Assembly: GCA_008923315.1 (NCBI GenBank)
Contig: WBSF01000001.1
Span: 248,001 to 312,000, forward strand
Length of the DNA: 64,000 nucleotides
Origin: Betaproteobacteria bacterium SCN1
GTDB taxonomy: Bacteria > Pseudomonadota > Gammaproteobacteria > Burkholderiales > Thiobacillaceae
Reading direction: 5' to 3'
A program made the translations under genes and the position numbers. Below, one piece after another: positions 1 through 64,000 of the stretch (within the stretch, counting starts at the first letter, position 1; the number at the start of each line of letters is the position of its first letter). The notes under the pieces were generated by a model, which worked only from the letters and a program-made list of their open reading frames with translations, had not been told where the DNA came from and made no database searches.

Positions 1-1
1 G

Positions 2-346
2 ATGGACGGCCTGTTCTCCGCGCCGGAAAAGCTCGATGCCGAAACCCGCCGTTCGCTGATGGACAAGGCGAAGCGCGGCGACGTGGTGGTGATCGACGTG
101 CGTCCGGCAACGGAATACGACAGCGGGCATCTGCCGTTCGCACGCTCGATGCCCGTGTCCGAGCTGCGCCAGCGGCTGGCCGAACTGCCGGCCGGCAAGG
201 AGATCGTCGCTTACTGTCGCGGCCCGTTCTGCATGATGTCCGCCGAGGCCGTGGCGCTGCTGAAAGAACACGGCTACCGCGCCCGCAAGATCGCCGACGG
301 CACATCCGAATGGCTGGCCGCGGGCCTGCCGCTCGCGAAGACCTGA
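2..346 (+). CDS. Rhodanese-domain protein, C-terminal part (probably ArsR-rhodanese fusion), 5' end outside window
   Basis: The visible 114 residues form one rhodanese domain with the active-site loop CRGPFC, whose first cysteine would carry the persulfide. The reading frame is open to the window edge and the domain begins at once, so the start lies upstream. In the family this loop followed by an AVALLKEHGYRA-like helix is typical of ArsR-type regulators fused to rhodanese, which sense or move sulfane sulfur. The ArsR half is inferred, not seen. The next gene, a persulfide-dioxygenase-like hydrolase starting 33 bases on, supports a role in sulfur detoxification. Confidence 0.8.
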   Translation: MDGLFSAPEKLDAETRRSLMDKAKRGDVVVIDVRPATEYDSGHLPFARSMPVSELRQRLAELPAGKEIVAYCRGPFCMMSAEAVALLKEHGYRARKIADGTSEWLAAGLPLAKT

Positions 347-379
347 ATGATTCCCCGATCCAACGACAAGGAGACCGCC

Positions 380-1111
380 ATGTTTTTCCGTCAACTGCTG
401 GCCAAGGACGCCACGCTGTCCTACTTCTTCGGCTGCGGCTCGTGCCACGTCGGCGTGGCCGTCGACCCCGTGCTCGGCGACGAGGACTGGTTCATCGACG
501 AGGCCGCGAAGCAGGACGTGAAGATCACCCACGTCATCGACACGCACGTGCACGCCGACCATTTTTCGGGCGGCCGGGCGCTGGCCGAGAAGACCGGCGC
601 CGCCTACTGCCTGCACGAGGCCAACGGCGACCGGGTGAATTTCGGTTTCACGCCGCTCGCGGACGGGCAGCGCATCGACGTCGGCAACGTCACTATCGAC
701 GTGCTGCACACGCCGGGCCACACGCCCGATTCGATCTGCCTCGTGGTCACCGACAAGCGCCGCGCCGAGACGCCGTGGTTCGTGCTGACCGGCGACACGC
801 TGTTCGTCGGCAGCGCCGGCCGGCCCGATCTGGCCGGGCAGGAGGCCGAGATGGCGGCGCAACTGCACGACACCCTGCACCGGCGGCTGCTGACGCTGCC
901 GGCGGAAGTCGAACTCTATCCCGGCCACACTTCGGGCAGTGCCTGCGGGGCGGGCCTGTCGGGCAAGCCCGTGTCCACCATCGGTTTCGAGAGACGCTGG
1001 AATCCGATGCTGGCGATGAACCGGGACGATTTCGTCGCCGCGCTCACGGCCGTCATTCCGCCGCACCCGGCGGAAATGGACCGGATGGTCGCGTTCAATC
1101 TGGGGCGTTGA
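380..1111 (+). CDS. MBL-fold metallo-hydrolase, persulfide dioxygenase-like
   Basis: A 243-residue metallo-beta-lactamase-fold protein. The metal motif HVHADH is at residues 56-61, with a further ligand in HTPGH and another in YPGH near the end, as in ETHE1/Blh persulfide dioxygenases that oxidise glutathione persulfide to sulfite. The ATG at 380 is chosen because AAGGAG at 368-373 sits at good spacing; an upstream in-frame ATG at 347 has none. It lies between a rhodanese protein and an MFS transporter with almost no gaps, so the three are probably one operon. The exact substrate is inferred from family and context. Confidence 0.82.
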   Translation: MFFRQLLAKDATLSYFFGCGSCHVGVAVDPVLGDEDWFIDEAAKQDVKITHVIDTHVHADHFSGGRALAEKTGAAYCLHEANGDRVNFGFTPLADGQRIDVGNVTIDVLHTPGHTPDSICLVVTDKRRAETPWFVLTGDTLFVGSAGRPDLAGQEAEMAAQLHDTLHRRLLTLPAEVELYPGHTSGSACGAGLSGKPVSTIGFERRWNPMLAMNRDDFVAALTAVIPPHPAEMDRMVAFNLGR

Positions 1112-1112
1112 G

Positions 1113-2411
1113 ATGACGAGCTACGCGGCGGACTACCGCTACGGCATCCGCGTCAATTTTGCCCAGTTCGCGCATCAACTGGTGCAGGTGTTCTTCGTGG
1201 GGCTGGCCATCGGCCTGTTCCGCACCGTGGTGCCCGCGCTGGCGGAAACCGACTTCGGCGTGGCCAAGGGCTCGTTCATGATGCTGACGGCCTTCGTCAC
1301 CGCCTTCGGTTTCGTCAAGGGCACGCTCAACTTCGTCGCGGGACGCCTCTCGGAGCGCATCGGCCGCAAGAAGGTGCTGTTCCTCGGCTGGCTCGCCGCC
1401 GTGCCGATCCCGTTCATGATCCTGTATGCGCCGAGCTGGGACTGGATCGTGGCGGCGACCGTGCTGCTGGGCGTGAATCAGGGCCTGGCCTGGTCGATGA
1501 CGCAGACCGCCAAGCTCGACCTCACGACCGCCGACCAGCGCGGGCTGACCATCGGGCTCAACGAGTTCTCCGGCTACTTCGGCGTGGCGGTCGCGGGCAT
1601 CGTCACCGGCTACCTGGCCGCGGCCTGGGGCCCGCGCGAGGGGCTGATGCTGTTCGGCAGCGCGGTCGTGCTGCTGGCCGGCGCGCTGACCCTGATCTGG
1701 GTGAAGGACACGCTGCCGTGGGCGCACGCCGAAGGCAGGCAGCATGCGGCCGGCCGGATGAAGGGGCCCCGGCCGCGCTATCCGGCCAACATCTCCGACA
1801 CGCCGGGCACCTGGGAGGTGTTCACGCTCATGTCCTGGCGCGACGCGCGCATGGCCTCGCTCAGCCAGGCCGGTCTGGTCGAGAAATTCGTCGACGCGCT
1901 CGTGTGGGTGTTTTTCCCGGTGTATCTCTACCAGCGCGGGCTGTCGCTCGCCGGCATCGGCTGGGTGGTCGGCGTCTACGGCTTCGTCTGGGGGTTGTCG
2001 CAGTTCCTCACCGGCCACTGGTCCGACCGCGTCGGCCGCAAGAAACCCATCGTCGCCGGCATGTGGCTGTGCGGCGCCGGCGTCGCGCTGGTGGGGCTGG
2101 GCGAGGGCGAACTCTGGTGGTCGTTCGCCGCCGCCGTCATGGGCTTCGGCATGGCGCTGCTGTACCCGACGCTGTCCGCCGCCGTGTCCGACATCGCGCA
2201 TCCCGACTGGCGCGGTTCGGCCATCGGCATCTACCGCTTCTGGCGCGACCTCGGCTACGGCATCGGCGCGCTGCTGCTCGGCGTCGTCGCCGCCGGTTTC
2301 GGCGGCATCGAGGCGGGCTTCTGGTTCACCGCCGCCGCCATGTTCGTGTCCGGGCTGATCGTGCTGCTGGCCTGCGAGGAAACCCACCCGCGCCTGAATC
2401 CGTCCGACTGA
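1113..2411 (+). CDS. Major facilitator superfamily transporter
   Basis: A 432-residue polytopic protein with about 12 hydrophobic helices and two copies of the MFS loop motif between helices 2 and 3 (GRLSERIGRKK near residue 80 and GHWSDRVGRKK near residue 305). It starts two bases after the stop of the metallo-hydrolase, so it belongs to that operon. The substrate cannot be read from sequence; linkage to a rhodanese and a persulfide-dioxygenase-like enzyme suggests a sulfur compound or export of a toxic thiol product. A GC-rich hairpin follows directly. Confidence 0.85.
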   Translation: MTSYAADYRYGIRVNFAQFAHQLVQVFFVGLAIGLFRTVVPALAETDFGVAKGSFMMLTAFVTAFGFVKGTLNFVAGRLSERIGRKKVLFLGWLAAVPIPFMILYAPSWDWIVAATVLLGVNQGLAWSMTQTAKLDLTTADQRGLTIGLNEFSGYFGVAVAGIVTGYLAAAWGPREGLMLFGSAVVLLAGALTLIWVKDTLPWAHAEGRQHAAGRMKGPRPRYPANISDTPGTWEVFTLMSWRDARMASLSQAGLVEKFVDALVWVFFPVYLYQRGLSLAGIGWVVGVYGFVWGLSQFLTGHWSDRVGRKKPIVAGMWLCGAGVALVGLGEGELWWSFAAAVMGFGMALLYPTLSAAVSDIAHPDWRGSAIGIYRFWRDLGYGIGALLLGVVAAGFGGIEAGFWFTAAAMFVSGLIVLLACEETHPRLNPSD

Positions 2412-2432
2412 TCCGGCGGTGTTTCCGCCGGA
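2412..2432. terminator. Bidirectional terminator-like hairpin between convergent genes
   Basis: TCCGGCGG and CCGCCGGA pair as an 8-bp stem around a TGTTT loop. It begins right after the MFS stop codon and lies just beyond the stop of the converging CorC-like gene. There is no long T-run, so its strength as an intrinsic terminator is uncertain. Confidence 0.5.
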
Positions 2433-2442
2433 CGCGCCGGCA

Positions 2443-3759
2443 TCAGACGGCTTCGCCGGGCGGTACTTCAGCCGGTTCGGGCATGACCGGCGAGGCCAGC
2501 ACTTTGTCGATGCGCTTGCCGTCGAGATCGACCACCTCCAGGCGCCAGTTCTCCCAGATCAGCACGTCACCGGTCTGCGGCAGCCGGCCGGCCAGCCACA
2601 TAACGAGTCCGCTCAGCGTGTGGTAGCGGCCACGGTCTTCGTCGGGGACATTCTTCAGGTCGAGCCGGTCTTTTAGCTCCGGAATGGGGATCAGGCCATC
2701 GAGCAGCCAGGAGCCGTCGTCGCGGCGCACCGCCCAGGCATCGGCCAGATTGCGCGGCTTGAATTCGCCGGTGACCGCTTCCAGCACGTCCTGCAGCGTG
2801 ACGAGACCGTTGATCTCGCCGTATTCGTCGATGACGAGCACCATGTGCGCGTCGGATGCGCGGAACTGCTCCAGGATGTCCATGCCGGTCAGGCTTTCCG
2901 GCACGTAGACCGCGGGGACCAGGTGCGTGGTCAGATCGGGCTGCCCGCCCTGCAGGGTCTGGCTGAGGAGCTGCTTTGCGCTGACGATGCCCAGCACCTC
3001 GTCGAGTCCGTCGCGGCAGACCGGGAAACGCGTGTGGTCGGACTCAGCAATGCGGCGCAGGTTTTCTGCCAGCGGCAGGGCCACGTCGAGGTAGACGATG
3101 TCGGCGCGCGGCACCATCAGCGAATTGATGTTGCGCTCGTCGAGACGGAACACGTTGCGCACCATCTCGCGTTCCTGCTGCTCGATGGCGCCCGATTCGG
3201 AGCCTTCTTCCAGCAAGGCGTGGATTTCTTCCTCGATCACGTCGCTCTGTTCGGCGGCCTGTTTGCCGATCAGGTGGAGAATCGCGTTGGTCGAGGCCGC
3301 CAGCAGGCGCACGAAGGGGCGCGCCAGGAGTGCGAGCCAGCTCATCGGCCGAGCGATCCGGCGTGCGATACCCTCGGGGTTGAACTGGCCGATCCGCTTC
3401 GGCACCAGTTCGCCGACGACGATGGATACGTAGGTGATGACGACAACGACGAGTGCGGTGGAGGCGATGCTGCTGTGCTCGGCGGCCATGCCCTGTGACT
3501 GGAGCCAGACGGAAAGGGGCCCGGCCAGCGCGGCCTCGCCGATGATGCCGCTGAGTATGCCGATCGAGGTGATGCCTACCTGTACGGTGGAGAGAAAACG
3601 GGTGGGGTCGTCGTGCAGCTTTATCGCGACCGCCGAGGCGGCGTCGCCGTCATCGGCCAGGCGGGCAAGCCGGGCGCGGCGGGCGGTGACGAGGGCGATC
3701 TCCGACATGGCGAAGAGGCCATTCAGCAGGATCAGCAGGCCTAGGAACACTATCTCCAT
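2443..3759 (-). CDS. HlyC/CorC-family membrane protein (CNNM-CBS-CBS-CorC)
   Basis: A 438-residue protein with an N-terminal CNNM (DUF21) membrane domain of about four helices (residues 1-190), two CBS domains (about 205-330) and a CorC/HlyC C-terminal domain with the DGS-WLLDGLIPI pattern. Family members are implicated in Mg2+/Co2+ efflux or membrane-damage resistance; some are called hemolysins for historical reasons only. It starts MEIVFLGLLILLNGLFAMSE, which is typical of the family. It stands alone on the minus strand, convergent with the MFS gene. Confidence 0.88.
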   Translation of the reverse strand: MEIVFLGLLILLNGLFAMSEIALVTARRARLARLADDGDAASAVAIKLHDDPTRFLSTVQVGITSIGILSGIIGEAALAGPLSVWLQSQGMAAEHSSIASTALVVVVITYVSIVVGELVPKRIGQFNPEGIARRIARPMSWLALLARPFVRLLAASTNAILHLIGKQAAEQSDVIEEEIHALLEEGSESGAIEQQEREMVRNVFRLDERNINSLMVPRADIVYLDVALPLAENLRRIAESDHTRFPVCRDGLDEVLGIVSAKQLLSQTLQGGQPDLTTHLVPAVYVPESLTGMDILEQFRASDAHMVLVIDEYGEINGLVTLQDVLEAVTGEFKPRNLADAWAVRRDDGSWLLDGLIPIPELKDRLDLKNVPDEDRGRYHTLSGLVMWLAGRLPQTGDVLIWENWRLEVVDLDGKRIDKVLASPVMPEPAEVPPGEAV

Positions 3760-3867
3760 GGGTGGAACCGGTTACGCAGGGATAGGCATCATAGCCTGAA
3801 TCGAACATGCGGCCGGACCGTACCCGGATGCGAAACGGCATTGCGAACGTGTGTGCGGGCGCGGGGC

Positions 3868-5097
3868 TCAAACGGCCTGACCCGACCACATCGCATCGAG
3901 ATCGGTGAAACCCCATTTGCCCGGATCTTCGTGTCCCACGATTTTCTCGGATACGCCCGGACTGGCCAGGTCGATGGTCTCGGGCATGATCCGGGTCTGT
4001 GATTTGGTGGAGAAGAAGACCCGCACGCGTGGCGCAAGCAGGGATTTTTCGGACAACTCGACCACGACGGCCAGGCGTCCCGAACTGAGCCGGACCAATG
4101 AGCCGATCGGGTAGATGCCGATGCTCTTGATGAAAGCCTGGAAGACACGCTGGTCGAAATGTCCCTTGTTCCACTCCGTCATCTTGCGGATCGATTCGGC
4201 AGGGTCCCAGCCGCGTTTGTAGGGGCGGTTGGACGTGATGGCATCGTAGACGTCGCATACCGCGCCCATCTTGGCGAACAGGCTGATCTGCGCGTCGGCG
4301 AGGCGGTCCGGGTAGCCCGTGCCGTCGACCTTTTCGTGATGGTGCAGGCAGACGTCGAGCATGACGGCGCTTGCCGTGCCGCTCTCCAGCAGCAGGCGGT
4401 GCCCTTCGGCGGGATGACGCTTGATGACGTCGAATTCCGTGTCGGTCAGCTTGCCCGGTTTGTTGAGCACGTCGAGCGGGATCAGTGCCTTGCCCAGATC
4501 GTGCATCAGGCCGGCCATGCCGGCTTCCCGGACTTCCGCCTCGTCCAGATCCAGGTGGCGGGCCAGCGAAATCATCAGGGCGCAAACGGCCACGGAATGC
4601 ATGTAGGTGTAGTTGTCCGCCGTTTTCAGGCGGGCCAGACTGATCAATGCACCAGGGTTGCGCATGACCGAGTTTGAGATTTCGTCGACCAGCCTGCCTA
4701 CCGATTCCGTGTTCACGGCCTTGCCCATCCGGACTTCCCGAAACATCGAAACGACCGCCTTGTTCGCCTGCGCGCAGATGGCCGCTGCGCGGCTGACTTC
4801 CTCGGCCATCGGAACCTGTCTCGATGCCGGCGCGTGTCCGATCTCAGCCGCCATCAGGATCTCGGTGGTCGACATGGCTTCCGGGCGGGCGGCTTCGGCG
4901 GGCGCCGGCGCCACGTCGTCGCCCTTGGAAATGTCGATCCAGACTTCCTCGATTTTGCTGTCGTGAATGCGCTGGATGTCGGCCGGATCGGTGAGCGTGA
5001 AGTGGTTGCGCCAGAAGGGATGCGCCAGCCAGGGACCGCACAGTTCGTGCAGGTGCATGCCGGGTTTGAGCGCCGATACCTTGATTTTTTTGAGCAT
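3868..5097 (-). CDS. HD-GYP domain protein with DUF3391 N-terminus
   Basis: About 409 residues from the chosen start. The N-terminal DUF3391 region opens KIKVSALKPGMHLHEL. The HD-GYP phosphodiesterase domain follows, with HDLGK and the signature HHEKVDGTGYP. Such proteins cleave cyclic-di-GMP. The frame is open further upstream to 5241, but the ATG at 5097 begins exactly where homologous proteins usually begin; no clear ribosome site supports either start. It is divergent from nasA, so its promoter shares the 5098-5327 interval. No receiver domain is fused to it. Confidence 0.85.
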   Translation of the reverse strand: MLKKIKVSALKPGMHLHELCGPWLAHPFWRNHFTLTDPADIQRIHDSKIEEVWIDISKGDDVAPAPAEAARPEAMSTTEILMAAEIGHAPASRQVPMAEEVSRAAAICAQANKAVVSMFREVRMGKAVNTESVGRLVDEISNSVMRNPGALISLARLKTADNYTYMHSVAVCALMISLARHLDLDEAEVREAGMAGLMHDLGKALIPLDVLNKPGKLTDTEFDVIKRHPAEGHRLLLESGTASAVMLDVCLHHHEKVDGTGYPDRLADAQISLFAKMGAVCDVYDAITSNRPYKRGWDPAESIRKMTEWNKGHFDQRVFQAFIKSIGIYPIGSLVRLSSGRLAVVVELSEKSLLAPRVRVFFSTKSQTRIMPETIDLASPGVSEKIVGHEDPGKWGFTDLDAMWSGQAV

Positions 5098-5206
5098 GTC
5101 GGCAATGACGAAACAGACGGTCTGAATGCACTCTATAGCCGATTCCCGCTCAAATTGCACGGGCGCGGATGCGGGCGCACCAATTTGTACCGGATCGGGC
5201 CGCGTG

Positions 5207-5257
5207 TGCACCATGCGCGCGCGCGATGCGGGGCGGTGCATGGGGGTGTACCGTGCA
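5207..5257 (+). promoter_or_regulatory. Possible nasA promoter region with NtrC half-sites (weak)
   Basis: Half-sites TGCACC (5207-5212) and GGTGCA (5235-5240) lie upstream of a -24/-12-like element, GGGGGTGTACCGTGCA (5242-5257). That element keeps the GG and GC dinucleotides at sigma-54 spacing but matches the -24 box poorly. No leader terminator or hexaloop hairpin was found before nasA, unlike the other nitrogen operons in this window. Confidence 0.3.
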
Positions 5258-5327
5258 ACGGTCTGAATCCATTGGAAATGAGAGGGCTGGCATGGAGCCT
5301 GCTCGCTTCTCCGGCGAGGAGTGGTTC

Positions 5328-8009
5328 ATGTCTGTCATTTCTTCCGTCTGCTGTTATTGCGGCACCGGTTGCGGCGTATTGATCGAAACCGATGCCGACA
5401 GGATTGTGGGCGTGCGGGGCGATCCGGCGCACCCGGCGAATGCCGGCAAGCTGTGCACCAAGGGTGCGACGCTGCATCTCGCGGCACGCGCGTCCGGCCG
5501 TGCCCGGTTTCCCGAGTTGCGCGCCCGCCGGGCGGATGCGCGCATGCGGGTCGACTGGGACACGGCGCTGGATCACGTCGCCGAACGTTTCGATGCCATC
5601 GTCCGCGCGCACGGCCCGGACGCCGTCGCCTTCTACATTTCCGGCCAGCTCACCACCGAGGCGTACTACGTCTTCAACAAGCTGGCCAAGGGGCTCATCG
5701 GCACCAACAACGTCGACACCAATTCGCGGCTCTGCATGTCGTCCGCCGTCGCCGGCTACAAGGCCACGCTGGGCGCCGATTCGCCGCCCGGCTGCTACGA
5801 CGACATCGACGCCGCCGGCACGCTTTTCATCGCCGGCTCGAACACCGCCTACGCGCACCCCATCGTGTTCCGCCGCATCGAGGCGGCGCGCAGGGCGAAT
5901 CCCGCGCAGAAGCTGATCGTCGTCGATCCGCGCCGTACCGACACGGCGGCCGAGGCCGACCTGCACCTGGCCCTCTTGCCCGGCACCGACGTGGCGCTCT
6001 ACCACGGCATGCTGAATGCGATGCTGTGGGAAGACCGCATCGACCGGGCCTGGATCGCCGCCCACACCGAAGGCTGGGAAGCCTTGCGCGACCGCGTGCG
6101 CGATTTCACGCCGGAAAAGGCGGCAGCGATTTGCGGCGTCGCCGCGGACGACATCGTCACCGCCGCGCGCTGGTTCGCCGCCGGGCCGACGCTGTCGCTG
6201 TATTGCCAGGGGCTCAATCAATCCAGTTGCGGCGTCGACAAGAACGCCGCGCTGATCAATCTGCATCTGGCCACCGGGCAGATCGGCAAGCCGGGCGCCG
6301 CGCCGCTCTCGCTCACCGGCCAGCCCAACGCCATGGGCGGGCGCGAGGTGGGCGGCCTGGCCAATCTTCTGTCCGCCCACCGCGATCTGGACAATCCCGC
6401 GCACCGTGCCGAGGTCGCGCGGCTCTGGGGCGTGGACAGCGTGCCCGAGCGGCCGGGCAAGACGGCGGTGGAGCTGTTCGATGCCCTGGAAAAAGGCGAG
6501 GTGAAAGCCGTGTGGATCGCCTGCACCAATCCCGCGCAGTCGCTGCCCGACCAGAACCGTGTGCAGGCCGCGCTGGAAAAGGCCGACCTCGTGGTGGTGC
6601 AGGAGGCCTATGCCGACACCGAAACCGCCGCTTTTGCCGACGTGCTGCTGCCGGCCGCGACCTGGGGCGAAACCGAGGGCACGATGACCAACTCGGAACG
6701 CTGCATCAGCCGTGTGCGCGCCGCCGTGCCGCCGCCGGGCGAAGCGCGGCCCGACTGGCAAATCGCCTGTGACTTCGCGCGCCGTTTCAGGCCGGACGCG
6801 GGCGCGCGCCTGTTTCCCTATGCCGACGCCGAGGCGGTGTTCGACGAGCACCGCGAGACCACGCGCGGGCGCGACCTCGACATCGCCGGGCTGTCGTATG
6901 CGCGGCTCGACGCCGGGCCCTGCCAGTGGCCGCTCCCCGAAGGCGCCGCCACCGGCCGCAAGCGTCTCTATGCGGACGGCGTCTTCGCCACCGCCAGCGG
7001 CCGCGCGAAATTCCACGCCGCCGTCTGGCGGCCTGTCGCCGAACCGGTCGACGCGCGTTATCCGTTGCGCCTCAACACCGGCCGTCTGCGCGACCAGTGG
7101 CATGCGATGAGCCGCACCGGCAAGGTGGCGCGGCTGTTCTCGCATGCCGATCTGCCCGTGCTCGACATGGCGTCGCGCGATCTCGAACTGCGGCGTCTGC
7201 GATCCGGCGATCTGGTGCGCGTCAAAAGCCGGCGCGGCGAAATCGTCGTCGCGGTCGAGGCAAACGAAGGCGTGCGCCCGGGGCAGTGTTTCCTGCCCAT
7301 GCACTGGGGCGCGCGTTATATGGGCGGGCGCGGCATCAATGCGCTGACCCTGCCGGTCTTCGATGCCGTATCGAAACAGCCGGAACTCAAGCATGCCGCC
7401 GTGCAGGTGGCAAAAGCCGAGCTGCCCTGGCGCATGGTCGCGCTCGCCACCGGCGACGGTGCGAAGCTGCTCGATGCCGCGCAGCCGCTGTTGCGCGTCT
7501 GCGATTACGGGGCGGCCGGGCTGGCGGGCCGGGAGTGCGATGTGCTGACGCTGCGGCTCGCGCATACCGAAGCGCCGCCTGCCGCCCTGCTGGCGGCGTT
7601 CGACGCCACACTGGGGCTTGGCGATCCGTTGGCGGTGATGCAGTACGAAGACCGGCCGCGCGGCGTCAGCAAGCGCATCCGCGTCGAGTCAGGCAAGGTC
7701 GTGGCTGCCCGCCTTACGGGCGAAACGGCGGCTTTCGACTGGCTGCGCGATCTCGTTGTCGATGGCGCTGAAGCCGCCAGTCTGCGGGCATGGATGCTGG
7801 CGCCGGTGGCGCGCCCGCCGGCTGCCGGCGCAGGGCGCGGGCGTATCGTCTGCAACTGTTTCAACGTGGCCGAGCCGGAGATCGTCGCGGCCATCGCGGC
7901 CGGCGCGGATCTTGCCGCGCTGCAGGGCGCGCTCAAGTGCGGCACCGAATGCGGCTCGTGCGTGCCGGAGCTGAAGCGCCTGATCGCCGCCAATCGGGTG
8001 GCGGCATGA
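5328..8009 (+). CDS. nasA: Assimilatory nitrate reductase catalytic subunit with C-terminal BFD [2Fe-2S] domain
   Basis: An 893-residue cytoplasmic molybdopterin oxidoreductase reducing nitrate to nitrite. The N-terminal [4Fe-4S] cysteines are in CCYCGTGCG with a fourth in KLCTKG. The molybdopterin domain and a molydopterin-dinucleotide-binding domain (NTGRLRDQWHAMSRTGK) follow. The C-terminus adds a BFD-like [2Fe-2S] domain with cysteines in VCNCF and CGTECGSC, which marks the assimilatory NasA type. There is no signal peptide. ATG 5328 is preceded by GAGGAG (5316-5321); an in-frame ATG at 5292 is possible. Its stop overlaps the next gene by ATGA. Confidence 0.93.
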   Translation: MSVISSVCCYCGTGCGVLIETDADRIVGVRGDPAHPANAGKLCTKGATLHLAARASGRARFPELRARRADARMRVDWDTALDHVAERFDAIVRAHGPDAVAFYISGQLTTEAYYVFNKLAKGLIGTNNVDTNSRLCMSSAVAGYKATLGADSPPGCYDDIDAAGTLFIAGSNTAYAHPIVFRRIEAARRANPAQKLIVVDPRRTDTAAEADLHLALLPGTDVALYHGMLNAMLWEDRIDRAWIAAHTEGWEALRDRVRDFTPEKAAAICGVAADDIVTAARWFAAGPTLSLYCQGLNQSSCGVDKNAALINLHLATGQIGKPGAAPLSLTGQPNAMGGREVGGLANLLSAHRDLDNPAHRAEVARLWGVDSVPERPGKTAVELFDALEKGEVKAVWIACTNPAQSLPDQNRVQAALEKADLVVVQEAYADTETAAFADVLLPAATWGETEGTMTNSERCISRVRAAVPPPGEARPDWQIACDFARRFRPDAGARLFPYADAEAVFDEHRETTRGRDLDIAGLSYARLDAGPCQWPLPEGAATGRKRLYADGVFATASGRAKFHAAVWRPVAEPVDARYPLRLNTGRLRDQWHAMSRTGKVARLFSHADLPVLDMASRDLELRRLRSGDLVRVKSRRGEIVVAVEANEGVRPGQCFLPMHWGARYMGGRGINALTLPVFDAVSKQPELKHAAVQVAKAELPWRMVALATGDGAKLLDAAQPLLRVCDYGAAGLAGRECDVLTLRLAHTEAPPAALLAAFDATLGLGDPLAVMQYEDRPRGVSKRIRVESGKVVAARLTGETAAFDWLRDLVVDGAEAASLRAWMLAPVARPPAAGAGRGRIVCNCFNVAEPEIVAAIAAGADLAALQGALKCGTECGSCVPELKRLIAANRVAA

Positions 8010-8971
8010 GTTACGCCACGCTGATCCGTCAGATCGAGGCTGGCGAGGGCATGGATTATCTCGAAGCGCGCGGGCTGGGTGCTGCGCTGCTCGATGGGGG
8101 CGTGCCGGAACTGGAGACCGCGGCTTTTCTGGTTGCACTGAATCAGCACGATCCCGGACTCGATGCCTGGCTGGGGCTGCATGCGACGCTGACCGAACGC
8201 CTGCCCGAACTGCTTGCGCCTTCGGGGCCTTTCCGCACAGTGGTGTTGCCGGCCTACCATGGCGTGCGCACGCATCCGCATCTCACGCCATTGCTTGCCA
8301 TGCTGCTGAAAAGCTTTGGCATTCCGGTACTGGTCCATGGCGTGCTGGAAGGTGGCGGCGGCACGGCCGCCGCCTATGTGCTGCGCGAACTCGGCGTGCT
8401 GCCGTGCGCCACCGCCTCGCAGGTCAATACGGCGCTGATCGAGGAAGGCATCGCTTTCGCGCCGGTGGCCCTGCTGAATCCGGGGCTGGCGGCACTGCTG
8501 GCCCTGCGCGCCCGCCTGGGCCTGGATGGCTGGGTGACGCGGCTGGCGACGCTGGCCGACGTGCTGGGGCCGCAGTCGGTGCGTGTCACGCCGGTGCGGA
8601 CGCCTGCGGCGCTGGTGCCGATGCGCGAGACGCTGGAGGCCCTGGGAGGTATTGCGCTGCTGCTCGAAGGCTGCGAAGGCGAGGCCTTTGCCGATCCCCT
8701 GAAGCGGCCGGATATGGTGCTGGTGCGGGACGGCCAGAGTCAGCAGGTCTACGAGGCGCAGTCGACGGCTTCCGCAATCGCGAATCTGCCCGTGGCCGAT
8801 GCGCGCGCGACTGGCGCCTGGATCGCGCAGGCGGTGCGCGACGCATTGCCGCTGCCGTTGCCCATCCGCAACCAGCTCGCGGTCTGCCTGTATGCAGCCG
8901 GTTATACCGAGGATCTGAACCAGGCGCGCGCGATCACCGCGATCAACGGATTCGGCCGGGCCGCCGCATGA
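8006..8971 (+). CDS. ybiB: YbiB-like DNA-binding protein (TrpD2 family)
   Basis: A 321-residue protein with the anthranilate phosphoribosyltransferase fold (LETAAFLVALNQ near the N-terminus and a glycine-rich HGVLEGGGGTAAA loop). TrpD2/YbiB proteins have this fold but lack transferase activity and bind nucleic acid. The start codon overlaps the nasA stop (ATGA), so the two are translationally coupled. Why a YbiB-like protein accompanies nitrate reductase is not known; co-expression with nasA is the only clue. A true TrpD is less likely because the PRPP-binding loop differs and no trp gene is adjacent. Confidence 0.75.
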   Translation: MSYATLIRQIEAGEGMDYLEARGLGAALLDGGVPELETAAFLVALNQHDPGLDAWLGLHATLTERLPELLAPSGPFRTVVLPAYHGVRTHPHLTPLLAMLLKSFGIPVLVHGVLEGGGGTAAAYVLRELGVLPCATASQVNTALIEEGIAFAPVALLNPGLAALLALRARLGLDGWVTRLATLADVLGPQSVRVTPVRTPAALVPMRETLEALGGIALLLEGCEGEAFADPLKRPDMVLVRDGQSQQVYEAQSTASAIANLPVADARATGAWIAQAVRDALPLPLPIRNQLAVCLYAAGYTEDLNQARAITAINGFGRAAA

Positions 8972-8991
8972 TGGTGCACATGGCGCCAGCA

Positions 8992-9008
8992 GGCACCGCC
9001 GTGGTGCG
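8992..9008 (+). promoter_or_regulatory. NtrC-like enhancer site upstream of nirB
   Basis: GGCAC-N7-GTGCG, against the NtrC consensus TGCAC-N7-GTGCA. The inner GCACC-N5-GGTGC is a perfect inverted repeat. It lies about 80 bases upstream of the -24/-12 promoter at 9085. Confidence 0.6.
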
Positions 9009-9084
9009 CGCGATGGGCGCCATGCGCAGCCGCAGCATGCCGGCAGCCGCCACGCTGCGGGATTCCGTCAACCTGTGCCGGGCA

Positions 9085-9100
9085 TGGCATATCGATTGCT
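9085..9100 (+). promoter_or_regulatory. Sigma-54 (-24/-12) promoter of nirBD
   Basis: TGGCATATCGATTGCT matches TGGCAC-N5-TTGCW at all but one of the specified bases. The predicted transcript start is near 9110, immediately before the leader hairpins. Confidence 0.75.
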
Positions 9101-9110
9101 AGTGCTTCGT

Positions 9111-9178
9111 CGCCGCAATCGTGCGGCGGAAGGACCGAATGCAACGGCGTATCTCGGTCATCACTTGATGCGATTTTC
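9111..9178 (+). promoter_or_regulatory. Candidate ANTAR-responsive leader of nirB
   Basis: Stem-loop 1 is CGCCGC-AATCGT-GCGGCG (9111-9128). Stem-loop 2 is ATGC-AACGGC-GTAT (9139-9152), extended by GACCGA/TCGGTC. Both have six-base loops beginning with A, and the second has the conserved G at position 4. The 3' side of stem-loop 2 can instead form CGTATC/GATGCG (9148-9153 with 9167-9172) followed by ATTTT, a weak terminator. Loop 1 lacks G at position 4, so this is the least canonical leader of the set. Confidence 0.5.
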
Positions 9179-9190
9179 AGGAGTGGTGAT

Positions 9191-11668
9191 ATGGATATGA
9201 GTACGCCCATGGGCGCCGGACCCAATATGAATCCGGAGCCCAAAATGAAACTGGTGATGGTCGGCAATGGCATGGCGGGGGTACGCACCCTCGAAGAACT
9301 GCTGAAGCTCGCCCCCGATCTCTACGACATCACCGTCTTCGGTGCCGAACCGCACCCCAATTACAACCGCATCCTGTTGTCGCCCGTGCTGGCCGGCGAG
9401 CAGACCGTGGACGACATCATCCTCAACCCGGTGGACTGGTATGCGGAGCACGGCATCGTCCTGCACATGGGCAAGCCGGTCACGAAGGTCGATCGTCAGG
9501 CGCGTTTCGTCGAAACCGAAGACGGCACGCGCGCCGACTACGACCGCCTGCTGCTCGCCACGGGGTCGACGCCTTTCATGTTGCCGGTGCCGGGCAGGGA
9601 TCTGCCGGGCGTGATCGGCTTTCGCGACATTGCCGACGTCGACACGATAATCCGTGCCGCCAGCGCCTACCAACACGCGGTCGTCATCGGCGGCGGCCTG
9701 CTGGGCCTGGAAGCCGCCAACGGCCTGATGAAACGCGGCATGGCGGTATCGGTCGTGCACATCGGCCCGTGGCTGATGGAACGCCAGCTCGACGAGCCCG
9801 CCGCACGCCTGCTGCAGAAATCGCTGGAAGAAAAGGGCATGCGCTTCCTGCTGCAGAAACAGACCAGCGAACTCGTCGCCGGCGCCGATGGACGTGTGGC
9901 GGCGGTGCGTTTCAAGGACGGCGACGAAATCCCCGCCGATCTGGTCGTGATGGCGGCCGGCATCCGCCCCAATACGGCGTTGGCCGAATCGGCCGGCCTG
10001 CACTGCAACCGCGGCATCGTCGTCACCGATACGCTGCAGACCGTGACCGATCCGCGCATTTATTCGATCGGCGAATGCGCCGCGCACCGCGGCATCGCCT
10101 ATGGCCTGGTCGCGCCGCTGTTCGAGCAGGCCAAGGTGTGCGCCAACCATCTCGCGCACTACGGCATCGGCCGCTACGAAGGTTCGGTCACCTCCACCAA
10201 GCTCAAGGTCACGGGCATCGACCTGTTCTCGGCCGGCGATTTCATGGGCGGCGAAGGCACCGAATCCATCCTGTATTCCGATCCCATCGGCGGCGTGTAC
10301 AAGAAACTCGTGCTCAAGGACAACAGGCTGGTCGGCGGCGTGATGTACGGCGACACCGTCGACGGCGCCTGGTATTTCTCGCTGCTGCGCGACGGCAAGG
10401 ACGTCACCGAACTGCGCGACCACCTGATGTTCGGCCAGGACCACTGCGGCAACCTCGGCCACCAGGGCATCAACAAGGCCGCCGCCATGACCGACGACAT
10501 GGAGGTGTGCGGCTGCAACGGTGTTTGCAAGGGCGACATCGTCAAGGCGATCCGCGAGAAGGGCCTGTTCACGCTGGAGGACGTGCGCAAGCACACCAAG
10601 GCCTCGTCGTCGTGCGGCTCCTGTACCGGCCTGGTCGAGCAGATCCTCGCTTTTACCGCGGGCGGCGACTATTCGGCCGCGCCGAAGAAGAAGAGCGTGT
10701 GCGGCTGCACCGACCACACGCACGAAGCGGTGCGCGCGGCAATCCGCGAACACAAATACCTCAGCATTCCGCAGGTGATGCAGGGCATGGACTGGCGCAC
10801 GCCAGACGGCTGCGCCAGTTGCCGGCCCGCGCTCAACTACTATCTGATCTCGACCTGGCCCGGCGAAGCCGAGGACGATCCGCAGTCGCGCTTCATCAAC
10901 GAACGCGCGCATGCCAACATCCAGAAGGACGGCAGCTATTCGGTGATCCCGCGCATGTGGGGCGGGCAGACCACGCCGGCCGAGCTGAAGCGCATCGCGG
11001 AAGTCGCCGAGAAGTACGCCATCCCCACGGTCAAGGTCACGGGCGGCCAGCGCATCGACCTGCTCGGCGTGAAGAAGGAGGATCTGCCCAGGGTATGGGC
11101 CGACCTCGACATGCCCTCCGGCCATGCTTACGGCAAGGCGCTGCGTACCGTGAAGACCTGCGTGGGCAGCGAATGGTGCCGCTTCGGCACCCAGGATTCG
11201 ACGCAGATGGGCATCGATCTGGAAAAGGTCTTTTTCAAGATGTGGGCGCCGCACAAGGTCAAGCTTGCAGTGTCCGGCTGCCCGCGAAACTGCGCCGAGG
11301 TGGCGATCAAGGACGTGGGCGTGATCGGCGTCGATTCCGGCTGGGAGATCTACATCGGCGGCAACGGCGGCATCAAGACCGAGGTCGCGCAGTTCCTCGT
11401 CAAGGTGAAGACGCCCGGGGAGGTGATCGAGTATTCCGGCGCCTTCCTGCAGCTGTATCGCGAGGAAGCGCACTACCTCGATCGCACTGTGCACTACCTG
11501 GAACGCGTCGGCCTCGACTACGTGAAGAAGAAGGTTCTCGACGACGCCGAAGGCCGCCGCGCCCTGTACGACCGCCTCATTTTCGCGCTGTCCGTGGAAA
11601 AGGACCCCTGGGTCGAACGCGCGAAGGAAGGCAAGCTGAAACACGAATTCGAAACTGTCGCCGCATGA
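9191..11668 (+). CDS. nirB: Nitrite reductase [NAD(P)H] large subunit
   Basis: An 825-residue cytoplasmic sirohaem enzyme reducing nitrite to ammonium. Domains in order: FAD/NAD(P)-binding (GNGMAGVRT near residue 25, second Rossmann VIGGGLLGLEA), BFD [2Fe-2S] cysteines around residues 440-480 (CGCNGVCKG; CGSC), a second cysteine cluster (CGCTDH; CASC), nitrite/sulfite reductase ferredoxin-like half domain, and sirohaem/[4Fe-4S] cysteines in CVGSEWC and SGCPRNC. ATG 9191 follows CAGGAG at 9179-9184. nirD follows after 14 bases. Promoter and leader elements upstream predict NtrC and NasT control. Confidence 0.96.
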   Translation: MDMSTPMGAGPNMNPEPKMKLVMVGNGMAGVRTLEELLKLAPDLYDITVFGAEPHPNYNRILLSPVLAGEQTVDDIILNPVDWYAEHGIVLHMGKPVTKVDRQARFVETEDGTRADYDRLLLATGSTPFMLPVPGRDLPGVIGFRDIADVDTIIRAASAYQHAVVIGGGLLGLEAANGLMKRGMAVSVVHIGPWLMERQLDEPAARLLQKSLEEKGMRFLLQKQTSELVAGADGRVAAVRFKDGDEIPADLVVMAAGIRPNTALAESAGLHCNRGIVVTDTLQTVTDPRIYSIGECAAHRGIAYGLVAPLFEQAKVCANHLAHYGIGRYEGSVTSTKLKVTGIDLFSAGDFMGGEGTESILYSDPIGGVYKKLVLKDNRLVGGVMYGDTVDGAWYFSLLRDGKDVTELRDHLMFGQDHCGNLGHQGINKAAAMTDDMEVCGCNGVCKGDIVKAIREKGLFTLEDVRKHTKASSSCGSCTGLVEQILAFTAGGDYSAAPKKKSVCGCTDHTHEAVRAAIREHKYLSIPQVMQGMDWRTPDGCASCRPALNYYLISTWPGEAEDDPQSRFINERAHANIQKDGSYSVIPRMWGGQTTPAELKRIAEVAEKYAIPTVKVTGGQRIDLLGVKKEDLPRVWADLDMPSGHAYGKALRTVKTCVGSEWCRFGTQDSTQMGIDLEKVFFKMWAPHKVKLAVSGCPRNCAEVAIKDVGVIGVDSGWEIYIGGNGGIKTEVAQFLVKVKTPGEVIEYSGAFLQLYREEAHYLDRTVHYLERVGLDYVKKKVLDDAEGRRALYDRLIFALSVEKDPWVERAKEGKLKHEFETVAA

Positions 11669-11682
11669 AGGAAGGACACGAC

Positions 11683-12015
11683 ATGACCCACTGGATCGAC
11701 ATTCTGGATGTGAACGACATCCCCCGACTGGGCGCGCGCGTGGTGCGCCACGGCAGTGTCGACATTGCCGTTTTCCGCAATGCCGAAGACGAGATTCTTG
11801 CGCTGGAAGACCGCTGTCCGCACAAGGGCGGGCCGTTGTCGCAGGGTATCGTCCACGGCAGGAAAGTGACCTGCCCGCTGCATGGCTGGAACGTCGCGCT
11901 CGATTCCGGCTGTGCCGTGGCGCCGGACGAAGGGTGTACCCGGGTGTTTCCGGTCAGGATCGAGAGCGGCCGCGTATGGCTGGATCTGACGGCGGTCGAC
12001 CGGGCCGCGGCGTGA
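11683..12015 (+). CDS. nirD: Nitrite reductase small subunit, Rieske-type
   Basis: A 110-residue Rieske [2Fe-2S] protein with CPHKGG and CPLHGW, the Cys-His pairs of the cluster-binding loops. In the family NirD partners NirB in NAD(P)H-dependent nitrite reduction. It starts 14 bases after nirB with GAAGGA ahead of the ATG, and is clearly in the same operon. All four cluster ligands are present. After its stop an AT-poor interval carries the putative control region of the ATP-grasp operon. Confidence 0.93.
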   Translation: MTHWIDILDVNDIPRLGARVVRHGSVDIAVFRNAEDEILALEDRCPHKGGPLSQGIVHGRKVTCPLHGWNVALDSGCAVAPDEGCTRVFPVRIESGRVWLDLTAVDRAAA

Positions 12016-12024
12016 GGCGGGGCG

Positions 12025-12041
12025 TGCACTAAAACCGGGCG
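12025..12041 (+). promoter_or_regulatory. NtrC half-site upstream of the ATP-grasp operon
   Basis: TGCAC-N7-GGGCG: the left half is a perfect NtrC half-site and the right half is degenerate. It sits about 95 bases upstream of the -24/-12 element at 12136. On its own it is weak evidence. Confidence 0.3.
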
Positions 12042-12135
12042 GCCTGCCCAAAATCGCCCCGCACTGGCGCATGCGCCGGCGGGGCCGTTTGTGCGCGCAC
12101 GCTCAATCCCCTGATTTCCATGCGATTCAGCCAGC

Positions 12136-12151
12136 TGGCACAGAGGCTGCT
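12136..12151 (+). promoter_or_regulatory. Sigma-54 (-24/-12) promoter of the ATP-grasp/alpha-E operon
   Basis: TGGCACAGAGGCTGCT against TGGCAC-N5-TTGCW: one mismatch, in the first T of the -12 box. Spacing is exact. The inferred transcript start near 12163 rules out the in-frame ATG at 12120 and supports translation from 12210. Confidence 0.6.
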
Positions 12152-12209
12152 GGTCTGGAATGCGTGCGCCTTTCAACAACGAATTTGCGCACGGTTCGGA
12201 GACTGGAAC

Positions 12210-13658
12210 ATGAAGATCGACTGCGGGCATTATCCGCTGATGGGCGGATTCGACGAGCTGCTCGAAGCGCCGGGCAAGCCACGCAGCCGCGCCGACGGGC
12301 TGTGCGACTATTTCGCCACGCTGGCGCCGGCGGAACTGGAGGCGCGCCATCGTGCGGTGGATGCCGCGATCATGGCGGCAGGCATCACCTTCACCGTGTA
12401 TTCCGAAGCCGGCAACATCGACCGCGCCTGGCCCTTCGACGTGGTGCCGCGCATTCTCGCCAAATCCGAGTGGGACCGCATCGAGGCCGGCCTGAAGCAG
12501 CGGCTGCGCGCGCTCAATCTGTTCATCGACGATATCTACCACGAACAGAAGATCGTCAAGGGCGGCGTCTTTCCCGCGGACGTGCTGGCCGACTCGAAGA
12601 ATTTCCGGGCGGCCTGCGTCGGCGCCAATCCGCCCTTCGGCGTGTGGGCGCACATCTGCGGCACCGATCTCGTACGCGATGCGGACGGCACGGTCTACGT
12701 GCTGGAGGACAACCTGCGCGTGCCCTCGGGCGTGTCCTACATGCTGGAAAACCGCCAGCTCATGAAGAAGCTCTTCCCCGAGCTGTTCGCGCGCTACGAC
12801 GTGCTGCCGGTGGACGACTATCCGGCCGCGCTCTACGACATGCTGGCCGCGCTGTCGCCCCGCGAGGACGAACGTCCCGAGATCGCCGTGCTCACGCCGG
12901 GCATCTACAACTCGGCCTATTTCGAGCATTCCTACCTGGCGCAGCAGATGGGCGCGCATCTGGTCGAGGGCTCGGATCTCGTCGTGCTCGACGACGACTG
13001 CGTCTACATGAAGACGATCGAGGGCCTGATGCGGCTCGACGTGATCTACCGCCGCGTCGACGACGACTTCATCGACCCCGAGGTGTTCCGTCCCGATTCG
13101 GCGCTCGGCGTGCCGGGCCTCATGCGGGCCTGGAAGGCAGGCAAGGTCGGCATCGCCAACGCCCCCGGTTCGGGCGTGGCCGACGACAAGGTGGTCTATG
13201 CCTACGTGCCGAAGATGATCGAGTATTACCTGAACGAGGAAGCCGTCCTGCCCAACGTGCCGAGCTATCTGTGCATGCACGACGACGACCGCGATTACGT
13301 GCTGGCCAATCTCGACAAACTGGTGGTGAAACCGGCCAACGAATCCGGCGGCTACGGCATGCTGGTGGGGCCCAAGTCCACGCCCGAAGAGCGTGCGAAA
13401 TTCGCCGAACTGATCGCGGACAATCCGCGCAATTACATGGCGCAGCCGACCCTGTCGCTGTCCACCGTGCCGACGCTGTGCGAGGACGCGATCGAACCGC
13501 GCCACGTCGATCTGCGGCCTTTCATCCTGCAGTCTAAGGATTTCTACGTGACGCGCGGCGGTCTCACCCGGGTGGCGCTCAGGCGCGGTTCGCTGGTGGT
13601 GAATTCCTCCCAGGGCGGCGGCAGCAAGGACACCTGGGTGATAGGGGACACGCGATGA
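12210..13658 (+). CDS. Circularly permuted ATP-grasp protein (DUF404/DUF407 family)
   Basis: A 482-residue predicted peptide ligase. The family signature VYVLEDNLRVPSG is near residues 162-174 and the ATP-binding glycine loop LVVKPANESGGYGM at 371-384. Family members are thought to form amide or peptide bonds with alpha-E partners, but no substrate is established. ATG 12210 has CGGAG at 12197-12201 and lies downstream of the putative sigma-54 promoter; an upstream in-frame ATG at 12120 precedes that promoter. Its stop overlaps the alpha-E start by four bases. The N-terminal DUF404 part and C-terminal DUF407 part both look complete. Confidence 0.88.
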   Translation: MKIDCGHYPLMGGFDELLEAPGKPRSRADGLCDYFATLAPAELEARHRAVDAAIMAAGITFTVYSEAGNIDRAWPFDVVPRILAKSEWDRIEAGLKQRLRALNLFIDDIYHEQKIVKGGVFPADVLADSKNFRAACVGANPPFGVWAHICGTDLVRDADGTVYVLEDNLRVPSGVSYMLENRQLMKKLFPELFARYDVLPVDDYPAALYDMLAALSPREDERPEIAVLTPGIYNSAYFEHSYLAQQMGAHLVEGSDLVVLDDDCVYMKTIEGLMRLDVIYRRVDDDFIDPEVFRPDSALGVPGLMRAWKAGKVGIANAPGSGVADDKVVYAYVPKMIEYYLNEEAVLPNVPSYLCMHDDDRDYVLANLDKLVVKPANESGGYGMLVGPKSTPEERAKFAELIADNPRNYMAQPTLSLSTVPTLCEDAIEPRHVDLRPFILQSKDFYVTRGGLTRVALRRGSLVVNSSQGGGSKDTWVIGDTR

Positions 13659-14614
13659 TGCTCGCCCGGGTCGCCGAAAATCTTTACTGGATGGCGCGCT
13701 ATCTGGAGCGCGCGGAAGACACCGCCCGCCTCGTCAACGCCACCACCCTGATGCTGATGGACATGCCGCGCGGCGCGAGCTTCGGCTGGGAGGATCTGCT
13801 CAAGGTCGTCGGCCTGTCCGAGCCCTTCCACCAGTTCTACGACGAGGCGAGCGAATCGGCCGTGATGAGCTTTCTCATCCAGGACGAGCGCAATCCTTCT
13901 TCGATCTTTGCCTGCGTGCGCCACGCGCGCGAAAACACCCGGACCTTCCGCGAGGTGCTGCCGCGCGAATCCTGGGAATGGGTGAACGAGCTCTATCTCT
14001 ACACCAGCACCCACAAGAGCAGCGCGCTCGACCGCCGCAAGCGGCTTGAAGTGCTGACCGAGATCATCCGCCGCCGCCAGGCCGTGGTGGGCCTGCTGTC
14101 GGGCACCATGAGCCGCGACGAGGCTTTCCAGTTCATGCGCATCGGCCGCAATGTCGAGCGCGCCGACATGACCAGCCGGGTGCTCGACGTGAGCTATGCG
14201 GTCAATCTGCCTTTCCAGGGCGGGCAGTTCACCGACCTGGTCTGGATGAGCGTGCTGCATGCGCTGTCCGCGCACCAGATGTACCGGCGTCACGTCGGCG
14301 TGCATGCCAAGGGATACAAGGTCGTCCACTATCTGCTCAACGATTCGCAGTTTCCGCGCAGCGTGCGCCATTGCCTCGCCGAACTGCAGGCGGCGCTCGG
14401 CGAGCTGCCCGGCGACGGCCCGCAGCGTCAGGTGATGTCGCTGATCCGCGCGCTCGATGCGGCCGACGGCCGCAAGCTTGCCCAGACGGGCCTGCACGAA
14501 TTCTGCGACCACGTACAGGCCGGGCTGGGCGAGTTGTCCGACGCCATCGGCCAGGCTTATTTCCGCGCCGCCCACGCGCAATCGCTTTCGCAAAAACAGT
14601 TCAATCTCGCATGA
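13655..14614 (+). CDS. Alpha-E domain protein (DUF403)
   Basis: A 319-residue all-helical protein starting MLARVAENLYWMARYLERAE, the classic opening of the alpha-E family. These proteins accompany circularly permuted ATP-grasp ligases, often with a transglutaminase-like protein and an Anbu peptidase. The biochemical role is unknown; it is assumed to be a partner or scaffold. Translation is coupled at both ends: ATG at 13655 overlaps the ATP-grasp stop, and its stop overlaps the next ATG at 14611. Length is normal for the family. Confidence 0.88.
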   Translation: MMLARVAENLYWMARYLERAEDTARLVNATTLMLMDMPRGASFGWEDLLKVVGLSEPFHQFYDEASESAVMSFLIQDERNPSSIFACVRHARENTRTFREVLPRESWEWVNELYLYTSTHKSSALDRRKRLEVLTEIIRRRQAVVGLLSGTMSRDEAFQFMRIGRNVERADMTSRVLDVSYAVNLPFQGGQFTDLVWMSVLHALSAHQMYRRHVGVHAKGYKVVHYLLNDSQFPRSVRHCLAELQAALGELPGDGPQRQVMSLIRALDAADGRKLAQTGLHEFCDHVQAGLGELSDAIGQAYFRAAHAQSLSQKQFNLA

Positions 14615-15846
14615 CGACCGATTCGTTTGCCTTTTCCCGCGCCGGCGACAAGCGCAATTCCCCGGAATTCGAGGATTATCTCGGCGCGCTGCTCGAAGAG
14701 CGCGACCGCATCGGGCTCACCGATGCGATCCGCCAGATCGATGCGTTGATGATCACGGTCGAGCCCGCGCATTCGCTCGCCTATGTCGCCGAGCTGTGCG
14801 TGATGACGCCCTACCATTATCTGGTCACGCTCGAATCCGAATCGCACTTCACCCATATCCTGCGCATCGACATGAACGCGCCGGACATTCTGGTGCGCGA
14901 GGTGAAGGACCCCAACGTGCGCGGCATCTTCCGCAGCCTCAACGAGGTCTACCCCATCGGCGCGGTCAAGCCCAATTCGCGCTACATGGGCGAGGTGCTG
15001 CGGGTGACCAACCCGCACGCCGTGGTCGACATGCAGAAGGCGCGCGACATCCGCTTCTTCAACCAGGACCAGATCCGCAAGCTCGAACTGCCGGGCAACA
15101 TGGCCGTGGTCAAGCCCAGTCCCTACACGCACAACATCGTCGCCTACTGGGAGCGGCCCGAGTCCGACATCCGCGTCTACGCGCTGGGATGGAGCAGCAT
15201 CCGCGAGGACATGCAGGCGGCCTACGAGGCTGCGAAAGCCACGCAGAAGCGGCTCGGCATCGACGGCCTGCTGCTGCCCATCGACCATCTCGCCACGCGC
15301 ATCTACAGCCAGAACCGCGAAGCCGCGCTGCTCGAGTATCTCACGCTGTCGAGTTACTACTACTGGGGGTCGTACGACATCGCCGACCAGAATTCCTCGA
15401 CCAACGTGACCAAGAGCGTGCATTACGCCAACGAGCTGGAATGCCCGGCCAAGGTGTTCACCGCCGCCAACCATCCCTACTTCATGAACCACCTGCTCAC
15501 CGAGTCGCCGACCGAGGCCTTCGTGCGCAACTTCGGCCCGCGCCTGCATCACATCGCCGTGGCGGTCGCGGATGGCGAAGTCGGGGGCGTGCCCAACATC
15601 GACGTGGTGGTGCAGCGCCTGCGCGACTGCGGGCAGAAATTCCTGCTCGACGTCATCGGCTCGAAGGAAGCGGGCCTCAAGCAGATCTTCTCCAGCGCCT
15701 CGGAATACTCTTCGCTCATCATCGAATACGTCCAGCGCTTCGGCGGTTTTCAGGGATTTTTCACCAAGGACAACGTCGCCGAACTGACCCATGCGGCGGG
15801 GGTGGAAGAGAGCCTGCGCACCTTGCAGGCAGCGGCACAGGCCTGA
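14611..15846 (+). CDS. HPPD-like (VOC-superfamily) putative Fe(II) dioxygenase in the ATP-grasp operon
   Basis: A 411-residue protein of uncertain name. The C-terminal half resembles 4-hydroxyphenylpyruvate dioxygenase: IDHLATRI (His226), LHHIAVAV (His314) and LIIEYVQR (Glu372) sit where the two histidines and one glutamate bind iron, and QGFFTKDNVAEL resembles the closing helix. The N-terminal 200 residues are not recognised. The spacing from the second His to Glu is shorter than in true HPPD, so the substrate is probably different. It replaces the transglutaminase often found after alpha-E. Start ATG 14611 overlaps the alpha-E stop. Confidence 0.65.
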   Translation: MTTDSFAFSRAGDKRNSPEFEDYLGALLEERDRIGLTDAIRQIDALMITVEPAHSLAYVAELCVMTPYHYLVTLESESHFTHILRIDMNAPDILVREVKDPNVRGIFRSLNEVYPIGAVKPNSRYMGEVLRVTNPHAVVDMQKARDIRFFNQDQIRKLELPGNMAVVKPSPYTHNIVAYWERPESDIRVYALGWSSIREDMQAAYEAAKATQKRLGIDGLLLPIDHLATRIYSQNREAALLEYLTLSSYYYWGSYDIADQNSSTNVTKSVHYANELECPAKVFTAANHPYFMNHLLTESPTEAFVRNFGPRLHHIAVAVADGEVGGVPNIDVVVQRLRDCGQKFLLDVIGSKEAGLKQIFSSASEYSSLIIEYVQRFGGFQGFFTKDNVAELTHAAGVEESLRTLQAAAQA

Positions 15847-15944
15847 GCCTTCAAAAATCAAAATTGTAAGCGCACACACTCAAGTCTGGCGCCGGTATTC
15901 CGTTAGTTAAGAAATCCATTAAATACTCATAAACAGGAGAGAAC

Positions 15945-16223
15945 GTGGATCGCGAAACCCTCAACGAGATGGTCAAGCTCAAATTTGGTGCGCGCAAGGC
16001 GGGCGGGCCGGAAATCGATCTGGCGAAGCTGGCGGCCGACGCCGACTATGCCGATGCCATGCTGCGCGCGGTGGAAAACCTGCCCGACGAAACGCTGGTG
16101 CTGCTGGCAATGACGCTGCGCGACAAATTCGGTCTGCTGGCGGCGCGGCCGGTGTCGGCCGCGGAGGCGGTGTCCGCCGAACCGGCGCCGGCCGCGCGTT
16201 ACATGCTCGGCGCCCGGAGCTGA
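15945..16223 (+). CDS. Small conserved-type hypothetical protein, upstream partner of the chemoreceptor
   Basis: Ninety-two residues from a GTG start at 15945, supported by AGGAGAG about 8 bases upstream. It is mainly charged helix (MDRETLNEMVKLKFGARK), with an Ala-rich tail and no membrane segment or metal motif. I do not recognise the family. It ends two bases before the chemoreceptor-like gene, so co-expression with that gene is very likely; a small adaptor or sensor partner is a guess. The 98 bases before it (15847-15944) are AT-richer than the surroundings and probably hold its promoter. Confidence 0.6.
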   Translation: MDRETLNEMVKLKFGARKAGGPEIDLAKLAADADYADAMLRAVENLPDETLVLLAMTLRDKFGLLAARPVSAAEAVSAEPAPAARYMLGARS

Positions 16224-16225
16224 GC

Positions 16226-17368
16226 ATGCAGACCGAAAAGCAGCATTGTGCGGACAAGACGGCGCGTGCGCCCGCTTCGGGGCAGGACGACAACGCATCG
16301 GCCGAAGAACACGCACAGTCCATGATCGGCCTGTCGCAAGGTATGCTGAAGGAAGTCGTCGAGGCGCTCGACCGGATCCGCCGGATCAACCGGACCATTC
16401 ACATCCTGTCGATGAATGCCCGGGTCGAGGCCGCGCGTGCCGGCGAGGCGGGGCGCGGCTTCGCCGTCGTCGCGGAACAGCTCTCCGGACTGGCCGCGTC
16501 GACCGAGCAGACCGCGCAGGGCATCGAGGACACGTCCAAGACCATTACCACCGAGCTCAATGTCGTGGCGGAGCGGCTGTCGAAAGATGCGATCGACAAC
16601 CGGCTGTGCGACCTGGCGCTGAACGCGATCGATCTGGTCGACCGCAATCTGTACGAACGCAGTTGCGATGTGCGCTGGTGGGCGACGGATTCCGCCGTGG
16701 TGGCGGCCGCAAAACAGCCCGACGACGCCAACCTGCGCTACGTCGCGCAGCGCCTGGGCCAGATTCTCGATTCCTACACCGTGTACTTCGATCTGGTGCT
16801 CGCCGATCTGGACGGCCGCATTATCGCCAACGGCCGGCCGCGCCAGTGGCCGCACACTGCCGGCGCTTCCGCGTCCGGCAGTACCTGGTTCCGGAGTGCG
16901 CTCGAAACGCGCAGCGGCACGCAGTTCGGTTTCGAATCGGCGCATGCCAGCCCGCTCGTCGGCGGGCAGAACGTGCTCGTCTATTCCTGCGTGGTGCGCG
17001 AAGGCGGCGCGGTGAACGGCCGTCCGCTGGGCGTGCTCGGCATCGTGTTCAAGTGGGATGCGCTGGGGCCGGAAACGCTCCGGCGCATTCCGCTCACACG
17101 GCGCGAAGCGGCGATCACCCGCGCCGTCATCGTCGATAACGACGGCCGCGTACTGGCCGACCCCGATCCGCAACGGGTCGGTCAGGATCTGGGTTTCGAC
17201 GGCATGGCTGCATTGTTCTCGCAGGCGCGCGGCGCGGCCACGGCCCGGCTCGACGGGGCGGTCTGGCGTATCGGCCATGCCCGCTCGCCCGGTTTCGAGA
17301 CCTACGCGACCGGCTGGCATTGTCTGCTGATGCGGCAGACGCGGAACGGCATGTCCCCGATGCGGTGA
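16226..17368 (+). CDS. Soluble chemoreceptor-like protein: short MCP signalling region followed by Cache-like sensor
   Basis: A 380-residue protein without transmembrane segments. Residues about 45-125 hold a very short MCP signalling hairpin; the tip reads HILSMNARVEAARAGEAGRG, matching the receptor core that contacts CheA and CheW. The rest resembles a Cache sensor domain (DLVLADLDGRII; GIVFKWDALGPE). Order is reversed relative to classical receptors, where the sensor is N-terminal. It starts two bases after the 92-residue protein. The ligand is unknown; position after nitrate assimilation genes suggests but does not show a nitrogen cue. Confidence 0.75.
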   Translation: MQTEKQHCADKTARAPASGQDDNASAEEHAQSMIGLSQGMLKEVVEALDRIRRINRTIHILSMNARVEAARAGEAGRGFAVVAEQLSGLAASTEQTAQGIEDTSKTITTELNVVAERLSKDAIDNRLCDLALNAIDLVDRNLYERSCDVRWWATDSAVVAAAKQPDDANLRYVAQRLGQILDSYTVYFDLVLADLDGRIIANGRPRQWPHTAGASASGSTWFRSALETRSGTQFGFESAHASPLVGGQNVLVYSCVVREGGAVNGRPLGVLGIVFKWDALGPETLRRIPLTRREAAITRAVIVDNDGRVLADPDPQRVGQDLGFDGMAALFSQARGAATARLDGAVWRIGHARSPGFETYATGWHCLLMRQTRNGMSPMR

Positions 17369-17464
17369 CCCCGCGCCGGGGCATTGCCGGCGCGCGCGCG
17401 CTGCGGCATGCTGGCGGCGTCGTGTCCGATGGACCGGCGTTTTCGCAGCCATCCGGGTGGGCGT

Positions 17465-19102
17465 ATGCATTCGATCGAAGTGGTGCTGGCGATGCTGCTG
17501 GCGGTGGTGGCCAGCGGCTATCTGGTGAGGGCGATTCCGCTGTCCATTCCGCTGCCGCTGGTGCAGATTGCGCTGGGCGCCGCCGTATCCGCCCTGTCGA
17601 CCCACAGCGTCGTACTCGATCCGCAGATATTCTTCCTGCTTTTCCTGCCGCCACTGCTGTTCCTCGACGGCTGGCGCATTCCCAAATCGGGCCTGTTCCG
17701 CGACAAGGCCGTCATTCTCGGGCTTGCCTTCGGTCTCGTGGTGTTCACGGTCGTCGGCGCCGGCTTTCTGATCCACTGGATGATCCCGGCCATGCCGCTG
17801 GCGGTGGCGTTCGCGCTGGCCGCGATCGTTTCGCCGACAGACCCGGTCGCCGTCTCCTCGATTGCCGCGCGGGTGCCCGTTCCCCGTCGCATGATGCACA
17901 TCCTCGAAGGCGAATCGCTGCTCAACGACGCTTCGGGCCTGGTGTGCTTCCGTTTCGCGGTGGCGGCGGCCGTGACCGGCAGCTTTTCCCTCGGTGCGGC
18001 TTCGCTCACCCTGGTCTGGGTGACGCTCGCCGGCCTGGGCGTCGGCGTGGGCGTGACGCTGGGCACCAGTTACATGCAGAGTGGCCTGTCCCGGCTGTTC
18101 GGCGAGGAAAGCGGCTCGCCCATTCTGATCAATCTGCTGACGCCTTTTGCCGCCTATCTGATCGCCGAACATCTGGCCGCCTCGGGCATCCTCGCGGCGG
18201 TGGCCGCCGGCGTGACCATGAGCTACGTCGAACTCACCGGCCGCGCTCTGGCCACCACCCGGGTCCAGCGTGCGGCCGTGTGGGAAACGGTGCAGTTCTC
18301 GCTCAACGGCATCATGTTCGTGCTGCTCGGCGAGCAGTTGCCGGGCATCCTTCGCCGGGCCGCCACCACCGTGGAGGAAACCGGCCATCTGTCGTCCTGG
18401 TGGCTGCTCGGCTATGTGCTGGTGATCGGCGCCATACTGATTCTGCTGCGCTTCGGCTGGGTCTGGACCGCGTGGCGTTTCGACGCGGCGCTTGCCCGCC
18501 GGCGCGGAGAACCGGCCCGGCAACCCGGCTGGCGGATCATCGCCGCGATGTCGGTGGCCGGCGTGCGCGGCGCCGTCACGCTGGCCGGCGTGCTCACCTT
18601 GCCCCTGCTGCTGCCGGACGGCACCGTCTTTCCCGCACGCGACCTGGTCGTCTTCCTTGCCGCGGCGGTCATTCTGCTGTCGTTGCTGCTCGCCAGCGTG
18701 GCGCTTCCCCGGTTGCTCCGGGGCCTGACGCTGCCCGACGAGCCGGCTGACCGGCGCGCCGAGGACCGGGCCCGGCATGCCGCTGCCGTGGCGGCGGTCG
18801 AAGCGGTCGAGGCGGCGCGCCATGCCCTGTCTGCCGAGCGGGCGGCCGATGCCGATCTCTACACCAATGCCGCGGTGCGGGTGATGGCCGACTACAGGCC
18901 GCGCGTCGAGGACATCACGCCCGGCAGCGTGGCCGCCGAGACCTTGCGCCGGGCCGACCGCGCGGAAATGGCGCTGCGCCTGACCGCGTTGCAGGCCGAG
19001 CGCGAGGCGGTATTCAGGCTGGCGCGCACAGGCGAAATTTCGGACGAAATCTCGCGCAAGCTGGTGCGGCAGATCGATCTGATGGAGGCGCGATATCGCT
19101 GA
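17465..19102 (+). CDS. Na+/H+ antiporter, CPA1 (NhaP-type)
   Basis: A 545-residue membrane protein with about 12 helices and the CPA1 ion-site motifs SPTDPVAVSS and EGESLLNDASGLV. A cytoplasmic tail of about 130 residues rich in Ala, Glu and Arg follows. It would exchange Na+ or K+ for H+ across the inner membrane. The ATG at 17465 (MHSIEVVLAMLL) is chosen because it begins the first helix; upstream in-frame starts from 17384 would add an Arg-rich leader without support. It converges with the GGDEF/EAL gene after a 31-base gap. Confidence 0.85.
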   Translation: MHSIEVVLAMLLAVVASGYLVRAIPLSIPLPLVQIALGAAVSALSTHSVVLDPQIFFLLFLPPLLFLDGWRIPKSGLFRDKAVILGLAFGLVVFTVVGAGFLIHWMIPAMPLAVAFALAAIVSPTDPVAVSSIAARVPVPRRMMHILEGESLLNDASGLVCFRFAVAAAVTGSFSLGAASLTLVWVTLAGLGVGVGVTLGTSYMQSGLSRLFGEESGSPILINLLTPFAAYLIAEHLAASGILAAVAAGVTMSYVELTGRALATTRVQRAAVWETVQFSLNGIMFVLLGEQLPGILRRAATTVEETGHLSSWWLLGYVLVIGAILILLRFGWVWTAWRFDAALARRRGEPARQPGWRIIAAMSVAGVRGAVTLAGVLTLPLLLPDGTVFPARDLVVFLAAAVILLSLLLASVALPRLLRGLTLPDEPADRRAEDRARHAAAVAAVEAVEAARHALSAERAADADLYTNAAVRVMADYRPRVEDITPGSVAAETLRRADRAEMALRLTALQAEREAVFRLARTGEISDEISRKLVRQIDLMEARYR

Positions 19103-19133
19103 CGCCGCCGCGCCGCCGGGGCGATGCGTTCGG

Positions 19134-21533
19134 TCAGTCCGGATCGGCAGCGCCGGTCCGGGCACTGGCGGTCCAGGCCTCGATCGGCACGGGGCGTCCG
19201 AACAGATAGCCCTGGAAGGCGGTGCAGCCGTGCTGGAGCAGGAAATCCCGCTGTGCCGGCGTTTCCACCCCCTCGGCGATCGTCAGCAGGCCGAGCGACT
19301 GGCTCATCGCCAGGATCGCACGCACGATCGCCGCGCTGTTCGGGTCGCCGGGGATGTCGCGTACGAACGACTGGTCGATCTTGATCATGTCCAGCGGGAG
19401 CTGCCGCAGATAGGACAGTGAGGAATAGCCGGTGCCGAAATCGTCGAGCGAGAAGCCGATGCCCATCCGGTCGAGTTCCTGCATGCGGGCGATGACCGAT
19501 TCGATGTTGCCGAGCACGACGTTTTCGGTCAGTTCGAGTTTCAGGCGGCTGGGGTCCGCGCCGCTGGCGACCAGGCTGTGGCGGACCTGCTCGACGAAAT
19601 CCGGCTGGTGGAACTGCCGGGCGCTGACGTTGACCGCCAGCTGAAGATCGCGCGTGTGCGGATCGTCGGCCCAGGCCCTGAGCTGGTCGCACGCGGTGTC
19701 CAGCACCCATTGCCCGATGCCGACGATCAGGCCGGATTCTTCCGCCAGCGGAATGAACTGCGCGGGGGAGACGACGGCCTGTCCCGCGGGCTGCCAGCGC
19801 AGCAGCGCCTCTGCGCCGATCAGGCGGCCCGCGCGGTCGATCTGGGGCTGGTAATGGAGCTGGAACTCGTTCTTGTCGAGGCCGCGCCGCAACGCGGTCT
19901 CCAGAGAGGTGCGCGAATCGATCGCGGCCTGCATCGCCGGGCTGAAGAAGCGGACCAGATTACGCCCCGCATCCTTGGCCTGGTAGAGCGCGACGTCGGC
20001 CTGCTTGAGCAGGATCTCCGGCGAGTCGTCGTGGCTGCAGAACAGCGTCAGCCCGATGCTGGCGGTGCAGTAGTACTCCGTTTCGCTGCCGCCGAGTATG
20101 TAGGGCTGGCCGAGCGTGAGCCGCACCTTCTCGGCGATGTGCTCGGCCTCGGCGGCGGCGCGGTCCTCGACCTGTCCCAGGTCTTCGAGCATGACCACGT
20201 ATTCGTCGCCGCCCAGGCGGGAGACGGTATCCGCCCGCCGCAGACAGGCCGTGATCCGGAAGGCCACCTCGACGAGCAGACGGTCGCCGATGTCGTGCCC
20301 CTGCGTGTCGTTGATGCGCTTGAAATGATCCACGTCGAGAATCATCAGCGCACCGTAGGTCCGGCTGCGCCGGCCCGTCACGAGCGCGTGGCCGAGGCGG
20401 TCCATCAGCAGGCGGCGGTTCGGCAGGTGGGTCAACGGGTCGTAGTAGGCGAGATGGAGTATCTCTTCCTCCGAACGCCGGTGTTCGCTGGTGTCCTCGA
20501 CGATGGCGATGCCGCCCTCGATTTCGCCGCGGGCGTTGCGCAGCGGTGCGCAGGTCAGCGAAACCCAGAGGCGGTGGCCGCTCAGCGTGGAAACGTATTC
20601 GCCCGCGTAATATCCTTCTTCGCCGGCCAGTGCCGCGCGTAGCGCCGGCACCACCCGCTGGTCGTTGAGCGATTTGGTGTCCAGCCCGGTCAGTTGCGCC
20701 CGGGGCGCCTGCAGAATCTGGGCGAGCCGGTCGTTGCAATAGGTGATGACGAGATCGGGGTTGTACTGCAGGATGCCCGTGGGGGAATGCTGGAGAATCA
20801 GGCTGTAGCGTTCCTCGCTCGCGTGCAAGGTGGCTTCCGCCTGCTTGCGCTCGGCCAGCGCCGCTTCGGCTTCGTCGCGCGCCTGCGACAGGCTGTTCGC
20901 CAGGTGGCCCTGTTCCAGTCCCAGCCGCAGCGCGATGTCGAGCATCTCGTGCAGATAGCGCGCGCTGGCGAGCACGGCGCCCACGAATACCAGCGCCATC
21001 AGGCCGAAAGCCCAGTCGAGCGCGGTGTCCGCCTGGAGCAGGATGGACAGCGACATGGCGGCGAGAATCGGCAGCGTGAACGCATGGAACGCGGCCGGCA
21101 CCGGGGCCAGGATCGGGACCGCACCGGCCACCATACCCGCCATGACCAGTCCGGTGAACAGGCGGGCGCCCACCGGGGCATCCCATATGAACAGCGGGCC
21201 GGCCGCGCTCCAGGCCACCGCGGCCAGCGCCGTCGCCACGATGTAGTGCCGCTGCCAGCGCAGGGAGGCGCCGGCGTCGGGCTGCGCCTTCTGAAACCGT
21301 CGGGCCATCAGATAGCGTCCGCCGGCGATGGCGATCATGCATGCCAGCCAGATGCCGGTGGCGTGCGGCGCCGCATGAAGGGTCAGGTTGACGTAGCCGA
21401 GCAGGGCCGCATTGATGACCGTGACGAGTTGCGCGATGCCTGCGTTGCGGTAGAGCAGGGCCGTCTTGCGGCGTTGCGTTTCGGATTCGATGTCGGAAAC
21501 GAGATCGGGTGCGGCGTGTGCGGAAGCAGCCAT
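19134..21533 (-). CDS. Membrane GGDEF/EAL protein with PAS domain
   Basis: About 799 residues. The N-terminal 210 residues form several membrane helices; a PAS domain (SEERYSLILQHSPTGILQYN) and short PAC region follow, then GGDEF and EAL domains. The GGDEF motif reads GGDEY, a conservative change that may still permit diguanylate cyclase activity; the EAL motif reads EALLRW with the downstream DDFGTGYSSL loop intact, so phosphodiesterase activity is likely. The start at 21533 (MAASAHAAPDL) is uncertain because the frame stays open to 21815 and no strong ribosome site is visible. Confidence 0.87.
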   Translation of the reverse strand: MAASAHAAPDLVSDIESETQRRKTALLYRNAGIAQLVTVINAALLGYVNLTLHAAPHATGIWLACMIAIAGGRYLMARRFQKAQPDAGASLRWQRHYIVATALAAVAWSAAGPLFIWDAPVGARLFTGLVMAGMVAGAVPILAPVPAAFHAFTLPILAAMSLSILLQADTALDWAFGLMALVFVGAVLASARYLHEMLDIALRLGLEQGHLANSLSQARDEAEAALAERKQAEATLHASEERYSLILQHSPTGILQYNPDLVITYCNDRLAQILQAPRAQLTGLDTKSLNDQRVVPALRAALAGEEGYYAGEYVSTLSGHRLWVSLTCAPLRNARGEIEGGIAIVEDTSEHRRSEEEILHLAYYDPLTHLPNRRLLMDRLGHALVTGRRSRTYGALMILDVDHFKRINDTQGHDIGDRLLVEVAFRITACLRRADTVSRLGGDEYVVMLEDLGQVEDRAAAEAEHIAEKVRLTLGQPYILGGSETEYYCTASIGLTLFCSHDDSPEILLKQADVALYQAKDAGRNLVRFFSPAMQAAIDSRTSLETALRRGLDKNEFQLHYQPQIDRAGRLIGAEALLRWQPAGQAVVSPAQFIPLAEESGLIVGIGQWVLDTACDQLRAWADDPHTRDLQLAVNVSARQFHQPDFVEQVRHSLVASGADPSRLKLELTENVVLGNIESVIARMQELDRMGIGFSLDDFGTGYSSLSYLRQLPLDMIKIDQSFVRDIPGDPNSAAIVRAILAMSQSLGLLTIAEGVETPAQRDFLLQHGCTAFQGYLFGRPVPIEAWTASARTGAADPD

Positions 21534-21983
21534 GCCGGCGATTGTAGTGGAAAGCTTTCGGGAGGTGCGTTGCCGGCACGTGAGGAAACGGGCCCGCTGC
21601 GTCATGATTGCGCTATTGGCCTGCGTCCATCGATTATCCTGTGCGGGTCGATACAGGAGGTCCCCTGCGCATGAATGCTCCCCGTTTTTTTCGTTATGTT
21701 GTGTGGTCGACATGCATGTGATCGACTCCGCCACCCTGCGCCTGCGGGTTGTCTGGAAGGCATCGATCGATACGAGCACATGGCGCGGACACGATTGGGT
21801 GAATCGGAATTTCACGCAAACGCCCTACGACGAAGACTATGCGGAAGCATTGCTCAACGCGCGGGCTGGGCGCATGAGGCAGGACGGCGCCATCTGAGCC
21901 ATCCGGCGCGCATGCCCGCGGCGTGTCCGGCCCGATGCGCCGGATGTCCGTTTCATCTTCATCAACGCAAACCGAGGAAAAAC
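21534..21983. other. Intergenic interval of 450 bases with no confident gene
   Basis: This holds the upstream region of the GGDEF/EAL gene on one strand and of the PH-domain gene on the other. A strong ribosome site, AGGAGG at 21655-21660, precedes a 16-codon open frame (21671-21721) that ends within a second frame starting at 21712. Neither resembles a known family. No terminator or repeat was recognised. Confidence 0.5.
21712..21897 (+). CDS. Doubtful small hypothetical ORF
   Basis: Sixty-one codons from ATG 21712, ending in an acidic stretch (YDEDYAEALLNAR). There is no ribosome site of its own, but the start overlaps the end of a 16-codon frame that follows AGGAGG, so coupled translation is conceivable. 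No recognisable domain, signal or membrane segment. It could equally be noise in a GC-rich genome. Confidence 0.22.
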   Translation: MHVIDSATLRLRVVWKASIDTSTWRGHDWVNRNFTQTPYDEDYAEALLNARAGRMRQDGAI

Positions 21984-22406
21984 ATGGCAAGTTACGTCGA
22001 TCAGGTGCTCATCCGGGACGAACGCGTGGTGCATGTGGGCCACATCAGCCTGTGGTCCCTGAGTTCGCTCATTGCTGCAGGCGTGCTGCTGCTGCCTGTC
22101 TTTGGTCTGGGGCTGATCTTTCTGGCCATGGCGTACATCAAGTACAAGACCACCGAGCTCGCCATCACGAACAAGCGGGTGATCGCCAAGTTCGGCTTTG
22201 TCAGCCGGCGCACGGTCGAGATCAACCTCAACAAGGTCGAGAGCATCCAGGTCGACCAGGGGCTGCTCGGCCGCATCTTCGATTTCGGCACGCTCGTCAT
22301 ATCCGGTGCGGGCGAACCGCAGGCCCCGATCCCCGGGATATCCGAACCGATCCGGTTCCGCAAGGCCTTCGTGGAAGCGCAGGAGGCCGCGTTCGGCCGC
22401 GTCTGA
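21984..22406 (+). CDS. PH (bPH2) domain membrane-associated protein
   Basis: A 140-residue protein with two hydrophobic segments (residues about 22-55) followed by a bacterial PH-like domain: YKTTELAITNKRVIAKFGF and RTVEINLNKVESIQVDQGLLGRIFDFG are the conserved family strands. Related proteins sit at the inner membrane; most have no assigned function. ATG 21984 has GAGGAAA upstream. It converges with the large transglutaminase/DUF2126 gene after 27 bases. Confidence 0.85.
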   Translation: MASYVDQVLIRDERVVHVGHISLWSLSSLIAAGVLLLPVFGLGLIFLAMAYIKYKTTELAITNKRVIAKFGFVSRRTVEINLNKVESIQVDQGLLGRIFDFGTLVISGAGEPQAPIPGISEPIRFRKAFVEAQEAAFGRV

Positions 22407-22433
22407 CCCGCCGCCCGGCAGGCGCGGGCCCGT

Positions 22434-25400
22434 TCAGCGCCGCCGCAAGTCCAGCGTATGCGGAAACTCGCCCGGAATCTCCTCGGCCGGCGGCGCCATC
22501 GGCCCGGGCGGCGTGCCGCCGGGGAAGAAGCGCGCGAGCGGGGCGATCCACGGCGGCGGCGTGAAGCTGCCGGCGGTGTGCCCCCACTCCTGGAAGCGGA
22601 TGTGGCGGCGCGATTCGGCTTCCATCGCGTTGACCGGGAAGCGCTCGTAGGCGCGTCCGCCGGGGTGGACGACGCGGTAGGTGCAGCCGCCGAGGGCGCG
22701 GCCGTTCCAGGTGTCGATCAGGTCGAAAACGAGCGGGGAATGGATGCCGATGGTGGGGTGCAGCGCCGAGGGCGGCTGCCAGGCGCGGTAGCGCACGCCG
22801 GCGACGTATTCGCCGTGCACGCCGGTCGGGACCAGGGGGACGCGGCGGCCGTTGCAGGCGAGCACGTAGCGGCTGTCGGCGAGGCCGTTCACCTTCACCT
22901 GCAGGCGTTCGACCGAGGAATCGACGTAACGCGCGGTGCCGAGGCTGGTCGATTCCTCGCCCAGCACATGCCAGGGTTCGATCGCGGTCCGGAGTTCGAT
23001 CTGGATGTTTTCCAGCTGCAGCGTGCCGTACCGGGGAAAGCGGAATTCGAGGAAGGGCGTGTACCACTCCAGCTGGAAAGGGAAGCCGGCATCGTTCAGG
23101 TCCGCGATCACGTCTTTCAGGTCCGCCCACAGGTGGTGCGGCAGCATCCATTTGTCCTGCAGCTGCGTACCCCAGCGTACCAGCGGCTTGCGGTAGGGCT
23201 TGTCCCAGAAGCGCGCGACCAGCGCGCGCAGCAGCAGCATCTGCGCGAGGCTCATGCGCGCATGCGGCGGCATCTCGAAGGCGCGGAATTCGAGCAGGCC
23301 CAGGCGGCCGGACGACGAGTCGGGCGAATACAGCTTGTCGATGCAGAACTCCGAACGGTGCGTATTGCCCGTCAGGTCGGTGAGCAGGTTGCGCAGCAGG
23401 CGGTCCACCAGCCAGGGTTGCGGGGTCTCGCCGGCGGGCATCTGCTGGAAGGCGATCTCGAGTTCGTACAGGCGCTCGATGCGGCCTTCGTCGACGCGCG
23501 GCGCCTGGCTGGTGGGGCCGATGAAGAGGCCGGAGAACAGATACGACAGCGCAGGGTGGTGCTGCCAGTAGGTGACGAGGCTGGCCAGCAGATCGGGCCG
23601 GCGCAGGAAGGGGCTGTCGGCCGGCGTCGCGCCGCCCAGCGTCACGTGGTTGCCGCCGCCGGTGCCGGCGTGGCGGCCGTCGAGCATGAATTTTTCGGCG
23701 GCCAGCCTTGATAGACGCGCCTCTTCGTAGACCAGCGTGGTGATGTCGACGAGCTGAGACCAGGATTGCGCAGGATGGATGTTGACCTCGATCACGCCGG
23801 GGTCGGGGGTGACCTGGAGCTTTTCGATGCGGCTGTCCGATGGCGGAGGATAGCCTTCGATGGCGACCGGAAGCGCGAGCTTCGCGGCCGTGGCTTCCAC
23901 CGCCGCGATCAGTTCGAGATAGCGCTCCAGCGTGGCTAGCGGCGGCATGAAGACATACAGGCAGCCCCGGCGGGCCTCGACGGTCAGCGCGGTGTGCGGG
24001 ACCTCGACCGTCTGCGCGCCGGCCACGTGCTGCGGCTGCACATGTGCGGACGGATGCGGCGGCTCGACCACGGAATAGCGCGCGGCGACCTCGCCGTGGT
24101 AATCCGCCAGCGGCGGCTGCACGGCGAACGGGTCGACCTCGACCCAGGGTTCGCGCTCGTCTTCCGCCACCCAGGGCAGGCTCTTGAGCGGCAGGCGCAG
24201 GCCCATGGGCGAATCGCCGGGCAGCAGGGTGAGGCGGTCGCGGCGCGTGATCCAGGGGGCGCTCATCCAGTCGTGCGTGGTCACGCTCCAGGCCAGCGGG
24301 ATCACGTAGCCCACCGGCGTGTTGAGCCCGTGCGAGAGCTTGCGGGCGAGGTCGCCGCGCAGTCCTGCGTCGTCCAGACCGGCCGAGGCCGGATCGATAT
24401 TGGGCGGCAGCTCCGCTTCCTGCAGCAGCGTGGCCAGCGCATCCTCGTAAGCCGGTTGCGCGTGGCGCGGCGCCAGGCCCAGATGCCGCGCCAGCGTTTC
24501 GGCAAAGCGCTGCGCGTCGAGATGGCTGTGGCCACAGCATGCGTGGGCTTCGGCGAGCAGGGCAGGGTCCTGCCAGACCGGTACGCCGTCCTTGCGCCAG
24601 TAGAGACCCAGCGCCCAGCGCGGCAGCGGCTCGCCCGGATACCACTTGCCCTGGCCGGTGTGCAGCAGGGCGCCGGGAGCCAGGCGCCGTTTCAGGCGGC
24701 GTACCAGCACCTCGGCGCGTTCCCGTTTGTGCGCGCCCAGCGCGGCCGTGTTCCATTCCGGTGCATCCATGTCGTCTATGGACACGAAAGTGGGCTCTCC
24801 GCCGTGGGTCAGACGCACATCCCGGTGCGCGAGCTTTTCGTCCACGAACTGGCCCAGTGCCTCGATGGCCGACCACTGTTCGTCGGAGTAGGGCAGGGTG
24901 ACGCGCGGGTCTTCGCGAAAGCGCGTGACCGTGTTGGAGAATTCGAAGCTGACCTCGCAGGGGTCGGTAAAGCCTTCGATGGGGGCGGCCGACGAAGGCT
25001 GCGGCGTCGCGGCGAGCGGGATATGGCCTTCGCTGGCGAACAGCCCCGACGTCGGGTCCAGACCGATCCAGCCCGCGCCCGGCACGTAGACCTCGGCCCA
25101 GGCGTGCAGGTCGGTGAAGTCGGTTTCGGGGCCGGAAGGGCCGTCGAGCGACTTTTCGTCCGGGGCGAGCTGCACCAGATAGCCCGACACGAAGCGCGCC
25201 GCCAGCCCCAGGTGGCGCAGCGCCTGCACCAGCAGCCAGCCGGTGTCGCGGCAGGAGCCGAGCGCCTTGTCCAGCGTCTCGTCCGGCGTCTGCACGCCGG
25301 GTTCCATGCGCACCGTGTAGGCGATTTCGTGTTGCAGGCGCTGGTTCAGCATCACCAGAAAATCGATGGTGCGGATCTTTTCGCGCGGCACGGTCGCAAG

Positions 25401-25790
25401 CCAGGCCCCGAGGCGGGGGCCAAGCGGTTCGGTTTCGAGATAGGGGCCGAGCTCTTTTTTCTGCGCGGTTTCGTAGTCGAAGGGCCAGAACTCGCACCGG
25501 TCCTCCATGAAGAAATCGAAGGGATTGATCACCGTGAGATCGGCGACGACTTCCACGTCCACCAGCAGCTCGCGCGTGGCCTCGGGGAAGACCAGGCGCG
25601 CGAGATAATTGCCGAAAGGGTCCTGCTGCCAGTTGATGAAGTGCTTCTCGGGCCGGACCTTGAGGGAATACGAGACGATGGGCGTGCGCGAATGCGGCGC
25701 CGGCCTCAGCCGCACGATGTGCGGGCTCAGCGTGACGCGGCGGTCGAAGGTGTAGTGTGTGGTGTGGCGGAGGGCGACGTGGATGCTCAT
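22434..25790 (-). CDS. Transglutaminase-like / DUF2126 (circularly permuted ATP-grasp-like) fusion protein
   Basis: An 1118-residue protein. Residues 1-100 are the bacterial transglutaminase-like N domain; residues about 140-250 the transglutaminase core with the Cys-His-Asp triad at C180 (GSCRDTG), H229 (DLHAWAE) and D245 (GLDPTSG). The remaining 850 residues are DUF2126, a predicted amidoligase. Related fusions occur in genomes with alpha-E, CP-ATP-grasp and Anbu genes, here at 12-15 kb and 38 kb. ATG 25790 (MSIHVALRHTTHYTF) is the family start; the frame is open further but unsupported. Confidence 0.87.
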   Translation of the reverse strand: MSIHVALRHTTHYTFDRRVTLSPHIVRLRPAPHSRTPIVSYSLKVRPEKHFINWQQDPFGNYLARLVFPEATRELLVDVEVVADLTVINPFDFFMEDRCEFWPFDYETAQKKELGPYLETEPLGPRLGAWLATVPREKIRTIDFLVMLNQRLQHEIAYTVRMEPGVQTPDETLDKALGSCRDTGWLLVQALRHLGLAARFVSGYLVQLAPDEKSLDGPSGPETDFTDLHAWAEVYVPGAGWIGLDPTSGLFASEGHIPLAATPQPSSAAPIEGFTDPCEVSFEFSNTVTRFREDPRVTLPYSDEQWSAIEALGQFVDEKLAHRDVRLTHGGEPTFVSIDDMDAPEWNTAALGAHKRERAEVLVRRLKRRLAPGALLHTGQGKWYPGEPLPRWALGLYWRKDGVPVWQDPALLAEAHACCGHSHLDAQRFAETLARHLGLAPRHAQPAYEDALATLLQEAELPPNIDPASAGLDDAGLRGDLARKLSHGLNTPVGYVIPLAWSVTTHDWMSAPWITRRDRLTLLPGDSPMGLRLPLKSLPWVAEDEREPWVEVDPFAVQPPLADYHGEVAARYSVVEPPHPSAHVQPQHVAGAQTVEVPHTALTVEARRGCLYVFMPPLATLERYLELIAAVEATAAKLALPVAIEGYPPPSDSRIEKLQVTPDPGVIEVNIHPAQSWSQLVDITTLVYEEARLSRLAAEKFMLDGRHAGTGGGNHVTLGGATPADSPFLRRPDLLASLVTYWQHHPALSYLFSGLFIGPTSQAPRVDEGRIERLYELEIAFQQMPAGETPQPWLVDRLLRNLLTDLTGNTHRSEFCIDKLYSPDSSSGRLGLLEFRAFEMPPHARMSLAQMLLLRALVARFWDKPYRKPLVRWGTQLQDKWMLPHHLWADLKDVIADLNDAGFPFQLEWYTPFLEFRFPRYGTLQLENIQIELRTAIEPWHVLGEESTSLGTARYVDSSVERLQVKVNGLADSRYVLACNGRRVPLVPTGVHGEYVAGVRYRAWQPPSALHPTIGIHSPLVFDLIDTWNGRALGGCTYRVVHPGGRAYERFPVNAMEAESRRHIRFQEWGHTAGSFTPPPWIAPLARFFPGGTPPGPMAPPAEEIPGEFPHTLDLRRR

Positions 25791-25938
25791 GGCGGGACAG
25801 TGTGGGGCCTGTTCGTTACAAGCAAGGGCCGCGCCAGGAATTTTTTGCCGGGCGTGTCGATTTCGCCCGCGCCCGCGCGTCGAATGGATGGGCCGGGCTA
25901 CCGGACGGCTCCCGATCAGGATCATCAAGGAGAAACCC

Positions 25939-26355
25939 ATGCGCTACATGATCATCGTCAAGGCGACCGCGGAAACCGAAGCCGAAACCGTCCCGGTTGC
26001 GGTCGATCCGGTCCTGCTGGCCGACATGACCGACTACCACGAGCAGTTGATGAAAGCCGGTGTGCTGCTCGACGGCTCGGGCCTGCAGCCGAGTGCGCAG
26101 GGCTGGCGCATCCGCTACGACGGCGACGCCCGCAGCGTGATCGACGGGCCTTTCGCCGAAACGAAGGAGCTGATCGCCGGCTATACCCTCATCCAGGTGA
26201 AATCGCGTGCCGAGGCGATGGAGTGGGCGCGGCGTTTCCCTAATCCGGCCGGACGCGGCCGGCCGGCGGAAATCGAGGTGCGGCTGCTGTACGAGCTGGA
26301 CGATTTCGGGCCGTCGCCGGAAGTCGGGCGGCTGAAACGGACCGCGCTCGGCTGA
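25939..26355 (+). CDS. YCII-related (DGPF domain) protein
   Basis: A 138-residue protein opening MRYMIIVKA and carrying the DGPFAETKELIAGY core that defines DGPF/YCII proteins. These small alpha-beta proteins are often encoded beside ECF42 sigma factors; their chemistry is unclear. ATG 25939 follows AAGGAG at 25927-25932. It is the first of three DGPF proteins in the island from 25.9 to 33 kb and the longest, with an extra C-terminal 20 residues. Confidence 0.85.
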   Translation: MRYMIIVKATAETEAETVPVAVDPVLLADMTDYHEQLMKAGVLLDGSGLQPSAQGWRIRYDGDARSVIDGPFAETKELIAGYTLIQVKSRAEAMEWARRFPNPAGRGRPAEIEVRLLYELDDFGPSPEVGRLKRTALG

Positions 26356-26413
26356 GCGTCCTGCGCGGCCGCAGCGGCCTGTGCTTTTCCATTCACACAT
26401 CGAGGAAACCGTC

Positions 26414-26887
26414 ATGAACCCATCCGTCAAACCCATTCCCGAAGGCATGCACAGCCTGACGCCCCATCTCGTCTGCCGCGACGCCGCCGCCGCGATGGAT
26501 TTCTATGGTCGCGCGTTCGGCGCACGCGACTGCGGCAGGCTGGCCGGCCCGGACGGCAAGCTCATGCATGGCATGATGTTCGTCGGCGATTCGGCGCTGA
26601 TGCTGGTCGACGAGAATCCGCAGTGGGGCATGCACAGCCCGCTCGGTCTCAATGGTACGCCGGTGATCGTCCATCTGTACGTCGAAGATGTCGATGCGAC
26701 GATGGCGCGTGCGGTCGGAGCGGGTGCGACGCAGCTCATGCCGGCGACCGACATGTTCTGGGGCGACCGTTACGGCCAGGTGCGCGATCCGTTCGGCCAT
26801 GTCTGGTCGGTGGCGACGCATATCCGCGACATGCGCCCGGAGGAGATCGCCGCGGCGGCGAAGGATGCGCGCTGCGGCGGTGCCTGA
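26414..26887 (+). CDS. VOC-family protein, PhnB/glyoxalase-like
   Basis: A 157-residue protein with the vicinal-oxygen-chelate fold: TPHLVCRDAAAAMDFYGRAFGA at the N-terminus and DVDATMARAVGAGA followed by WGDRYGQVRDPFGHVW. The latter is the usual end of bleomycin-resistance/PhnB-like proteins. Possible roles are glyoxalase or binding of a toxic small molecule; no substrate can be named. ATG 26414 is preceded by GAGGAAA. It is probably co-transcribed with the DGPF genes on each side. Confidence 0.83.
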   Translation: MNPSVKPIPEGMHSLTPHLVCRDAAAAMDFYGRAFGARDCGRLAGPDGKLMHGMMFVGDSALMLVDENPQWGMHSPLGLNGTPVIVHLYVEDVDATMARAVGAGATQLMPATDMFWGDRYGQVRDPFGHVWSVATHIRDMRPEEIAAAAKDARCGGA

Positions 26888-26943
26888 GGCGTGCGCCGCC
26901 CATGTGGTGGAAAGCTTTTTCCGTATCGAAACAGGAGTCCTTC

Positions 26944-27300
26944 ATGCGTTACATGCTGATGATCGTCGAGCCGCGCGGCCAGCGCACCACCCGTAGCGAG
27001 GACGAAGGCCGCGCGCTTTATGCCGAAATGGTCGAATTCGGCCAGGGGCTCGCCGCCCGTGGCCAGCTGCTCGCCAGCGAATCGCTCAGGCCGGACAGCC
27101 ACGGCGTGCGGGTGCAGCGGCGCGGCGACGTGCCCACGCTCGTCGACGGCCCGTTTGCCGAGGCGCGCGAAATGGTCGGCGGTTTCTTCCTGATCGAATG
27201 CGCGGACCGCGAGACCGCGCTGGCCATCGCCCAGGCCTGCCCGGCCGCCCGTTTCGCCACCGTCGAGGTGCGCGAATGCGCGCCGTGCTACGTACAGTGA
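26944..27300 (+). CDS. YCII-related (DGPF domain) protein
   Basis: A 118-residue protein, MRYMLMIVE at the start and LVDGPFAEAREMVGGFFLIE as the family core. ATG 26944 follows CAGGAGT. It resembles the gene at 31745 more than the one at 25939, in length and in the GG(F/Y)(F/Y)LIE strand, suggesting duplication within the island. Function is unknown for the family; the conserved Asp/His chemistry seen in YciI hydrolases is not obvious here. Confidence 0.84.
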   Translation: MRYMLMIVEPRGQRTTRSEDEGRALYAEMVEFGQGLAARGQLLASESLRPDSHGVRVQRRGDVPTLVDGPFAEAREMVGGFFLIECADRETALAIAQACPAARFATVEVRECAPCYVQ

Positions 27301-27349
27301 GCGGGCCGTGGCGGATGGTGCGCGACCCGTTTTCCAGCAAGGTGCGTCC

Positions 27350-27733
27350 ATGAAATTCTGGACCGGCGTGATCACCGAAAAAGTGCAGGAATCGAAAGAC
27401 TTCTACGTGCGCCTGTTCGGCTGCGAGGTGCTGTACGAAGGTGAGGGCGGCTGGTTCGTCTTGCTGCGGCTGGGCGGCGGCGAGCTCGCTTTCATGAGGC
27501 CGGGGCTGGCATCGCAGGCCGAGATTTTCCGGCGACCATTCGCAGGGCAGGGCATGTGGGTGGCAGTGGAGGCCGACGACGTGGATCGCGAGTATGCACG
27601 CCTCCAGGCGCTCGGCGCGGAGATCGCCGTGGCGTTGCGCGACGAGCCCTGGGGCGACCGTCATTTCGTTGTCGTCGATCCGAACGGCATCGGCGTGGAC
27701 GTGGTGCAGCACGGTCATCCAGGCGCAGCCTGA
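27350..27733 (+). CDS. VOC-family protein
   Basis: A 127-residue glyoxalase/bleomycin-resistance-like protein: VQESKDFYVRLFGCEVLYEG at the N-terminus and EPWGDRHFVVVDPNGIGVDVVQH at the end. It is a single VOC module, so a homodimer would form the metal site. The start at 27350 is placed by homologous proteins, which begin MKFWT; there is only a weak ribosome site (AAGGTG) ahead. It lies between a DGPF gene and another VOC gene. Confidence 0.82.
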   Translation: MKFWTGVITEKVQESKDFYVRLFGCEVLYEGEGGWFVLLRLGGGELAFMRPGLASQAEIFRRPFAGQGMWVAVEADDVDREYARLQALGAEIAVALRDEPWGDRHFVVVDPNGIGVDVVQHGHPGAA

Positions 27734-27875
27734 AACCGGCCGTCAGGGGACCGCGCATGAAAATTCCGTTCGGCGTGTCGATTCGGGTGCGGTCCGTCCG
27801 TCGTGCTTGCAGGCTCCCCTCATCGGATTGCGATCCGGCGAGCGGGGAATTCCCGCACACACGCAAGGAGTGAAC

Positions 27876-28367
27876 ATGATGAGCACCCGCATCGCAAAGA
27901 ATACGATCTGTCTCTGGTTCGACGGCACGGCCGAAGCCGCCGCGCGGTTTTACGCCGAAACCTTTCCCGACTCCTCGGTCGACACGGTCTGGCGTGCGCC
28001 CGGCGATTTTCCGGGTGGCCGGGCTGGCGACGTGCTGACGGTCAGCTTTACCGTGCTGGGCATTCCCTGCCTGGGCCTGAACGGCGGGCCGGCATTCCGG
28101 CATAGCGAGGCGTTTTCCTTCCAGGTCGCCACCGCGGATCAGGCCGAGACCGATCGCTACTGGAACGCGATTGTCGGCAACGGGGGCGAGGAAAGCGACT
28201 GCGGCTGGTGCCGGGACCGATGGGGGCTGTCATGGCAGATCACCCCCACGGCATTGACCGAGGCGATTGCCGATCCCGATCCGGCCGCATCGAAGCGTGC
28301 CTTCGAGGCGATGATGACGATGAAGAAGATCGACGTGGCGGCCATCGAGGCCGCGCGCCGGGGTTGA
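27876..28367 (+). CDS. VOC-family protein, 3-demethylubiquinone-methyltransferase-like (PhnB type)
   Basis: A 163-residue protein with KNTICLWFDGTAEAAARFYA, a DSSV strand, PCLGLNGGPAF and CGWCRDRWGLSWQITP. This pattern is the group annotated as PhnB or 3-demethylubiquinone-9 3-methyltransferase; the methyltransferase name is historical and not supported by the fold. AAGGAG at 27865-27870 supports ATG 27876; a second ATG at 27879 is also possible. It is the third VOC gene of the island. Confidence 0.83.
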   Translation: MMSTRIAKNTICLWFDGTAEAAARFYAETFPDSSVDTVWRAPGDFPGGRAGDVLTVSFTVLGIPCLGLNGGPAFRHSEAFSFQVATADQAETDRYWNAIVGNGGEESDCGWCRDRWGLSWQITPTALTEAIADPDPAASKRAFEAMMTMKKIDVAAIEAARRG

Positions 28368-28400
28368 ACGGCACTTTGTGAACCCGAGGAAAGCCTACCG

Positions 28401-28817
28401 ATGAAAGTCACTGTAGAAACCACCGTCGCCGCGCCGATGGCCGAAGTCTGGCGCGCCTATATCACCCCGGAGGCCATCGTGCAGTGGAACGCCGCCTCGG
28501 ACGACTGGCATACCACCGCAGCCACGGTCGATCTGCGCGAGGGCGGCAAATTCTGCTCGCGCATGGAAGCCAGGGACGGCAGCCAGGGGTTCGATTTCGA
28601 GGGCGTCTACACGCTCATCGAGCCGCTGCGCCGGATCGAATATGCTTTCGGCGACCGCCATGCGCGCGTGGATTTCGACGAGACCGGGGCGGGTGTGCGG
28701 GTACGTGTCGAATTCGATCCCGAAACCGAATTCCCGGTCGAATACCAGCAGGCGGGCTGGCAGGCCATACTCGATAACTTTGCACGCTACGTCGCGGCGC
28801 AGCGCGCGCAGGCATGA
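28401..28817 (+). CDS. SRPBCC / AHSA1-like protein
   Basis: A 138-residue START-like protein with KVTVETTVAAPMAEVWRAYI, IVQWNAASDDWHT and a C-terminal GWQAILDNFARYV helix. These make the ligand-binding cavity of the AHSA1 group. Members are commonly found with DGPF and VOC genes. The ligand is unknown. Its stop overlaps the MATE pump start (ATGA at 28814), so translation is coupled and the pump may export whatever the island handles. Confidence 0.85.
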   Translation: MKVTVETTVAAPMAEVWRAYITPEAIVQWNAASDDWHTTAATVDLREGGKFCSRMEARDGSQGFDFEGVYTLIEPLRRIEYAFGDRHARVDFDETGAGVRVRVEFDPETEFPVEYQQAGWQAILDNFARYVAAQRAQA

Positions 28818-30217
28818 CGGCACTGACCGAAACGCCTTCGCTGTGGCAGGACCTGCGCGCCGCCCTGCGCGGCACCCGGGCCGATTACACGCGCATTCCG
28901 CTGAAGCGCGCGGTGTTCCTGCTGGCGATCCCGATGATGCTGGAGCTGGTGCTCGAATCGACCTTCGCAGTGGTCGACATCTTCTTCGTCGCCAAGCTCG
29001 GGGCGTCGGCGGTGGCCACGGTGGGGCTGACCGAAACCTATCTCTTCCTGCTGTATTCGGTGGCCATGGGGCTGGCGATGGCGGTCACCGCCATCGTCGC
29101 GCGGCGCATCGGCGAAAAGCGCGGGGACGATGCGGCGGTTTCGGCAGTGCAGGCGATCCTGCTGGCTGTGCTGATCGCGCTGCCGGTGAGTGTGGCGGGC
29201 ATCGTCTGGGCGCAGGACCTGCTGCGTCTGATGGGGGCGGATGCCTGGGCCGTCGAGCAGGGCTACCGCTACACCCAATGGATGCTGGGCGGCAACGCGG
29301 TGATCCTGCTGCTGTTCGTGATCAACGGCGTGTTCCGCGGGGCGGGCGACGCGGCGGCCGCGATGCGCGTGCTGTGGGTGGCCAATGCGATCAACATCGT
29401 CCTCGATCCCATCCTGATCTTCGGCCTGGGACCGGTTCCGGCGATGGGTATCGAAGGCGCGGCCATCGCCACCAACATCGGCCGCGGCACCGGCGTGGCA
29501 ATGCAGCTGTGGATTCTGGCGCGCGGCAGTGAACACCTGCGCGGCATTCTGGGCGCCCTGCGCTGGGATGGGCCGACGCTGTTCAACATCGCGCGCACCT
29601 CGATCGGCGGCATCGGCCAGATGCTGGTGGCGATGGCGGCGTGGGTGTTTCTGATGCGCATCCTCGCCAGCGTGTCGACCGAGGCGGTGGCGGGCGCAAC
29701 CATCGCCATGCGCGTGATGATGTTCACCCTGATGCCGGCCTGGGGCATGTCCAACGCGGCCGCCACGCTGGTCGGGCAGAATCTCGGCGCGGGCGAGGCG
29801 GCGCGCGCCGAAGCGGCCGTCTGGCGCATCGGCTGGATGAACATGGCGTTCACGCTCGCGGTATCGGTGGCGTTCTTCGTCTGGCACGACGCGATCGTCG
29901 GTTTCTTCACCGCCGACGCGACGGTGATCGCCATCGGCGGCGAATGGCTGTCCATCCTCGCGTATTCGTATTTCGTGTACGGCTGGTGGATGGTCGCGGT
30001 GCAGGCCTTCAACGGCGCAGGCGACACCATGACGCCGACCTGGATCAACCTGGTCTTTTTCTGGCTGATCCAGATTCCGCTGGCCTGGACGCTGGCGATT
30101 CCGCTGGGCTGGGCCGAATCGGGCGTGTTCTGGGGGGTGTTCATTTCCGAGACGGCGGTGGGCGTGTTCACGCTGTGGCTGTTTTCGCGCGGGCGCTGGA
30201 AGACGGTGCGGGTATGA
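28814..30217 (+). CDS. MATE-family efflux transporter
   Basis: A 467-residue membrane protein with about 12 helices and the MATE repeat layout ([23 protein letters not shown] in the first half, [23 protein letters not shown] in the second). MATE pumps expel cationic drugs or metabolites using Na+ or H+ gradients. An N-terminal extension of about 30 residues precedes the first helix. It overlaps the SRPBCC gene by four bases, and the next gene follows after 50 bases. Confidence 0.87.
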
Positions 30218-30267
30218 GTCCCAGGTCCGGTCTGCGAACCTGGTTTTCTGACGGAAAGGAAAAGACG

Positions 30268-31380
30268 ATGCCGCGAATTCGTGTACTGGTGGGCACCCGC
30301 AAGGGCGCGTTCATTCTGACCTCCGATGCGGGCCGTCGCGACTGGGCCGTTGCGGGGCCGTTCTTCGGCGGCTGGGAAATCTTCCATATGGCCGGCTCGC
30401 CGGCCGATCCCGACCGGCTCTACGCTTCGCAGAGCTCGGGCTGGTTCGGCCAGGTGATCCAGCGTTCGGACGATGGCGGATTGAGCTGGAACCCGGTCGG
30501 CAACGATTTCGCGTACACCGGCAGTCCGGGCACGCATCTGTACTACGACGGCACGGACAGGCCCTGGGCCTTCAAGCGCGTCTGGCATCTGGAGCCGTCG
30601 CCGTCCGATCCGGATACGGTGTACGCCGGCGTGGAGGATGCTGCCCTGTTTCGTTCCACCGACGGTGGCGCGACCTGGCAGGAGCTGCCGGCGCTGCGCG
30701 AACAGCAGGGGGCGAAATGGATGCCGGGCGCGGGCGGCATGTGCCTGCACACCATCCTGCTCGATCCGACCGACCCGCAGCGGCTGTATGTCGCGATCTC
30801 GGCTGCCGGAGCCTTTCGCAGCGACGACGGCGGCGCGTCGTGGCGGCCGATCAACCGCGGCCTGCATTCGCAGTACATCCCCGACCCCGAAGCCGAAGTG
30901 GGCCATTGCGTGCACCGTATCGCGATGCACCCGGCGCGGCCCGGCACGCTCTTCATGCAGAAGCACTGGGACGTGATGCGCAGCGACGACGCCGGGGACA
31001 GCTGGTTCGAGGTCAGCGGCAACCTGCCGAGCGACTTCGGCTTTGCGATGGCGGTGCATGCGCACGAGCCGGACACGGTCTACGTCGTGCCGATCCAGAG
31101 CGATGCCGAACACTATCCGCCCGAAGGCAGGCTGCGCGTGTACCGCAGCCGCCAGGGCGGGCAGGCATGGGATGCACTTACTGAGGGCCTGCCGCAGCAG
31201 CACTGTTATGTGAACGTGCTGCGCGATGCGATGGCAGTCGATACGTTGCCCGAATGCGGCGTTTATTTCGGCACCACCGGCGGACAGGTCTACGTCTCGG
31301 CGGATGCGGGCGACCACTGGCAGGCCATCGTGCGCGACCTGCCGGCCGTGCTCTCCGTCAGCGTGCAGACGCTGTCCTGA
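30268..31380 (+). CDS. BNR/Asp-box beta-propeller protein (sialidase-fold)
   Basis: A 370-residue predicted beta-propeller with at least five Asp-box-like repeats ([40 protein letters not shown]). No signal peptide is present, so it is cytoplasmic, and the catalytic Arg triad of true sialidases is not evident. Annotation as exo-alpha-sialidase would be misleading. It is followed one base later by a MoaD-like protein ending in Gly-Gly, a pairing that suggests a shared function. ATG 30268 follows AAAGGAAA. Confidence 0.8.
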
Positions 31381-31381
31381 G

Positions 31382-31702
31382 ATGGCCGTGCAGACCGGCC
31401 CGGCCACGGTGCGCGTCGTGCTGCCATATCCCCTGTACACGCTCGCGCAGTGTGCCGCCGAGCTCACGCTGCATGTACCGCGCCCGGTGACCCTGACGCG
31501 TGTGATCGACGCCCTGGAAGCGGCCCATCCGCGTCTGGCCGGCGCCGTGCGCGACCGCGCCACCGGCCGGCGGCGTCCGCTGGTGCGCTTCTATGCCTGC
31601 CAGCGCGATCTGTCGAATCTCGATCCGGGCGACGATCTGCCAGATGCGGTGGCCGAAGGCCGCGAGCCATTGCTGGTCGTCGGCGCGATCGCGGGCGGAT
31701 GA
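31382..31702 (+). CDS. MoaD/ThiS-like ubiquitin-fold protein
   Basis: A 106-residue beta-grasp protein ending in AIAGG, the C-terminal diglycine that in MoaD and ThiS is adenylated and thiocarboxylated. Other family features include the LTRVIDALEAAHP helix and the PLLVVGAIAGG end. No MoaE, ThiG or E1-like MoeB gene is near. It starts one base after the BNR protein stop, so the two are almost certainly co-translated. Whether it donates sulfur or acts as a protein modifier is not known. Confidence 0.78.
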   Translation: MAVQTGPATVRVVLPYPLYTLAQCAAELTLHVPRPVTLTRVIDALEAAHPRLAGAVRDRATGRRRPLVRFYACQRDLSNLDPGDDLPDAVAEGREPLLVVGAIAGG

Positions 31703-31744
31703 GCTGCAGCCCGGCCGGATGGATTGATATGACAAGGAGACCGC

Positions 31745-32119
31745 ATGAAATTCCTGTGCCTGATCTGTGCCGAGCAGATGATGGAAGATCTGGCGCCCGC
31801 CGACCGTGCGGCGCATTTTGGCGAGTACGCCGTCTTCACCGAAGCGATCCGGCGCGAGGGGCATTTCGTCTCCGCCAACCGTCTGTTGCCGGCGGCCACG
31901 GCGAAGACGGTGCGTGTGCGCGACGGCCAGGCGAAGGTGACCGACGGCCCTTTTGCCGAGACGCGCGAACTGGTCGGCGGCTATTACCTCATCGAGGCGC
32001 AGGACATGGATGCCGCGCTGGCCGTCGCCGCGCGCATCCCCGGCGCGCAGCGCGGCTGCGTCGAGGTCCGCCCGCTGGCCGACGATCCGCAGACGCGGGC
32101 GCTGGGGCTGGACGGCTGA
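31745..32119 (+). CDS. YCII-related (DGPF domain) protein
   Basis: A 124-residue protein, MKFLCLICAE at the start and VTDGPFAETRELVGGYYLIE as the core. It is the third DGPF protein of the island and is similar in length to the one at 26944. AAGGAGA lies just ahead of the start. Proteins of this kind usually accompany ECF42 sigma factors, but none is encoded within the window. Function unknown. Confidence 0.85.
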   Translation: MKFLCLICAEQMMEDLAPADRAAHFGEYAVFTEAIRREGHFVSANRLLPAATAKTVRVRDGQAKVTDGPFAETRELVGGYYLIEAQDMDAALAVAARIPGAQRGCVEVRPLADDPQTRALGLDG

Positions 32120-32199
32120 TACGGGAAACGGCCCGGTCTCGCCGGGCTGCGAGACGGTTTTTATCCCGCACGGAAGTCAGACAGTAAAGGAGACCGAGC

Positions 32200-32601
32200 A
32201 TGGTCAGGCAAATCTTCGTCAATCTGCCCGTCGCCGACCTGAAGGCGTCCATCGCCTTCTTCACCCGGCTGGGCTTTGCGTTCAACCCCGATTTCACCGA
32301 CGACACGGCCACCTGCATGATCGTAGGCGAAACCATCTTCGCCATGCTGCTCACCCGCGAACGTTTCGCCGGCTTCGCGCCGCATCCGCCGGCCGACGCC
32401 CGCGCGACGACCGAGGTGCTGCTGGCGTTGCAGCTCGAATCGCGCGAAGCCGTGGACGCGATGGTGAAAGCGGCCGTGAGCGGCGGCGGCAACACCTACA
32501 GCGCGCCGCAGGATCACGGTTTCATGTACCAGCACGGCTTTCAGGACCTGGACGGACACGTCTGGGAAGTGTTCCGGATGAACACCCGGCAAGGAGAATG
32601 A
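32200..32601 (+). CDS. VOC-family protein
   Basis: A 133-residue glyoxalase/bleomycin-resistance-like protein: NLPVADLKASIAFFTRLGFAF and DHGFMYQHGFQDLDGHVWEVF. AAAGGAGA precedes ATG 32200. It is the fourth VOC protein of the island and ends one base before the DUF1428 start, so the two are co-translated. The lactoylglutathione-lyase name often given to this subgroup is not supported by any specific residue here. Confidence 0.83.
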   Translation: MVRQIFVNLPVADLKASIAFFTRLGFAFNPDFTDDTATCMIVGETIFAMLLTRERFAGFAPHPPADARATTEVLLALQLESREAVDAMVKAAVSGGGNTYSAPQDHGFMYQHGFQDLDGHVWEVFRMNTRQGE

Positions 32602-32602
32602 G

Positions 32603-32974
32603 ATGGCCTATGTCGATGGTTATGTGCTGCCGGTGCCTGTGGCGAAGCTCGCCGCCTACCGTCGTCTTGCGCGCAAGGCCGGCAAGGTCTGGATCGAGCA
32701 CGGCGCACTCGAAGTCCACGAATGCGTCGCCGACGATGTGCAGTCGGGGAAACATACCTCGTTTCCGCAGGCGGTGAAGCTGAAGGCGGACGAGGTGGTG
32801 GTGTTTTCGTGGATCGTCTACCGGTCGCGCAAGGACCGCGACCGCGTGAATGCGGCGGTGATGGCCGACCCGCGCATGGCCATGATGGAAACGACCGATC
32901 CGGCCGACTGGCCTTTCGACGGCAAGCGCATGTTCTGGGGCGGGTTCAAACCCGTGGTGAGCCTGATGCGCTGA
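32603..32974 (+). CDS. DUF1428 family protein
   Basis: A 123-residue protein, MAYVDGYVLPVPVAKLAAYR at the start and DGKRMFWGGF near the end, both hallmarks of DUF1428 (YbaA-like). These are ferredoxin-like-fold proteins of unknown function frequently clustered with VOC and DGPF genes. AAGGAG lies just ahead. It is the last gene of the island; the control region of the FAD/multihaem operon begins within 50 bases of its stop. Confidence 0.87.
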   Translation: MAYVDGYVLPVPVAKLAAYRRLARKAGKVWIEHGALEVHECVADDVQSGKHTSFPQAVKLKADEVVVFSWIVYRSRKDRDRVNAAVMADPRMAMMETTDPADWPFDGKRMFWGGFKPVVSLMR

Positions 32975-33019
32975 GCCATGTCCCTGTCGTCGCGCGCTTG
33001 CGGCGCAGGGCGGCGAAAG

Positions 33020-33036
33020 TGCACGCGTATGGTGCG
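33020..33036 (+). promoter_or_regulatory. NtrC-like enhancer site of the FAD/multihaem operon
   Basis: TGCAC-N7-GTGCG, nine of ten consensus bases. A weaker copy, CGCAT-N7-GTGCG, lies at 33054-33070. Both are 60-110 bases upstream of the -24/-12 promoter, the usual enhancer distance. Confidence 0.65.
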
Positions 33037-33129
33037 CCGTGGCCCGGCGATGGCGCATGCGTGCGGTGCGCCATCGCCCCGACGGGGCCGCATCCCCCTG
33101 AATGACGGGAATTACAGCGACCATGCGCC

Positions 33130-33145
33130 TGGCACGCTAGGTGCT
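33130..33145 (+). promoter_or_regulatory. Sigma-54 (-24/-12) promoter of the FAD/multihaem operon
   Basis: TGGCACGCTAGGTGCT: a perfect -24 box, exact spacing, and a -12 box with one mismatch (GTGCT for TTGCT). The predicted start near 33156 places the two leader hairpins at the beginning of the transcript. Confidence 0.75.
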
Positions 33146-33161
33146 TGAATCGGTGTGCCGA

Positions 33162-33199
33162 CCGGCAAGGTTGCCGGGCCGGCAAGGACAACGGTGTCC
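33162..33199 (+). promoter_or_regulatory. ANTAR-target tandem hexaloop hairpins
   Basis: Hairpin 1 is CCGGC-AAGGTT-GCCGG (33162-33177). Hairpin 2 is GGAC-AACGGT-GTCC (33186-33199). Each loop has six bases with A at position 1 and G at position 4, the documented recognition pattern of ANTAR antiterminators. The 3' half of hairpin 2 is also the 5' arm of the terminator at 33191, so the two structures exclude each other. NasT at 43320-43883 is the obvious partner. Confidence 0.8.
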
Positions 33200-33230
33200 C
33201 GGGCGCAATGCGCCGGGACACCGTTTTTTT
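33191..33230 (+). terminator. Leader (attenuator) intrinsic terminator
   Basis: ACGGTGTCCCGG (33191-33202) pairs with CCGGGACACCGT (33213-33224), followed by seven T. It lies between the sigma-54 promoter and the first gene, so it must be overcome for expression. Confidence 0.88.
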
Positions 33231-33249
33231 ATTTCCGTTCGATGGACGC

Positions 33250-35196
33250 ATGGCGCAAATCGCACATCACGATGCCCCGCGAGTAATCGTAGGGGCCGGG
33301 CCGGTCGGTGTACGCATGGCGATCGAGCTGCGCCGCGCGCTGCCCGATGCACCCATCGTGCTCTACGGCGACGAGCCCTGGCGGCCTTACAACCGGGTGC
33401 GGCTTTCGGCGCTGCTCGCAGGCGAGGCCGACTGGTCGGATTTCACGACCGGGCTGGACGTGCCCGATACCGTCGAGACGCGTTACGGCATGCGCGTCGC
33501 GCGCATCGAGCCCGAGGCGCAACAGCTCGTCGATGCGGCCGGCCGCGTGCAGGCGTATGCCAGCCTGGTCCTTGCGACCGGTTCGCGCGCCCATGTGCCC
33601 GAGATTCCCGGTACCGGACTGGCCGGCGTGTTCGTGTTCCGCGATCTGGCGGACGCAGCCGCCTTGCAGGCCCGGCTCGTACGCAGCCGTCGCGTCGCGG
33701 TGATCGGCGGCGGTCTGCTCGGTCTGGAAACCGCGCGTGCGCTGCACCGCTATCGCACCGAAATCGTGGTGGTCGAACATCATCCGCGCCTGATGCCGAA
33801 TCAGCTCGACGCGACGGCCGCCGCGCGCATGCGCGCGCGCGTCGAGTCGGCCGGCATCGAGGTCGTCGTCGACGACGGCCCGATGGCGGTGCTGGGAGCG
33901 GGACGCGTGGCGGGTCTGCGGCTGCGCAGCGGGCGCATCCTCGAATGCGACACGGTGGTGTTCGCGGCGGGCATTCGCCCCCGCATCGAGCTCGCGCGCG
34001 ATGCGGGGCTGGTGTTTCAGCGCGGGATCGCGGTCGACGACCAGCTGCGCACCAGCGCGCCCGGCATCTATGCGGTCGGCGAGTGTGCGCAGCACCGTGA
34101 CCGCGTATACGGGCTGGTCGCGCCCGGTTTCGAGCAGGCGGCGGTGGCGGCGCGTGCGATCGCGGGCGAAGCCGTGCGCTACGCGGGGTCGCTGTCCGCC
34201 ACCCGGCTCAAGGTCGCGCGCTGGCCGGTATTCAGCATGGGCGAAGTGGCGGCCTGGGAATTGCCCGACCTGACGCGTGTGCAGACGTACGAAACGGACG
34301 CGGTCTATCGCAAGCTCGTCGTGCGGCGCGGGCGTCTGGTGGGCGCACTTGCGCTGGGCGAATGGGCGGCCCTGTCGCGCGTCCAGGAGGCGGTGCAGCA
34401 TCAGCGGCGCCTCTGGCCCTGGCAGCGCGCGCGCTTTGCGCGCGAAGGCGAACCGTGGCCGACGGGGGCAAGCGACGTGTCCGCCTGGCCGGCCGAGGCC
34501 ACGGTATGCAACTGTACCGGTGTGACGCGCGGCCAGATATCCGATGCTGTCGCGGCAGGCTGCCTCACCGTTGCGGCCGTCGCCGCGCGCACCGGCGCAT
34601 CCGGCGTGTGCGGCAGTTGCCGGCCGCTGGTCGAGTCGCTCGTCGGCGCAGCCGGTCCGCGCGAGGCCATGCCGCTGGCGCGCCGCCTTGCCTGGCTCGC
34701 CGCATTCGCGCTCGGCCTCGCATTGCTGTTCGCGCAGCCTTTCAACGTGCCCTACGCCAATACCGAAGCGCTCGTGTGGCATTGGGACCGCCTGTGGCGC
34801 GACGGCCTGGTCAAGCAGATCAGCGGCTACAGCCTGCTGGCGCTGGCGGCGCTGCTGGCGCTGATCGGCCTGCGCAAGCGCTGGAAGCGCCTCACGCTGC
34901 TGGCTTTCGTCCACTGGCGCTGGCTCCACGCGGGCATCGGCGCATTGGCGCTGCTCGTACTGTGGGCGCACACCGGCGGGCGTGTCGGCACCGGGCTCAA
35001 TCGCTGGCTTGCGCTCACCATGCTGGGCGCTGCGCTCACCGGCATCGGCCTCGCACTCTTCCTGGCGCGCGAGCATCGCCTGGCGCCGGCCCGTTCGGCC
35101 GCTCTGCGCCCGACGCTGCAGTGGATGCACTGGCTGCTGCTGTGGCCGCTGCCGACCCTGCTCGGCTTCCATATTCTCAAGGTGTACTGGTTCTGA
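33250..35196 (+). CDS. NirB/NasC-like FAD oxidoreductase with BFD [2Fe-2S] domain fused to a di-haem-type membrane domain
   Basis: A 648-residue fusion. Residues 1-400 resemble the FAD/NAD(P)H half of NirB and NasC (VIVGAGPVG and VIGGGLLGLE Rossmann loops). A BFD [2Fe-2S] domain has C420, C422, C454 and C457. Residues 474-648 form five helices; two of them carry HX13H pairs (H560/H574 and H627/H641), the arrangement that binds two stacked b haems in ferric reductases and NADPH oxidases. It would carry electrons from NAD(P)H across the membrane. The start at 33250 has no clear ribosome site. Its stop overlaps the multihaem cytochrome start. Confidence 0.8.
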   Translation: MAQIAHHDAPRVIVGAGPVGVRMAIELRRALPDAPIVLYGDEPWRPYNRVRLSALLAGEADWSDFTTGLDVPDTVETRYGMRVARIEPEAQQLVDAAGRVQAYASLVLATGSRAHVPEIPGTGLAGVFVFRDLADAAALQARLVRSRRVAVIGGGLLGLETARALHRYRTEIVVVEHHPRLMPNQLDATAAARMRARVESAGIEVVVDDGPMAVLGAGRVAGLRLRSGRILECDTVVFAAGIRPRIELARDAGLVFQRGIAVDDQLRTSAPGIYAVGECAQHRDRVYGLVAPGFEQAAVAARAIAGEAVRYAGSLSATRLKVARWPVFSMGEVAAWELPDLTRVQTYETDAVYRKLVVRRGRLVGALALGEWAALSRVQEAVQHQRRLWPWQRARFAREGEPWPTGASDVSAWPAEATVCNCTGVTRGQISDAVAAGCLTVAAVAARTGASGVCGSCRPLVESLVGAAGPREAMPLARRLAWLAAFALGLALLFAQPFNVPYANTEALVWHWDRLWRDGLVKQISGYSLLALAALLALIGLRKRWKRLTLLAFVHWRWLHAGIGALALLVLWAHTGGRVGTGLNRWLALTMLGAALTGIGLALFLAREHRLAPARSAALRPTLQWMHWLLLWPLPTLLGFHILKVYWF

Positions 35197-36599
35197 TGAA
35201 GCGATTTGCCGCCTATCGCATCTGGGCGCTCTGGCTGGCGGCGAGCGCGCTGCTCGCCGCCTGGTTCGCCTGGGCGGTGCAGACGCCGGGGGAACAGTCG
35301 GTTTTCATGCCGGGGCAGACGACGCACGCGCACCATCAGATCGAGATGAAATGCGCCACCTGCCACGGCGAGCCGTTCAAGGGCGCCGAGGGCATCCAGC
35401 AGGCCTGCCTGTCCTGTCATGCCGCCGAGCTCAAGGCCATGGACGACTCGCATCCCGTCAGCAAATTCACCGATCCGCGCAATGCGGGCACGCTGGCCAA
35501 GCTCGATGCGCGGCAGTGCGTGACCTGCCATACCGAACACAAGCGCGAGATCACGCATCCGGCCGGGGTGACCCTGCCGGATGATTTCTGCATCCGCTGT
35601 CACGCCGGCGTGGAGAAGGAACGCCCCAGCCACAAAGGCATGGCCTTCACTTCCTGTGCGACGAGCGGGTGCCACAACTTTCACGATAACCGTGCGCTGT
35701 ACGAAGACTTCCTGATTCGCCATGGTCACGGCGACGCGGCCAAATCGGCCGGTGTCGTGCGCGAACGCGGCCTCAAGGAATTCATGGTGTACATGGACTA
35801 CCTCGACGGCGAGCCGGTGACGGCGGCGGAGATGGATGGCCGGGTGGAACTGCAGCCGACGCCCGCCGTGGTCAAGAACTGGGAACATACGGCGCATGCG
35901 AAGGCCGGCGTCAATTGCTCGGCCTGCCATCAGGTCAATCCCGGGAAAGGCGGCGAGCCGGTCTGGGTGAAGCGGCCCGACCATCAGGTATGCGCGGCCT
36001 GCCACAAGCCCGAAGTCGACGGCTTCCTGTCAGGCCTGCATGGCATGCGGCTGAAACAGGGCCTGAGTCCGATGCAGCCCGGCCTGGCCGAATTGCCGAT
36101 GAAGCCGGATGCGGCACACAAGTCGCTGTCGTGCACGAGCTGCCACGGGGCGCACACCTTCGATACCCGGCGCGCGGCTGTCGAAGCCTGCCTGAGCTGC
36201 CACGACGACGGCCATGCGCGTGCCTACAAGGCCTCGCCCCATTTCGCGCTCTGGCACGAAGAAGTCCAGGGGCGGGGTCCGAAAGGGAGCGGTGTGTCGT
36301 GCGCCACCTGTCACATGCCCCGCATCGAATATCTGACGCCGGAAGACGAAACGCGCACGCTGGTGCAGCACAACCAGAACGACAACCTGCGGCCCAACGA
36401 AAAAATGATCCGCAGCGTCTGCCTCAGCTGCCACACGCTGCAGTTCAGCCTCGATGCGCTGGCGGACGGCGCACTGGTGACGCGCAATTTCATGGGCCTG
36501 CCCAAACATCATGTCGACAGCATCCGGATGGCACTCGAAGCGGAAAAGCGCGGTCAGGCGCGAAATGCGGCGAGCGGCACGGCTGGCGACGAGGAATGA
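35196..36599 (+). CDS. Periplasmic 11-haem cytochrome c, reductase-like
   Basis: A 467-residue protein with one N-terminal signal or anchor helix (residues 9-27). Ten CXXCH motifs start at residues 53, 71, 108, 132, 241, 266, 313, 332, 369 and 409; an eleventh site, CATSGCH (154-160), is a CX4CH variant. The C-terminal half (SCHGAHTF, SPHFALWHEE, CATCHMP) recalls multihaem nitrite/hydroxylamine-type reductases, though the family is not certain. ATG 35196 overlaps the stop of the membrane flavoprotein (TGATG), so the flavoprotein is its likely electron donor. The substrate is inferred to be an inorganic nitrogen compound from regulation only. Confidence 0.8.
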   Translation: MKRFAAYRIWALWLAASALLAAWFAWAVQTPGEQSVFMPGQTTHAHHQIEMKCATCHGEPFKGAEGIQQACLSCHAAELKAMDDSHPVSKFTDPRNAGTLAKLDARQCVTCHTEHKREITHPAGVTLPDDFCIRCHAGVEKERPSHKGMAFTSCATSGCHNFHDNRALYEDFLIRHGHGDAAKSAGVVRERGLKEFMVYMDYLDGEPVTAAEMDGRVELQPTPAVVKNWEHTAHAKAGVNCSACHQVNPGKGGEPVWVKRPDHQVCAACHKPEVDGFLSGLHGMRLKQGLSPMQPGLAELPMKPDAAHKSLSCTSCHGAHTFDTRRAAVEACLSCHDDGHARAYKASPHFALWHEEVQGRGPKGSGVSCATCHMPRIEYLTPEDETRTLVQHNQNDNLRPNEKMIRSVCLSCHTLQFSLDALADGALVTRNFMGLPKHHVDSIRMALEAEKRGQARNAASGTAGDEE

Positions 36600-36669
36600 G
36601 CCCGCTCGCGGGTATCTGCTCCCGCATTGCGGGATTGTTCATCAACGTCGATTCAAGGAGAGAAACACC

Positions 36670-37215
36670 ATGCGGAAACTGATCCCCCTTGCCGCCCTCG
36701 GCTGCGTCCTCGGCCAGCCTGCGCTTGCCGCCGAATGGACTCACAAGGAAATCGCCGACGCCCTCCACAGCATCATGGAAGCCGATCGGACCGTGTACAC
36801 CAAGCTCATCGTCAACCGTCTGCAGAATCAGGAGAAAGTCATCAAGGCCAGCGAACACTGGAAGGACGACAAGGCCCTCGTGCTTCCCGCGCAGATGTTC
36901 CGCTACGGTTCCGAGGCGGTCGCCGAAAAGGGGGCGAAATTCAGCTACTCGCTGCTGTCTCTGTGGCCGGTGAACAAGCAGAACAATGCGAAGACTCCGG
37001 TCGAAAAGGAAGGGCTGGAAGCGGTTCTGAAGGGCGATCCGTACTACAAGACGGAAACGCTGGGCGGCAAGAAATACTTCACCGCGATCTATCCCGACAA
37101 GGCCGTGGCCAAGGCCTGCATCACCTGCCACAACGATCACAAGGACAGCCCGCGCAAGGATTTCAAAATGGGCGACGTGATGGGCGGCGTGGTCGTGCGC
37201 CTGCCCATCCAGTAG
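36670..37215 (+). CDS. DUF3365 (Tll0287-like) periplasmic haem protein
   Basis: A 181-residue protein with a signal peptide ending near residue 20 (GQPALAAEW) and one c-type haem site, CITCH, at 150-154. The family core YKTETLGGKKYFTAIYPDKAVAKAC is present. Relatives are c-type haem proteins or sensor domains; here there is no fused signalling domain, so it is a free periplasmic cytochrome. AAGGAGAG precedes the ATG. It is in line with the multihaem cytochrome operon and could relay electrons or bind a nitrogen oxide. Confidence 0.82.
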   Translation: MRKLIPLAALGCVLGQPALAAEWTHKEIADALHSIMEADRTVYTKLIVNRLQNQEKVIKASEHWKDDKALVLPAQMFRYGSEAVAEKGAKFSYSLLSLWPVNKQNNAKTPVEKEGLEAVLKGDPYYKTETLGGKKYFTAIYPDKAVAKACITCHNDHKDSPRKDFKMGDVMGGVVVRLPIQ

Positions 37216-37224
37216 GCGATCGTC

Positions 37225-37560
37225 ATGCGCGCCGCTGTCCTGTTCCTCGCGCTGGCCGCCGGTCCGGCCGGCGCCGGGGACGCGCGCGACGAGGGCCGAC
37301 GCATCTTTGACAGGGTGTGTGCGGCCTGCCATTTCAACGATCTCTCGGAGGCGCCGCAGGTCAAGCAGCCCGACATGTGGGCGCCGCGTCTCGCCAAGGG
37401 GCGCGATGCGCTATACCGCAGCGCGCTCGAAGGGTTTGTCGGGGCGAGCGGCGAGGAAATGCCGCCGCGCGGCGGCCAGCCCGAGCTCAGCGACGAGGCG
37501 GTCCGCGCGGCCGTCGATTACATCGTATCCATCACTACCCAAAAAGGAGTCTCACCATGA
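37225..37560 (+). CDS. Small c-type cytochrome
   Basis: A 111-residue monohaem cytochrome c. A signal peptide ends near residue 18 (AGPAGAG), the haem motif CAACH is at 32-36, and Met79 in EEMPPRGG is the expected axial ligand. The pattern fits the cytochrome c5 group of small electron carriers. It starts 9 bases after the DUF3365 stop and its stop overlaps the globin start, so it is firmly within the operon. It may feed electrons to or from the multihaem protein. Confidence 0.85.
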   Translation: MRAAVLFLALAAGPAGAGDARDEGRRIFDRVCAACHFNDLSEAPQVKQPDMWAPRLAKGRDALYRSALEGFVGASGEEMPPRGGQPELSDEAVRAAVDYIVSITTQKGVSP

Positions 37561-37970
37561 CACCCCAGCAGATTGCGCTCATCCAGTCCAACTGGGCGGC
37601 GGTCGTGCCCATCCAGGACACCGCCGCCAGCCTGTTCTACGAGCGGCTGTTCACGCTCGATCCGTCGGTCAAACCCATGTTCAAGGGCGATATCGCTTCA
37701 CAGGGGCGCAAGCTCATGCAGGCGCTCGGCTTCATCGTCGGCAGCCTCACCCGTCTCGATGCGGTCGTGCCGGTCGCGCAGGACATGGCGAAACGTCACG
37801 TCGGCTACGGCGTGAAACCCGAGCACTACGACACCGTGGGCGCCGCCCTCTTGTGGACGCTGGAGCAGGGGCTGGGACCGGCGTTCACCGGCGAGGCGCG
37901 CGAGGCCTGGACGGCCGCCTACGGTACGCTGGCCGGCGTGATGAAGGATGCAGCGTACGCGCCGGCCTGA
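37557..37970 (+). CDS. Single-domain bacterial globin
   Basis: A 137-residue globin related to the haem domain of flavohaemoglobin and to Vitreoscilla haemoglobin. Phe42 in PMFKG matches the CD-corner Phe, and His81 in RHVGYGVKPEHY is the proximal haem ligand. It lacks the FAD/NAD domain of Hmp and has no signal peptide. AAAGGAG precedes ATG 37557, which overlaps the cytochrome stop. In a nitrate/nitrite-controlled operon, binding or detoxifying nitric oxide is plausible but unproven. Confidence 0.87.
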   Translation: MTPQQIALIQSNWAAVVPIQDTAASLFYERLFTLDPSVKPMFKGDIASQGRKLMQALGFIVGSLTRLDAVVPVAQDMAKRHVGYGVKPEHYDTVGAALLWTLEQGLGPAFTGEAREAWTAAYGTLAGVMKDAAYAPA

Positions 37971-37972
37971 GG

Positions 37973-38007
37973 CACGGGGCGCGCGGCAGTGCGGCGTGCC
38001 CCGTGCG
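37973..38007. terminator. Terminator-like hairpin between convergent operons
   Basis: GCACGGGGC (37973-37981) pairs with GCCCCGTGC (37999-38007). It lies between the globin stop and the Anbu stop, so it may serve both strands; there is no T-run. Confidence 0.55.
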
Positions 38008-38012
38008 CGGAA

Positions 38013-38795
38013 TCAACCCTGCATCTGTCCGCCGCTGCCGCTGGCGACGACCTGCAGCGGCTGGGGCTGGCCTTCCCACTCGAACGCGGGCAGGTTGTTG
38101 AGCGCCTGGCGCAGGCCTTCGTTCCAGGCGTCGCCGAGCGCGCGGTAGTAGGGGTGATCCTCGCCCAGCAGCAGATGGCGGCCGCCGTCGAGGCTGTTGG
38201 CCGTGTAGAGCAGCAGTTCGACCGGCGGGCCGACGGTCAGATTGGAGCGGATGGTCGAATTGATCGACACCAGCGCGCAGCGCGCAGCCTGCTCCAGAGG
38301 CGTGTCGCTGCGGATCACGCGGTCGAGGATGGGTTTGCCGTATTTGGTCTCGCCGATCTGCAGGAAAGGATGCGTGGCGGATTCGTGGATGTGGTTGCCC
38401 TGCGGATAGATCAGATACATTTCGGGCGTCTGGCCGGCGATCTGGCCGCCGAAGATGAAGGTGGCCTCGAAATTGGTATTCGCCGTGTCCCGCGCGGCCT
38501 GCGCGCGCTGCACGGCCGTGGAGACGCTGCCGACGTGGTCGGCCGCCTCGCTCATCGACCCTAAACTGTTCAGGCAGGGCAGATTGCCGAGCCGGCAGTC
38601 GTCCTGCAACTGCTTGACGACCGCTTGCGTGGTCGCGAGGTTGCCGGCTGCCAGCAGCACGAACATGCGGTTTCCGGGCAGCACGAAGGTGTGCATCTTG
38701 GAATAGCTGCTGACGTGGTCGATGCCGGCGTTGGTGAGCGAATCGGAAGCGAAAACCAGTCCGCTGTCGGTCTTGATGGCGACGCAGTAAGTCAT
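38013..38795 (-). CDS. Anbu, proteasome-type Ntn-hydrolase peptidase
   Basis: A 260-residue protein starting MTYCVAIKTDSGLVFASDS; Thr2 becomes the N-terminal nucleophile once Met is removed. The GNLATTQAVV and DPT/NAGIDH features are typical of Anbu, the ancestral bacterial proteasome-like particle. In many genomes Anbu sits with CP-ATP-grasp, alpha-E and transglutaminase genes; here those are at 12-15 kb and 22-26 kb. It follows the PDC-sensor membrane protein by 16 bases and could be the last gene of a transcript from nrtA. Confidence 0.88.
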   Translation of the reverse strand: MTYCVAIKTDSGLVFASDSLTNAGIDHVSSYSKMHTFVLPGNRMFVLLAAGNLATTQAVVKQLQDDCRLGNLPCLNSLGSMSEAADHVGSVSTAVQRAQAARDTANTNFEATFIFGGQIAGQTPEMYLIYPQGNHIHESATHPFLQIGETKYGKPILDRVIRSDTPLEQAARCALVSINSTIRSNLTVGPPVELLLYTANSLDGGRHLLLGEDHPYYRALGDAWNEGLRQALNNLPAFEWEGQPQPLQVVASGSGGQMQG

Positions 38796-38811
38796 GGCGT
38801 GGGTGTTTCTT

Positions 38812-39780
38812 TCAGTCGGCCTTCATCGTGCCTGTTTTCGGTCGCTGGCTCAAGAGCAGCTGTTCGGCGCGCGCGCCGAGGTACACGTATATTCCGAGGC
38901 CCACCAGCAGACCCACGGCGGCCAGCATCATCCAGACGCCGTCCAGCACGTGTTCGCCGTCGCCCACGGCCGACTTGAACATCAGCAGCAGGCCTTCGAT
39001 CGACACGGCGATCAGGATGGCCGCGATGAAGCGCGTGATCGTGCGGCGGGTCGAGCTGTGGCGGTACACATCCTTGTGCATCAGCACCTCCTCTTCGAGG
39101 ATGGTCTTGCCGAGGTCGAACACGGCCAGCCCCAGGGTGAGAAAGATGATGACGCCGAAGGGCTTGAGATGCAGTTCGGAGGGTTGCTCGGCGGCGCCGA
39201 AGATCGCGACCAGCTCGAGCAGCGCGGCATAGCCCAGCAGTACGACCACGGCGAAGAGGCCGGCGACGATGATGCTGTAGACGCTCTTGAAGAAAGGCAC
39301 GAAACGCTTGCGTGGCGCGTCGCCCATCAGATAGGCGACAGCTTCGTCGAGATCGATGTCGAGCACGAGATAGCCGAAGCCGTCGCCGTGATCGACCCGC
39401 ACGATCGCGGTGATGCACAGCAGGCCGCTCGCGTTCGACAGATAGGGCGCGGTGATCGCCACGCCGTCCGGCTGCTCGCGGATCAGCCGGTAGTAGGGGC
39501 GTTGCGCGCGCGACGTGCCTGCGCCCTGTCCCCCTGCCGGGTGATTGCGGCGCACCGGCAGATTGGGCGTGCGCTGCACACCTTCGGCATCGAGCAGATA
39601 GAGCAGGTCGACGAAGGGATAATGGCGGCCGGCGCAGCGAACCGCCTCGTTGCGCGCCTGCGCATCGCCGAACAGCGCCGGGCTGGCGATGCCGGTGACG
39701 ATCGATGCGATCAGCCCGTTGAGCGCCTGACGGTATTCCTCGTAGCGCTCGATGACGGCAAGAGTGCTCGGACTCGCCAT
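38812..39780 (-). CDS. PDC (Cache)-sensor membrane protein
   Basis: A 322-residue protein. Residues 1-155 form a PDC/Cache-like sensor (FVDLLYLLDAEGVQRTPN; GYLVLDIDL). Four membrane helices follow (about 168-190, 207-227, 250-268 and 281-301), and no kinase, cyclase or MCP output domain is attached. There is no N-terminal helix, so the sensor may face the cytoplasm. The ATG at 39780 is inferred from the domain start. It lies 128 bases after nrtC and 16 before Anbu, so it links the two. Ligand unknown. Confidence 0.7.
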   Translation of the reverse strand: MASPSTLAVIERYEEYRQALNGLIASIVTGIASPALFGDAQARNEAVRCAGRHYPFVDLLYLLDAEGVQRTPNLPVRRNHPAGGQGAGTSRAQRPYYRLIREQPDGVAITAPYLSNASGLLCITAIVRVDHGDGFGYLVLDIDLDEAVAYLMGDAPRKRFVPFFKSVYSIIVAGLFAVVVLLGYAALLELVAIFGAAEQPSELHLKPFGVIIFLTLGLAVFDLGKTILEEEVLMHKDVYRHSSTRRTITRFIAAILIAVSIEGLLLMFKSAVGDGEHVLDGVWMMLAAVGLLVGLGIYVYLGARAEQLLLSQRPKTGTMKAD

Positions 39781-39908
39781 CAGCAGGCCGCCGAATGGCC
39801 GCCGGCGGCCGGGCTGCGGACGTTCCGGAACGGGCGGCCAGCAGCCGGCGGCCAGGCGCCCTGTCCGGTGCGAATCAAGCGCGGCTCCGGGGCACGTCCA
39901 GGTCCGCC

Positions 39909-40703
39909 CTACGCCGCTTCCCGCGGCCGGGCCTGCCGGTTGTAGAGGAAGTCGAGCACCTGGCTGCGCAGCGCATGGTAGGCCGGATCGTGCGCCAGCG
40001 CGAGACGGTCGCGCGGACGGGGCAGATCCACGCCGAGGATGGCACCGATGGTCGCGGCCGGGCCGTTGGTCATCATCACGATGCGGTCGGACAGCAGCAC
40101 CGCCTCGTCGACATCGTGCGTGATCATCATCACGGTGTTGCCCAGCTCGGCCTGGATTTCCATGACCGAATCCTGCAGGTGCGCACGGGTCAGCGCATCG
40201 AGCGCACCGAAGGGTTCGTCCATCAGCAGCACATCCGGCTGCATGGCCAGCGCGCGGGCGATGCCCACGCGCTGTTTCATGCCGCCCGAGATTTCGCCGG
40301 GCCGTTTGTCCGCGGCATGATCCATGTGCACCAGCCGGAGATTGTGCATCACCCAGTCGCGGCGCTCGGCGCGGTTTTTCCCGGGCATCACCTTGTCGAC
40401 CGCGAGCTGCACGTTTTCGTAGACCGTGAGCCAGGGCAGGAGGCTGTGGTTCTGGAACACCACCGCGCGGTCCGGTCCCGGCCCCTTCACTTCCTTGCCC
40501 TTGAGCAGGGCGTAACCCTCGGTTGCGTCGAGCAGGCCGGCGACAATGTTGAGCACCGTCGATTTGCCGCATCCGGAATGGCCGATGAGCGAGATGAACT
40601 CGCCCTGGGCCACCTGCAGGTTGATGTCCTGCAGCGCGCGGAAGGGGCCGCGCGCGGTGGGGAAGACGATGCCGATTTTCTGGAGATCGAGATAGGCGTT
40701 CAT
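39909..40703 (-). CDS. nrtC: Nitrate ABC transporter ATP-binding protein
   Basis: A 264-residue ABC ATPase with Walker A GHSGCGKST, signature SGGMKQR, Walker B VLLMDEP and H-loop THD. Similarity to the NrtD/TauB/SsuB group and the neighbouring NrtA and NrtB proteins support nitrate (or nitrite/cyanate) import. It lacks the C-terminal NrtA-like extension of cyanobacterial NrtC, so NrtD- or NasD-like would be an equally fair name. It starts 10 bases after the permease stop. Confidence 0.88.
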   Translation of the reverse strand: MNAYLDLQKIGIVFPTARGPFRALQDINLQVAQGEFISLIGHSGCGKSTVLNIVAGLLDATEGYALLKGKEVKGPGPDRAVVFQNHSLLPWLTVYENVQLAVDKVMPGKNRAERRDWVMHNLRLVHMDHAADKRPGEISGGMKQRVGIARALAMQPDVLLMDEPFGALDALTRAHLQDSVMEIQAELGNTVMMITHDVDEAVLLSDRIVMMTNGPAATIGAILGVDLPRPRDRLALAHDPAYHALRSQVLDFLYNRQARPREAA

Positions 40704-40713
40704 GCGTTTTCCT

Positions 40714-41634
40714 TCAGCGTTTGGTGTAGTCGAGGCGCGACTGGGCGAGCCCCATGACGAGATCGAGCGCGATGCCGACCAGACCGATGATCGCGATGGC
40801 GAGAATGATCGAAGGCACGTTGAGGTTGTTCCATTCGTCCCACACCCAGAAGCCGATGCCGATGCCGCCGGTGAGCATTTCGGCGGCGACGATCACCATC
40901 CATGCAACGCCGAGCGACAGCCGCATGCCGGTGACGACATAGGGCAGCGTGGCGGGAAAGAGGATGCGGCGCGCCAGTTCGAACTTGCCGAGCTTGAGCA
41001 CGGCGGCGACGTTCATGTAGTCCTGGGGAATCGCTTTCACGCCGGCCGCGGTATTGAGGATCATCGGCCAGATGCAGGTGATGAAGATGACGAAGATCGC
41101 CGATGGATCGACCGCCTTGAACACCAGCAGGCCGATCGGCAGCCAGGCCAGCGGCGATACCGGCCGCAGGATCTGGATCAGCGGCGAGAACGCGCGCTGC
41201 ACGTTGACGCTCATGCCCATCAGGAAGCCCAACGGGATGCCGACCAGCGCGGCGAGACCGAAGCCGGCGCCGACGCGGCCGAGCGAATACAGGAGCTGCC
41301 AGCCGATGCCCATGTCGTTCGGCCCGTTCTCGTAGAAAGGATCGGCGAGCACGGACGTGGCGTGCGTCCAGGTTGCGGCCGGTGTCGGCAGTTCGGGGGC
41401 CACGGTCTTCTGCAATGCGCTCCAGCCGGCCAGCACGGCGAGGAAGGTCAGCAGCGGCAACAGCAGCGTGAGCGCGATGCGGCGGTTGCGCTCGCGATTG
41501 GGGGGGCGGCGATGCGCGGCCGGTTCGCCGCCGGGCGGGACGGCCGGGGCGATGGCGGGCGGCTGCGACGCGACAGCGGCGTTCGCTGCCGCTTCGACGA
41601 CGGGGCCGTCGAGAGGAAGGGCCTGGGCATGCAT
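40714..41634 (-). CDS. nrtB: Nitrate ABC transporter permease
   Basis: A 306-residue inner-membrane permease. A 50-residue Pro/Ala-rich cytoplasmic N-terminus precedes about six helices; the EAA-type loop with MNVAAVLKLGKFELARRILFPATLPYVVTG contacts the ATPase. RPVSPLAWLPIGLL is typical of nitrate/sulfonate/taurine permeases. It lies between nrtA (16 bases) and nrtC (10 bases) in one operon. Confidence 0.9.
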   Translation of the reverse strand: MHAQALPLDGPVVEAAANAAVASQPPAIAPAVPPGGEPAAHRRPPNRERNRRIALTLLLPLLTFLAVLAGWSALQKTVAPELPTPAATWTHATSVLADPFYENGPNDMGIGWQLLYSLGRVGAGFGLAALVGIPLGFLMGMSVNVQRAFSPLIQILRPVSPLAWLPIGLLVFKAVDPSAIFVIFITCIWPMILNTAAGVKAIPQDYMNVAAVLKLGKFELARRILFPATLPYVVTGMRLSLGVAWMVIVAAEMLTGGIGIGFWVWDEWNNLNVPSIILAIAIIGLVGIALDLVMGLAQSRLDYTKR

Positions 41635-41650
41635 GGTCTATCCTCCGCGT

Positions 41651-43069
41651 TCAGCCGTTCAGCCGGGCAAGCGCCGCCATGTCTACCTTGGCGTTCGAGA
41701 CCTTGAAGCCCTTGAGGTAGGCCATCAGTTTCGCCGGGTCGTAGGTCATGCCGTCGAAGAAGGTGTCCGGCCCCATGGGGATGGGCTGGGTGGCGGCCTT
41801 GAGCGTCCACGGATTCTTGTTCATGCCTTCGGTCTTCCAGTCGCCGGTCGGGCAGGGCACGTTCATTTCCCGGGCAACCGTGCGGTAGATGTCCGGGCGG
41901 TAGATCGTGGCGGCGGTTTTCCGGATGTCGACCGGCCTGTCGAACTGGCCCCAGCGGTACATCTGCGTGATGTACCAGGCCGCGTGCGACAGCCACGGAT
42001 AGTTGGCGGCGTAGCGATAGAACACGTTGAAGTCCGGCATGGGCTGCGGTGCCTCGACCCTGTTGTAGCGCCAGGTACCCGTCATCGAATTGTCCACCAC
42101 GTCCGGCGGCGCATTCACGTAGGATTTGGCGGAAATGATCTGCACCACTTCCTTGCGGTTCTCGGGTTTGTCCGCCCACATTGCGGCTTCGAGCAGCGCC
42201 TTGATCGTGGCCTTGTGCGTGTTCGGATATTTCTCGGCCCACTCCAGGTTCACGCCGAAAACCTTTTCCGGATTGTTCTTCCAGATTTCGTAGTCGGTCA
42301 CCAGCGCGTGGCCGATGCCCAGTTCGACCGCGCGCTGGTTCCAGGGCTCGCCCACGCAGTAGCCGACGATGTTCTTCGATTGCAGGTTGGCCACCATCTG
42401 CGGCGGCGGGATCACGATCAGGCGAATGTCCTTGTCCGGATTGATGCCGGCCGACGCGAGCCAGTACCGCAGCTCGTAGTTGTGGGTGGAGACCGGAAAC
42501 ACCATCGCGAAAGTCATGGCTTCCTTGCCGGCAGCCTTGTCGGCGTCGATCACCTTTTTCAGCGCGACGGCGGTCGTCGGGCGCTGCTTCATCGCCACCG
42601 GGTCGGCTGCGACCATGCGTTCGTACAGTTCGTTCGAGACCGTGATGCCGTTGCCGTTCAGGTCCATCGAGAACGCCGTGATCGTGGGCTTGGGCGTCGC
42701 GCCGATGCCCAGCGTGGCGGCGATCGGCATGCCGGCCAGCATGTGGGCGCCATCGAGGGCGCCGATCGACACTTTGTCGCGGATGTTGGCCCAGGAGGCT
42801 TCCTTGGAAACCGAGCTGTTCAGACCGTATTTCTTGAAGAAGCCTTTTTCGTGCGCGATGACGATCGGTGCGCAGTCGGTCAACGGGATGATGCCGAAGG
42901 TGACGTCGGTCTTTTCCAGACCGTCGGTGCCGGCGGCCCAGGCGCCTTCGCGCACGCCCGGCGGAACCAGCGCCATCAGCGCGGCGGCAACGGAGAGTCC
43001 GGTGGTCTTTTTCATGAAATCGCGTTTGCTCGGATCCTGCAGGATGGGGAGAGTCGGGGTGTCGCTCAC
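41651..43069 (-). CDS. nrtA: Nitrate ABC transporter substrate-binding protein
   Basis: About 472 residues. SKRDFMKKTTGLSVAAALMAL looks like a Tat-type signal (Lys-Arg in place of Arg-Arg), directing a folded protein to the periplasm. The mature part is NrtA-like: VTFGIIPLTDCAPIVIAHEKG and SMDLNGNGITVSN. GTG 43069 is preferred because GGAG lies 8 bases upstream; GTG 43078 is also possible. The upstream region holds a sigma-54 promoter, an NtrC-like site and an ANTAR-type attenuator. Confidence 0.92.
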   Translation of the reverse strand: MSDTPTLPILQDPSKRDFMKKTTGLSVAAALMALVPPGVREGAWAAGTDGLEKTDVTFGIIPLTDCAPIVIAHEKGFFKKYGLNSSVSKEASWANIRDKVSIGALDGAHMLAGMPIAATLGIGATPKPTITAFSMDLNGNGITVSNELYERMVAADPVAMKQRPTTAVALKKVIDADKAAGKEAMTFAMVFPVSTHNYELRYWLASAGINPDKDIRLIVIPPPQMVANLQSKNIVGYCVGEPWNQRAVELGIGHALVTDYEIWKNNPEKVFGVNLEWAEKYPNTHKATIKALLEAAMWADKPENRKEVVQIISAKSYVNAPPDVVDNSMTGTWRYNRVEAPQPMPDFNVFYRYAANYPWLSHAAWYITQMYRWGQFDRPVDIRKTAATIYRPDIYRTVAREMNVPCPTGDWKTEGMNKNPWTLKAATQPIPMGPDTFFDGMTYDPAKLMAYLKGFKVSNAKVDMAALARLNG

Positions 43070-43088
43070 GGTATGCACTCCAAAAATG

Positions 43089-43119
43089 AAAAAGGCGCCG
43101 CCTCAGGGGGGACGCCTTT
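43089..43119 (-). terminator. Leader (attenuator) terminator of nrtA
   Basis: On the minus strand AAAGGCGTC pairs with GGCGCCTTT (nine pairs with one G-T) and is followed by a five-T run. It ends 20 bases before the chosen nrtA start, inside the leader. Confidence 0.8.
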
Positions 43120-43168
43120 GTCCGGATGAAAAACGGGTCGTCAGACTGAAAGCCACGTCGTTGCGACT
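43110..43168 (-). promoter_or_regulatory. ANTAR-target tandem hexaloop hairpins of nrtA
   Basis: Read on the minus strand, hairpin 1 is AGTCGC-AACGAC-GTGGCT (43151-43168) and hairpin 2 is GGAC-AAAGGC-GTCC (43110-43123). Both loops have six bases with A1 and G4. Hairpin 2 overlaps the 5' arm of the terminator at 43089-43119, as in the 33.2 kb leader, and its GGAC/GTCC stem is the same. Confidence 0.78.
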
Positions 43169-43184
43169 GTTCATGCGGACAAAA

Positions 43185-43200
43185 AGCAACCGGTGTGCCA
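43185..43200 (-). promoter_or_regulatory. Sigma-54 (-24/-12) promoter of nrtABC
   Basis: Minus strand TGGCACACCGGTTGCT is an exact match to TGGCAC-N5-TTGCW. The transcript would begin near 43174, just before hairpin 1. Confidence 0.82.
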
Positions 43201-43275
43201 GCCGGCCCGGCAAGACGGCGGACGCCGTCCCGCCGAAGTTCGCGCCTTGGCCCGCGAGCCGGGCCGGGATCGATG

Positions 43276-43292
43276 CGCACTCATTGAGTGCA
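43276..43292 (-). promoter_or_regulatory. NtrC-like enhancer site of nrtABC
   Basis: Minus strand TGCAC-TCAATGA-GTGCG, nine of ten consensus bases, about 80 bases upstream of the -24 box. A further half-site TGCACC lies near 43303-43316. Confidence 0.68.
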
Positions 43293-43319
43293 TGAATGAC
43301 GGCGTGTGCACCAATCATG

Positions 43320-43883
43320 TCATGTGGGTTTCTGCAGAATCTGGCGCGCGATGTCGACCAGCTTGAGTCCGCGATCCATCGCCGCGCGCCGCATTTCGCG
43401 GTAGACCTCGGGTTCGGAGGCACCGGTCTGCTTGATCAGCAGCGCCTTGGCCTGGTCGATGAGCTTGCGTTCCGAGAGTTCGAGGCGCGTCTGTTCGAGC
43501 TGGTCGTGCAAAGCCTGATAGGCCTCGAAACGCGAGACGGCAACATCGAGGATGGGACGCAGCCGAACGGGGTCGAGGCCGTCGACCACATAGGATGTCA
43601 CGCCCGCCTGCATGGCGGCGCGGATCGAATCGGTGCTGCCGTCGCCGGTGAACATGACGATGGGGCGCGGGCAGCCCTGGTTGGCGACGCAGATGTTTTC
43701 GAGCGTGTCGCGGTCGGGCGAGTCGGTGGCGATGATGACCACGTCCGGGCGCAGTACCTGGATCTGTGCGTCCAGACTGCGGGCGGAATTGAGCGTCGCC
43801 GCCACCACGCAGCCCGCGGCTTCGAGCGCGGGCGCCAGCATCGCCAGGCGGTCGGGTTGGTTTTCGACGATCAATACACGCAT
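43320..43883 (-). CDS. nasT: ANTAR-domain response-regulator-type antiterminator, NasT-like
   Basis: A 187-residue protein. A receiver-like domain (MRVLIVENQPDRLAML; DVVIIATDS) is followed by a coiled coil and an ANTAR RNA-binding domain (KLIDQAKALLIKQTGASEPEVYREMRRAAMD). NasT proteins bind tandem hexaloop hairpins and prevent termination when nitrate or nitrite is present. No NasS sensor is adjacent; the NrtA-like protein next door could be confused with NasS, but its signal peptide argues against that. ATG 43883 has ACGGAAG just upstream. Its own leader carries a terminator. Confidence 0.9.
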   Translation of the reverse strand: MRVLIVENQPDRLAMLAPALEAAGCVVAATLNSARSLDAQIQVLRPDVVIIATDSPDRDTLENICVANQGCPRPIVMFTGDGSTDSIRAAMQAGVTSYVVDGLDPVRLRPILDVAVSRFEAYQALHDQLEQTRLELSERKLIDQAKALLIKQTGASEPEVYREMRRAAMDRGLKLVDIARQILQKPT

Positions 43884-43919
43884 TGCGCTTCCGTTTGCCG
43901 CGGACCTCCGGCCATCCAC

Positions 43920-43947
43920 AAAAAAAAGCGGCCTCCGGAGAGGCCGC
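43920..43947 (-). terminator. Strong intrinsic terminator in the nasT leader
   Basis: Minus strand GCGGCCTC-TCCG-GAGGCCGC followed by eight T. It lies between the putative nasT promoter and the nasT start, so it is either an attenuator of nasT or the terminator for transcription from the PEP-CTERM gene upstream. Confidence 0.85.
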
Positions 43948-43971
43948 AGGATCGGAGGAGACTGCCTGAGC

Positions 43972-43988
43972 AACCTGGCCTTTCGGTT
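43972..43988 (-). promoter_or_regulatory. Single ANTAR-type hexaloop hairpin in the nasT leader
   Basis: Minus strand AACCG-AAAGGC-C(A)GGTT: a five-pair stem with one bulged A and a six-base loop with A1 and G4. A second canonical hairpin overlapping the terminator was not found, so control of nasT by its own product is only tentative. Confidence 0.4.
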
Positions 43989-44008
43989 TGGGTACTCAGT
44001 CCGTTTCT

Positions 44009-44024
44009 AGCAGGCAGCGTGCCA
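44009..44024 (-). promoter_or_regulatory. Sigma-54 (-24/-12) promoter of nasT
   Basis: Minus strand TGGCACGCTGCCTGCT: perfect -24 box and spacing, one mismatch in the -12 box (CTGCT). Confidence 0.68.
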
Positions 44025-44089
44025 GTTTCGATATCATATAATTATCAAACGCTTATGCGATTTTCAGGGTGTGGACGGCTGTTCCGCGC

Positions 44090-44106
44090 TGAACGCTTGT
44101 GGTGCA
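44090..44106 (-). promoter_or_regulatory. NtrC-like site upstream of nasT
   Basis: Minus strand TGCAC-CACAAGC-GTTCA, nine of ten consensus bases, about 66 bases upstream of the -24 box. Confidence 0.5.
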
Positions 44107-44140
44107 TGCCGGCGCGAAACGGTTTCAAAACGGGGCGGAA

Positions 44141-44890
44141 TCAGGCGGCCACGCCGCGCATGCGGCGGCGTGCGCTGAAGCCGACCAGACCCAGGCCGGC
44201 CAGCAGCATGGCCCAGGTTTCGGGTTCCGGCACGGGCGCGGCGGCGACCGCCAGCGTGGCCGAAAGGCCGTAGTTCGGATTGATCAGCGCGCCGATCTGC
44301 GCAACGTAGTTCACGCCGCCGACAAAGACGCTGTAGTCGCCGGGGCCGAGCGTGAACGTGCCGGTGGCGATGCCGTCCAGATCGGCGTCGAAGGCGCTTC
44401 CCATGTAGGTGAATACGCTGAGCGGATCGCCGCTGTCGTTGGTGACCTTCCAGTCGGCCATGCTGCGGAAGGCGCCTTCCTTGGGCACGCCGGGCAGGGA
44501 TGCGAGATAGGCCTGCGTCGCGGCGGCGAAATCGTGGTCGGGCTGCAATGGTGTCAGATGCGCCAGGCCCGAATAGATCGAGAAGCCGGGCAGCAGGCCG
44601 TCGACCGAGGCCGGCGTGGCGCTGGCGTTCGCCATGGCGGTGAAGGTCAGCGTGACGGTATCGGTCAGTGTGAAGCGGAAGGCGCGCAGGCGATGCGAGT
44701 CGCCGTAATCGTCGTCAAGTCCGTCGGCCCAGCCGTAGTTGCCGCTCACGGTCTGATTGGCGATGGTGACGCTGCCGCCCAGGTTGTCGAAAGTGCCGAA
44801 ATTGCGCCCGGTGTAACTGATGTGCGCCTGCGCGGCGACAGGCAGGGCGGCGGCGACGGCCGCCGCGAGGAGTGAGTAACGCATGTTCAT
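44141..44890 (-). CDS. PEP-CTERM sorted extracellular protein
   Basis: A 249-residue secreted protein. A signal peptide ends near residue 22 (VAAQAHISY); the C-terminus has PVPEPETWAMLLAGLGLVGF followed by ARRR, the full PEP-CTERM sorting signal recognised by exosortase EpsH. The middle (DVN-type FxxB-like region, GTFTLGPGDYSVFVGGVNY) resembles FxDxF-type PEP-CTERM proteins. Function is probably linked to exopolysaccharide. No exosortase gene is nearby. Confidence 0.88.
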   Translation of the reverse strand: MNMRYSLLAAAVAAALPVAAQAHISYTGRNFGTFDNLGGSVTIANQTVSGNYGWADGLDDDYGDSHRLRAFRFTLTDTVTLTFTAMANASATPASVDGLLPGFSIYSGLAHLTPLQPDHDFAAATQAYLASLPGVPKEGAFRSMADWKVTNDSGDPLSVFTYMGSAFDADLDGIATGTFTLGPGDYSVFVGGVNYVAQIGALINPNYGLSATLAVAAAPVPEPETWAMLLAGLGLVGFSARRRMRGVAA

Positions 44891-45016
44891 GTCTGAGGAT
44901 CTCCCGGTAGGTCGTTATGAGCGCCCAGGACCTTGTCGATGGGCGGGGACCAGTAGACAACAGCATGCGTTCGGTCGGAATGTGACATATCGCCGCGCCG
45001 CGCCGCGGCGTGCGGC

Positions 45017-45814
45017 TCAGGCAGGGCAGCGCATGTCGGGCGTCAGCTGCATCCAGCGTACCAGCCAGGCCTTCGCACGCTCGCGCGCGTGACGCTTGGC
45101 GATCTTTTCCTCCGGCGTCTGGTCGGGGCGGAAATCGAAGGCGCGCCGCGCCATCGGGTATTCCTGCCATTCCACCGGCACGCCGCGTTCCCACAAGGCA
45201 TAGAAGGCGCGCCCGCCGTTCATGCGGCGCAGTTCGTAATCGGCGTCGCCGATCAGGTAGAGCACCGGCGTGGTGATCTGCATGATCTCCGGCGCGATGC
45301 GGAAGAGCTGGTCCGGTTCGGGTGCGTTCGGGTTCTGCATGTGGCCGTAGTAGCTGACGATGGCGGCAAGATCGGCGCCGCGTTTGGCGGCCAGCCGGAC
45401 CGCGTAGTAGGGCCCGCGCGACAGGCCGACCACGCCCACCGGCTGCTTGCAGGCGGTCGGCAGCGATTTCAGATAGTCGAGCCCGGCTTCCACGTCCATC
45501 TCGGTGTCCGGGTTGTGCGCCGACGGCCAGCGTTCGATGAAACGGCCGTTCTGCCAGTCGGGCGCGACGACGAGAAACCCCTGCCCGGCGAGTTCGCGGA
45601 TATGTGCGCGCTCGTCGCCTTCGTAGCCGCGCTTGGCGTGGATGAAGAGTACCGGCGGAAAAGGGCCCGGCCCGGGCGGCGTGGCGACTTCGACCGGCAC
45701 CTCGGTGCCGTCGGCGGACTGGATCGTGGTCTTGGCGAGCGTGACGTCGCTGGCGCTGGCGATGCCGGCGAGCGCCGATGCTAAGATGGCGGCCGCTATG
45801 GCGGGCGTTTTCAT
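45017..45814 (-). CDS. Dienelactone-hydrolase-like protein with signal peptide, catalytic His replaced
   Basis: A 265-residue alpha/beta hydrolase. A signal peptide ends near residue 21 (IASASDV). The nucleophile is Ser132 in VGLSRG and the acid Asp190 in IGDADYE. The expected His before Ala-Phe is Arg224 in MARRAFDF, so the usual triad is incomplete. The protein may be inactive, or use another residue. ATG 45814 has GGAGACA ahead of it. It is divergent from the TonB-like gene at 45907. Confidence 0.75.
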   Translation of the reverse strand: MKTPAIAAAILASALAGIASASDVTLAKTTIQSADGTEVPVEVATPPGPGPFPPVLFIHAKRGYEGDERAHIRELAGQGFLVVAPDWQNGRFIERWPSAHNPDTEMDVEAGLDYLKSLPTACKQPVGVVGLSRGPYYAVRLAAKRGADLAAIVSYYGHMQNPNAPEPDQLFRIAPEIMQITTPVLYLIGDADYELRRMNGGRAFYALWERGVPVEWQEYPMARRAFDFRPDQTPEEKIAKRHARERAKAWLVRWMQLTPDMRCPA

Positions 45815-45906
45815 GGTTGTCTCCTGTTTTCTGTCTGGCCCCGATTCTAGGTCAGGGTTCCCGTGCGGCCGGCGGAACCGGACCGGTCGTTTCGTACCGG
45901 ACTGAC

Positions 45907-46566
45907 ATGCGCGAACGCTTCGAGGAACCGGCTCTGCCAGGCCTGCCGCGCGCCGTGCGGCGCGCACTCGTGGCCGTATGGATTTCTCTGGGCCTGCACG
46001 CGGCGGTGATCGTACTGGTGCAGGTGGCCCCTCCGGCGGGCGGCCGGGCGGATCAGCCGACCATCGAAGTGCGCCTGATGCCGGCCTCCGAGCCGGTCTC
46101 CGTGCACGAGACGGTGGCCGGGCCGGCGCCCGAGGAGCGCCCCGTGGCTGCAGCGGCCGGGCCCGCACCTACCCCGCCGCCGTTGCCCGTGCCTGCCGCG
46201 CCCGGCGCGGCAGCGGTGCCGGCGCTGGCAGTCGACAGCGCGGTCGACCTGACCTATTACACCGCGCGCGAGCTGGATGTGCAGCCGCGCGCCCTGCAGG
46301 ATATCCAGCCGACATACCCGCCCGAGGCCGACCGGCTGCGGCAGTCGGGCACGGTACGCCTGGAATTGAAGATCGAGGCGGACGGCCGCGTCAGCGACGT
46401 CTCGGTGGTCGGCGCCGATCCGCCGGACGTATTCGACGAATCGGCACGTGCGGCCTTCGCCGCGGCGCGTTTCTCGCCGGCGCAGAAGAATGGCCGGCCG
46501 GTGCGCATGCGCATGCTGGTCGAAGTGTCGTACGTCAGGGACCAGAGGCCGGGCGCCGGGGATTAG
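45907..46566 (+). CDS. TonB-family energy transducer protein
   Basis: A 219-residue protein. One N-terminal helix (WISLGLHAAVIVLVQVAP, residues about 26-43) anchors it in the inner membrane; a Pro/Ala-rich periplasmic spacer follows, then a TonB C-terminal domain (YPPEADRLRQSGTVRLELKIE). It would pass proton-motive-force energy to outer-membrane receptors. No ExbB, ExbD or receptor gene is adjacent, so it is an isolated tonB-like gene. The start ATG 45907 lacks a strong ribosome site. Confidence 0.82.
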   Translation: MRERFEEPALPGLPRAVRRALVAVWISLGLHAAVIVLVQVAPPAGGRADQPTIEVRLMPASEPVSVHETVAGPAPEERPVAAAAGPAPTPPPLPVPAAPGAAAVPALAVDSAVDLTYYTARELDVQPRALQDIQPTYPPEADRLRQSGTVRLELKIEADGRVSDVSVVGADPPDVFDESARAAFAAARFSPAQKNGRPVRMRMLVEVSYVRDQRPGAGD

Positions 46567-46618
46567 GAATGCCGCGGTTCCCGAACCGATGCGCCACCGC
46601 CGCACGGCCCTGCGACCC

Positions 46619-47007
46619 CTAATCCGTCTCCGCCAGCTTCCGCAGGATCGGGCAGTCGGGCCGCTGGTCACCTCGGCAGGCCCGCGCCAGCGCGACCAGC
46701 GTGTCGCGCATGTCGGCGAGCGCCGCGATGCGTGCGTCGAGGTCGGCGATGTGCGCCTCGGCCAGCTGCTTGACGTCGGCGCTGGCGCGGTCGGGGTCGT
46801 CCCACAGGGTCAGCAGGTCGCGAATCCGTTCCAGCGGAAAACCGAGATCGCGTGCGCGGCGGATGAAGCGCAGCAGGTGCACGTCGCGGTCGTCGTACTG
46901 CCGGTAGCCCGCCAGCGTGCGTGCGCCGGTGCGCAAGAGGCCGATGCTTTCGTAGTGGCGGATCATCTTGGCCGATACGCCGCTGGCGCGGGCCGCTGCA
47001 CCGATGT

Positions 47008-47011
<4 letters not shown>
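46619..47011 (-). CDS. cueR: Copper-responsive MerR-family regulator
   Basis: A 130-residue MerR-type activator. The N-terminal helix-turn-helix reads [20 protein letters not shown], a coiled coil follows, and the metal loop has two Cys in C-X7-C spacing ([12 protein letters not shown]), diagnostic for CueR sensing Cu(I). Its ATG overlaps the copA stop by four bases, so it is translated downstream of its target. The operator it should bind lies at 49415-49437. Gene order copA-cueR makes the pair autoregulated. Confidence 0.9.
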
Positions 47012-49377
<2,366 letters not shown>

Positions 49378-49414
49378 GGGGTGCTCCGGATGGATATGCG
49401 GTGTGGCCACCGTA

Positions 49415-49437
49415 GACCTTCCCATTATGGGAAGGTC
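49415..49437 (-). promoter_or_regulatory. CueR operator/promoter of copA-cueR
   Basis: GACCTTCCCAT-T-ATGGGAAGGTC is a near-perfect 23-bp palindrome with the CueR core ACCTTCC-N7-GGAAGGT. On the minus strand TTGACC serves as -35 and TACGGT as -10 with a 19-base spacer, the long spacer typical of MerR-type promoters. Confidence 0.85.
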
Positions 49438-49599
49438 AAGGGCGGTGGCAAGGGGGCCATGTCGGCAGACGCCTACACGGGCACTCTCCGGGCCTTACAG
49501 GTTTCTCAGCCGTGTCGGATAGGGCCGCTCCGGCACGCTGGCTAGGATGTCGACATGCTGAATCGCAGCATGTCCGCCCCAATCCCAGAGGAGAGAACC

Positions 49600-49992
49600 A
49601 TGAAACTTCGTATCGCGATGTGCCTTGCCCTGAGCGCCATGGTGCTGGGCCCGGCTTATGCAGGCGATGTCGAGAGCGCCATGAAGGACCGCGCCGAGGC
49701 GCAGGCCGATGCGGCCAAGGATATGGCCAAACGCAACTACGAGCTGTCCCGCGACACGTGCAAAAGCCTGTCCGGCAACGCCAGGGACGTCTGTGTGAAG
49801 GATGCCGAAGCCGCCTATATCCGCGCCAAAAGCGAAGCCCGGGTCGACGAGAAGGTCGGCAAGGAGCGCGCCGTGGCCACGGCCGAACAGATGAAGGCGC
49901 AATACAAGGCCGAGAAGGCCCGCTGCGACGGGCTTTCGGGCAGTGCGAAGGATGCCTGCGTCAGCGAGGCCAAGGTGCGCTACCACCAGTGA
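49600..49992 (+). CDS. Periplasmic Cys-repeat helical protein of unknown function
   Basis: A 130-residue protein with a signal peptide ending near residue 21 (GPAYAGDV) and a long Ala/Lys/Glu-rich helix. Two similar units, CKSLSGNARDVCVKDAEA and CDGLSGSAKDACVSEAKV, each have a Cys pair ten residues apart that could form a disulfide-closed hairpin. I know no function. AGAGGAGAG precedes ATG 49600. It heads a run of envelope-stress-type genes (BON lipoprotein, CsbD). Confidence 0.72.
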   Translation: MKLRIAMCLALSAMVLGPAYAGDVESAMKDRAEAQADAAKDMAKRNYELSRDTCKSLSGNARDVCVKDAEAAYIRAKSEARVDEKVGKERAVATAEQMKAQYKAEKARCDGLSGSAKDACVSEAKVRYHQ

Positions 49993-50067
49993 TCCATGGC
50001 GCCGCCGCATCGCGGCCGGCCGTTCGCAAACCGGATGTTTTACGCCACTTCAATGAAAGGAAACGAC

Positions 50068-50505
50068 ATGAAAACCCCTATTGCAAGAATCTTCGGTACC
50101 GCCCTTGTCGCTGTCGGCCTGATCGGCGCGGCGGGCTGTTCGAAACAGGAGCAGGCGCAGGTGGATACCAAAATCGACCAGGCGCAGGCCGAAATGGAAA
50201 ACCGGATCGACGGCGTTGGCGAGAGCCTGGACGCCAGGATCGATGCGGCGGGCGACAAGCTGGACCAGGCGCAGGCCGGCATGAGCCAGGCCATGGACGA
50301 TACCGCGATCACCGCGAAAGTGAAGGCGCGCTTTGCCGAAAGCCCGGCCGTGAGCGCGCTGGCCGTCGGCGTCGAGACCACCAACGGCGTGGTCACTCTC
50401 ACGGGGACTGTCGAGAACGAGTCGGCGCGCATGGCGGCCGAGAGCATCGCCCGCAGCGTGTCCGAAGTCCAGGACGTGCAGAACGGCATCGTCGTCGAGT
50501 CGTGA
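50068..50505 (+). CDS. BON-domain lipoprotein
   Basis: A 145-residue protein with a lipobox (LIGAAGCSK; lipidated Cys about residue 25), a coiled-coil region rich in Gln/Asp/Ala, and one C-terminal BON domain (AITAKVKARFAESP; VVTLTGTVENESAR). BON proteins such as OsmY and DolP bind phospholipid and respond to osmotic or envelope stress. ATG 50068 has AAAGGAAA upstream. It lies between the Cys-repeat protein and csbD. Confidence 0.85.
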   Translation: MKTPIARIFGTALVAVGLIGAAGCSKQEQAQVDTKIDQAQAEMENRIDGVGESLDARIDAAGDKLDQAQAGMSQAMDDTAITAKVKARFAESPAVSALAVGVETTNGVVTLTGTVENESARMAAESIARSVSEVQDVQNGIVVES

Positions 50506-50589
50506 GCCGCTGCCGGCGAGGCGTCCGCATGCGCGCCGCGCCGGCCGATCCGCAACCCGCATGTGCAATTCTTTCGCAAGGAGAAAACC

Positions 50590-50808
50590 ATGAACTGGGA
50601 CATCATCGAAGGCAACTGGAAACAGGCCAAGGGCAAGGTCAAGGAGCAGTGGGGCAAACTCACCGATGACGATTTCGACGTCATTCGGGGCCGTCGCGAG
50701 CAGCTCACCGGCAAGATTCAGGAGCGCTACGGCCTGACCATGGACGAAGCCGAGAAGCAGGTAAAGGAATGGCAGGACACGATCAATCGCAACAGCGACT
50801 GGCAGTGA
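50590..50808 (+). CDS. CsbD-family stress protein
   Basis: A 72-residue soluble protein beginning [20 protein letters not shown] and continuing with the [20 protein letters not shown] core, the complete CsbD fold. Members are strongly induced by general stress; the molecular role is unknown. AAGGAGAA lies just before ATG 50590. A long GC-rich hairpin (50863-50893) follows. Confidence 0.92.
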
Positions 50809-50862
50809 TATCCGGGTGTCCGGCCGGCAGTCGCGGCCGGGTGCGATTCCCATCCTTGGCTT

Positions 50863-50893
50863 GCGAGCGCCCCGGTCATGCCGGGGCGTTCGC
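50863..50893. terminator. Hairpin after csbD
   Basis: GCGAGCGCCCCGG (50863-50875) pairs with CCGGGGCGTTCGC (50881-50893), 13 pairs with one G-T, loop TCATG. There is no T-run. It is probably a transcript end or RNA-stabilising hairpin. The rest of 50809-51055 shows no gene. Confidence 0.5.
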
Positions 50894-51055
50894 GTATCCG
50901 GCTTCCCGCGGCGTGCGCATTCCGTCGCCGTCCGCGCATGAACCGGCAATCGCCGTCGAACGTTCAGGATGCGCCGCGGTGCGGATCGGGCGGCCGTGGC
51001 CGTTCGCGTACCGGGGCAAAAGACGAATGCGTCGGGGAATGGGGATTGCTGGGGG

Positions 51056-51445
51056 TTATTCCTGCGCTTCCGGCGTGCGGTCGCGCGGTGCGCCGCTCAA
51101 TGCGCCTGTGGCCAGCTGGCTGACAAACTGGCGGCCCGAAGTCAGCGACCATGACACCGCCTGGCGCGCGATCAATCCGGCGACCATCGAGCTGCCCAGA
51201 AACTGCCAGGGCTTGATCCGGACCAGCCAGACGCCGAGCAGCGCGGCGCCCGAGAGCGTCGCGGCGGGATGCTGGCGCACCAGCTCGCTGACCACCGGCG
51301 CGGCCAGACGTGCCAGCTCGGTTGCGGCCGCGAGCGGCCCGCGCTCGGCACGGGCGTCTGTGAGGTGCTGTCTGAGGATTTCGCGGTTGCGTTGCAGGCG
51401 ATGTTCCGCCGCGTCCGGCGCGACGGTTTCGGAAATCGGATTCAT
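51056..51445 (-). CDS. Small membrane-associated protein, YqjK-like position
   Basis: A 129-residue protein with a helical N-terminus (HRLQRNREILRQHLTDARAE) and one or two weak hydrophobic segments (ATLSGAALLGVWLVRI; SSMVAGLIARQAVSW). I do not recognise a domain, but its place after DUF883 and a YqjE-like gene matches the third member of yqjD-yqjE-yqjK-type operons. The start ATG 51445 overlaps the preceding stop by four bases. Confidence 0.65.
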   Translation of the reverse strand: MNPISETVAPDAAEHRLQRNREILRQHLTDARAERGPLAAATELARLAAPVVSELVRQHPAATLSGAALLGVWLVRIKPWQFLGSSMVAGLIARQAVSWSLTSGRQFVSQLATGALSGAPRDRTPEAQE

Positions 51446-51816
51446 GGCGGCGTGTCCTTCAGTCCGAACAGTTCCATGTCTTCGGCGATCTGCCGGCGCA
51501 CGCGCGGAAAGGCCTCGCCGGCCGGCGAGGCGCGACAGGCGAGGCCGGCCGCGAGCGCACCGGGCAGCGGTGCGGCGGGGACGGCCCACAGCAGCCAGTG
51601 GCTGCTGCCGGTCGCCGCGTGCAGCATCAGGGCGACGCCGCCCAGTGCGAGCGCGACGACCAGTGCGGCGACGGCCGCGGCGAGATACAGCAGACGCCGC
51701 AGCTGGCGAGCCCGCCAGCGTGCCGCGTCGGCGCAGAGCAGATCCGTGTAGGCGCCCGCATGGCTGGCCAGCAGGGCCGGCTCGTCCATGAACAGGCGCA
51801 GCAGCGGCGGCAGCAT
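51442..51816 (-). CDS. YqjE/holin-III-like membrane protein
   Basis: A 124-residue protein with two adjacent hydrophobic helices (LLYLAAAVAALVVALALGGVA and HWLLWAVPAAPLPGALAAGLA). Layout and position between a DUF883 protein and a third small protein fit the YqjE group (phage-holin-like superfamily). These envelope proteins are linked to stationary phase and ribosome hibernation. It ends overlapping the next start. Confidence 0.7.
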   Translation of the reverse strand: MLPPLLRLFMDEPALLASHAGAYTDLLCADAARWRARQLRRLLYLAAAVAALVVALALGGVALMLHAATGSSHWLLWAVPAAPLPGALAAGLACRASPAGEAFPRVRRQIAEDMELFGLKDTPP

Positions 51817-51852
51817 CGTCAGGTGCCGGGCGAAGACGGCCGGTCGTCCGCG

Positions 51853-52152
51853 TTACGCGCGGCGCTTGCCGATGGCGCTGGCCAGCACGGCGACGGCCGC
51901 GCCGGCCGCCGCCGCGATGAGCAGCGACTTGAGTGGCTGCTCCTGCACGTAGCGGGCGGTTTCCTTGCTGGCGCGCGTCAGCGTCTTGCGGGCGTGGACT
52001 GTGCCCTTGTGGAGCGCCTGGCTGCCCTGCGTGGCCAGTTCCTCGGCGCAGGCGCGGGCTTCGGCGATCGAACGGCGGGCGTGATCGGCGGCGGCGCCAT
52101 TGGCGAGTTCCTCGGTTTTGTTGGAGGCGGTACGGGTAGGGGTCGATTCCAT
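51853..52152 (-). CDS. DUF883 (ElaB/YqjD-like) protein
   Basis: A 99-residue protein: a hydrophilic helix (ARRSIAEARACAEELATQG) followed by EQPLKSLLIAAAAGAAVAVLAS, a C-terminal membrane anchor, and a basic KRRA end. This is the ElaB/YqjD layout; family members anchor ribosomes to the membrane in stationary phase. First gene of a three-gene minus-strand operon. Confidence 0.85.
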   Translation of the reverse strand: MESTPTRTASNKTEELANGAAADHARRSIAEARACAEELATQGSQALHKGTVHARKTLTRASKETARYVQEQPLKSLLIAAAAGAAVAVLASAIGKRRA

Positions 52153-52491
52153 GTCGATATCTCCTGATTCGCATGTGTGGACAAATGAAGCCGGTATGGC
52201 CGGTATGTGAGCCGGCCTGAAACCAGCTTAGGGAAGCCGTTGCGGCATGGGTAGGAGAGGTTGCCCCGAGCGGGTGTAGGGCTTGTCCGACATCCCTCCG
52301 GATGACATCGGCATCGGACGATGCCGACGCGAATCGCGGTCGCGTCCGACAGCGCGATCGAGACGGAGCACCCATCATTCGAAAACGGCGTGCAGCCGTG
52401 CCGCGGCGAACCCGCGCTGTTGCGTCCGCTTCGGATAGCGGCCCGGCCTGTCTATCCGGTGTGGCCCGATCGTTTTCGGAGGACCGGCATC
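52153..52491. other. Intergenic control region of 339 bases between divergent stress genes
   Basis: No gene is supported here. It contains one copy of the TGYAGG-type motif at 52275-52292 and the ribosome site GGAGGA near 52478 for the DUF1328 gene. No terminator was seen. Confidence 0.5.
52275..52292 (+). promoter_or_regulatory. Shared 18-base operator-like motif, copy 1
   Basis: TGTAGGGCTTGTCCGACA, an imperfect palindrome with the form TGT-N-GG-N-C...CC-N-ACA. Two related copies occur at 52690 and 55576, each upstream of a small stress gene and close to a NarL-type regulator. Confidence 0.5.
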
Positions 52492-52665
52492 ATGCTGAAA
52501 TGGGCACTCGTTTTTTTCATCGTCTCGCTGGTGGCCGGTGTGTTCGGCTTCACCGGCATCGCGGCGGGCGCGGCGGCGGTCGCCAAGGTGCTGTTCTACG
52601 TTGCGGTGATCCTGTTCCTGGTCTTTCTGGTCCTGGGCCTGGCCGCCATGCGTGCCTTGAAATGA
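52492..52665 (+). CDS. DUF1328 (YtjA-like) small membrane protein
   Basis: A 57-residue protein that is almost entirely two hydrophobic helices, with the family sequence [20 protein letters not shown] and [15 protein letters not shown]1328 proteins are small inner-membrane proteins linked to stress; function unknown. GGAGGA lies upstream. A paralogue follows at 52839. Confidence 0.88.
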
Positions 52666-52689
52666 GGCGCGCCCCGGATTGCCGGCACA

Positions 52690-52707
52690 TGTAGGACTTG
52701 TCTGACG
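52690..52707 (+). promoter_or_regulatory. Shared 18-base operator-like motif, copy 2
   Basis: TGTAGGACTTGTCTGACG, three or four changes from copy 1. It lies about 130 bases before the second DUF1328 gene. Confidence 0.5.
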
Positions 52708-52838
52708 CACGGATCGTCGTCAACCGATAGCCGCACCGGCAGACGTGGCTAAGCTTGGATCAAGCCTTGCGAGGCCTCCACGAAGTCGCCGCCCGGTGCG
52801 TTGTCCGGGCGGACATGAAATTTTTCAAGGAGAACCCC

Positions 52839-53003
52839 ATGCTGTATTACGCGCTCGTTTTCTTCATCATCGCCATCATCGCCGCCGTGCTCGGCTTTTC
52901 CGGCCTGGCCGCCGGCGCTGCCGGCATCGCGAAAATCCTCTTCATCGTATTTCTCGTCATGGCGCTCGCGACCTTCGTCGTGAATCTGGTGCGCGGGCGA
53001 TGA
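52839..53003 (+). CDS. DUF1328 (YtjA-like) small membrane protein
   Basis: A 54-residue paralogue of the protein at 52492: [20 protein letters not shown] and [12 protein letters not shown] in two helices. AAGGAG (52827-52832) supports ATG 52839. The response regulator gene follows after 53 bases and could be on the same transcript. Confidence 0.9.
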
Positions 53004-53056
53004 TGCACGAGGCTCTGTGGGATAAGATGCCCGGCGGTGCGGCCCCCAGGGAGAGC

Positions 53057-53755
53057 ATGATGATTCACGTTGCAATCGTGGACGATCACCAGATCGTCCG
53101 GACCGGGTTTCGAGAGTTGCTCGCGGAGGATGCGGGCATCGAAATCGCCTTCGAGGCCCCGGACGGCGACTCGGCGATGGCGGGGTTGAAAGACGCGCGG
53201 TGCGACGTGCTGCTGCTGGACATTTCCCTGCCCGGCAAGAGCGGCGTCGATGTGCTGCGATCGGTGCGGCAACGCCATCCCGATACCCGGGTGCTGATTC
53301 TCAGCGGCTTCCCCGAAGAAAGCTACGCGCTGGCCATGATCAAGAACGGCGCGAGCGGCTATCTCTGCAAGGACTGCGATCAGGACGAGCTGTTGCGGGC
53401 GATCCGCACCGTTGCGCAGGGCCGGCGCTACGTGTCGGCGCGCACTGCGGAGCTGCTGGCTGAGGAAATGAGCGGCGAACGCAGCAGCGCCCTGCACGAG
53501 GCCCTGTCGGATCGCGAGCTCCAGGTCTTCCTGCGTCTCGCGCGCGGAGAATCGGTATCGGACATCGCCACGCAACTGCACCTGAGCGTCAAGACCGTCA
53601 GCACCTATCGTTCCCGGGTCACCGAGAAGCTGAATGTGTCGAGCAATGCGGAGCTGGCGACCTACGCCATGCGTCACGGCCTGATCACGGGGAGAATGGC
53701 AACGCGTCAGCCAATGGAGAAAGACGTGCGCCGCTGCGCACACGCGGTCGAATGA
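53057..53755 (+). CDS. NarL/FixJ-family response regulator
   Basis: A 232-residue protein. The receiver domain has acidic residues D9-D10 and the phospho-acceptor D55 in LLLDISLPG; the C-terminal LuxR-type HTH reads LSDRELQVFLRLARGESVSDIA followed by SVKTVSTYRSRV. The partner kinase is probably the HisKA_3 protein at 54175-55542. AGGGAGAG precedes ATG 53057 (an ATG at 53060 is also possible). It overlaps the next receiver gene by four bases. Confidence 0.88.
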   Translation: MMIHVAIVDDHQIVRTGFRELLAEDAGIEIAFEAPDGDSAMAGLKDARCDVLLLDISLPGKSGVDVLRSVRQRHPDTRVLILSGFPEESYALAMIKNGASGYLCKDCDQDELLRAIRTVAQGRRYVSARTAELLAEEMSGERSSALHEALSDRELQVFLRLARGESVSDIATQLHLSVKTVSTYRSRVTEKLNVSSNAELATYAMRHGLITGRMATRQPMEKDVRRCAHAVE

Positions 53756-54156
53756 GCAGTACGGACACAATGCTTAAAATTTTCCTGATCGAGGATTCGC
53801 CCCTGTTGCAGGAGCTGCTCGCGGGCGTGCTCAGCGAGATCGACGGTGTGGATCTCGTCGGTTGCGCGGACGGCGAGAGCGAAGCCTTGCGATGTCTTGC
53901 CGAGTCGCGCGCCGACATCGTTGTCATCGATATCGAACTCAAGCAGGGCAGCGGCATCGGCGTGCTCGACGCCCTGCGGCATGCGCCCGATCGCTATGGC
54001 GCTCCCACGAAAGTGGTGCTGACCAATTTCAGCCATGCGACCATGCGTCAGCGCTGCGAGAAGCTGGGGACGGATGCGTTCTTCGACAAATCGCTGCATA
54101 TCGACCAGCTCATCGGTTTCGTGGCCGAGGCCGCCGAACGCAAGGCGGCCGGCTGA
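53752..54156 (+). CDS. Single-domain response regulator
   Basis: A 134-residue receiver domain with no output domain: D15 in FLIEDSP, D60 in VVIDIELKQG and a Lys in FFDKS. Such proteins act as phosphate sinks or bind other proteins. ATG 53752 overlaps the stop of the NarL-type regulator, giving coupled translation. It converges with the kinase gene, 18 bases away. Confidence 0.85.
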   Translation: MSSTDTMLKIFLIEDSPLLQELLAGVLSEIDGVDLVGCADGESEALRCLAESRADIVVIDIELKQGSGIGVLDALRHAPDRYGAPTKVVLTNFSHATMRQRCEKLGTDAFFDKSLHIDQLIGFVAEAAERKAAG

Positions 54157-54174
54157 AGCCGGCACAGGCGGTTT

Positions 54175-55542
54175 TCAGGCAGGCAGCGTGACCAGAATTT
54201 GCACGCCCTGACCGGGCGCCGTCCGGATGTCCAGCTGCCCGCCGTGGGTGAACACCCGGTGCTTGATCCCGGCCAGTCCGTGCCGGGCGACCTTGGGCGA
54301 ATCGGGATCGAATCCGATGCCGTCGTCATCGATGCGTAGCCGGATCGAGCCGCCTTCCGGATACAGACCGACGTGCGCCTGGCGTGCCCGGGCGTACTTG
54401 CGGATGTTGGTCAGGGCTTCCTGCACGATCCTGAACAGGCTCAGACTTTTGTCTTCGCTCAGTTCGAGCGCCTGTTCCGGCAGGTCGAGAATGACGTCGA
54501 CATCGCCTCCCAGGCGGAACTCCTCGACCAGTGCGTTCAGCGCCTGCACCAGCCCCAGGTCGTGCAACAGTGCGGGCCGAAGGCCGTTGGTGATGCGCCG
54601 CTTGAGCGTAATGCCGCTGACGAGATTCTGGCGCAGGCGCGCCAGGCGTGTCGCCATGGCTTCGCGCGATTCCGGCGGCAGTTTGCGTTCGATCCAGTCG
54701 GCGTCGAGTTTGGCGGCCGTGAGCAGGGCGCCGAGTTCGTCGTGCAGCTCGCGCGCGAGGTTGTGCTTTTCCCGTTCCTGGAGCGAGGTCAGATAGGTCG
54801 CCAGCTGGGTCAGTTCCTGCGTGCGCAGCTGGACCTGATGTTCGAGTTTCTGGTTTTCCGCGCGCAGCAGTGCGTCGAGCTGTTCCAGCAGCTCCTGTTT
54901 CTTCTGTTTCTGCACGATCGCGATCAGCAGGAGCAGCAGTGCGGCCAGCGCAAGGAACACGGTGGCGATCCGGGCTATCTGGAACTGGCCGATGGATTGC
55001 CGGACGCGTTCCACATTCAGTTCCAGCAGCGTGCTCTGGACCCGGTTGGATTCGAGCCGGTAGGCGCGCATCAGCGCGGCGTTCTGCTCGATCCGTTCGC
55101 TGCCGACCGGTTCGCCCGCCTGGATGCGGTCGGCGATGGCTTTCAGGTCGTCGAGGGCGGTCGCGGCCTTGGGCAGGAGCTCCGGCGTATCCGCTTCCGG
55201 GTCGCTGGCCAGCTCGGCGGCGACTTTGCCGCGCATGCCGTTGATGGCCGCGAGCGATTCGCCCAGCGTGCGCATGTAGCCCGCATCGTGCGTGAGCGCA
55301 TAGGCGCGCGTGATCGAATGGGCATCCTGCATCAGCATTTCGAGCTTCTGGATGTCTTCGGCCCGGCTCGCAGTGGCTTCGTGCCGGTGCATGGTCTCGA
55401 TGCCGATCGAGGCCTGCATGTAACTGGCGACGAGCACGCCGATCAGCAGCGCCATGCCGAGTGCGAGATAGATGTGTCCGCTGGGGCGCAGCCTGTCGTT
55501 GGCCCGGAGGGCGGCCTGCACGGACGGAAAGCGGTCGGGCAT
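54175..55542 (-). CDS. CHASE3-type sensor histidine kinase, HisKA_3 family
   Basis: A 455-residue membrane kinase. Two helices (about 25-42 and 190-210) flank a periplasmic CHASE3-like helical sensor (EATASRAEDIQKLEMLMQDA). A coiled coil leads to the HisKA_3 dimerisation domain with His267 in LARELHDELG, then an HATPase domain (IVQEALTNIRKYARA; DDGIGFD). It would phosphorylate the NarL-type regulator encoded on the other strand. ATG 55542 is chosen because the first helix follows closely. Confidence 0.87.
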   Translation of the reverse strand: MPDRFPSVQAALRANDRLRPSGHIYLALGMALLIGVLVASYMQASIGIETMHRHEATASRAEDIQKLEMLMQDAHSITRAYALTHDAGYMRTLGESLAAINGMRGKVAAELASDPEADTPELLPKAATALDDLKAIADRIQAGEPVGSERIEQNAALMRAYRLESNRVQSTLLELNVERVRQSIGQFQIARIATVFLALAALLLLLIAIVQKQKKQELLEQLDALLRAENQKLEHQVQLRTQELTQLATYLTSLQEREKHNLARELHDELGALLTAAKLDADWIERKLPPESREAMATRLARLRQNLVSGITLKRRITNGLRPALLHDLGLVQALNALVEEFRLGGDVDVILDLPEQALELSEDKSLSLFRIVQEALTNIRKYARARQAHVGLYPEGGSIRLRIDDDGIGFDPDSPKVARHGLAGIKHRVFTHGGQLDIRTAPGQGVQILVTLPA

Positions 55543-55575
55543 GAAAAAGCGGCCGGAAAATCGATGGCCCGTTAT

Positions 55576-55593
55576 TGCAGGAATCCTCCGACA
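55576..55593 (+). promoter_or_regulatory. Shared 18-base operator-like motif, copy 3
   Basis: TGCAGGAATCCTCCGACA, the most divergent copy. It lies between the kinase and the entericidin-like gene, about 140 bases before the latter. Confidence 0.4.
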
Positions 55594-55651
55594 GGTCAAT
55601 CCGCCGGCTTCCGACAGATTCGAAACGGTCCTGCGCCTAGGATGCTTCCAT

Positions 55652-55674
55652 CGGCCGGACAAACTGTCCGGCCG
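55652..55674. other. GC-rich hairpin upstream of the entericidin-like gene
   Basis: CGGCCGGACA-AAC-TGTCCGGCCG, a perfect ten-pair stem with a three-base loop. No T-run; it may be a leader structure or protein-binding palindrome. Confidence 0.45.
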
Positions 55675-55714
55675 GTCGAATCAAGTTCCGATTTCCATCC
55701 GACAGGAGTTCATC

Positions 55715-55858
55715 ATGAAAACAATCATTGCCCTGCTGATGTCGTCCGTTTTCGTCGTGCTGGCCGGATGCAACACCGTCGCCGGCGCGGGCAAGGATCT
55801 GGAGCGTGGCGGCGAAAAAGTCCAGGATGCCGCCAAGGACGTCCAGCAGAAAATGTAA
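55715..55858 (+). CDS. Entericidin A/B-family small lipoprotein
   Basis: A 47-residue lipoprotein: IIALLMSSVFVVLAGCNTV signal with lipidated Cys19, then AGAGKDLERGGEKVQDAAK, the entericidin core. EcnA/EcnB form an antidote/toxin pair in enterics; in betaproteobacteria single copies are common and stress-related. CAGGAG precedes the ATG. Followed 21 bases on by the ferritin-like gene. Confidence 0.9.
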   Translation: MKTIIALLMSSVFVVLAGCNTVAGAGKDLERGGEKVQDAAKDVQQKM

Positions 55859-55879
55859 GCGAACCGGGAGACATCCACG

Positions 55880-56452
55880 ATGAGAACCGCTCATACCGCG
55901 CAACTTAAACGCCGCGAGGACACAGGGGGCGACCCCCCCTTCCTTACAGACGTGAAAACCCTGCGGGCGCAGGCGCGCAGGCATATCGAGGCCGGTGCCC
56001 TGACCGGCAACTACGGTCTCGATGCCGAAGCCGCCGTCCGTCTGCTCAACGATGCGCTGGCGACCGAACTGGTCTGCACCCTGCGCTATCGCCAGAACGC
56101 CTTCGTGGCGCGCGGCATCAACGCCGAGCCCATCGCGCAGGAATTCATGGCGCATTCCAGCGAAGAACTGGCGCATGCCGACCTGCTCGCCCGGCGCGTC
56201 GTACAGCTGGGCGGCAAACCGGAATTCGATCCCGAACGGCTCACCGGCCGCTCGCATGCCGAATACCGCACCTGCGAGACGCTGGAGGCGATGATCCGGG
56301 AAAACCTGGTGGCCGAGCGCATCGCGATCGAGAGCTATCGCGAGATGATCCGCTACTTCGGCGATCAGGACCCCACCACGCGTGCGTTGCTGGAAGGCAT
56401 CCTGGCGATGGAGGAAACGCATGCCGACGAACTGGCCGACCTGCTGAGCTGA
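55880..56452 (+). CDS. Ferritin-like (bacterioferritin-type) diiron protein
   Basis: A 190-residue four-helix protein with the diiron ligands in LATELVCTLRY, SSEELAHAD, RENLVAERIAIESY and MEETHADELAD. The type resembles bacterioferritin and Dps-like mini-ferritins. An N-terminal extension of about 35 residues precedes the first helix. It would store or oxidise iron in the cytoplasm during stress. GGGAGA lies upstream of ATG 55880. Confidence 0.83.
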   Translation: MRTAHTAQLKRREDTGGDPPFLTDVKTLRAQARRHIEAGALTGNYGLDAEAAVRLLNDALATELVCTLRYRQNAFVARGINAEPIAQEFMAHSSEELAHADLLARRVVQLGGKPEFDPERLTGRSHAEYRTCETLEAMIRENLVAERIAIESYREMIRYFGDQDPTTRALLEGILAMEETHADELADLLS

Positions 56453-56458
56453 CAGGGG

Positions 56459-57700
56459 TCAGCGGCGCGCCGTGGTGGTCAGGGGGTAATCCTTCGGCAG
56501 CAGCACCCACATCCGGCCGCGCTGCTTCATCCGCCCCGCCAGTTCGCCCGCCGCATTGCCGAAGCCCCAAAAATAGTCCGCACGCACGCCGCCCCGGATC
56601 GCGCCGCCGGTGTCCTGCGCCATGACCAGGCGATTCAGCGGCACGCTCGTGTTCGGCTGCGTGGTGGCGAGAAAGACCGGCGCCCCCAGCGGTACGAAGC
56701 GCGGATCGACGGCAATCGAACGGCCCGCCGTCAGCGGGACGCCGAGCGCCCCGAGCGGCCCGGGAAACCCGTCCGGCATTTCGCGGAAGAAGACGTAACT
56801 CGGGTTGGAGGCCAGCAGGCCGGGCAGTTTGTCGGGGTTTTTCGCACCCCAGTCCTTGATGCCCTGCATCGAGGCCTGGTCCAGTGTGAGTTCGCCGCGT
56901 TCGACCAGCAGCCGGCCGATGGACTGGTAGGGGTGTCCGTTCTGGTCGGCATAGCCCACCCGCATGTGCGAGCCGTCGGGCAGTTCGAGCCGGCCCGAGC
57001 CCTGCACCTGCAGGAAGAACAGATCGACAGGGTCTTCGGCCCAGGCGATCGCGCGGCCGTTGAAATCGGGGCTTTCGATATCCCTGCGCACCGCGTACGG
57101 CACGATCTTGTTGCCGACCAGCCTGCCGCGCAGGCGCAGGCTCTTCAGTTCCGGATAGACGCTCGACAGGTCGACCGTCACCAGATCCTCGGGTACGGCG
57201 TAGAGCGGATAACGCGCACGTTCGGTACGCACGCGGTCGCCTTTCAGCAGGGGCTCGTAGTAGCCGGTGACGAGCCCCTCGGCGCTGCCGTCCTCCTGCG
57301 TGGCCTGCCAGGGCGTGAAACGCGTCTCGAAGAAGCTTCGCACCGCCGCGTCGTTCGGCGACTGCAGCGCTTCGGCATCGCTGCATACCGCCAGCCAGGC
57401 ACTCTGCTTCTTCAGCGTGGCGCAACTGGCGAGCAGCGCCGGCCAGATTTCCGCAAGGGCGTCGCTGCGCCAGCCGGTCAATGCCGCCCAGCCGGCGGGT
57501 TTCAGTGTCGGGAGATTCAGTTGCGGTGTCGGGATCGGCGCCGGGACCGGGGCAGGTACAGGCGTGGCCGGCGCGACCGCGGGCGGCGCCGGCTGTGCGG
57601 GTTGTTGCGGCGCCGGCGGCTGCACGGCACAGGCGGCGAGCAGCAGGACCGGCGCGAGCAGGCTTGCACGGCGGCGCATCGCGCGTGAAGATGCGCTCAT
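56459..57700 (-). CDS. mltA: Membrane-bound lytic murein transglycosylase A
   Basis: A 413-residue outer-membrane lipoprotein. The lipobox LLLAAC lies at about residues 19-24, then a Pro/Ala-rich linker, the MltA domain (GYYEPLLKGDR; YALYAVPEDLV-like strand) and the 3D domain with the catalytic Asp in AQDTGGAIRG. It cleaves peptidoglycan to 1,6-anhydro products. The start at 57700 (MSASSRAMRRRAS) is likely; 57679 is possible. It is divergent from the 30-codon gene at 57719, with only 18 bases between. Confidence 0.9.
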   Translation of the reverse strand: MSASSRAMRRRASLLAPVLLLAACAVQPPAPQQPAQPAPPAVAPATPVPAPVPAPIPTPQLNLPTLKPAGWAALTGWRSDALAEIWPALLASCATLKKQSAWLAVCSDAEALQSPNDAAVRSFFETRFTPWQATQEDGSAEGLVTGYYEPLLKGDRVRTERARYPLYAVPEDLVTVDLSSVYPELKSLRLRGRLVGNKIVPYAVRRDIESPDFNGRAIAWAEDPVDLFFLQVQGSGRLELPDGSHMRVGYADQNGHPYQSIGRLLVERGELTLDQASMQGIKDWGAKNPDKLPGLLASNPSYVFFREMPDGFPGPLGALGVPLTAGRSIAVDPRFVPLGAPVFLATTQPNTSVPLNRLVMAQDTGGAIRGGVRADYFWGFGNAAGELAGRMKQRGRMWVLLPKDYPLTTTARR

Positions 57701-57718
57701 GCCTGCGAGGGAGGTCGG

Positions 57719-57811
57719 ATGGAAAGCCAAGGTCTGGGATGGTTGCTTCTGGAAGCCGCGATAGCGTTGGGGCTGCTCGTGTTCATCGTCTGGTGGACGA
57801 TGAAGAAGTGA
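57719..57811 (+). CDS. Single-span membrane mini-protein (30 residues)
   Basis: Thirty codons: a short polar start (MESQGLGW), one hydrophobic helix (LLLEAAIALGLLVFIVWW) and the positive end TMKK, a clear single-span topology. A strong ribosome site GGAGG (57710-57714) precedes ATG 57719. Too short for ordinary gene callers. Function unknown. Confidence 0.6.
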   Translation: MESQGLGWLLLEAAIALGLLVFIVWWTMKK

Positions 57812-57850
57812 GCGGCGGGCGGAAGCGTTCCGCTCACCGCATGCCCTGAA

Positions 57851-58234
57851 TCAATGCAGCACGCGCGGCATGGTCAGCGTGAAGGCGGAAATTTCCGCAT
57901 CGAACTTGTTGCCGTCTTCCGCCACCATCTGATAGCTGCCGCGCATGGTGCCGACCGGTGTCGCCATCGCCGTGCCACTGGTGTATTCGAAGCTTTCGCC
58001 CGGCCGCAGGAGCGGTTGCTCGCCGACCACGCCCAGACCCTTGACCTCCTGTACCACGTTCTGCGCGTCGGTGATGACCCAATGGCGCGAGATGAGTTGC
58101 GCGGACACGGTGCCGGCGTTGGTGATGGTGACGGTGTAGGCGAACACGTAGCGGTCGGCGGACGGATCGCTCTGGTCGGCCAGGTAGGCGGTGCTGACGC
58201 TGACGTTGATGTGGTATTTCTTGCCTTCGGCCAC
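57851..58234 (-). CDS. apaG: ApaG domain protein
   Basis: A 127-residue fibronectin-III-like protein; VSVSTAYLADQS, FAYTVTITNAG, SRHWVITD and YTSGTAMATPVGTM are the conserved strands. The GTG at 58234 gives exactly the normal length; there is no ATG in range and the ribosome site is weak, so the start is inferred from homologous length. ApaG is of unclear function. It is divergent from rpe, an arrangement common in betaproteobacteria. Confidence 0.88.
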   Translation of the reverse strand: MAEGKKYHINVSVSTAYLADQSDPSADRYVFAYTVTITNAGTVSAQLISRHWVITDAQNVVQEVKGLGVVGEQPLLRPGESFEYTSGTAMATPVGTMRGSYQMVAEDGNKFDAEISAFTLTMPRVLH

Positions 58235-58390
58235 GGCGGTGCTCGCAAGGGTTGGAATGGCCGGAGTGTAACCCAATGATCTGACGCGCTCTAGGGCGAA
58301 AAAAGGCTCGGGAACGATCCGGGCTGCCCGGGCCACGGGCCTGCTAAAATGGCACGGTTGATATCCTTACCCTGATCCCTGGAGCATTTC

Positions 58391-59074
58391 ATGACCTACC
58401 GCATTGCCCCGTCCATCCTGTCGGCCGATTTCGCCAAGCTTGGCGAGGAAGTCGACAACGTGCTGAAAGCCGGTGCCGACATCGTCCACTTCGACGTGAT
58501 GGACAACCACTACGTGCCTAATCTGACCATCGGCCCGCTGGTCTGCGAAGCGCTGCGCAAGCACGGCGTCACCGCGCCCATCGACGTGCACCTGATGGTC
58601 AAGCCGGTCGATCGCATCATCCCCGACTTCGCCAAGGCGGGCGCCACTTACATCACCTTCCACCCGGAAGCCAGCGAGCACATCGACCGCACCATCGGCA
58701 TGATCCGCGAACTCGGCTGCAAGCCCGGCCTGGTGTTCAACCCCGCTACCCCGCTCGACGTGCTGGAATACACCCTCGACAAGATCGACATGGTGCTGCT
58801 GATGAGCGTGAACCCCGGCTTCGGCGGTCAGAAATTCATCCCCTACGTGCTCGACAAGGCGAAGAAAGTCCGCCAGATGATCGACGAGCGCGGCCTGAAC
58901 GTGAACATCGAGATCGACGGCGGCGTCGGCCCGGCCAACATCGCCGACGTCGCGCGCGCCGGCGTGGATACCTTCGTGGCCGGTTCCGCCGTGTTCGGCA
59001 AGCGCAGCGACAGCGATCCCAACCGCTACGACACCATCATCGGCCAGATGCGCGCGGAGCTGGCGAAGGTCTGA
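58391..59074 (+). CDS. rpe: Ribulose-phosphate 3-epimerase
   Basis: A 227-residue TIM-barrel enzyme interconverting ribulose-5-phosphate and xylulose-5-phosphate. Active-site motifs are complete: [41 protein letters not shown] and [16 protein letters not shown] lies before ATG 58391. It is followed by gph and trpE on the same strand, as in many betaproteobacteria. Confidence 0.96.
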
Positions 59075-59085
59075 AACTGGTGAAT

Positions 59086-59151
59086 GGGGAGTAGCAAGTG
59101 GTGAGTGGAAAAACCGCTCACCCGCCACTCACCACTCACGACTTACCACTC
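59086..59151. repeat. Inverted repeat between rpe and gph
   Basis: A left arm containing AAGTGGTGAGTGG (ending about 59107) mirrors a right arm beginning CCACTCACCACT (59125). The motif GTGAGTGG/CCACTCAC recurs within each arm. It lies right up to the gph start and looks like a mobile or amplified intergenic repeat rather than a terminator. Confidence 0.55.
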
Positions 59152-59157
59152 ATCAAG

Positions 59158-59841
59158 ATGAAAAGTTTCCCTCTCCCCATCAAGGCCGTCGTCATCGATC
59201 TCGACGGCACCCTCATCGATACCGCGCCGGACCTGGCCTACGCCGCCGAGCTGATGATGGCCGACCTGGGCATGCCCTGCCCGAGCCCCGAGACCATCGC
59301 CACCTACATCGGCAACGGCGTGTCGCGCCTGGTGAAGCGCGTGCTCACCGGCGACATGGACGCCGAGCCCGATGCCGCGCTGTTCGAGCGTGCGATCAAG
59401 CTCTACCAGCAGCACTATGGCGAGCACGTCTCGCGCGCCTCGCGGCCCTTCGGCGGCGTGGTCGAAGGCCTGCAGGCCTTCAAGGCCATGGATGTGCACG
59501 TGGCCTGCATCACCAACAAGGCCGCGCAGTTCACCCATCCGCTGCTGAAGGACACCGGGCTGTTCGATTTCTTCGAACTGATCCTGTCCGGCGATTCGCT
59601 GCCCAAACGCAAACCCGACCCGCTGCCGCTGCTGCATGCCTGCGAAAAATTCGGCATCACGCCTGCCGATCTGCTGCTGATCGGCGACTCGCTCAACGAC
59701 ACCCAGGCCGCGCGCGCCGCCGGTGCGGCCGTGTTCTGCGTACCCTACGGCTACAACCGCGGCCGCCCGGTGGCCGAACTCGACCTCGATGCCGTGGTGC
59801 CGACGCTGGCCGAAGCGGCCAGGATGGTGGCGAAGGCATGA
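59158..59841 (+). CDS. gph: Phosphoglycolate phosphatase
   Basis: A 227-residue HAD-family enzyme. Motif I DLDGTLIDTAPDL holds the nucleophile Asp; motif II ACITNKA, motif III KRKPDP and motif IV IGDSLNDTQAA are present. It removes phosphate from 2-phosphoglycolate. ATG 59158 (MKSFPLPIK) is the natural start, but the inverted repeat abuts it and no ribosome site is visible. The upstream frame to 59098 is made of repeat sequence. Confidence 0.94.
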   Translation: MKSFPLPIKAVVIDLDGTLIDTAPDLAYAAELMMADLGMPCPSPETIATYIGNGVSRLVKRVLTGDMDAEPDAALFERAIKLYQQHYGEHVSRASRPFGGVVEGLQAFKAMDVHVACITNKAAQFTHPLLKDTGLFDFFELILSGDSLPKRKPDPLPLLHACEKFGITPADLLLIGDSLNDTQAARAAGAAVFCVPYGYNRGRPVAELDLDAVVPTLAEAARMVAKA

Positions 59842-59858
59842 ACCTCGAGGGGCGGTGT

Positions 59859-59950
59859 CCAGAAATCAGGATTCAGGGAATGTGCCGTCGATGGCGGCAC
59901 TGGTGCTGATCGGGCGCATTGCGCGTTTTTCCCTGACCCCTGAATTCTGG
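59859..59950. repeat. Inverted repeat between gph and trpE
   Basis: CCAGAAATCAGGATTCAGGG (59859-59878) is mirrored by CCCTGACCCCTGAATTCTGG (59931-59950), about 17 of 20 pairs. A further copy of TGACCCCTGAA follows at once, reaching the trpE start. It has the look of a dispersed intergenic repeat. Confidence 0.6.
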
Positions 59951-59966
59951 ATACTGACCCCTGAAA

Positions 59967-61454
<1,488 letters not shown>

Positions 61455-61521
61455 CCCATAGTGGATCCGGGTCCTCTCGTGGGACAGGCGCGCTTCGGCG
61501 GCGAGGCGGTCGAGTAGGCCG

Positions 61522-62751
61522 CTATTTCGCCGGGGCCGCGGCTGCCTGCGCTGCGTGGCCGTGCAGCGCGCCCCCGCTGCGCAGATCGGGCAGAAACACC
61601 GCCAGCAGTCCGATCAGCGGCAGAAACGCGCACAGCCTGTAAACGGTTTCGATGCCCCAGTGGTCGGCCAGCTGGCCGAGCAGTGCCGCGCCGATGCCGG
61701 CCAGCCCGAACGCCAGCCCGAAAAACAGCCCCGACACCGTGCCGACCTTGCCTGGCATCAGTTCCTGCGCATAGACCACCATGGCCGGGAAAGCCGACGC
61801 CAGCATGAAACCGATGATCAGCGTGAGCGCCGCCGAGACGCCCAGCCCCACGTAGGGCAGCGCCAGGGTAAACGGCGCCACGCCCAGGATGGACAGCCAG
61901 ATTACCCGCTTGCGGCCGATGCGGTCGCCGATCGGGCCGCCGAGCAGCGTGCCGGCCGCCACCGCGAACAGGAAGTAGAACAGGTGGTATTGCGCTTCCT
62001 GCGCGCCGATGCCGTAATGCTGCATCAGGTAGAAGATCAGATAGCTGCTGATACTGGCGAGATAGAAGAATTTCGAAAACATCAGCGCCATCAGCACGCC
62101 CAGCGCGCGCCGCACCTCGCCGCGCGGCAGCCCGGGGCCGGCGGCAGGCGTGGCCTTCTTCGGCTTGCGGTGCTGGTCGCGATACCACACGCCGACACCG
62201 GCCAGCACGATCATCGCCAGCAGCGCGATCAGCGAAAACACGGCCAGACTCTTCTGCCCGTGCGGCAGCACGATCCAGGCCGCGAGCAGCGGGCCGAACG
62301 CGGCGCCTGCGTTGCCGCCCACCTGAAAGATCGACTGCGCCAGGCCGTGCCGCCCGCCCGAGGCCATGCGGGCCACCCGCGAGGCCTCGGGGTGGAAGAT
62401 CGACGAGCCGCTGCCCACCAGCGCGGCGGCCAGCAGCAGCAGCGGAAAGGTGGTCGCCTGCGAGAGCAGCAGCAGACCGGCAAGCGTGAAGCCCATGCCC
62501 AGCGACAGCGAAAAAGGCCTGGGATGGCGGTCGGTGTAGGCGCCGACCAGCGGCTGCAGCAGCGAGGCCGTGAACTGGAAGGCCAGCGTGATCAGCCCGA
62601 TCTGCGCAAAGCTGAGATCGAGCCCCTGCTTGAACAACGGGTAGCTCGCCAGCAACAGCGACTGCATCGTGTCGTTCAGAAAATGCGAGAAACTGATCGC
62701 GCCCAGCACCTTGAACGCGGTGCGGTCGGCGTCGGCCTGTGCGGTGGTCAT
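61522..62751 (-). CDS. MFS transporter, fosmidomycin-resistance (Fsr)-like
   Basis: A 409-residue protein with 12 helices. FSHFLNDTMQSLLLASYPLF is the Fsr-type opening; GAYTDRHPRPF and GGPIGDRIGRKR are the MFS loop motifs, and SSIFHPEASRVARMASGGRHG is also typical. It probably exports a drug or toxic metabolite. ATG 62751 (MTTAQADADR) is chosen over longer frames. It is divergent from an AraC-type regulator that likely controls it. Confidence 0.87.
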   Translation of the reverse strand: MTTAQADADRTAFKVLGAISFSHFLNDTMQSLLLASYPLFKQGLDLSFAQIGLITLAFQFTASLLQPLVGAYTDRHPRPFSLSLGMGFTLAGLLLLSQATTFPLLLLAAALVGSGSSIFHPEASRVARMASGGRHGLAQSIFQVGGNAGAAFGPLLAAWIVLPHGQKSLAVFSLIALLAMIVLAGVGVWYRDQHRKPKKATPAAGPGLPRGEVRRALGVLMALMFSKFFYLASISSYLIFYLMQHYGIGAQEAQYHLFYFLFAVAAGTLLGGPIGDRIGRKRVIWLSILGVAPFTLALPYVGLGVSAALTLIIGFMLASAFPAMVVYAQELMPGKVGTVSGLFFGLAFGLAGIGAALLGQLADHWGIETVYRLCAFLPLIGLLAVFLPDLRSGGALHGHAAQAAAAPAK

Positions 62752-62836
62752 GGGCGTGCCCCGGGAATGCGAAGCGCCCAATTTAGGCCTAAGATGACTG
62801 TCCGTCTTTCTGGATTCAGGCATACATCTTTTCGAA

Positions 62837-63607
62837 ATGGACATCGTCGAGCTCGACAGCCAGGGACGGGACCTGGGACATACCCCGGTCAGCGGCAAGG
62901 CTGTCGATTACGTTTCCGGCCATGTGGTGCCCCGCCACAGCCACCCCACCTGCCAGCTCATCCATGCGGTGCAGGGCGTCATGGTCGTGTCCGCCCAGGG
63001 CGACCAGTGGGTGGTGCCGCCCACGCGCGGCCTCTGGATGCCGGCCCGCGAAACGCACGGCATCCGCATGGTCGGCGACGTGCAGGTCCGCACCGTCTAC
63101 ATCCGGCCCGACGCCAGCGCCCGTCTGCCGGCGGACTGCCGGGTGGTCGGCATCTCGCCGCTGTTGCGCGAACTGATCCTTGCCGCCATCGACGTGGCGC
63201 AGCCCTACGATCCGGATGCGCGCGACGGCCGCCTGATGCAACTGCTGCTCGACGAAGTGGCCGTGCTGCCCAGCCTGCCGCTGCGCCTGCCGCAACCTGC
63301 CGATGCCGGCCTGCGCGCCATCTGCCGCACCCTGGCCGACACGCCCGACGACGCCTCCACCCTCACCGACTGGGCCGGCCGCCTGGATATCGACGCCAAA
63401 ACCATCCAACGCCGCTTCATTCGCGAAACCGGCATGACCTTTGGCCAGTGGCGCCAGCAGGCGCGCCTGATCGCCGCACTGGAACAGCTCGCTTCCGGCG
63501 CCAAGGTCGTCGACGTCGCGCTCAACCTCGGCTACAGCAGCCCCAGCGCCTTTGCCACCATGTTCAAGCGGCAGTTCGGCGCTTCGCCCAGTGTTTACTT
63601 CCGCTGA
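62837..63607 (+). CDS. AraC-family regulator with cupin domain
   Basis: A 256-residue regulator: an N-terminal cupin (VVPRHSHPTCQLIHAVQG) and a C-terminal double HTH of the AraC type (IDAKTIQRRFIRETGMTFGQW; VVDVALNLGYSSPSAFATMFKRQFG). Similar regulators control divergently encoded MFS pumps, for example NimR with NimT. The target is therefore probably the gene at 61522. Its 3' end overlaps the converging tag gene by 13 bases. Confidence 0.87.
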   Translation: MDIVELDSQGRDLGHTPVSGKAVDYVSGHVVPRHSHPTCQLIHAVQGVMVVSAQGDQWVVPPTRGLWMPARETHGIRMVGDVQVRTVYIRPDASARLPADCRVVGISPLLRELILAAIDVAQPYDPDARDGRLMQLLLDEVAVLPSLPLRLPQPADAGLRAICRTLADTPDDASTLTDWAGRLDIDAKTIQRRFIRETGMTFGQWRQQARLIAALEQLASGAKVVDVALNLGYSSPSAFATMFKRQFGASPSVYFR

Positions 63608-64000
63608 GCCAGCTTCGCCACCGCGCGGTGACGAAAACAGTCCGTCGTATGGTCGTTCACCAGCCCCATCGCCTGCATGTGCGCATACACGATGGTCGAG
63701 CCCACGAACTTGAAGCCGCGCTTTTTCAGATCCTTGCCGATCGTGTCCGACAGCGGCGTGCAGGCCGGCACCTGGCGGATATCCGTCCACGCGTTAGCGA
63801 TGGGGCGGCCATCGACGAAATTCCAGAAGTAGGCGTCCAGCCCGCCGCCCGACTCGCGCAGCGCCAGCGTCGCGCGCGCATTCGTGATCGTGGCTTCGAT
63901 CTTCAGCCGGTTGCGCACGATGCCCGCGTCCGCCATCAGCCGCGCCACGTCCACCTCGGTGTAGCGCGCGATGCGTTCCGCGTCGAAATCGTGGAACGCA
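63595..64000 (-). CDS. tag: DNA-3-methyladenine glycosylase I, partial (start outside window)
   Basis: The C-terminal 134 residues are visible. DAGIVRNRLKIEATITNA and FKFVGSTIVYAHMQAMGLVNDH are the family core, and HTTDC supplies the zinc-binding His and Cys at the end. The enzyme removes 3-methyladenine from DNA in base-excision repair. The frame is open to the right edge, so the N-terminus lies beyond 64000. It overlaps the AraC gene tail. Confidence 0.93.
   Translation of the reverse strand, partial: AFHDFDAERIARYTEVDVARLMADAGIVRNRLKIEATITNARATLALRESGGGLDAYFWNFVDGRPIANAWTDIRQVPACTPLSDTIGKDLKKRGFKFVGSTIVYAHMQAMGLVNDHTTDCFRHRAVAKLAQRK

Follow-up and report, generated by a model that had tools for sequence, protein, structure and literature searches.

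The window analysed here, a stretch of 64,000 nucleotides from Betaproteobacteria bacterium SCN1, carries on its forward strand a gene cassette that opens with a flavoprotein of 648 aa (FP, 33250..35196), whose stop codon TGA (35194-35196) has one base in common with the ATG (from 35196) of a 467 aa cytochrome (CYT, 35196..36599) with an N-terminal hydrophobic helix (residues 3-29) and 11 haem c motifs. Next in order come a Tll0287-like (DUF3365, sCache_heme) protein with a signal peptide-like N-terminus and one CxxCH (36670..37215), a small mono-haem cytochrome c, also with a signal peptide-like N-terminus (37225..37560), and a single-domain globin akin to the flavohaemoglobin haem domain (37557..37970), in which no signal peptide was seen by eye. 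The initial annotation had reported the overlap with an 11-haem cytochrome, the three genes that follow (at 36670-37970) and, in FP, an FAD and BFD module fused to five helices with two HX13H pairs; all of these are where it placed them, as the sequence itself, domain matches and, for the helices, an AlphaFold2 model show.

FP shares with NirB its FAD/NAD(P)H module (Pyr_redox_2, E 1.8e-55), a Rubredoxin_C domain and a BFD-type [2Fe-2S] domain (Fer2_BFD, residues 418-465, E 2.8e-13), but a five-helix membrane part replaces the sirohaem/4Fe-4S part of NirB. The NirB model TIGR02374 aligns to FP over model positions 2-470 and scores 378.8 bits, below its cut-off of 578, and the NIR_SIR domains PF01077/PF03460 were not found in FP, which rules out that it is an ordinary NirB called wrongly. 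C420, C422, C454 and C457 of the BFD domain are invariant in an alignment of the query with 112 relatives (149 were found and 120 listed, 8 of which, of 600 aa or less, were left out; in the searches for relatives, scores were computed only for candidates with the most words in common).

In the AlphaFold2 model (mean pLDDT 89), the helices after the BFD domain span residues 477-493, 519-541, 553-575, 582-606 and 613-631/633-647, and the chain ends with the last of them at residue 648, leaving no C-terminal FNR-type FAD/NAD(P)H domain. The two HX13H pairs, H560/H574 and H627/H641, lie on two helices with one helix between, an arrangement FP has in common with the ferric reductase/NOX/MsrQ group (PF01794), and all four His are invariant in 113/113 aligned sequences. 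These His are also present in 78-79 of the 80 loci described below, the remainder having gaps there, although the His641 column is biased in that set because one of the locus-search patterns ends in this residue. From these pairs the five-helix part is predicted to carry two b haems, and transmembrane electron flow from NAD(P)H to the outside would then be a further likeness to that group. In ferric reductases and NOX enzymes the flavin module is C-terminal and FNR-like; in FP, by contrast, it is N-terminal and NirB-like, with an additional [2Fe-2S] relay and a Pfam score that stays below threshold; Ferric_reduct (PF01794) has no match in the query. Searching PDB profiles with the C-terminal region of FP returned BFD proteins, and the matches at E 0.016 and weaker were unrelated. 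The rows of a structure search with whole FP were taken up by its FAD half.

CYT has ten CxxCH motifs and one CX4CH, and all 33 of their Cys/Cys/His positions are invariant in 66/66 sequences. Its C-terminal half, with six motifs, resembles NrfA and octahaem nitrite reductase (E 4.6e-9 to 1e-8), with a PF02335 score of 17.1 bits, under the cut-off of 24.1; as judged from its sequence, CYT is a remote relative of these enzymes (NrfHA, TvNiR). It differs from them in its 11 motifs and in an N-terminal five-motif extension with a membrane helix, and also in lacking CxxCK, since all 11 motifs end in CH; a CxxCK Lys-ligated catalytic haem is a trait of most NrfA and octahaem nitrite reductase members. 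Another difference from NrfHA lies in the partner, here a flavoprotein instead of NrfH, which oxidises quinol on behalf of NrfA. CYT is predicted to be periplasmic and membrane-anchored.

Of 130 relatives, 80 loci were retained, and a CYT match, partial in one case, adjoins FP in every one of them, so the fusion architecture and its multihaem neighbour recur together, as the initial annotation had proposed to check. Their carriers are, by record title, alpha-, beta- and gammaproteobacteria and one Phycisphaera MAG; they include Thiobacillus, Methyloversatilis thermotolerans and Filomicrobium insigne, in which NirB does not reach its cut-off. Among 398 genomes of the host phylum, FP and CYT co-occur in the same three: one search with cassette proteins gave any match in 74 genomes, near full length in those three only and partial in the rest, while the other search gave a match in 255, where, among the matches listed, all but the three cover the BFD part. 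A DUF3365 protein lies downstream in 69 of the 70 loci with enough sequence (its motif Cys, Cys and His being present in 76/76 loci), a globin in 51 of the 70, and a small ORF with CxxCH after DUF3365, a further check for the small cytochrome c, in 31/69. The cassette is thus real, and the conservation of its His and haem motifs above chance is confirmed. We observed neither a match of the membrane part to a non-haem family, nor His pairs that vary among relatives, nor, in the 80 loci, FP without its cytochrome.

Upstream of FP, a hairpin P1 (CCGGC-AAGGTT-GCCGG, 33162..33177) and a hairpin P2 (GGAC-AACGGT-GTCC, 33186..33199) each present a hexaloop with A at position 1 and G at position 4, the rule given in the available text of PMC3369931. 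The loop and 3' arm of P2 overlap an intrinsic terminator (33190..33225), made up of a 13-pair stem and a T run after it, 24 bases 5' of the FP start codon. Two such hairpins ahead of an overlapping terminator (fold z = -5.3) are the anatomy of NasT/ANTAR antitermination, which appears, on its sequence, to be newly recognised at this operon. The terminator was missed by a consensus terminator scan and shown by the fold and a separate hairpin scan; Rfam gave only a sub-threshold P11 match (25.7 vs 70 bits), and the P2 word was not above the reversed control across the genome. The leader scan covered 72/80 loci, in which 350 nt or more of upstream sequence was available and the FP match began close to the start of the protein. 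On the reverse strand of the window lie nrtA-, nrtB- and nrtC-like nitrate/nitrite ABC transporter genes (39909..43078), named from ORF reading and from recurring neighbour clusters of the 80 loci, among which nrt genes are found (nrtA had no NCBIfam match at E 1e-10). They are preceded by a P2-type hairpin (GGAC-AAAGGC-GTCC, 43110..43123) with an imperfect stem and T run after it, and by a P1-type hairpin spotted by eye (GTCGC-AACGAC-GTGGC, 43152..43167), a leader of similar type but less perfect, which failed the strict scan. A NasT-like response regulator with an ANTAR domain (E 1.3e-16), also on the reverse strand (43320..43973), is the candidate regulator. The control that had been suggested as shared with nirBD and nrtABC is supported for the operon and for nrtABC, but no NasT-type leader was seen at nirB by the rules applied here. 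It is this leader, and the similar one before nrtABC, that support a link of the cassette to nitrate/nitrite control.

NirB is over cut-off in 37/40 cassette genomes, which represent 40 of the 80 loci (the misses being G406, G411 and G430), against 185/398 background genomes, and the cassette can therefore be ruled out as a substitute for the cytoplasmic nitrite reductase. Counted in cassette genomes only, NrfA occurs in 0/41, NirK over cut-off in 1/41 and the NirS family at E 1e-30 in 10/41, the SCN1 genome having neither NirK nor NirS, so a denitrification module is ruled out as the rule and respiratory NO is not a usual source.

We therefore weigh the following reading, which the initial annotation had reached in outline and which is upheld as to the fusion, the His pairs, the neighbour and, for the operon and nrtABC but not for nirB, the shared control. 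NAD(P)H in the cytoplasm would donate electrons to FAD, from where they would cross the inner membrane by way of [2Fe-2S] and two b haems and reach CYT, a path that the sequence supports well. What can be read from the sequence directly is the set of domains, the invariance of Cys and His residues, the gene adjacency and the leader. The N-terminal half of FP is probably cytoplasmic; its two His helices would be parallel, H560/H627 ligating the inner haem and H574/H641 the outer one, on which the anchored CYT may dock. CYT would then likely reduce nitrite, or NO derived from nitrite. On the periplasmic side, the DUF3365 protein and the small cytochrome c would act as electron acceptors or relays, or would bind NO, and the globin would clear NO in the cytoplasm. 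NasT, freed by nitrate or nitrite, would bind both hexaloops and permit read-through of the terminator. Electrons move outward in NOX-type enzymes, and such an outward path would conserve no energy, which would suit scavenging or detoxification rather than respiration. That this line, independent of quinone, reduces an N-oxide that would otherwise escape nitrate assimilation we give an even chance. Somewhat less confidently, we propose that FP represents a transmembrane enzyme class not described before, in which one polypeptide unites NAD(P)H, FAD, [2Fe-2S] and di-haem b steps; without recourse to the quinone pool it would supply electrons to an 11-haem N-oxide reductase in the periplasm, under a NasT switch and in a periplasmic branch of nitrate assimilation of alpha-, beta- and gammaproteobacteria. 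Our literature searches returned no description of an NAD(P)H-to-periplasmic multihaem route of this kind.

An alternative with perhaps a one-in-four claim keeps the NAD(P)H-driven line but makes CYT only a wire, without chemistry of its own, that would pass electrons on to one of its two small haem-protein neighbours (DUF3365 or cytochrome c) or to an acceptor outside the cell, for instance Fe(III). Its 12 conserved His for 11 haems permit all-bis-His ligation, its N-terminal motifs best match Cytochrom_c3_2 (residues 46-136), an electron-transfer family, and weak rows of the structure comparison name the Mtr complex and NrfB; the near-constant DUF3365 neighbour also fits a wire. Against this, the C-terminal half best matches nitrite reductases, the leader and nrt neighbours suggest nitrogen oxides, and porins do not accompany the cassette regularly, a porin-like cluster (so named by reading) occurring in 6/80 loci. 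The Uet pathway of Tenderia likewise includes an undecahaem cytochrome, but its further components, in the available text of PMC5371394 and PMC10734462, are a porin and cytochromes of the trihaem and tetrahaem kind.

It is rather improbable that the cassette serves primarily to defend nitrate assimilation against NO, with CYT reducing periplasmic NO and the globin dealing with cytoplasmic NO, as proposed for Bjgb in Bradyrhizobium. As far as the available text of PMC4724949 goes, the narK-bjgb-flp-nasC set is NasT-linked, belongs to nitrate assimilation, includes a single-domain globin and an NAD(P)H flavoprotein, and its Bjgb/Flp system protects against NO; that text does not name a multihaem cytochrome among the operon genes, nor mention a BFD or membrane fusion in Flp. 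The frequent globin would suit such a role, but it is missing within 3.5 kb downstream in 19/70 loci, and the NirK and NirS counts speak against a usual respiratory source of NO. The Tll0287-like protein (DUF3365, E 1.2e-21) is a member of the sCache_heme family and has no Cys outside CxxCH beyond its first 21 residues; cassette members share no conserved Cys other than those of CxxCH and thus differ from the redox type, which has an axial Cys. In this they resemble the NO-binding sCache_heme protein in the available text of PMC12889525, where, however, a P. putida C59A variant without the axial Cys still bound NO, but only weakly; the words operon, genomic context and multiheme are absent from the main text as available.

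That the membrane part of FP is haem-free, and FP only an NADH dehydrogenase anchored in the membrane, with quinone as one conceivable acceptor, seems very unlikely. In its favour, no Pfam family reaches its cut-off in this part. Yet the weak matches that recur among 13 FP members, DUF4405 (6/13) and Ferric_reduct (3/13, best E 0.016, scores far below 28 bits), span the first His helix in several of them, and the invariant His pairs and strict FP-CYT pairing also argue for haem. Slightly less probable still is inward flow, in which CYT would oxidise a donor in the periplasm, such as hydroxylamine, and FP would feed NAD(P)+: HAO-type structures do top the CYT structure rows, but donors of this kind cannot reduce NAD+ unless energy is put in, the normal direction in modules like those of NirB and rubredoxin reductase is outward from NADH, and the leader type suits nitrate/nitrite.

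To our knowledge, periplasmic multihaem nitrite reductases receive their electrons from quinol. If the NAD(P)H-FP-CYT line is correct, direct supply by a single fusion protein would amount to a new way across the inner membrane, a periplasmic multihaem reductase could function without the respiratory chain, and nitrate-assimilating bacteria would gain a means of intercepting nitrite or NO in the periplasm. It would also give a testable role to relatives that their source records label 'nitrite reductase (NADH) large subunit', 'FAD-dependent oxidoreductase' and 'cytochrome c3 family protein'.

The predicted flavoprotein (33250-35196, + strand, 648 aa) carries Pyr_redox_2, Rubredoxin_C and BFD [2Fe-2S] domains, followed by some 180 residues in which no Pfam family scored above cut-off; its closest NCBIfam model, NirB, aligned below cut-off and only on the first 470 model positions. 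The start of the adjacent cytochrome overlaps the flavoprotein stop by one base, and its 467 aa contain ten CxxCH motifs and one CX4CH. On the same strand, 3' of the cytochrome, lie a Tll0287-like/DUF3365 protein, a small cytochrome c and a single-domain globin. With ORFs, domains, haem motifs and overlap all found, the cassette described in the initial annotation is confirmed.

Scanning the BFD-membrane region in one genome per species gave 130 relatives, 80 of which were kept; these loci are labelled alpha-, beta- or gammaproteobacteria or unplaced Proteobacteria, plus one Phycisphaera MAG. The cytochrome match begins at most 300 nt from the flavoprotein end in 78 of them by rule, and in the other two the genes adjoin, with the BLAST segments split. 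Among the 70 loci with at least 3500 nt remaining downstream, DUF3365 follows in 69, a globin in 51 (upstream in one more, L063) and a small cytochrome c in 33 (tblastn). The L063 globin, at 8307-8699 and 5' of the flavoprotein, shows rearrangement of the cassette, while locus L025, on a complete MAG chromosome, is a shortened or broken variant: at 10813-11193 only cytochrome residues 33-159, with the five N-terminal motifs, match, and neither DUF3365 nor NirB over cut-off was found. Near full-length cytochromes occur in 3/398 genomes of an even sample of the window's phylum, presumably Pseudomonadota, and the same three carry the flavoprotein membrane part among the matches listed; in genome G141 the flavoprotein match is split in two pieces and one stop lies inside the cytochrome. 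At E 1e-60, 3/61 genomes of the window's family sample, its own included, have the cytochrome, all within the window's genus (3/12 there), a patchiness suggestive of gains and losses.

The proposal of a flavoprotein fused to a putative di-haem membrane part holds as far as architecture and conservation are concerned, the cytochrome adjoining it in 80/80 loci and H560, H574, H627 and H641 being invariant in the query plus 112 relatives of more than 600 aa. The four BFD cysteines are also invariant there, and a second alignment (A1, 93 sequences) gave the same result; the remaining membrane-part histidines vary (H609, for example, occurs in 102/113 sequences). An AlphaFold2 model (mean pLDDT 89.3) places H560/H574 within helix 553-575 and H627/H641 within helices 613-631 and 633-647. 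Helix 519-541 is followed by a conserved RKR and helix 582-606 by a basic loop, so that under the positive-inside rule these ends would be cytoplasmic, which fits a FAD-BFD half inside and a C-terminus outside. Weak matches to DUF4405 (6/13 members scanned, best E 0.0024) and Ferric_reduct (3/13, best E 0.016), which we take to be di-haem b families, cover the helix of the first histidine pair in several single members; they are slight evidence, because several unrelated families matching one member each score similarly or better (for example Cation_ATPase_C, E 0.00052). Two cysteines of the FAD half, C233 and C279, are invariant in 113/113 close relatives; of the 80 loci, 68 retain C233 and 77 retain C279, with gaps at C279 in the remaining 3. 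Covariation of the membrane part is r 0.81 with the cytochrome versus r 0.69 with its own FAD half (52 sequences, query included).

The cassette was also said to share control with the nirBD and nrtABC genes; the link to nitrate holds, the sharing only in part. Two hairpins precede the flavoprotein; their hexaloops, AAGGTT and AACGGT, both have A in first and G in fourth position. A terminator of 13 pairs starts within the second hairpin, the same anatomy as in the dual-hairpin antiterminator of ANTAR regulators (PMC3369931). This leader is the sole full-pattern match on both strands of the window, and the pattern occurs in 5/72 flavoprotein upstreams tested against 1/6382 control windows from the same loci. 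The second-hairpin word GGACAnnGnnGTCC is present in 17/72 upstreams; elsewhere in these loci (n=26) it has TTTTT within 70 nt downstream in 18 cases (background 5.6%), and in four of the remaining 8 the word belongs to the flavoprotein leader, itself nearly palindromic, read on the opposite strand. The word alone shows no excess over control in the window's own genome. In the window, the word and a T run also precede the nrtA-like gene, where a hairpin of the first type is visible by eye, although this leader fell short of the strict scan, and a NasT-like ANTAR regulator lies at 43320-43973; NasS-NasT is reportedly a nitrate/nitrite sensor (PMC3795266). No leader of this type was found 5' of the window's NirB and nitrate reductase-like genes. 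In Bradyrhizobium, predicted hairpins were no guarantee of NasT activation (PMC6759348). The leader (33118-33222) has a sub-threshold match to Rfam P11 (RF00625, 'Pseudomonas sRNA'; 25.7 of 70 bits, E 0.0011), and P11 may itself be no sRNA but a leader of the ANTAR/NasT type.

NirB itself (9191-11668) scores over cut-off, and the nitrate reductase-type molybdopterin oxidoreductase with a BFD domain (5169-8009) has NCBIfam matches all below cut-off. Beside the latter, at 3868-5241 (- strand), is an HD-domain protein with DUF3391; it weakly resembles a response regulator model named NosR, scoring 82.9 of 400 bits. Of the 80 loci, 29 have an NrtA-like, 18 an NrtB-like, 14 an NrtC-like and 15 a NasT-like gene near the cassette, names assigned by reading cluster representatives. 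NirB exceeded cut-off in 37/40 cassette genomes versus 185/398 sample genomes, kinship ignored, and in two of the three cassette genomes within the 398. Among 41 cassette genomes the NrfA family was found in none and the NirS family in 10, both at E 1e-30, and NirK over cut-off in one; the window's own genome has neither NirK over cut-off nor the NirS family at E 1e-30.

Electrons would pass from NAD(P)H through FAD, [2Fe-2S], inner haem b and outer haem b to the cytochrome, a putative N-oxide reductase, and on to an N-oxide, the simplest reading that accommodates every part. The substrate suggested by the leader type, by the globin and by a distant relationship to N-oxide enzymes is nitrite or NO. 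Replacement of the assimilation route is rejected, since most carriers tested keep NirB; the cassette would rather be an extra periplasmic arm of assimilation. Its nearest functional analogue is the NasT-linked pair of globin and NAD(P)H flavoprotein that guards Bradyrhizobium against NO from nitrate assimilation (PMC4724949). The cassette DUF3365 proteins have no conserved Cys apart from CxxCH; another occurs in 17/77 members, within the first 17 residues in the rows shown. In this they differ from a redox-type stand-alone DUF3365 protein, which has an axial Cys, and resemble an NO-binding member without one (PMC12889525). This is only suggestive of a link to NO, because in the same study exchanging that Cys for Ala in the redox type left weak NO binding (PMC12889525).

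The types of part are known, and their combination is new as far as the searched literature shows: we found no description of the flavoprotein fusion with a multihaem cytochrome in listings of open-access literature, a scope too narrow to prove absence. There is a fair chance that the cassette is a distinct class.

Elsewhere in the window, a proteasome-like protein (PF00227; 38013-38795, - strand) is presumably Anbu-like; 23 kb from it, at 12120-14614 (+ strand), lie a circularly permuted ATP-grasp protein and an Alpha-E protein, of the kinds we take to be Anbu partners. Finally, 3' of the nrtC-like gene, 38812-39780 (- strand) encodes a plausible membrane protein within a 586-aa ORF, its N-terminal half sensor-like by eye.
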